DNA from: Utricularia gibba
Lineage: Eukaryota > Streptophyta > Magnoliopsida > Lamiales > Lentibulariaceae
Assembly (NCBI GenBank): GCA_002189035.1
Contig: NEEC01000286.1
Location: forward strand, 1 to 26,038
DNA length: 26,038 bases
Direction: 5' to 3'
Under the pieces are notes generated by a model, which saw only the letters and a program-made list of their open reading frames with translations, was not told where the DNA came from and did not search any database. How positions within the stretch are numbered: the first letter of the stretch is position 1; every line of letters starts with the position of its first letter. A program made the position numbers and the translations under genes. Shown here in pieces: positions 1-26,038 of the stretch.

Positions 1-1300
1 CATATTACCAAAATCATTTCACCTACCTTGATAATCTATTATTCTCAACATTGGATTCTAAATCCTATAGTTTACACCTTCCATATAAGTTAGGTTAAAT
101 GTGTTTTCAATAATGATTCCTAATTGAACACTTCTACTTAGATGCTGAAGATGAATTTGGATTTTCTAACATGTACTTAGTCTTTAGCCACACACGAGCA
201 AATTGACAAGAAAAATTTTAAATTAAATATCAAATAACATAATAAAATATCAACATATACAAGGATTGCATAATATTCTTTATGAAAAAGTGTTCAAGCG
301 CATACATTTGACTGTAAAATATGAAAAATATAAGAGAAAATTGGTTAAAACAACATCATTATTTAGATATTCATGTGAACCTAAGATATTGGATCAAATT
401 TTCATTCTTCATGCAACTTAAGCCTTATTTTAAGCTCGAATTCATACATTTTCAAATTCATGAATTGTTAAATTTTGATTTATCTTTAAATTGAGTCGAA
501 AATGTTATATAAATTCATAAAATATATTTTATTTTCGAAATATAGAATTAATATAAAAGATTAAAAATCAATATAGATTTAAGATACAATGATAGGTAAA
601 GTAAAAATTAGAATCTCAATAATAATAATAAAATATGTTTTAAAATGAAACAAAATAAAATCGTATATATATCATCTCATCAATCTTTAATAGAGTGTAG
701 CCTGATCGCAAGCTCTTCATTGTTGGGAGGTAAACTTTCGTTCTTTTTTCATCATTAGTTGATTTTAAACATTAATTTGAATAGAATCATTGTGATTCTC
801 ATGTTTTTTCGAATTTCACCAATTTTTGCGCATTTTTCTTTTCCAAAAAGAATAAATCCATATCACCACAAAAACTTAATCGGTTGTTGACATAACTTTG
901 GAACCATAACAACTACTATTATTATTAGTATTATCATGATTATTATTATTTAATTTGCATGTTAGGTTTCAGATGGAATGACATAAAATGCGAATGAATG
1001 CCTGGGTGACAAGCACCATGAGGCAGTCGACGCTTGACTGGACTGCAAAATTTAAAATATTAGAGTAATTTTATTCATAAAAAAATGGAAAAGAAAAACA
1101 GATTGACGGTAACGGTTCAGCTTCAGCATCTGTTGAAAAGTAGCGTCGGTGTTCCCCTCTGGTTAAACGTCACCTTCCACAGCAAACGAATGAATGACAG
1201 TGATTGCATGTGTTCAAAGTGTCTATCGTCTAACTTTCTTTGGGCCCTGACTCCACTACCGCATTATCTCGCTGAAATGGATGGACAAACTGCGATTTGA
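1..1300. other. AT-rich upstream intergenic DNA
   Basis: I see no supported gene here. The stretch is AT-rich, with short ATT/AAT microsatellite runs near 617-632 and 913-950. Short open frames, such as one beginning at 1085, have no recognisable motif and no codon-like conservation. The last few hundred bases become less AT-rich and probably hold the promoter of the DUF688 gene. Confidence 0.5.
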
Positions 1301-1942
1301 TGAATTCGATTCCAACCCATCTATAAGTTCTCTGAATTCTTTAGCTTCCTGACTCCAAAAATCAATCTTTTCGTTCCATTCTTTCTGGGTCTTTGTCTTC
1401 CCCCCGTGAAACCTGTCGGCGTGTTTTCGTGCATAGTGCAGCGCAGATTAGAGAAGAATCTGGTTTGCTTTACCACCCGCAATCTTGTTGTTTACTTTTC
1501 TGTTCAAAGATTTCGGGTAATAAATGGGAAGACATGTGCAGTGTTGTTGCATCGGGAAGTAATGATTCAGGTCTCCGGAAAAGCCTTGTCGAGTTGATGG
1601 GTTCTCATTTGTGGTAAGAAGCTCCACCGCACTTTTTTTCTTTTGGATAAGCGTTTGTGGTTAACTTTCTGTGTTCTCCCACTGATATTGGAGTTTGCAA
1701 GAAATTTGATTAGGGAATCATGTTGTTGTTTCATGAATTCTTTACTGGGACATATCCCCAACTTATGATGAGTTTCTTGGATCCAAGTTGAGAATGCAAA
1801 TGACTTTGGGTGTATGATCCTTGTTTGGGTGAAACAAGGGGTGTTGTGTTTTTTCCTGGTATTTGTTCTCTGAGCTGCTATTTTTATTGTTTTTGTCATG
1901 CAATCACTCCTTGAAGGTAAAAAGGGGCTGGTGAAGTCTCTG
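1301..1942 (+). promoter_or_regulatory. probable core promoter and 5' UTR of the DUF688 gene
   Basis: A TATA-like ctataag lies at about 1320, followed by pyrimidine-rich leader-like sequence. The family-typical protein start is only at 1943. An open frame extends upstream to an ATG at 1898, but its extra 15 residues do not look like the family N-terminus. A 5' UTR, possibly with an intron (for example a gtaagaag donor near 1614), is the simplest reading. This is inference; transcript data are not available. Confidence 0.35.
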
Positions 1943-3489
1943 ATGGATGACAAGCAGATTGATCTGAAGAAACCTCTTATATCAGTTAGAAGACATTCTG
2001 GAAAAGGGGCATCAGTGACACATGATCGACAAGAGTCTCCCTTGGTTCTCCCTCGGCTTCCGTACTACATATCCGACCTGAAATCTGGACCTATCAGCGA
2101 TCCTGGAGCAGTGCCTTTTCAATGGGAACACAAACCTGGAAAGCCCAAGGCAGAGATAAAACCAGAACTGCGGATGGCTCCTAAGCTTCCTCCTGGCAGA
2201 TTCATTGCTGAATTCCCCTGTGGCTCAGTGAAAAGTCCATCTCCCAGTGAAGAGATTGATGATTTTGAGAAACTGCGAAGGGAAACTGAGGGAAGCAAGA
2301 GTTCTTCTGACTGTGATGACGAATATGCAGATGCACCTGATAGATTGTCCTGGACAGAATCATCTTATTTGAATTGTGGTATGAGTGACTTCTCGGATTT
2401 GGATGAGAATCTGTCACAGAAATTTCCAGCTGGTCGCATGCGAATGAGTTCATGATGAAGAGGTTTATCCCTGCAGCAAAAGCAATTGCTTCCGAGACAC
2501 CTACATATTTACCCCCAAAACAATCTCTTGCAAGAGAAAAACCATTGCAAGTGAAACAGGGATTTTTTGGCAAGCCTGAACTCAGATATGGACCTAGTTT
2601 TGCAAAGAAGTACTCTCATTTTGGTTTGGATGCAGCAATAGAAGAAGAAGAGGACGATGAAGATGATGATGAAAAGGAATGTGATTTCAACGGTAGTTTT
2701 CCTGGGTATGTGGTTTATTTTCAAATCTTTGTCTGAAGAGCCCATTTTACCTCCAAAACCATGTTCCTAGTTTGAATCTGAGATCAAGAGCATCTCTTTC
2801 TTCTGCAACTAAAACACCACCTGAGAAAGATTCAGATTCAAGTGACTCTGTAGTTGAGAAAACTGTCCTTGTTGATACTTTGCAGAAAGTGAGTAATCTG
2901 AGTTCTCCCTCCTCACCTGAAAATGAACATGAGATCACTTCGCGGATTATGAATCAGATGCATGAAACAGATTCTCCCATGGATGATAGTATCATTGATG
3001 AAGAGTGGGAAAGAACAGAGCAACAGCTTATTTCTACCATCCAAAAGAAAACAACATTTCCTGCTTACTCCCACATGAAGCATTTAGAGGTAACTCTGTC
3101 GCTATCTGCAGATGATGTGGAGAAGCATCTGCAGAGAGCAAGAACTCGGGAAACCTCCGCAGAAAATCTTCAGAGCGCCCACTTCCTCCGCCTTTACCAA
3201 AATCTCCATCGGATTCCTGGCTGTGCCGCGCTTTGCCATCACTATCAGCATCTGCTCCCCAGAAAATTTTTCGAAACCAGTGCTTGTTCCTGCAGCAAGT
3301 CCTCAAAAACTTAGTTTACCAGCAATTGGAATTCATCTAAAGTATGCGCTCTTTTACCTATGTCTGTCGGATTCTTGATATCACCTTCAGTTTCATGTTA
3401 CACTACTTCGTATCTGTTTTGGGCAGGAAAAGCTGATGAGCATACCAGAGTGTGATGAAGATCACTACAGTAGCAGCGTTCACTCTTGA
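1943..3489 (+). CDS. DUF688 family protein, with at least four apparent frameshifts
   Basis: This is a plant-specific protein of unknown function. The start at 1943 (MDDKQIDLKKPLISVRR) matches the family N-terminus. It is followed by the hallmark PGAVPFQWEHKPGKPK near residue 55, then EFMMKRFIPAAKAIASE (about 2446-2496), an acidic run (2641-2680), VCGLFSNLCLKSPF (about 2706-2750) and ERPLPPPLPKSPSDSWL (3173-3223). A short last exon (3427-3489) follows an acceptor at 3425-3426 and ends in TGA. These conserved blocks lie in successive frames, with switches at about 2404-2435, 2690-2710, 3110-3170 and 3245-3270. Every switch has the sign of one missing base. The last donor (about 3343) also lacks a G for a clean AG|GT. 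Conservation on both sides of each switch argues for a real gene, either recently broken or carrying consensus errors. It converges on FMO copy A with 165 bp between the stop codons. Confidence 0.8.
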
Positions 3490-3654
3490 TGTGGTTGGCT
3501 CTTTATTGTACTAGAAAGAATAGATCAAATAAATTCAACTGAGAATTCACATCCAATGCTCTTGTAAGACACAATTCAAAGAGAGCTCCTACTGAGTACA
3601 TAAAAGTTTATATGCATACTGTATACCAATGCAAAGTATTTCATACATCAAAAC

Positions 3655-6137
3655 TTATGACAACTTGGAGTCTAATCCAGTATAATCAGCAGCTGTATAA
3701 GATTCAAACAGTTCTCGGATTAGCCCCTGTTTCCTTCTAGGATTGCAGCCCATATCTTTGCAGAGTTGATCATTGTACCAAATGTGAAAGCCCGCAATGC
3801 AAGCTCTCCTATACTCATTATTAACCGAGATTTTCTTCATGTACTTTCCCCACTCTTCAATGTCCTGTTCCATTTCCTTTATGCTGGGCAACGTAAACGC
3901 CCCATCTAGTAACGCCACGAGCCATTTGGAGCTCATTTCGAATGTGTAGATGTTCAAAAGAGACTCTGAATAGCCGATAACCGCCATTTGTGGATGCGTG
4001 GATGAATCATTTGCCTGTAACAAACATCATAGACTTGCAAAGTTGTAACACACATCTTACAATGAGACTCAAATACAAGCTCAAGCTAAGTAAAAGTACC
4101 TGTAGAGGGGCATCAGGGAAGTTGGAGACCGGCCGATGACGATGTCTCGGATGCTCGAGCGCGAAAACATGTTCCTGAGCTTCTCGTCTCCTTTGTATCC
4201 CGTTGCGAAGATGACTACATCTGCTACCAATGGTTGGTCCTTTTGTTCATCTAGAATCAAGCCCTCTTTGCAAAAAGAAATCTTTTTAGGCTTCTTGAAC
4301 ACAATACTTCCCGCTTCCACTTTGTCGTAGAAGTCCGATGGTATGATCATGACCTTACAAGTGGAAACATACTGCACAAATGGTTCCTTTGGAACCATGT
4401 CGTATTTCTTCAGTGGAAGCTTCCGCTTCAAATAGCTCTCCACGAACTTGGAAAGCGCCCACCTCTACAAAAAAGAGAACAGAAAATAATTTAGACCTTT
4501 GTCATTCTTCATGTTGATCAAATTTGTACCATACCATGGGACTCAACAGTGTAGCCAAGAGACCGTAAAGCAGCCCTTCACGAGGCTTATGAATCAGCAT
4601 CTCAGTAATGCGATTGAAAAGAAGAGCACCTATATCAACTCCCCGTGGAAACATGTCCGGCATCATCCACGGAATAGTTCGTTGCAACATCGTGCACGGA
4701 AGTTCGTTTCCTGGAAACCAAAAGCCGACCAAAGCTCAATTCACAATATCCCAACCTCAATCACTTTCAGAAAAATGCAATTCACCGAAAAAAACACACA
4801 GAGATTCACCAATCCTCACCGTTTGCAAGTGCACACTCGTAAGCCACATCGACGGCTGATTTATTACTGCCGATGACCACGACTCGCTTCCCTTTGATGA
4901 GCTCCAATGCGGCAGCATTGTCCATCGCGGAGTAGTCCATGGAATGCAGGACTTTCCCGGAGAATATCTCCGGTCCACGGCCATCGGGGAAGTCTGGTAT
5001 ATTCGGAAGGCCGCTAAACCTTCCGATACAGAGGACTAGGAAGTCCGCTTCATATTCCTACGGCAGAATCGCTGTAAATTGTTACTCAAGATAAACGATT
5101 TCAAATCGTAAAGAGCAATCGGCGAAAAAACATGAATTAAATTAATAATATTTTTAAAGTTAATAAAAAAATAGTCCACACTAATCATTTAACTCATTGA
5201 TGGACTCCAATTAGGGTTTCAAACGATATCAAAAGTAGGATTAAATTAGAATTTAGTTGGGTTTCAAGATTTCAATCAAAACTCTTACATAGGTTTGGTG
5301 CATAAAAACCTCATTATTTTAAATTCACCCTTTTCATACAATTAATAAGAAAGTAAAAAAGATTTTATTAAAGACACCAATGTAATTTTGATTTTAATAA
5401 TCATAAATTCAATTTTTAATAACTATTAATCAAACACAATACTTTAATAAAAAAAATGTAGTCAATAAATACATTTTTTATCTTAAATCCATAAATAAGT
5501 TTTTTAAAAAATCTAAATATTTTAAAATGATTTTATTAAAGACACCACAGCCCCACCATTCTAGTTCCTCTTCATTATTACTATTTTAGGTGATGACTAA
5601 ACTATGGTTAAATTTCTTAGTTAAAGAATATAATATAATGTTACGATATATTTAATTAATTGACTTGGGAATTTACGTGATTAAAATAAAAAAATACCTC
5701 TGTGGATTTAGATAAGGTGTCAAGAACCTGGAGCTTCCACTTGCCTTTAGATCCAAATGCCCTCCCGCTTCCTCCCCACAATTCCCATGCCACCATTTCC
5801 TCTTCGCTTTCCCCCACGTAATCCACGCTCCTCACTTTGCTGTTGAACTTGATGTAGCGCGCCAAATCGAAATGCTTGGCGTAGGAATTGACGTACTCGA
5901 GGACTTGATCCGCCGGAGGAACATCTCGTCGGCGTCGGGAGACGGCCAATCGAAATCGGAGAACCTGAAGTAGCGTTTCAGGTTCTGGAGCCGAGTCGTC
6001 TTCATCGTGTGATTCCATACCCCGCCGACTTGCCCCGCGGCTTCGAAGACCACAGGATTGAAGCCAGCGGCGGCGGCGTGCTTGCAGGCCAGGAGGCCGG
6101 CCATTCCGGCGCCGATGATCGCGACTCTCTTCTGCAT
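3655..6137 (-). CDS. Flavin-containing monooxygenase (FMO1-like), copy A, two frameshifts
   Basis: Class B flavin monooxygenases use FAD, NADPH and O2 to oxygenate N or S atoms of small molecules; the substrate here is unknown. Exons on the minus strand are 6137-5698, 5057-4820, 4710-4535, 4464-4100 and 4014-3655, all with GT..AG introns. Visible motifs are the FAD-binding GAGMAG at residues 9-14, the FMO signature [11 protein letters not shown], the NADPH-site [10 protein letters not shown] and FATGY near the C-terminus. The expected length is about 526 aa, normal for plant FMOs. Two single-base deletions break the frame. In exon 1, near 5918, copies B and C have GGG where A has GG. In exon 5, near 3992, one C is missing between the Ile and Pro codons of the IPQM motif. 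Exons 1-4 and the start of exon 5 are mirrored in copy B. It is either a pseudogene or a real gene with consensus errors. Confidence 0.85.
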
Positions 6138-6209
6138 TTTGACTGTTTGAGTTTGGCGCGTTAAGGGATTAGTTGCTTTGACTGGGATTTGGGGGGAAAA
6201 TGGAAGCCT

Positions 6210-6219
6210 CTATTTAAAC
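6210..6219 (-). promoter_or_regulatory. TATA-like element of FMO copy A
   Basis: On the minus strand this reads gtttaaatag, about 75 bases upstream of the ATG at 6137. The identical element and spacing occur in the mirrored arm for copy B. The assignment rests on position and composition only. Confidence 0.4.
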
Positions 6220-6728
6220 CTTTTTTTGGTTGAAAGACACCACGGAATGAGTTATGTTGGCCAAGACGTCCACGTAGCACGGGTAGTTGCCATCCAAACT
6301 TTGGAAATCCAAAACCAAGCATTCTATTTATTAATTGAATTATAATTTATCATAATCATTTTTAAAATAAAAAATGCGAAACTCAAAACCGTGCACGGAC
6401 ATCTATAAACCGTTTGCCGGTCAATAATTTCAAATTCTAGTGGAATGACTATTGATTTCATATGACAATGTTTATGTTTAAGGGTGGAGCTTGGGCTTGA
6501 GCAAACTCAGCCTTGACCTAATCTTAAAAAAAATTATATGTTAATTTAATTTATATTTTACTTAGAAATCTTGTTTAACTTCATGGATTGACCAACCTTA
6601 AAAATTTTCTCAAGCTCTACCAATACTTATGTTAAATCTTGAACTGAATATTTGCATCTTATTATAATATTGTTTGGATTTCATAGGAAAATGCTTATAT
6701 TGAATGCTCAAATTTGACATTCATATGA

Positions 6729-7088
6729 TTGCACATTCATGCAACATTGTGTACCACTCCATTCGGTGTTTGGTTTGAACTTGCAAAGGCACGACCTTCA
6801 TGCAATACTGCGTACCATTCTATCTGCTAGTAGTTTAAACTTACAAAGGATTGCAATTTCATGTAGCACTATGTAACCCTATCCAACGTTGGTTTAAAAT
6901 TGTAAAGAACAACTTCATGCAGCACTGCATAATGTTGTATCTAATATTGGTTTAAAGTTGTGGAGGACTGCAGCTTTACTCAATGGTGCATACCACTCTA
7001 TTTGATGTGGGATCAAACTTTGAAGCATTGTAGTTTTTACGTTTGCACCATTTAACACTCTATCTAGTGCTGGTTTAGACTTGCAAGA
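6729..7088. repeat. Six imperfect tandem repeats of about 60 bp (left arm)
   Basis: Six consecutive units of 62, 60, 60, 57, 60 and 61 bases share a core resembling TTCATGCA..ACTGCGTACCA, then CTCTATCT, then TGGTTTAAACTTGCAAAGGA. Units begin near 6729, 6791, 6851, 6911, 6968 and 7028. The units differ a good deal from one another, so the array is much older than the inverted duplication that copied it. It lies 0.6-0.95 kb upstream of FMO copy A. No function is evident. Confidence 0.75.
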
Positions 7089-7959
7089 TCATGTAACATG
7101 ATAATATGATGTTGGCTATAAATTGCAGATAGTTCTTTCATTATTAATTATAGACAGTTTTGATGGTTAACCAACCATGGAGTGCATGCTCGGCTATTTA
7201 ATCTCTCTAATGAGTGCTTATTGTGTCTCTTCATACCATTATTCCAAGGAGAACACACTAGTTCCACCTTCCTTTTCCTCCACATTGGACTTCTGATAAA
7301 CGAAAATCCATGTCATTGTTTAATTATGAAAATTTTGATTCAAATAAAATTTATAAAACCTAATTTTTTAGAGATACAAATCAAGCAATTGTATAGTGGA
7401 ATTAAGCTTGAACATAAGGAGTTTAATACCTATTGCATGAAATTTAATACATTCTAGTTTCAAAATCGATTTCAAGTTTAAGCAAAAACTAGCATGAATT
7501 CAATAATTGCGTGACAATAAAAATAAAGAGATAATATGTTTATAATTCTAAAAGTGGAATGTTCATTCAACTCATGTTTCAAACTAGCTCAAGATGATCT
7601 AAATCTACTCAAATCAATTATTTTTTTATTTTAATTTACTTAGGTATCCTATTTTCACCTTACCCTCAAGTCTACCATTTTATAAAATTAATAAGAATAG
7701 ATTTATTCAATCATATTAATCTCTATCCAAAAAAAATCAACTATCTAATTACATCATATATATCCATTAGTTTACCTCTAGGTTGGGTTTCCCAAGTTAG
7801 AATTATTTTTTCCCTACTAGATATATATACTAGATTGTTATGAAGATTTAAACTAGCACATTTTTCTTTTTGAATCTAGACTAAAATGACTACTTCTTCC
7901 ACATCTTCCTAAGGCATTGCTCTAATCTAGTCAATCAAACTAAAGATAAGCAAAATATC
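7089..7959. other. Noncoding remainder of the left arm
   Basis: This is AT-rich DNA between the 60-bp array and the inner end of the arm. Open frames of 70-90 codons appear here and in mirror image at about 9621-10193, but they show no recognisable domain and only reflect the arm duplication. I see no gene. Confidence 0.5.
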
Positions 7960-8065
7960 TTCATGAAACAAAAATAATGGTACATCCAATAGTCACAATC
8001 TTGATATAAAGAATAAAAAGAAACGAGAAGTAAAGAAAATTCTGAAAATGTCAAATAATCCATTT
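7960..8065. other. Unique segment inside the palindrome loop
   Basis: These 106 bases are the only part of the loop (7960-9408) not found elsewhere in the window. They separate the inner end of the left arm from the first copy of the direct repeat. They are probably continuous with the decayed retroelement DNA to the right. Confidence 0.6.
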
Positions 8066-8100
8066 TGCTTCTATAGTACTATTTCTGGTTGAAAGTCGAA

Positions 8101-8390
8101 TTAAGAAGTCAGAGATTGATGGATAAATTGTTGGTAATAACCCATGAAACCATAAAACTTAGAAAGAGCTTTTAGATTTGTAGGCAATAACATAGTGTAT
8201 TGGATAAATTGTTTTCCAAAGAAACATTTTGATAGCTTAGCAAAGAGTTTGCTAGTACATTTATTCATGTTTTTTGTTGTAAACAAGAATATCATAAAAA
8301 ATATCAATAAAAACTTGTGAATATACAATAGGAAATAATATTCATGAGAGAAAAAAATATGAAGGGAGCATTCGTCAGGCCAAAGAGATG
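8101..8390 (-). mobile_element. Ty3/gypsy reverse transcriptase relic, C-terminal half (copy 1)
   Basis: Read on the minus strand, frame-disrupted translation gives FGLTNAP..F..SLMN (about 8386-8340), KFLLIFF in place of the catalytic FVLVFFDDIL block (about 8320-8290), AKLSKCFFGK (about 8240-8205) and LPTNLKALSKFYGFMGYYQQFI (about 8180-8110). These are consecutive conserved blocks of gypsy RT, in order. The active-site aspartates are lost and frames shift repeatedly, so it is inactive. Confidence 0.8.
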
Positions 8391-8990
8391 TGAGGAAAGG
8401 ATCAAAAGAAGAAAAGATTGGACAAACACTACTCTTAAAATTTTTTGTTTGAAAAAAAAAAGCTGATGCGATCATAAATAATATAAATAAAGATAATGAA
8501 ACTGAAGAAAATAATAATACTAATCATCTCATAATTTCACTTGAGACAATTACTAGATCAATAACATGAAAAAATAAAAAAACTTATTATGAAATTGTAA
8601 ACCAATCAGAAAAACTATGAAACATATGACATTGAGTTCAACCTATTTAAATTAGATCAAGTTGAGTAAAATTGGGTTATAACATTTTAGTTCACTAACG
8701 TTGCTTTTATTTTGTGTAGGCCCATTTCCCTATTTTATTTAAAAATGGCTTCATTCTTGTTTGGAAACAATTTTGATTATAATAAATTTTGAAAATTATG
8801 CTTTTTCTTTAAGTTCTTATAGAACTTGAGACTTATGAAATTTTATTTATGATGTTTAGTGTAGTTTATTTTTTTGTTTCCTTTCATGTTTTGTGAGTAT
8901 AGTAGCATTTTCATAAATTGAGTTGCAATGATATTCATTTCTTGAGAATTAACTTCTTCTTTCATGAATTATTGTTTTATTTGAAACTTA

Positions 8991-9210
8991 GAGTATGTTT
9001 GGTAAAGCTTCTGCTTCAGTAGAAGCACTTCTAGAAGCAATTCTTAGATAAAACACGTGTTGTTCTGTTTTATATGAAGTTGAAATAATGAAGTGCTTCG
9101 ATTTTTTTTAGAAGCTAGGGTATCTCTGCTTCAAAAAAAATGAAACGTTTCTAGAACCACTTATTTGAAGTTGTTTGAAGTTTTTTCTGAAACAGTACCA
9201 AACAGACCCT
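8991..9210. mobile_element. MITE-like element (copy 1)
   Basis: This is about 220 bp bounded by imperfect terminal inverted repeats. The left end reads GAGTATGTTTGGTA and the right end, in reverse complement, AGGGTCTGTTTGGTA. Subterminal palindromic motifs built on AAGCTTCTGCTTC and AGAAGCACTTCTAGAAGC are typical of non-autonomous hAT-type plant elements. The flanks cttaga and cttaaga may be a degraded target duplication. There is no coding capacity. Confidence 0.5.
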
Positions 9211-10280
9211 TAAGATCTGATTTTCCAAAAAATTGTGGTTTGAACTATCACATCAAAAACCAATGATGACAAAAAAACATGCAGCAACACAATCTTTTAT
9301 TGAGCACACTAAGTGAGTGCATAATGAATGCAACAACAATGCTTGAATAGACAAAAAGTTGAACTAATTGTCCGAAAAAAAGTGCAACAGATCTCTGGTA
9401 AGAAATCCGATATTTTGCTTATCTTTAGTTTGATTGACTAGATTAGAGCAATGCCTTAGGAAGATGTGGAAGAAGTAGTCATTTTAGTCTAGATTCAAAA
9501 AGAAAAATGTGCTAGTTTAAATCTTCATAACAATCTAGTATATATATCTAGTAGGGAAAAAAATAATTCTAACTTGGGAAACCCAACCTAGAGGTAAACT
9601 AATGGATATATATGATGTAATTAGATAGTTGATTTTTTTGGATAGAGATTAATATGATTGAATAAATCTATTCTTATTAATTTTATAAAATGGTAGACTT
9701 GAGGGTAAGGTGAAAATAGGATACCTAAGTAAATTAAAATAAAAAAAATAATTGATTTGAGTAGATTTAGATCATCTTGAGCTAGTTTGAAACATGAGTT
9801 GAATGAACATTCCACTTTTAGAATTATAAACATATTATCTCTTTATTTTTATTGTCACGCAATTATTGAATTCATGCTAGTTTTTGCTTAAACTTGAAAT
9901 CGATTTTGAAACTAGAATGTATTAAATTTCATGCAATAGGTATTAAACTCCTTATGTTCAAGCTTAATTCCACTATACAATTGCTTGATTTGTATCTCTA
10001 AAAAATTAGGTTTTATAAATTTTATTTGAATCAAAATTTTCATAATTAAACAATGACATGGATTTTCGTTTATCAGAAGTCCAATGTGGAGGAAAAGGAA
10101 GGTGGAACTAGTGTGTTCTCCTTGGGAATAATGGTATGAAGAGACACAATAAGCACTCATTAGAGAGATTAAATAGCCGAGCATGCACTCCATGGTTGGT
10201 TAACCATCAAAACTGTCTATAATTAATAATGAAAGAACTATCTGCAATTTATAGCCAACATCATATTATCATGTTACATG

Positions 10281-10641
10281 ATCTTGCAAGTCTAAACCAG
10301 CACTAGATAGAGTGTTAAATGGTGCAACGTAAAAACTACAATGCTTCAAAGTTTGATCCCACATCAAATAGAGTGGTATGCACCATTGAGTAAAGCTGCA
10401 GTCCTCCACAACTTTAAACCAATATTAGATACAACATTATGCAGTGCTGCATGAAGTTGTTCTTTACAATTTTAAACCAACGTTGGATAGGGTTACATAG
10501 TGCTACATGAAATTGCAATCCTTTGTAAGTTTAAACTACTAGCAGATAGAATGGTACGCAGTATTGCATGAAGGTCGTGCCCTTTGCAAGTTCAAACCAA
10601 ACACCGAATGGAGTGGTACACAATGTTGCATGAATGTGCAA
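10281..10641. repeat. Six imperfect tandem repeats of about 60 bp (right arm)
   Basis: This is the mirror copy of the array at 6729-7088, with one extra base in a C run near 10582. It lies 0.6-0.95 kb upstream of FMO copy B, so both FMO promoters carry it at the same distance. Confidence 0.73.
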
Positions 10642-11150
10642 TCATATGAATGTCAAATTTGAGCATTCAATATAAGCATTTTCCTATGAAATCCAAACAA
10701 TATTATAATAAGATGCAAATATTCAGTTCAAGATTTAACATAAGTATTGGTAGAGCTTGAGAAAATTTTTAAGGTTGGTCAATCCATGAAGTTAAACAAG
10801 ATTTCTAAGTAAAATATAAATTAAATTAACATATAATTTTTTTTAAGATTAGGTCAAGGCTGAGTTTGCTCAAGCCCAAGCTCCACCCTTAAACATAAAC
10901 ATTGTCATATGAAATCAATAGTCATTCCACTAGAATTTGAAATTATTGACCGGCAAACGGTTTATAGATGTCCGTGCACGGTTTTGAGTTTCGCATTTTT
11001 TATTTTAAAAATGATTATGATAAATTATAATTCAATTAATAAATAGAATGCTTGGTTTTGGATTTCCAAAGTTTGGATGGCAACTACCCGTGCTACGTGG
11101 ACGTCTTGGCCAACATAACTCATTCCGTGGTGTCTTTCAACCAAAAAAAG

Positions 11151-11160
11151 GTTTAAATAG
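11151..11160 (+). promoter_or_regulatory. TATA-like element of FMO copy B
   Basis: The sequence gtttaaatag lies about 75 bases upstream of the ATG at 11233 and is identical to the element of copy A. The arm includes about 1.8 kb of DNA upstream of the start codon, so copy B should have inherited a complete proximal promoter. Confidence 0.4.
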
Positions 11161-11232
11161 AGGCTTCCATTTTCCCCCCAAATCCCAGTCAAAGCAACTA
11201 ATCCCTTAACGCGCCAAACTCAAACAGTCAAA

Positions 11233-13395
11233 ATGCAGAAGAGAGTCGCGATCATCGGCGCCGGAATGGCCGGCCTCCTGGCCTGCAAGCACGCCGCCGC
11301 CGCTGGCTTCAATCCTGTGGTCTTCGAAGCCGCGGGGCAAGTCGGCGGGGTATGGAATCACACGATGAAGACGACTCGGCTCCAGAACCTGAAACGCTAC
11401 TTCAGGTTCTCCGATTTCGATTGGCCGTCTCCCGACGCCGACGAGATGTTCCCTCCGGCGGATCAAGTCCTCGAGTACGTCAATTCCTACGCCAAGCATT
11501 TCGATTTGGCGCGCTACATCAAGTTCAACAGCAAAGTGAGGAGCGTGGATTACGTGGGGGAAAGCGAAGAGGAAATGGTGGCATGGGAATTGTGGGGAGG
11601 AAGCGGGAGGGCATTTGGATCTAAAGGCAAGTGGAAGCTCCAGGTTCTTGACACCTTATCTAAATCCACAGAGGTATTTTTTTATTTTAATCACGTAAAT
11701 TCCCAAGTCAATTAATTAAATATATCGTAACATTATATTATATTCTTTAACTAAGAAATTTAACCATAGTTTAGTCATCACCTAAAATAGTAATAATGAA
11801 GAGGAACTAGAATGGTGGGGCTGTGGTGTCTTTAATAAAATCATTTTAAAAATATTAGATTTTTTAAAAAAACTTATTTATGGATTTAAGATAAAAAATG
11901 TATTTATTGACTACATTTTTTTTATTAAAGTATTGTGTTTGATTAATAGTTATTAAAAATTGAATTTATGATTATTAAAATCAAAATTACATTGGTGTCT
12001 TTAATAAAATCTTTTTTACTTTCTTATTAATTGTATGAAAAGGGTGAATTTAAAATAATGAGGTTTTTATGCACCAAACCTATGTAAGAGTTTTGATTGA
12101 AATCTTGAAACCCAACTAAATTCTAATTTAATCCTACTTTTGATATCGTTTGAAACCCTAATTGGAGTCCATCAATGAGTTAAATGATTAGTGTGGACTA
12201 TTTTTTTATTAACTTTTAAAATATTATTAATTTAATTCATGTTTTTTCGCCGATTGCTCTTTACGATTTGAAATCGTTTATCTGAGTAACAATTTACAGC
12301 GATTCTGCCGTAGGAATATGAAGCGGACTTCCTAGTCCTCTGTATCGGAAGGTTTAGCGGCCTTCCGAATATACCAGACTTCCCCGATGGCCGTGGACCG
12401 GAGATATTCTCCGGGAAAGTCCTGCATTCCATGGACTACTCCGCGATGGACAATGCTGCCGCATTGGAGCTCATCAAAGGGAAGCGAGTCGTGGTCATCG
12501 GCAGTAATAAATCAGCCGTCGATGTGGCTTACGAGTGTGCACTTGCAAACGGTGAGGATTGGTGAATCTCTGTGTGTTTTTTCGGTGAATTGCATTTTTC
12601 TGAAAGTGATTGAGGTTGGGATATTGTGAATTGAGCTTTGGTCGGCTTTTGGTTTCCAGGAAACGAACTTCCGTGCACGATGTTGCAACGAACTATTCCG
12701 TGGATGATGCCGGACATGTTTCCACGGGGAGTTGATATAGGTGCTCTTCTTTTCAATCGCATTACTGAGATGCTGATTCATAAGCCTCGTGAAGGGCTGC
12801 TTTACGGTCTCTTGGCTACACTGTTGAGTCCCATGGTATGGTACAAATTTGATCAACATGAAGAATGACAAAGGTCTAAATTATTTTCTGTTCTCTTTTT
12901 TGTAGAGGTGGGCGCTTTCCAAGTTCGTGGAGAGCTATTTGAAGCGGAAGCTTCCACTGAAGAAATACGACATGGTTCCAAAGGAACCATTTGTGCAGTA
13001 TGTTTCCACTTGTAAGGTCATGATCATACCATCGGACTTCTACGACAAAGTGGAAGCGGGAAGTATTGTGTTCAAGAAGCCTAAAAAGATTTCTTTTTGC
13101 AAAGAGGGCTTGATTCTAGATGAACAAAAGGACCAACCATTGGTAGCAGATGTAGTCATCTTCGCAACGGGATACAAAGGAGACGAGAAGCTCAGGAACA
13201 TGTTTTCGCGCTCGAGCATCCGAGACATCGTCATCGGCCGGTCTCCAACTTCCCTGATGCCCCTCTACAGGTACTTTTACTTAGCTTGAGCTTGTATTTG
13301 AGTCTCATTGTAAGATGTGTGTTACAACTTTGCAAGTCTATGATGTTTGTTACAGGCAAATGATTCATCCACGCATCCCACAAATGCTTCTATAG
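11233..13395 (+). CDS. Flavin-containing monooxygenase (FMO1-like), copy B, truncated with chimeric end
   Basis: This is the inverted copy of FMO A. Exons are 11233-11673, 12314-12551, 12660-12835, 12906-13270 and 13356-13395. They total 1260 bases, giving an unbroken 419-residue product with all introns GT..AG. It keeps the FAD motif GAGMAG, the FMO signature [11 protein letters not shown], the NADPH-site IGSNKSA and FATGY. Exon 5 stops after HPRIPQM, where the FMO arm joins gypsy-derived DNA. That DNA supplies two leucine codons and a TAG (13393-13395). About 110 C-terminal residues present in A and C are missing, including the conserved IGYSES..N.YTFEM..KWL block. The lost region contributes to the FMO fold, so activity is doubtful. 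The native 3' UTR and polyadenylation region are also gone. Confidence 0.85.
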
Positions 13396-13399
13396 TACT

Positions 13400-13710
13400 A
13401 TTTCTGGTTGAAAGTCGAATTAAGAAGTCAGAGATTGATGGATAAATTGTTGGTAATAACCCATGAAACCATAAAACTTAGAAAGAGCTTTTAGATTTGT
13501 AGGCAATAACATAGTGACGTATTGGATAAATTGTTTTCCAAAGAAACATTTTGATAGCTTAGCAAAGAGTTTGCTAGTACATTTATTCATGGTTTTGTTG
13601 TAAACAAGAATATCATAAAAAATATCAATAAAAACTTGTGAATATACAATAGGAAATAATATTCATGAGAGAAAAAAATATGAAGGGAGCATTCGTCAGG
13701 CCAAAGAGAT
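13400..13710 (-). mobile_element. Ty3/gypsy reverse transcriptase relic, C-terminal half (copy 2)
   Basis: It shows the same conserved blocks as at 8101-8390: the GYYQQFIH region, AKLSKCFFGK, the decayed catalytic block and FGLTNAP. It was carried along in the direct repeat, so it is not an independent insertion. Confidence 0.78.
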
Positions 13711-14310
13711 GTGAGGAAAGGATCAAAAGAGAAAAAGATTGGACAAACACTACTCTTAAAATTTTTTGTTTGAAAAAAAAAAGCTGATGCGATCATAAAT
13801 AATATAAATAAAGATAATGAAACTGAAGAAAATAATAATACTAATCATCTCATAATTTCACTTGAGACAATTACTAGATCAATAACATGAAAAAATAAAA
13901 AACTTATTATGAAATTGTAAACCAATCAGAAAAACTATGAAACATATGACATTGAGTTCAACCTATTTAAATTAGATCAAGTTGAGTAAAATTGGGTTAT
14001 AACATTTTAGTTCACTAACGTTGCTTTTATTTTGTGTAGGCCCATTTCCCTATTTATTTAAAAATGGCTTCATTCTTGTTTGGAAACAATTTTGATTATA
14101 ATAAATTTTGAAAATTATGCTTTTTCTTTAAGTTCTTATAGAACTTGAGACTTATGAAATTTTATTTATGATGTTTAGTGTAGTTTATTTTTTTTGTTTC
14201 CTTTCATGTTTTGTGAGTATAGTAGCATTTTCATAAATTGAGTTGCAATGATATTCATTTCTTGAGAATTAACTTCTTCTTTCATGAATTATTGTTTTAT
14301 TTGAAACTTA

Positions 14311-14530
14311 GAGTATGTTTGGTAAAGCTTCTGCTTCAGTAGAAGCACTTCTAGAAGCAATTCTTAGATAAAACACGTGTTGTTCTGTTTTATATGAAGT
14401 TGAAATAATGAAGTGCTTCGATTTTTTTAGAAGCTAGGGTATCTCTGCTTCAAAAAAAATGAAACGTTTCTAGAACCACTTATTTGAAGTTGTTTGAAGT
14501 TGTTTTCTGAAACAGTACCAAACAGACCCT
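14311..14530. mobile_element. MITE-like element (copy 2)
   Basis: This is the copy of the element at 8991-9210, duplicated with direct repeat D. It has the same imperfect TTTGGTA-type terminal inverted repeats and the same palindromic interior. Confidence 0.5.
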
Positions 14531-14763
14531 TAAGATCTGATTTTCCAAAAAATTGTGGTTTGAACTATCACATCAAAAACCAATGATGACAAAAAAACAT
14601 GCAGCAACACAATCTTTTATTGAGCACACTAAGTGAGTGCATAATGAATGCAACAACAATGCTTGAATAGACAAAAAGTTGAACTAATTGTCCGAAAAAA
14701 AGTGCAACAGATCTCTGGTAAGAAATCCACTAATTATTCAACTACAATAACAGCATTCCTTGA

Positions 14764-14997
14764 TCAACATAAGTGAATGTTTCTTGGGTCCGTTGGCTTA
14801 TTTGATTGAATGAAGATCACATGTGTTGACAATGGCATGAAAAAGTACTCATAATGTTCAAGAAAGATGGAAAAACTTGTTTTAAGCACATCATCAAGTG
14901 GATGCGAATTTGAAAAACTGGAACATAAATCAAGTTTAAAAATGTAAATTACCCCATGTAATTCATCAAGGAGATTATCAGCCAAAGGGATTGGCAA
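14764..14997 (-). mobile_element. Ty3/gypsy reverse transcriptase relic, N-terminal half
   Basis: An open stretch of about 77 codons on the minus strand reads PIPLADNLLDELHG, FKLDLCS, then DDVLKTSF and HYEYFFMPL. This is the classic gypsy RT order: PIPLIDDLLDELHG, SKLDLRSGYHQIR, KTAFRTHEGHYEFLVMPFG. It stops where the FGLTNAP block should start. That block is found further along the same strand inside repeat D. The two halves may belong to one element split by about 1 kb of insertion, or to two related elements. Confidence 0.82.
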
Positions 14998-15039
14998 ACA
15001 ATCATTTGGTGAGAAGTTATATGAGTGGTACAGTGCTTG

Positions 15040-15420
15040 ACTTCAAATATATAACTCGGGTCAATTTATGGTGCGAGTAAAGTCCATGCCTCCAATTCAT
15101 TGCATTTGACTCTTCAAGTGGTGACTGCTAACGATGGTTACTTTGAAGTCATTTCACAAGTCACAAAATAAATTACTGAAAAGCTTGATGTAGAAGAAGG
15201 ATGAAAGCTAGTGATTTGGGAGTGGAGGTGCTCATAACAATCAATATAATCTACAAATGTTTCTGTTTGTAAGAGTTTCATGAACTCAATGAGAACTTGT
15301 ATGGTATGCAAATCATCAAACTCTTAGGAAATCTGAAGAAAATTCCACCCAATTACATGATGAGTGAAGAGATTTGTAGCCCATCTAGCTAAGCATTTGC
15401 TGCCTCATAAAATGCAATAC
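15040..15420 (-). mobile_element. Ty3/gypsy gag relic
   Basis: Minus-strand translation gives W.EFSSDFL, then after a frameshift EFDDLHTIQVLIEFMKL, QTETFVDYIDCYEHLHSQI and SSFSVIYFVTCEM. This follows the retrotransposon gag pattern of a tryptophan-led helix, L.Q..SV..Y...FE.L...I, and the following (F/L)SGLK-type position. It lies upstream, in element sense, of the RT relic at 14764-14997. The protease and zinc-knuckle region expected between them is missing. Confidence 0.55.
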
Positions 15421-15700
15421 TAGAATCAGCCAACCAAGACCTCTCTTGAAGTGAGAGTAACAGATTGATTAGAGTTAGCAAATCGCTAATGGTTGAAATG
15501 AGCAAATGCAGCAAGGGACTAGGGTTAAAGCATTCTTAGGCTTTCTCTTGAGCAAATCGTTATTGGGTAATAGCATCCTTTTCATCCAAAAGTGCAGTCT
15601 TTAGGATTGGGGACTTCACAACATCACATGCAACGTTTTTATAAAGCGCAATTCACAGAGAGTTGCTACTAAGTGCAACAAAGTCAATGTTTTTCATACA
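15421..15700. other. Unassigned DNA between gag relic and FMO C
   Basis: I see no gene here. It may be the 5' part of the decayed gypsy element, since some minus-strand stretches remain open but match nothing I recognise. The last about 60 bases resemble the 3' flank of FMO copy A (compare 3560-3654 with 15630-15707) and are probably the copy C 3' UTR. Confidence 0.4.
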
Positions 15701-15707
15701 TTAGAAC

Positions 15708-18589
15708 TTATAAGGACCTGGAGGAGCCCAATCCAGCATAATCAGCAGCTGTGTAAGATTCAAACAACTCTCTGATTAACCCTTGTTTCCTTCTAGGATT
15801 GCAGCCCATATCTTTGCAGAGTTTGTCATTGTACCAAGTATGAAAACCCGCAATGCAAGCTCTCCTATACTCATTATTAATGGTATATTTCTTCATGCAC
15901 TTTCCCCATTCTTCAATGTCATGTTCCATTTCCTTTATGCTAGGCAATGCAAATGCCCCATCCAGAAATGACACGAGCCATTTGGAGTTCATTTCGAATG
16001 TGTAGATGTTGGAAAGAGACTCTGAATAGCCGATGACCGCCATTTGCGGGATGCACGGATGAATCATCTGTCTGCAACACACATCATAGACTTGCTAGTG
16101 TTTCAGTGAGAAGTCCCATATACTACAAGCTCATGTTTATGTACAAGTACCTGTAGAGGGGCATCAGGGAAGTTGGAGACCGGCCGATGACGATGTCTCG
16201 GATACTCGAGCGCGAAAACATGTTCCTGAGCTTCTCGTCTCCTTTGTATCCTGTTGCGAAGATGACAACATCTGCTACCAATGGATGCTCGTTTTGTTCA
16301 TCGAATATCAAGCCCTCTTTACAAAAAGACATCCTCTGAGGCTTCTTGAACACAATGCTTCCCTCTTCCACCTTGTCGTAGAAGTCTGCTGGTACGATCA
16401 TGACCTTACAAGTGGAACCATGGAGGACAAATGGTTCCTTTGGAACCATGTCGTACTTCTTCAATGGAAGCTTACACTTTAAATAGCTCTCCACAAACTT
16501 GGAAAACGCCCACCTCTACAAAAGGAGAGGAGAACATAAGTTGAACCTCTGTCATCCCTTATGCGGATCAAACTTTTAGCGTACCATGGGACTCAGCAGT
16601 GTAGCCATCACACTGTAAAGCAGCCCTTCACGAGGCTTATGAATCAAGATCTCAGTCATGCGATTGAAAAGAAAAGGACCTATAGGAACTCCCCAGGGAT
16701 ACATGTCCGGCAGCATCCACGGAATAGTTCTCTGCACCATCGTGCACGGAAATTCATTTCCTGGAAGCCCAAAACCCTACCAACGCTCATTCAGAGTATC
16801 CCAACCTCAATCACTTTCAGACATATGCAATTCACCGACAAACACACTCACAGAGTTACCAATCCTCACCGTTTGCAAGTGCACACTCGTAAGCCACGTC
16901 GACGGCTGATTTATTACAGCCGATGACGACGACTCGCTTCCATTTGATGAGCTCCAATGCGGCAGCATTGTCCATTGCGGAGTAGTCCATGGAATGCAGG
17001 ACTTGCCCGGAGAATATTTCAGGTCCGCAGCCATCGGCGAACTCTGGTGTATTCGGAAGGCCGCTGAATCGTCCGATGCAGAGGACCAGGAAGTCCGCTT
17101 CGAACTCCTGCCGCCAAATCCCAAATTTTTGTACAAAATCTTAAAATTAATAATTTTTTGTAATATTTTATAAGTTTTTTGGTAATTTTTTATGAATAAT
17201 CATTCAAATATATTTCGTTTCCATATTTACACGCTCGTTACATTACATCACCATATAACTATGTTTTGAAATCACTAAGTTAATCGATTGGGGGTACTTT
17301 GGTATATTCATATTACTTTAACCTAATTAAAATAACTCATTTCAATAGTAAATTAATTTCAAAAACCAAATCAATTAAATAACCTAACAATAGCATTATA
17401 ATTTACGATTCAGATTAAATGTTCAATTTTCGTTGTTCTTTCTTATTTAATTTAATTTCTCGTATCATGAGTCTATTTAAATATTTTTTTATCTTATTGA
17501 AGGTAAGTTATTTGGATAATATTTTTGTATTGAAATCGATTATTTGGTTAGAAATATTGTTGATTAATATTTATCTACAAATTATATAAATGTTACAAAA
17601 ATTAAAATAATACATTTTTTAACTTGTTGAAGTCAAGTTTGACTAACATGAAGTAACCGTTCGATTTTAAATCATAACTACACGTAGTGTTCGATTGATG
17701 AGATTGAATGAGTTTAAAAGTATAATTATGAATTATAAGATGTTAATTTCATAGATTAAAATATATCTAGTATTCCATGGATTTTTTTTTAATTTCATGT
17801 ACATAGGGTTTATTTAAAACCATATACCCTTTTTTTTTACTTAATACTACTTAATCCCAATTGTAATCTCAATAACTATACGTTCTTTAAAAAATTAATC
17901 CGCCTATATCAACTATATTTAAATTCAAATAAATTAAACTATTTCTTTTTTATCTCATAACTGTTGTACCGTGTGTTCATTCAATATTATTATTACTATT
18001 TTAGGTGATGACTAAACTATGGTTAAATTTCTTAGTTAAAGAATATAATATAGATTTAATTAATTGACTTTTAAATTTACGTATACTGATGGATTAAATA
18101 AAAAGGTTATCGGAAACGGTAAAAAGGAGGAGCGGTTAATAAAACGTACCTGGGTGGATTCAGATATGGTATCAAGAACCTGGAGCTTCCACTTGCCTTT
18201 AGATCCAAATGCCTTCCCGCATCCTCCCACAATTCCCATGCCTCCATTTCCTCTTCGCTTTCCCCCACGTAATCCACGCTCCTCACTTTGCTGTTGAACT
18301 TGATGTACCGCGCCAAATCGAAATGCTTGGCGTAGGAATTGAGATACTCGAGGACTTGATCCGCCGGAGGGAACATATCGTCGGTGTTGGGAGACGGCCA
18401 ATCGAAATCGGAGAACCTGAAGTAGCGTTTACGGTTCTGGAGCCGAGTTGTTTCCATCGTGTGATTCCATACCCCGCCGACTTGCCCCGCGGCTTCGAAT
18501 ACCACCGGATTGAAGCCAGCGGCGGCGGCGTGCTTGCAGGCCAGGAGGCCGGCCATTCCGGCGCCGACGATCGCGACTCTCTTCTCCAT
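15708..18589 (-). CDS. Flavin-containing monooxygenase (FMO1-like), copy C, one frameshift
   Basis: This is a full-length paralogue of copy A in the same orientation. Exons are 18589-18150, 17107-16870, 16760-16585, 16515-16151 and 16071-15708, with the same phases as A and B. The expected product is about 527 aa. Motifs seen are GAGMAG near residue 10, [21 protein letters not shown] (A and B have GSNKSA), FATGY, and the complete C-terminal [18 protein letters not shown] block. One G is missing in exon 1 near 18226-18228, where B has four Gs and C three. That breaks the frame about 30 codons before the exon end, while the exons beyond stay well conserved. Intron 1 (18149-17108) is longer than in A. 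C differs from A by many substitutions, so the A/C duplication is older than the A/B one. Confidence 0.85.
17108..18149 (-). other. FMO C intron 1
   Basis: This is a 1042 bp AT-rich intron with no gene inside. About 90 bases near its 5' end (about 17985-18085) closely match the corresponding part of intron 1 in FMO A (about 5572-5685), showing that the copies share descent beyond the exons. The rest has diverged beyond visual alignment. Confidence 0.7.
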
Positions 18590-18993
18590 TGTGACTGCTT
18601 ATGGCGTGAAGTTGCTTGATTGGGATTTGGGGAAAATGGAAACCTCCGTATAATCTATTTTTAGGAAACACGGGAATGAATCATGTCGGCCAAGAAGTCC
18701 ACACAGCACTGTGGTGACAGCCAACCATATTTTTGAAGGTCGAAAATGATTAATTGGATTGAAATTATTTAAATAATATAAAAACCTAAAAAATAATAAA
18801 CAACTAATTCCATTTACGGAACAGAGCAAGGCTTCCGGCCCCAACGACTTAAATGTATGGGCTACTCATTGTGGCCTGCTTCTACGAGGCCCAGATTGAA
18901 GGAACGAATACATGTTGCCTGAGTTCGTCGCATTAGGGAAACAAGTCTGTGATTCCTTTGCGCTGATGGGGTGAAGCCAATTGAGACGATCTA
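18590..18993. promoter_or_regulatory. Shared intergenic region between divergent FMO C and MIP3-like genes
   Basis: These 404 bp separate two start codons pointing away from each other, so both promoters must lie here unless they use distant elements. On the FMO side (18590-18700) traces of the copy A upstream sequence remain, such as the run from the ATG through tgggatttgggg, but the TATA-like element of A and B is not conserved. Confidence 0.5.
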
Positions 18994-19658
18994 ATGGCGA
19001 CGGTTGATTTAATCAAATGCTGTTTAGAATCTATTCGACAGGTGAGTTGAGATTTTTTTTTTTTTTTTTGTTTTGGTTTGCTTTTTCCTGTGTGTGGTTA
19101 TTTGCTTTCTGTTTTCCCCTTTCTCTCTGGTAATGTTGTTCGTTTTTTTTTTCTGTTTCCTCGGGTTTGCAGATATCGGATCACATTGATGACGCAGTAA
19201 TTTATTTAGATGCGGGAAGTACGGAAGCTTTCCAAATAATTGGGGCTTACCCTTTGTTTCTGGAGCTTGGTGCTCGAGCTGTTGCTAGCTTAAAGAGCAT
19301 GTTGGCTCTTGATAAAGTGAAACATTTATGGTGCCATTTGATTCATTGATTTTGTTTTTATTTTGTAACTTTTATGTGAGCTTTAGTGACGCTTTGGCTG
19401 AAAATTTTTCATCTCTTGCATTGTTTCCTGTGATTTCTTATGGTTGGTGCCATTTGATTCATTGATTATTTTGTAACTTTTATGTGAGCTTTAGTGACGC
19501 TTTGGCTGAAAATTGTTAATCTCTTGCATTGTTTCCTGTGATTTCTTATGGCTGTTGCCCTCTAGGTGGTTGGTTGGGGAAGCAATCCTGGTCACGTGAC
19601 GAAAATCGTTGTGTTCACATCACGCTTTCCGAGTGATGCACATAGATATATTTTATGA
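18994..19658 (+). pseudogene. MIP3: 5' fragment of a Sec1-family (MIP3/SCFD2-like) gene
   Basis: Three exons in phase, 18994-19041, 19173-19316 and 19566-19658, encode about 94 residues. They start MATVDLIKCCLESIRQ, continue ISDH..DAVIYLDAGSTEAFQ and PLFLELGARAV, and end FTSRFPSDAHRYIL. This matches my memory of the N-terminus of plant Sec1-like proteins of the Arabidopsis MIP3 (At2g42700) type, which act with MAG2 in Golgi-to-ER tethering. The full protein is several hundred residues longer. Here the frame meets TGA right after HRYIL, and recognisable retrotransposon integrase begins within tens of bases. The gene is therefore a truncated fragment, probably broken by that element. Intron 2 contains a tandem duplication. 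The 5' region may still be transcribed. Confidence 0.72.
19329..19551 (+). repeat. Tandem duplication inside MIP3-like intron 2
   Basis: Two adjacent copies of about 110 bases (19329-19444 and 19445-19551) begin tggtgccatttgattcattg and end gatttcttatgg. They differ by a 9-10-base deletion in the second copy and a few substitutions. This accounts for most of the length of intron 2. Confidence 0.9.
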
Positions 19659-19659
19659 T

Positions 19660-20166
19660 GTCTGAATATGCTTCAAATTGTTATAAATGGTTTCAGAGGT
19701 GTGCAATTGGTGTGAGAGTGGTAGGAATTACAATTTATACCAAACCCCATAGCTTTTCATTAATTTATCCATAGTTTTATTGAAAAAATGATTTCTACAT
19801 TCATTGATCAAGGGTTTTGGTGTTCCAAACCTCACAAAGATGTATTCTTAAAAAATTATATGACTGAATAAACGTATTGAGAATTGATGGGTATCGCCTC
19901 CATCTATTTTTAAACACATTACACTACTATCAAAATGTATTCATAATCATCATAGTTTGGAAAGGGGTCTATGAAGTTAGTGACCCACACATCGAACACT
20001 TCTTGAACAATAATTGACTTCATTGGCATTTCATTGCGGTTTGATGTTTCTTGTTTGATTGCAGTTTTCACAACTCTTACAATAAGACTTGACATACTTC
20101 AAAACTGTTGGTCAATAATAACCACAATCCAATACTTTCTTTGCTATATGGTTAGGACTATGATAC
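19660..20166 (-). mobile_element. Ty3/gypsy integrase relic
   Basis: The minus strand shows, in order: the integrase zinc-finger region (YHSPNHIAKKVLDCGYY, then KSYCKSCENCNQTRNI), RNEMPMKSII..EVFDVW..NFIDPFP, YILIVV, then FVRFGTPKPLIN...NHFFNK, and PYHSHTN in place of PYHPQTNGQ. These are the H2C2 finger and catalytic core of a gypsy integrase, broken by several stops and shifts. The element is truncated at its 3' side against the MIP3-like exon and at its 5' side near 20166. Confidence 0.85.
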
Positions 20167-20870
20167 TTTTAAGTGTTATTTTCTAATTATTATTGTATAT
20201 TAATTTAGTATTAAGTTGTTCAAATTAAGAATTAGATTAATAAGTGTTCTATTTTTTAAAAAAAAAATCTTATTTTTCTATTTTGTATATATTTTCGTTA
20301 TCTTTTTCATGCACTTTGACTGAAATGTGGTAGGAGACACGTGGAGTGTTGCAGGATGCTTGCAGCAGACAAGACATTGACATTTCGTGCCTTGCACACG
20401 ACTTGGAATAATTGTGAATGGAATACTGACACTAATCAAGTCCCCCGACTTATAGCATGTTAGAGTCTACAACAATGATTCGATGCTTATTTGCATGCAT
20501 GAGAAAGCTGGTGGTGCACGCAAGACAGAAAAAATGATGGAAAGGGGACCAAAAAGAGTTAATGCACGTGAGAAATGATATAAAATTAACTTGAAACACT
20601 ATTTTCGTACTTTTGAACATTGGACTTTTGACACTTACTTTTTGCTCATAGAATTTTTGATTCTTCCTCTCCTCCAAGAGAGTAAGAACATTTTAGCTTT
20701 CCATTTCATTTTCTGTTTTGATGGCTCTTTATAGCTAAACTCTTTTAGTTTATGTGAGTAGATGAAGTTCCCTTCAAAATTTTGAGCACAATTCTTGGTT
20801 CTTTATTTAAATTCTTCTGGATTTTGCATACTTTCACGCGTCTTGTTGCAGTCTTTCTGTAACGTCTCCT
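20167..20870 (+). mobile_element. Possible LTR or leader of an unidentified retroelement
   Basis: Homology to the integrase relic stops near 20166, just before a TGTT (20173). The next about 700 bases include a leader-like stretch with agctaaactcttttagttt and gtgagtagatgaa (about 20730-20765), which reminds me of the R-U5 part of plant gypsy LTRs. I found no convincing 3' CA end, primer-binding site or second copy. The call is tentative. Confidence 0.25.
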
Positions 20871-20880
20871 AGTCAAAGTT

Positions 20881-21063
20881 CATGAGTAGTAGGCCACTGC
20901 TCATGGATTTTGATGAAGAGTAAAGTGAAGAGCACCATCTCCAACCCTACCGGTTTGAGAGAAATAGTGAATTGTTTGTGATTGAGGTACCGCAACAATG
21001 GACAGATAGTGACCTCGAAATTGCCATTGATCATTGGCAACATCCGGGCACATGCGTAAAATT
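20881..21063 (+). other. Short coding-like stretch, unidentified
   Basis: From an ATG at 20881 the plus strand runs 60 codons with a single internal stop (20923-20925) before the next stop at about 21061-21063. Composition is protein-like and hydrophilic, with RFERNSELFVIEVPQQW and DLEIAIDHWQHPGTC. I do not recognise a family. It could be a decayed retroelement gag or a gene fragment, and a chance frame is not excluded. Confidence 0.25.
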
Positions 21064-22041
21064 TGATTTTTGAAGGCAATTGACAGCAATCCTCTTGTTT
21101 TCTCAATCTTCCAAGGGGGAATCACATGAAGCTATTCTCATGCCTCCTTGTCAATTAGAGTGTAAGGGAGAGTAGACTATTCATTACTTCTATAACTCCT
21201 ATAACCAGCTATTCGGAAAGAATCAGTGAAAGCCAAGGTAAAGATGGACAGAAGAAAGAAACGGAATCCATTTCCTAGGAACGACAACCCTTAGTCAAGG
21301 TCTATTACTTGCATTGTAACTTTCATTTCCTTACTTCAAAAACCTCCTTTTTACAAACTCGTGATAATTTGTAAAAGTCTGCTATAAAACACTTTTCAAA
21401 AAACTTAAATCCCTGAGATTCACACTCATACTAGGGTCTTTTGTGTTTTACGTTTTTCATATATAAAATTTGTTAAGGAAATGACACGCAACAGATACCC
21501 TCCACAAGGAGACGTATGACAAAAAGCCAGTACTTGGTGAATGTCATCTTTAGCCAAGCATCATCGTGCAACACCATCATTACCATTTTTCCACAAATAA
21601 GGGTTATTCATGAATAATAGGCGAATGTCCTTAGTGTTGGGCACGAATTGTGCCCAACTAGTTGTGGGCAAGGCCCAACAAATTTGTTAATCCAACATGT
21701 ACAACCTATAGGCCAAATTTTCGTTTGGATTCATAAGTGGGTTGGTCCCATGGGTTTTAATTAAACCCAACCCAACCTGTGGCCTGAAGACCAATTAATG
21801 GGTTCACGATGGATGACCCAATATTTTAAAAAATATTTTTAAATTTATATTTTTAGTTTTAACTCAAATTATATTAAATATTTAAATCCTAATAATTATA
21901 AAGTAATATTTTTATAAAATATATAAAAATAGGACTATGACTCTCATTTTATTAATTTATCCTCACTTTTGACTGAATAATACCATAATACAAATGTTTG
22001 AAAATAAAAATAAAAACATAAAAAACTCCTAATACCATGTA
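21064..22041. other. Unassigned intergenic DNA
   Basis: No gene is seen. A perfect hairpin (9-bp stem gttgggcac, 5-base loop) lies at 21636-21658, and related gggcaaggccc and CCCAACCC-type motifs follow to about 21830. These may be subterminal sequence of the hAT element to the right. The part after 21830 is very AT-rich. Confidence 0.4.
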
Positions 22042-22905
22042 CTATTCGTCTTCTTCATATTCCTCTTCAGAACTTGATGCATAATATTGTAATTTATTCT
22101 TCCTCCTTGCCACATCATTTCAATTTTTTCAAACATATACATGCCTTCAATGTGTCAAGAACAAATTTTGATCTTTTCTTAATAAGCATTCTCCACTAGC
22201 ACTAAATGCACGGTTGAAATTGGAGTACATCTTTGGCCATCTTAACCAAGATTGGAAAATTTATAACATTGCTTTTCCACCATATTAGTAAATCAAACGA
22301 ATCATCATCATTACCTTCAACAATAGGCGCATTGTGTTGTAAAAAATATATTCTCCATGTGAACTAGAGAATTGGGAGGATGAACTACATTTGCTACGAA
22401 CTAAAGTAATAGGATGAATAACAAAAGAGCATGAAGAAAAAGATGAAGGAATAAAAACATTTACCATAGACATATTTGATGCACCATGCTCAATTTCATG
22501 TAATGAAAACATAGCTTGAATATTCAAAATTGCTTACCTATTCATTTTAAGAACATCAATAAAAACATAAAGTAGAGTTTTCTATCTTTTTTCCTTTAAT
22601 CTAGAATCCAAACTAGTTGCAACAAGATATAATTGAAGAATTTTATCATAATATTTTCAATTTTTTTTTTGCATATCACCTATTATACTATCAAATGGAG
22701 GCTCCCGAGAGCACTTATAAAAAACATACGAAATGCGAACAACTCCTTGAAGAATTAAATGTATAGTAAGAAAATATGAAGTGCTTAGCAAATTAGTACA
22801 AGAATATATTCTACCAGATCGACCTTTTACCATTACCTGCAACACCAGAAGAATTAGAATCCGTAGTTTTAGAATCAACTTGTAAGTCTTCATCTGAGTC
22901 CAAGT
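22042..22905 (-). mobile_element. Decayed hAT-family transposase
   Basis: Read leftwards, a region resembling the hAT RNase H-like fold gives STSYFLTIHL and SIIGDMQKKN (about 22780-22670), then YYDKILQLYLVATSLDSRLK (about 22655-22597). The C-terminal dimerisation region follows: FDLLIWWKSNVINFPIL and KMAKDVL (22298-22230), RAFSASGECLLRKDQ (about 22215-22170) where the consensus is SAFS.GGR, and an acidic tail EEEYEEDE before a stop at 22042. Frames shift several times and the N-terminal zinc finger is not visible. It is a dead copy of an autonomous hAT element. Terminal inverted repeats were not located. Confidence 0.78.
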
Positions 22906-23785
22906 CATCCAAATCTATGTCATTATTATCAATGGATTGTTTGAGGAATGAAAAGATCATATTCCATCCATATCGAAATCTGAAAAATAAAAAAAACTCA
23001 TATTTACATATTCTTAATACTTAATTGAAGACTCATATTAATAAATTGAAGATTTTAAAAAAATCAAGCTAGATATAATCAAACAAAATCCATGATACAG
23101 ATTCAGTATATATCAACAAAACGTGAAATTATGTAAATACTTAAAAAAAGAAAAAATATAAATAAAATTAAAAAAATTCCAACTTCAGATGGATCAAAAA
23201 TATGCAAACAATGGTGAAAATGAATCAAAATTATGTGGCTATTGTTAGATTGCGATCAAAATATCCTTTTGAATCTAAACAATATGGCTAGGGTTGAATG
23301 GTGATTCCAAAATTCAAAATATTCTGTTTTGATATGTGTTAAATTGGGTTTTGAATTTTGGATCAAAAAGAATTATCCATAGAATTATTTTGGATTGATG
23401 TGTCAACTCGTGGCTCAACGGGTTTGTTCTTATATGTGTTAAAATTGGTTTTGAATTTTGGACTGAAACAAATTATCCACCAAAGAATTATTTTGGACTG
23501 ATGTGTCAATTTGTGGTCCAATGGGTCTGACCCGTTAGGGTCATGTGTTGATTTGGCTCAATCCATCAACTTTCTAAGACAGGTTGACCCATGGACTAGA
23601 CTCATTCATATGGGTACAAAAAGATTAGTAAACCTAGTAATGAGGCTCGCAAAACCAATTTTAACATGACTTAGAGGAATGATAATGATGAAATGATTGT
23701 CACCATGCTTGGTTATTTAAATCTAATCGAGACCAGTAGTGACCGGATTACGGAATCAAGAGCAAACTGTCATATTTATTCAAGG
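22906..23785. other. Unassigned DNA between hAT transposase and copia element
   Basis: No gene is seen apart from the duplication at 23332-23527. It likely contains the rest of the hAT element and its border. A region rich in GACCCGTTAGGGTC- and TTGACCCATGG-like motifs (23528-23620) resembles hAT subterminal sequence. Confidence 0.4.
23332..23527 (+). repeat. Tandem imperfect duplication of about 100 bp
   Basis: Copy 1 (23332-23423) and copy 2 (23432-23527) both run from atatgtgtt through ttttgaattttgga, gaattattttgga and tgatgtgtcaa to a caa-gggt motif. They probably belong to the subterminal region of the neighbouring hAT element. Confidence 0.7.
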
Positions 23786-24747
23786 AATGAGTATTTCTCC
23801 TTCTATAGTCCATTTGGGGTGACAATCATATGATCAAGTTTGCTGACAAGTCTACTACACCAGTGCTTGAAATGGGAGAAGTCTCTAAAATTTACCTCAA
23901 TAAAGACTGCCCTTTTGAAGAATGTGTTGCATGCTCCTACCATAAATACCAATGTCATCTCAGCCATCCAGATGGATAAATGTGACCTAAATATCTACTT
24001 AGGCAATGGGGCTATTGTGATGATGAAAAACAATGTCTTTGTTAGGAAAAGAAACATCGGTAGTCAAGAGTTGTATGTGATGAATGCTTCTGTTATTTTT
24101 TAGAATCAAATTGATTCTGCTTACATGATGTTCTTTTGATATCTAACATGTTAGACTAGGTCATACTAACTATGTCTACATGAAAAGTATGCAACAATTA
24201 GATTTAATTTCGAAATTACTTGACTTATCTGCTAAGTGTGAAACTTGTATAAAGGCAAAAATAATTAAAAAATCATGTTTTTTTGAGTAAAGAATCTGAA
24301 TTGCTTGCATTGATTTATTTGGATGAGATACCTCAAAGGAACAACTGACTATGACATTCAATATCATAAAAAACCCATTGTATTGGAGGGATACAATGAT
24401 GATAGTTGGGTATATGGGACAGAAGAGCCAAAGACCATAAGTGGAGTGATTTTTACATTGGGTAGAGGAGCTGTATCTTGGAAATCCACTAAAAAAACCT
24501 TGATATCTAAATCATTAATGGAAGTTGAGTTCATTACATTAGATCTAATAAGAATTGAGGTCGATTGGTTGAGAAACTATGTGATGAGAATCCCTCTTAA
24601 GCAACACGGATCCTTCTGAGTGTTGCTGCATTGTGATTGCCAAGCATTGATTGTCACTGTTAAGAATCGATCCTACAATGGAAGAAATATACACATGCAA
24701 CTAAGGCATGGAATATTGAGATTGTTGTTAAGAACCGGTGTGATATC

Positions 24748-25248
24748 CATTGTGATGGGGTACAAATCGGATATGGTTAATCGGTCCCTGAAAAGCTGCC
24801 AAAAGGAACTGTGATGGGATAGGTTTGGCTGATAGACCGATATGTGTCAGAGACACAGTCTGAAAAGTGGTCGAATTACGGCAGAGCAGGCAACGATTTT
24901 CTGAAAAGCAGGATCGCAGTACAGGTGCAGAAAGCAACTGACAATTAAAGAATTCAGGATTCGATCAGATCGATCTCTCCTATAAATAGGATAAATTCTG
25001 AAGAGAAAAGGGTTGGACCCTTAGCCCACTAACGTGTATTCCCTCTCTTCCATCGTCTAGTGAAGGTTATTCTCTGGTGAGCTCTGACAGCTCTGTAGTT
25101 TTTTTGTCTTCCGGCGGTTTCCACGTAAAAATCTTGTCTTTTCGAACTCTTTATAGCATACGACCCTAAACCGGTATGCTGCATCCAGCTACACCCATAA
25201 CTTGAAAATCGCCCAATCCTGATATCGATTTTCACCCTCAACACATTG
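24748..25248 (+). mobile_element. Solo LTR with 5-bp target duplication, nested in copia RNase H
   Basis: The LTR spans 24753-25243 (491 bp). It begins TGATGGGG and ends CCTCAACA, so its ends are imperfect inverted repeats of the canonical TG..CA type. It is flanked on both sides by CATTG (24748-24752 and 25244-25248). Removing the LTR and one CATTG would rejoin the RNase H codons in the same frame, which strongly supports an insertion. Inside is a TATA box, TATAAATAGG, at 24981-24990, in the position expected for a plus-oriented U3/R boundary. No internal retroelement genes remain, so this is a solo LTR. Confidence 0.85.
24981..24990 (+). promoter_or_regulatory. TATA box of the solo LTR
   Basis: The sequence tataaatagg lies about 228 bases into the 491 bp LTR, a usual place for the U3 core promoter. 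It could drive rightward transcription across the copia tail. Confidence 0.55.
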
Positions 25249-25364
25249 AATACATGAGAATGTTAGTGAATTTGACCAATCCACTAGCCAAACCTCTCAA
25301 TAGAGAGAGAATCTGTGAGCTTTTGAGGGGAATGAGACCAATGCCGTTAAGCAAACGACAATGA

Positions 25365-25880
25365 TGATAACCTAACATGTGAGAAGAGAAACACTTTGAT
25401 CAGGTTCATATGGGTAATAATAACTCACTGCTAGTTTTGAGAACACAAATCTAGGCAAGTGGTCATTTTTATGAAATATGTGTTCTACCTGCAAAATGAA
25501 GGATTAGTATTTACTCTTAATATCTCTGTAGTTGATTAAATTCGTAACACATATAAGTAGAGTGTGTTAGATAGAGGCACCTTTATAAGTGTGGAGGATA
25601 GCCGCTCCTATGAAATATATGAGATCTATAGAGCACTTATGAATCAACAGAAGTTGTATCGAGCTTATGGGTGTACTTGAGAGTTAAACAGTTGATAATT
25701 GTGGGGGTGGGTTAATGTGATTGACTATACCTCTATATCACATAATAGAATTTGATTCATAGAAATACAATTTCACCATCTACTTAGTTATATATGTATA
25801 GTGTAATCAAGAGATTGATTCATAATCAAAAGATATCATTCTCTAGACATTAGAGATTGATGGCCTAGCTCTCTCTCCAA
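25365..25880 (+). other. Noncoding tail of the copia element
   Basis: About 515 bases lie between the polyprotein stop codon and the polypurine tract. There is no open frame of note. It is part of the element because the LTR signals follow it directly. Confidence 0.6.
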
Positions 25881-25892
25881 TATGTGAGGGGA
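25881..25892 (+). other. Polypurine tract of the copia element
   Basis: The purine-rich tatgtgaggggat-type sequence lies directly before the TGTTG start of the LTR. This is the plus-strand priming site used in reverse transcription. Confidence 0.6.
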
Positions 25893-26038
25893 TTGTTGAA
25901 TTTCTAGTATTGAAAAAGAACTTACTATCCTACATTGCTAGTTGAAAAGAAGTTCAATTTCTTTATATAGAATACCAACCCATTAACTTTGATTGGGTTT
26001 GAGAGTGAGCTTGACTTCTTATGCATATAGAGTTCTAA
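25893..26038 (+). mobile_element. Copia 3' LTR, partial (cut by window end)
   Basis: It starts TGTTGAATTTCTAGTATTG after the polypurine tract, a typical plant copia LTR opening, and contains ctacattgctagttgaaaag and a TATA-like tatatag at 25964-25970. The rest lies outside the window. Confidence 0.72.

Follow-up and report, generated by a model that had tools for sequence, protein, structure and literature searches.

How did a stretch of Utricularia gibba DNA come to carry one FMO-like arm twice in opposite orientations and the segment beside it twice in the same orientation, and is this arrangement present in the organism or only in the assembly? The window analyzed here is the entire contig C249 (26,038 bp, end to end), and the assembly searched comprised 100 Mb in 516 contigs, C249 and the much larger C244 (3.4 Mb) among them. 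The reading that we favor, at a probability of roughly 55%, is that C249 represents another allele of the C244 locus, one bearing a recent copy-and-paste rearrangement produced by template switching.

Segments and junctions of the rearrangement

A sequence-only reading of the window had proposed the segment order A, spacer, D, inverted A and D again. When the window was compared with itself by BLAST, this order proved correct to the base, and all four duplicated segments were recovered at the coordinates that had been proposed. The features are as follows, A' and D' being the second copies.

3658..4026, minus strand: last FMO coding stretch (PF00743, E 4.1e-5; FMO-like profile 362-447 of 532)
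3985..7959, minus strand: A, the source arm; it contains an FMO-like gene except for roughly 330 bp at the end of the coding sequence, together with ~1.8 kb upstream
7960..8065, no strand: single-copy spacer between A and D, 106 bases (107 in C244)
8066..9408, plus strand: D, first copy
9408..9409, no strand: junction 1, from the end of D to the reverse complement of A from 7959; 0 bp shared
9409..13386, plus strand: A', the copy of A in inverted orientation; its FMO-like gene, truncated at the 3' end, lies on the plus strand with ATG at 11233
13385..13386, no strand: junction 2, from A' (ending at 3985) to the start of D (8066); TG common to both
13385..14728, plus strand: D', second copy of D in direct orientation, continuing into the original right flank

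In the self-BLAST, A (3985-7959) matched 9409-13386 in inverted orientation at 99.65%, with 1 mismatch and 13 gap openings over 3983 columns, and D (8066-9408) matched 13385-14728 in direct orientation at 99.11%, with 3 mismatches and 7 gap openings over 1348 columns; both matches are too long for chance. The copies differed mostly by indels of 1-3 bases, which look like long-read consensus error. No second copy of the 106-base spacer (7960-8065) was found by self-BLAST within the window. Two duplicated segments and two inverted junctions thus lie on a single derivative in C249 as assembled, and the junctions seen in the contig sequence agreed with their earlier description, blunt at 9408/9409 and sharing the two bases TG at 13385-13386.

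A transposon or MITE origin of the arm was considered and rejected, because the two arm ends are not inverted repeats of each other: CATTTGTGGG did not match the reverse complement of the other end, GATATTTTGC. The arm edge at 3985 falls within FMO coding sequence, and the flanking duplication is 1,343 bp long, not a short target duplication. The earlier statement that the arm was not inserted as a mobile unit was upheld on both counts, the missing mobile-element ends and the long flank duplication. The breakpoints 7959 and 8066 sit in a stretch with dispersed relatives: 7908-8096, which contains the spacer, matched two further genomic locations at 74-77%, and parts of D matched many others at ~67-82%. 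Folding of 7900-8110 was no better than that of its shuffles (z 0.06), giving no unusual folding at these two breakpoints, and a scan of 7450-8250, away from the 3985 end, returned weak inverted repeats only.

Unrearranged order in the same assembly

C244 has the order predicted for the locus before the event, A-spacer-D-flank, with each segment present once and the inverted arm absent. Its A spans 1619207-1623186 and its D spans 1623294-1624637; 107 bases of spacer separate the two, and D continues into the right flank. In C244, bases 1-9408 of C249 matched 1615214-1624637, A' aligned on the opposite strand with 1623186-1619207, and 13385-26038 matched 1623294-1635958. With the inverted arm and one D removed, C249 gave a single 20,719-base alignment to C244 (99.7%, 13 mismatches, 38 gap openings), and this one-piece alignment suggests that the two contigs are alternative alleles at one locus, C249 being apparently allelic and not a distant copy. 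A and D occur twice each in C249 and once each at the locus in C244, a copy gain that argues against a cut-and-paste event.

The C244 order alone leaves the direction of change unfixed. Since the D copies are direct repeats whose recombination would restore the C244 order exactly, the C244 state may be ancestral or revertant.

Three contigs were found at the locus, namely C244, C249 and C247, the last of which covers only A, the spacer and 752 bases of D. The same segment order would also result from two steps, a tandem duplication of A-spacer-D followed by inversion of the second A and loss of the second spacer. That route needs an extra event and an inversion that breaks exactly at the tandem junction, and none of the three contigs, of which C247 is partial, shows an intermediate; we consider this route very improbable.

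Probable allelic differences and alternate small contigs

Both C249 arms differed from C244 at A-alignment columns 1812 (T to A), 2659 (G to C), 2781 and 2891 (each T to C), and both departed from it at column 2811, with a gap in A and G in A'. When C247 was aligned with A, it shared the 2781 change and the 2811 gap with C249, had a gap at 1811-1812 and kept the C244 base at 2659 and 2891, so that C247 and C249 cannot simply be assigned to one haplotype. In its left flank, C249 had a T-to-A substitution and a 1-base deletion in common with C247, and five further substitution rows against C244 lay from 15970 of the C244 slice rightward. As both arms share alleles absent from C244, either the copied arm had its own chromosome as template or C249 as a whole is a single chimeric molecule, and the data fit both.

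The latter possibility, in which a molecule or read made chimeric by two strand switches could not be placed in C244 and was left as a small contig, was weighed against several lines of evidence. Amplification chimeras typically show near-identical copies and inverted switches within kilobases, and C249 has both. Its 26 kb would also be the size of a long read, and exclusion from a main contig selects odd structures, real or not. Moreover, indel density shifts near the insert: indels per kb against C244 numbered 2.8 (left flank), 2.0 (A), 5.2 (D), 1.5 (A') and 0 (D'), then 0.55 in 14729-22000 and 3.5 from 22001 to the contig end. A change-point test over C249 bases 1-22000, leaving out the indel-rich last 4 kb, placed the change at ~12590 (range 9200-13550), a shift reached in 0 of 500 permutations. 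Given this shift, C249 may have been put together around the insert from pieces with uneven support.

Against a chimera stand the non-C244 alleles in the left flank and in both arms. Random ligation would not be expected to return twice to one 5.4-kb locus, and an overlap-based misjoin would not readily be expected where the joined sequences have only 0 and 2 bp in common. Furthermore, the other small contigs C246, C247 and C251 look like real structural alternates of C244, one of them with a clean retrotransposon empty site. C247 (27,470 bp) follows C244 without 5,352 bp at C244:1607159-1612510. The sequence missing from it is an LTR retrotransposon, complete by its ends, of 5,347 bp with identical 390-bp LTRs, TG...CA ends and a 5-bp duplication, GGGGG, and C247 carries the empty site with one GGGGG. 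C251 matched C244 at 99.87% as far as the insertion point, lacked a ~5.35-kb insert (C244:3232211-3237560) and resumed beyond it. C246 matched C244 at 98.5% and 99.7% on two sides of a repeat-rich, different middle, as in a diverged alternate. Branching-path contigs of FALCON assemblies are described as structural alternates of larger contigs (PMC6115840, in the text available), and C246, C247 and C251 resemble them in structure. Taken with the allele data, this evidence makes a chimera unlikely in our judgment, and we infer that both junctions are present in the organism.

The C251-absent insert begins with nearly the same letters as the LTR element, the comparison covering only its start. 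Two ~5.35-kb C244 inserts with near-identical starts are missing from near-identical small contigs, which suggests that a family of LTR retrotransposons has been active recently.

Among the seven contigs C245-C251, overlap with C244 was seen for five, namely C246, C247, C249, C251 and, through its first 100 bases only, C245; C248 overlaps C413 and not C244 over the 3,000 bases tested, and C250 is a tandem array. This contig order is no more than suggestive of small contigs being listed behind their parent. The first 100 bases of C243 matched a tandem array in several contigs.

Inverted copies were surveyed in C240, C246, C247, C248, C250, C251, C252 and C253, four of which were informative, too few for a rate. 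No internal copies of at least 300 bases at >90% were found in C247, C248 or C251, each read whole, and those in C246, also read whole, were direct only. The other four are tandem arrays (C240 so among the matches listed) and uninformative on inverted copies. C252 and C253 have a unit of ~2.33 kb, mostly >99% alike, and C240 and C250 a unit of ~307 bp, ~92-96% alike among the matches listed.

Proposed template switching and the age of the event

Two template switches are the shortest account of the structure and fit it best. A replicating or repairing end would reach the end of D (9408), switch ~1.45 kb back onto the opposite strand at 7959 and copy A backwards as far as 3985; a second switch would then take it to the original strand at 8066, where D would be recopied before the end moved onward. 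The same path might equally have been followed in reverse. The pathway would be replicative and FoSTeS/MMBIR-like.

Junction homology was compared with that of random inverted junctions in the region (50,000 draws), of which 54% shared 0 bases and 18% shared at least 2. Two random junctions shared at least 2 bases in total with P = 0.41, the observed values being 0 and 2 bp at two junctions. Homology of this extent is no more than chance, two junctions being too few to reveal an excess, and is not evidence for template switching. Thus, of the earlier proposal that two template switches made the structure without a transposase, the part that stood is that they account for the segments and that mobile-element ends are absent, whereas the junctions offer no proof.

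An identical product with identical junctions would be yielded by a staggered break, in which opposite-strand nicks 1.34 kb apart, one at each end of D, leave overhangs that are filled in to give two D copies, while one end copies the nearby A in inverted orientation as templated filler before end joining. Junction homology of 0-2 bp would suit end joining, and perfect tandem duplications beyond 1 kb, up to 4.9 kb, have been ascribed in rice to adjacent-nick repair (PMC7971508), so that a kilobase-size direct duplication in a plant has a precedent there. However, the break at this locus would require an unusually wide stagger and a 4-kb filler, whereas in rice the tandem share makes up 5% of events by 200 bp, down from 70%. 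Inverted filler is not described, nor is the word 'inverted' used, in the available text of that study (PMC7971508). We regard a staggered break as quite unlikely, and template switching remains the preferred reading.

In the multiple alignment, 4 substitutions separate A from A', of which 3 fall within a single shifted A/T run, and 3 separate D from D'. The total is at most 7 in ~5.3 kb, and consensus error probably accounts for many of these. At a plant rate of 7e-9 substitutions per site per year, the event would be under about 0.1 million years old. Because almost nothing has changed since, its mechanism would be readable without much decay, if it is real.

Comparison with known rearrangement classes

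The layout is already known as a class, two duplications linked by inverted junctions, and C249 is a new example of it. It resembles the local 2-jump, of which 531 instances are given for a human cancer set in the account available, in having two local junctions, both inverted, and two duplicated segments, and in being solvable as one derivative chromosome; it differs in being a plant allele with the pre-event allele in the same assembly. With DUP-NML-INV/DUP and DUP-NML-DUP as described in the available text of PMC9851044, it shares a duplicated A, a single-copy spacer and a duplicated D, with one duplicated part inverted. There, DUP-NML-INV/DUP names human pericentric inversions with junction duplications, unlike C249, in which the single-copy part is 106 bp. 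Among 1,019 human long-read genomes, inverted duplications were the commonest form, at 277 of 733 inversions outside mobile-element insertions, mostly with 1-15 bp of junction homology and interpreted by the authors as replicative; their median is 284 bp in the part of that report available (PMC12350158), whereas the C249 arm is 4 kb and its flank is duplicated too.

As a structural variant, the C249 event would be recent but ordinary in class. If real, it offers a copy-and-paste event with two junctions, resolved to the base, in a plant whose assembly also contains the unrearranged allele. Small alternate contigs of this kind should not be taken as reference structure.

FMO-like genes and other features of the locus

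In A', PF00743 (FMO-like) matched 11233-11715 (E 1.1e-16) and 12314-12562 (E 1.3e-5), and no Pfam family was found for 12635-12865 or 12906-13286, between FMO matches. Because the arm begins at 3985, A' retains only 42 bases (3985-4026) of the last FMO coding stretch, and one frame, read without splice-site calls, runs into Met-Leu-Leu-stop just past junction 2. The two event-derived FMO copies are arranged head-to-head, with 1.45 kb between the arm edges, and the expected effect is one 3'-truncated copy facing an intact one. The 4-kb inverted arms and the 1.34-kb direct D repeats would predispose the allele to inversion and exact reversion, both of which are predicted to be measurable if the allele is real.

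A second FMO-like gene was found at 15711-18598 on the minus strand, with a match at 18110-18598 (E 1.5e-16) and matches below the curated cut-off at 15711-16094 and 16859-17140; a third related copy lies ~12 kb further on in C244 (1637280-1639999). Both resemble parts of A at ~87% identity, and the locus is a tandem FMO array. One speculation, to which we give little credence, is that the allele is very recent and possibly clonal or somatic, that versions of this region are nearly free of SNPs and differ by fresh retrotransposon insertions and this rearrangement, and that the 4-kb head-to-head FMO inverted repeat is a source of dsRNA or methylation over the array.

Two stretches in or near D, 13423-13662 and 14767-15042, we took by eye to be retrotransposon-protein-like, and neither matched a Pfam family at E up to 5. 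In the window, there were zero Rfam matches at the gathering score, and no tRNA was reported by ARAGORN. A weak Pol_BBD retroelement match, below the curated cut-off, was seen at 23834-24100 (E 3.7e-4). Short tandem repeats occur at 19329-19559 (~115-120 bp) and 23325-23526 (~100 bp). To the left of the rearrangement, DUF688, a plant family, matched at 1874-2733 on the plus strand.
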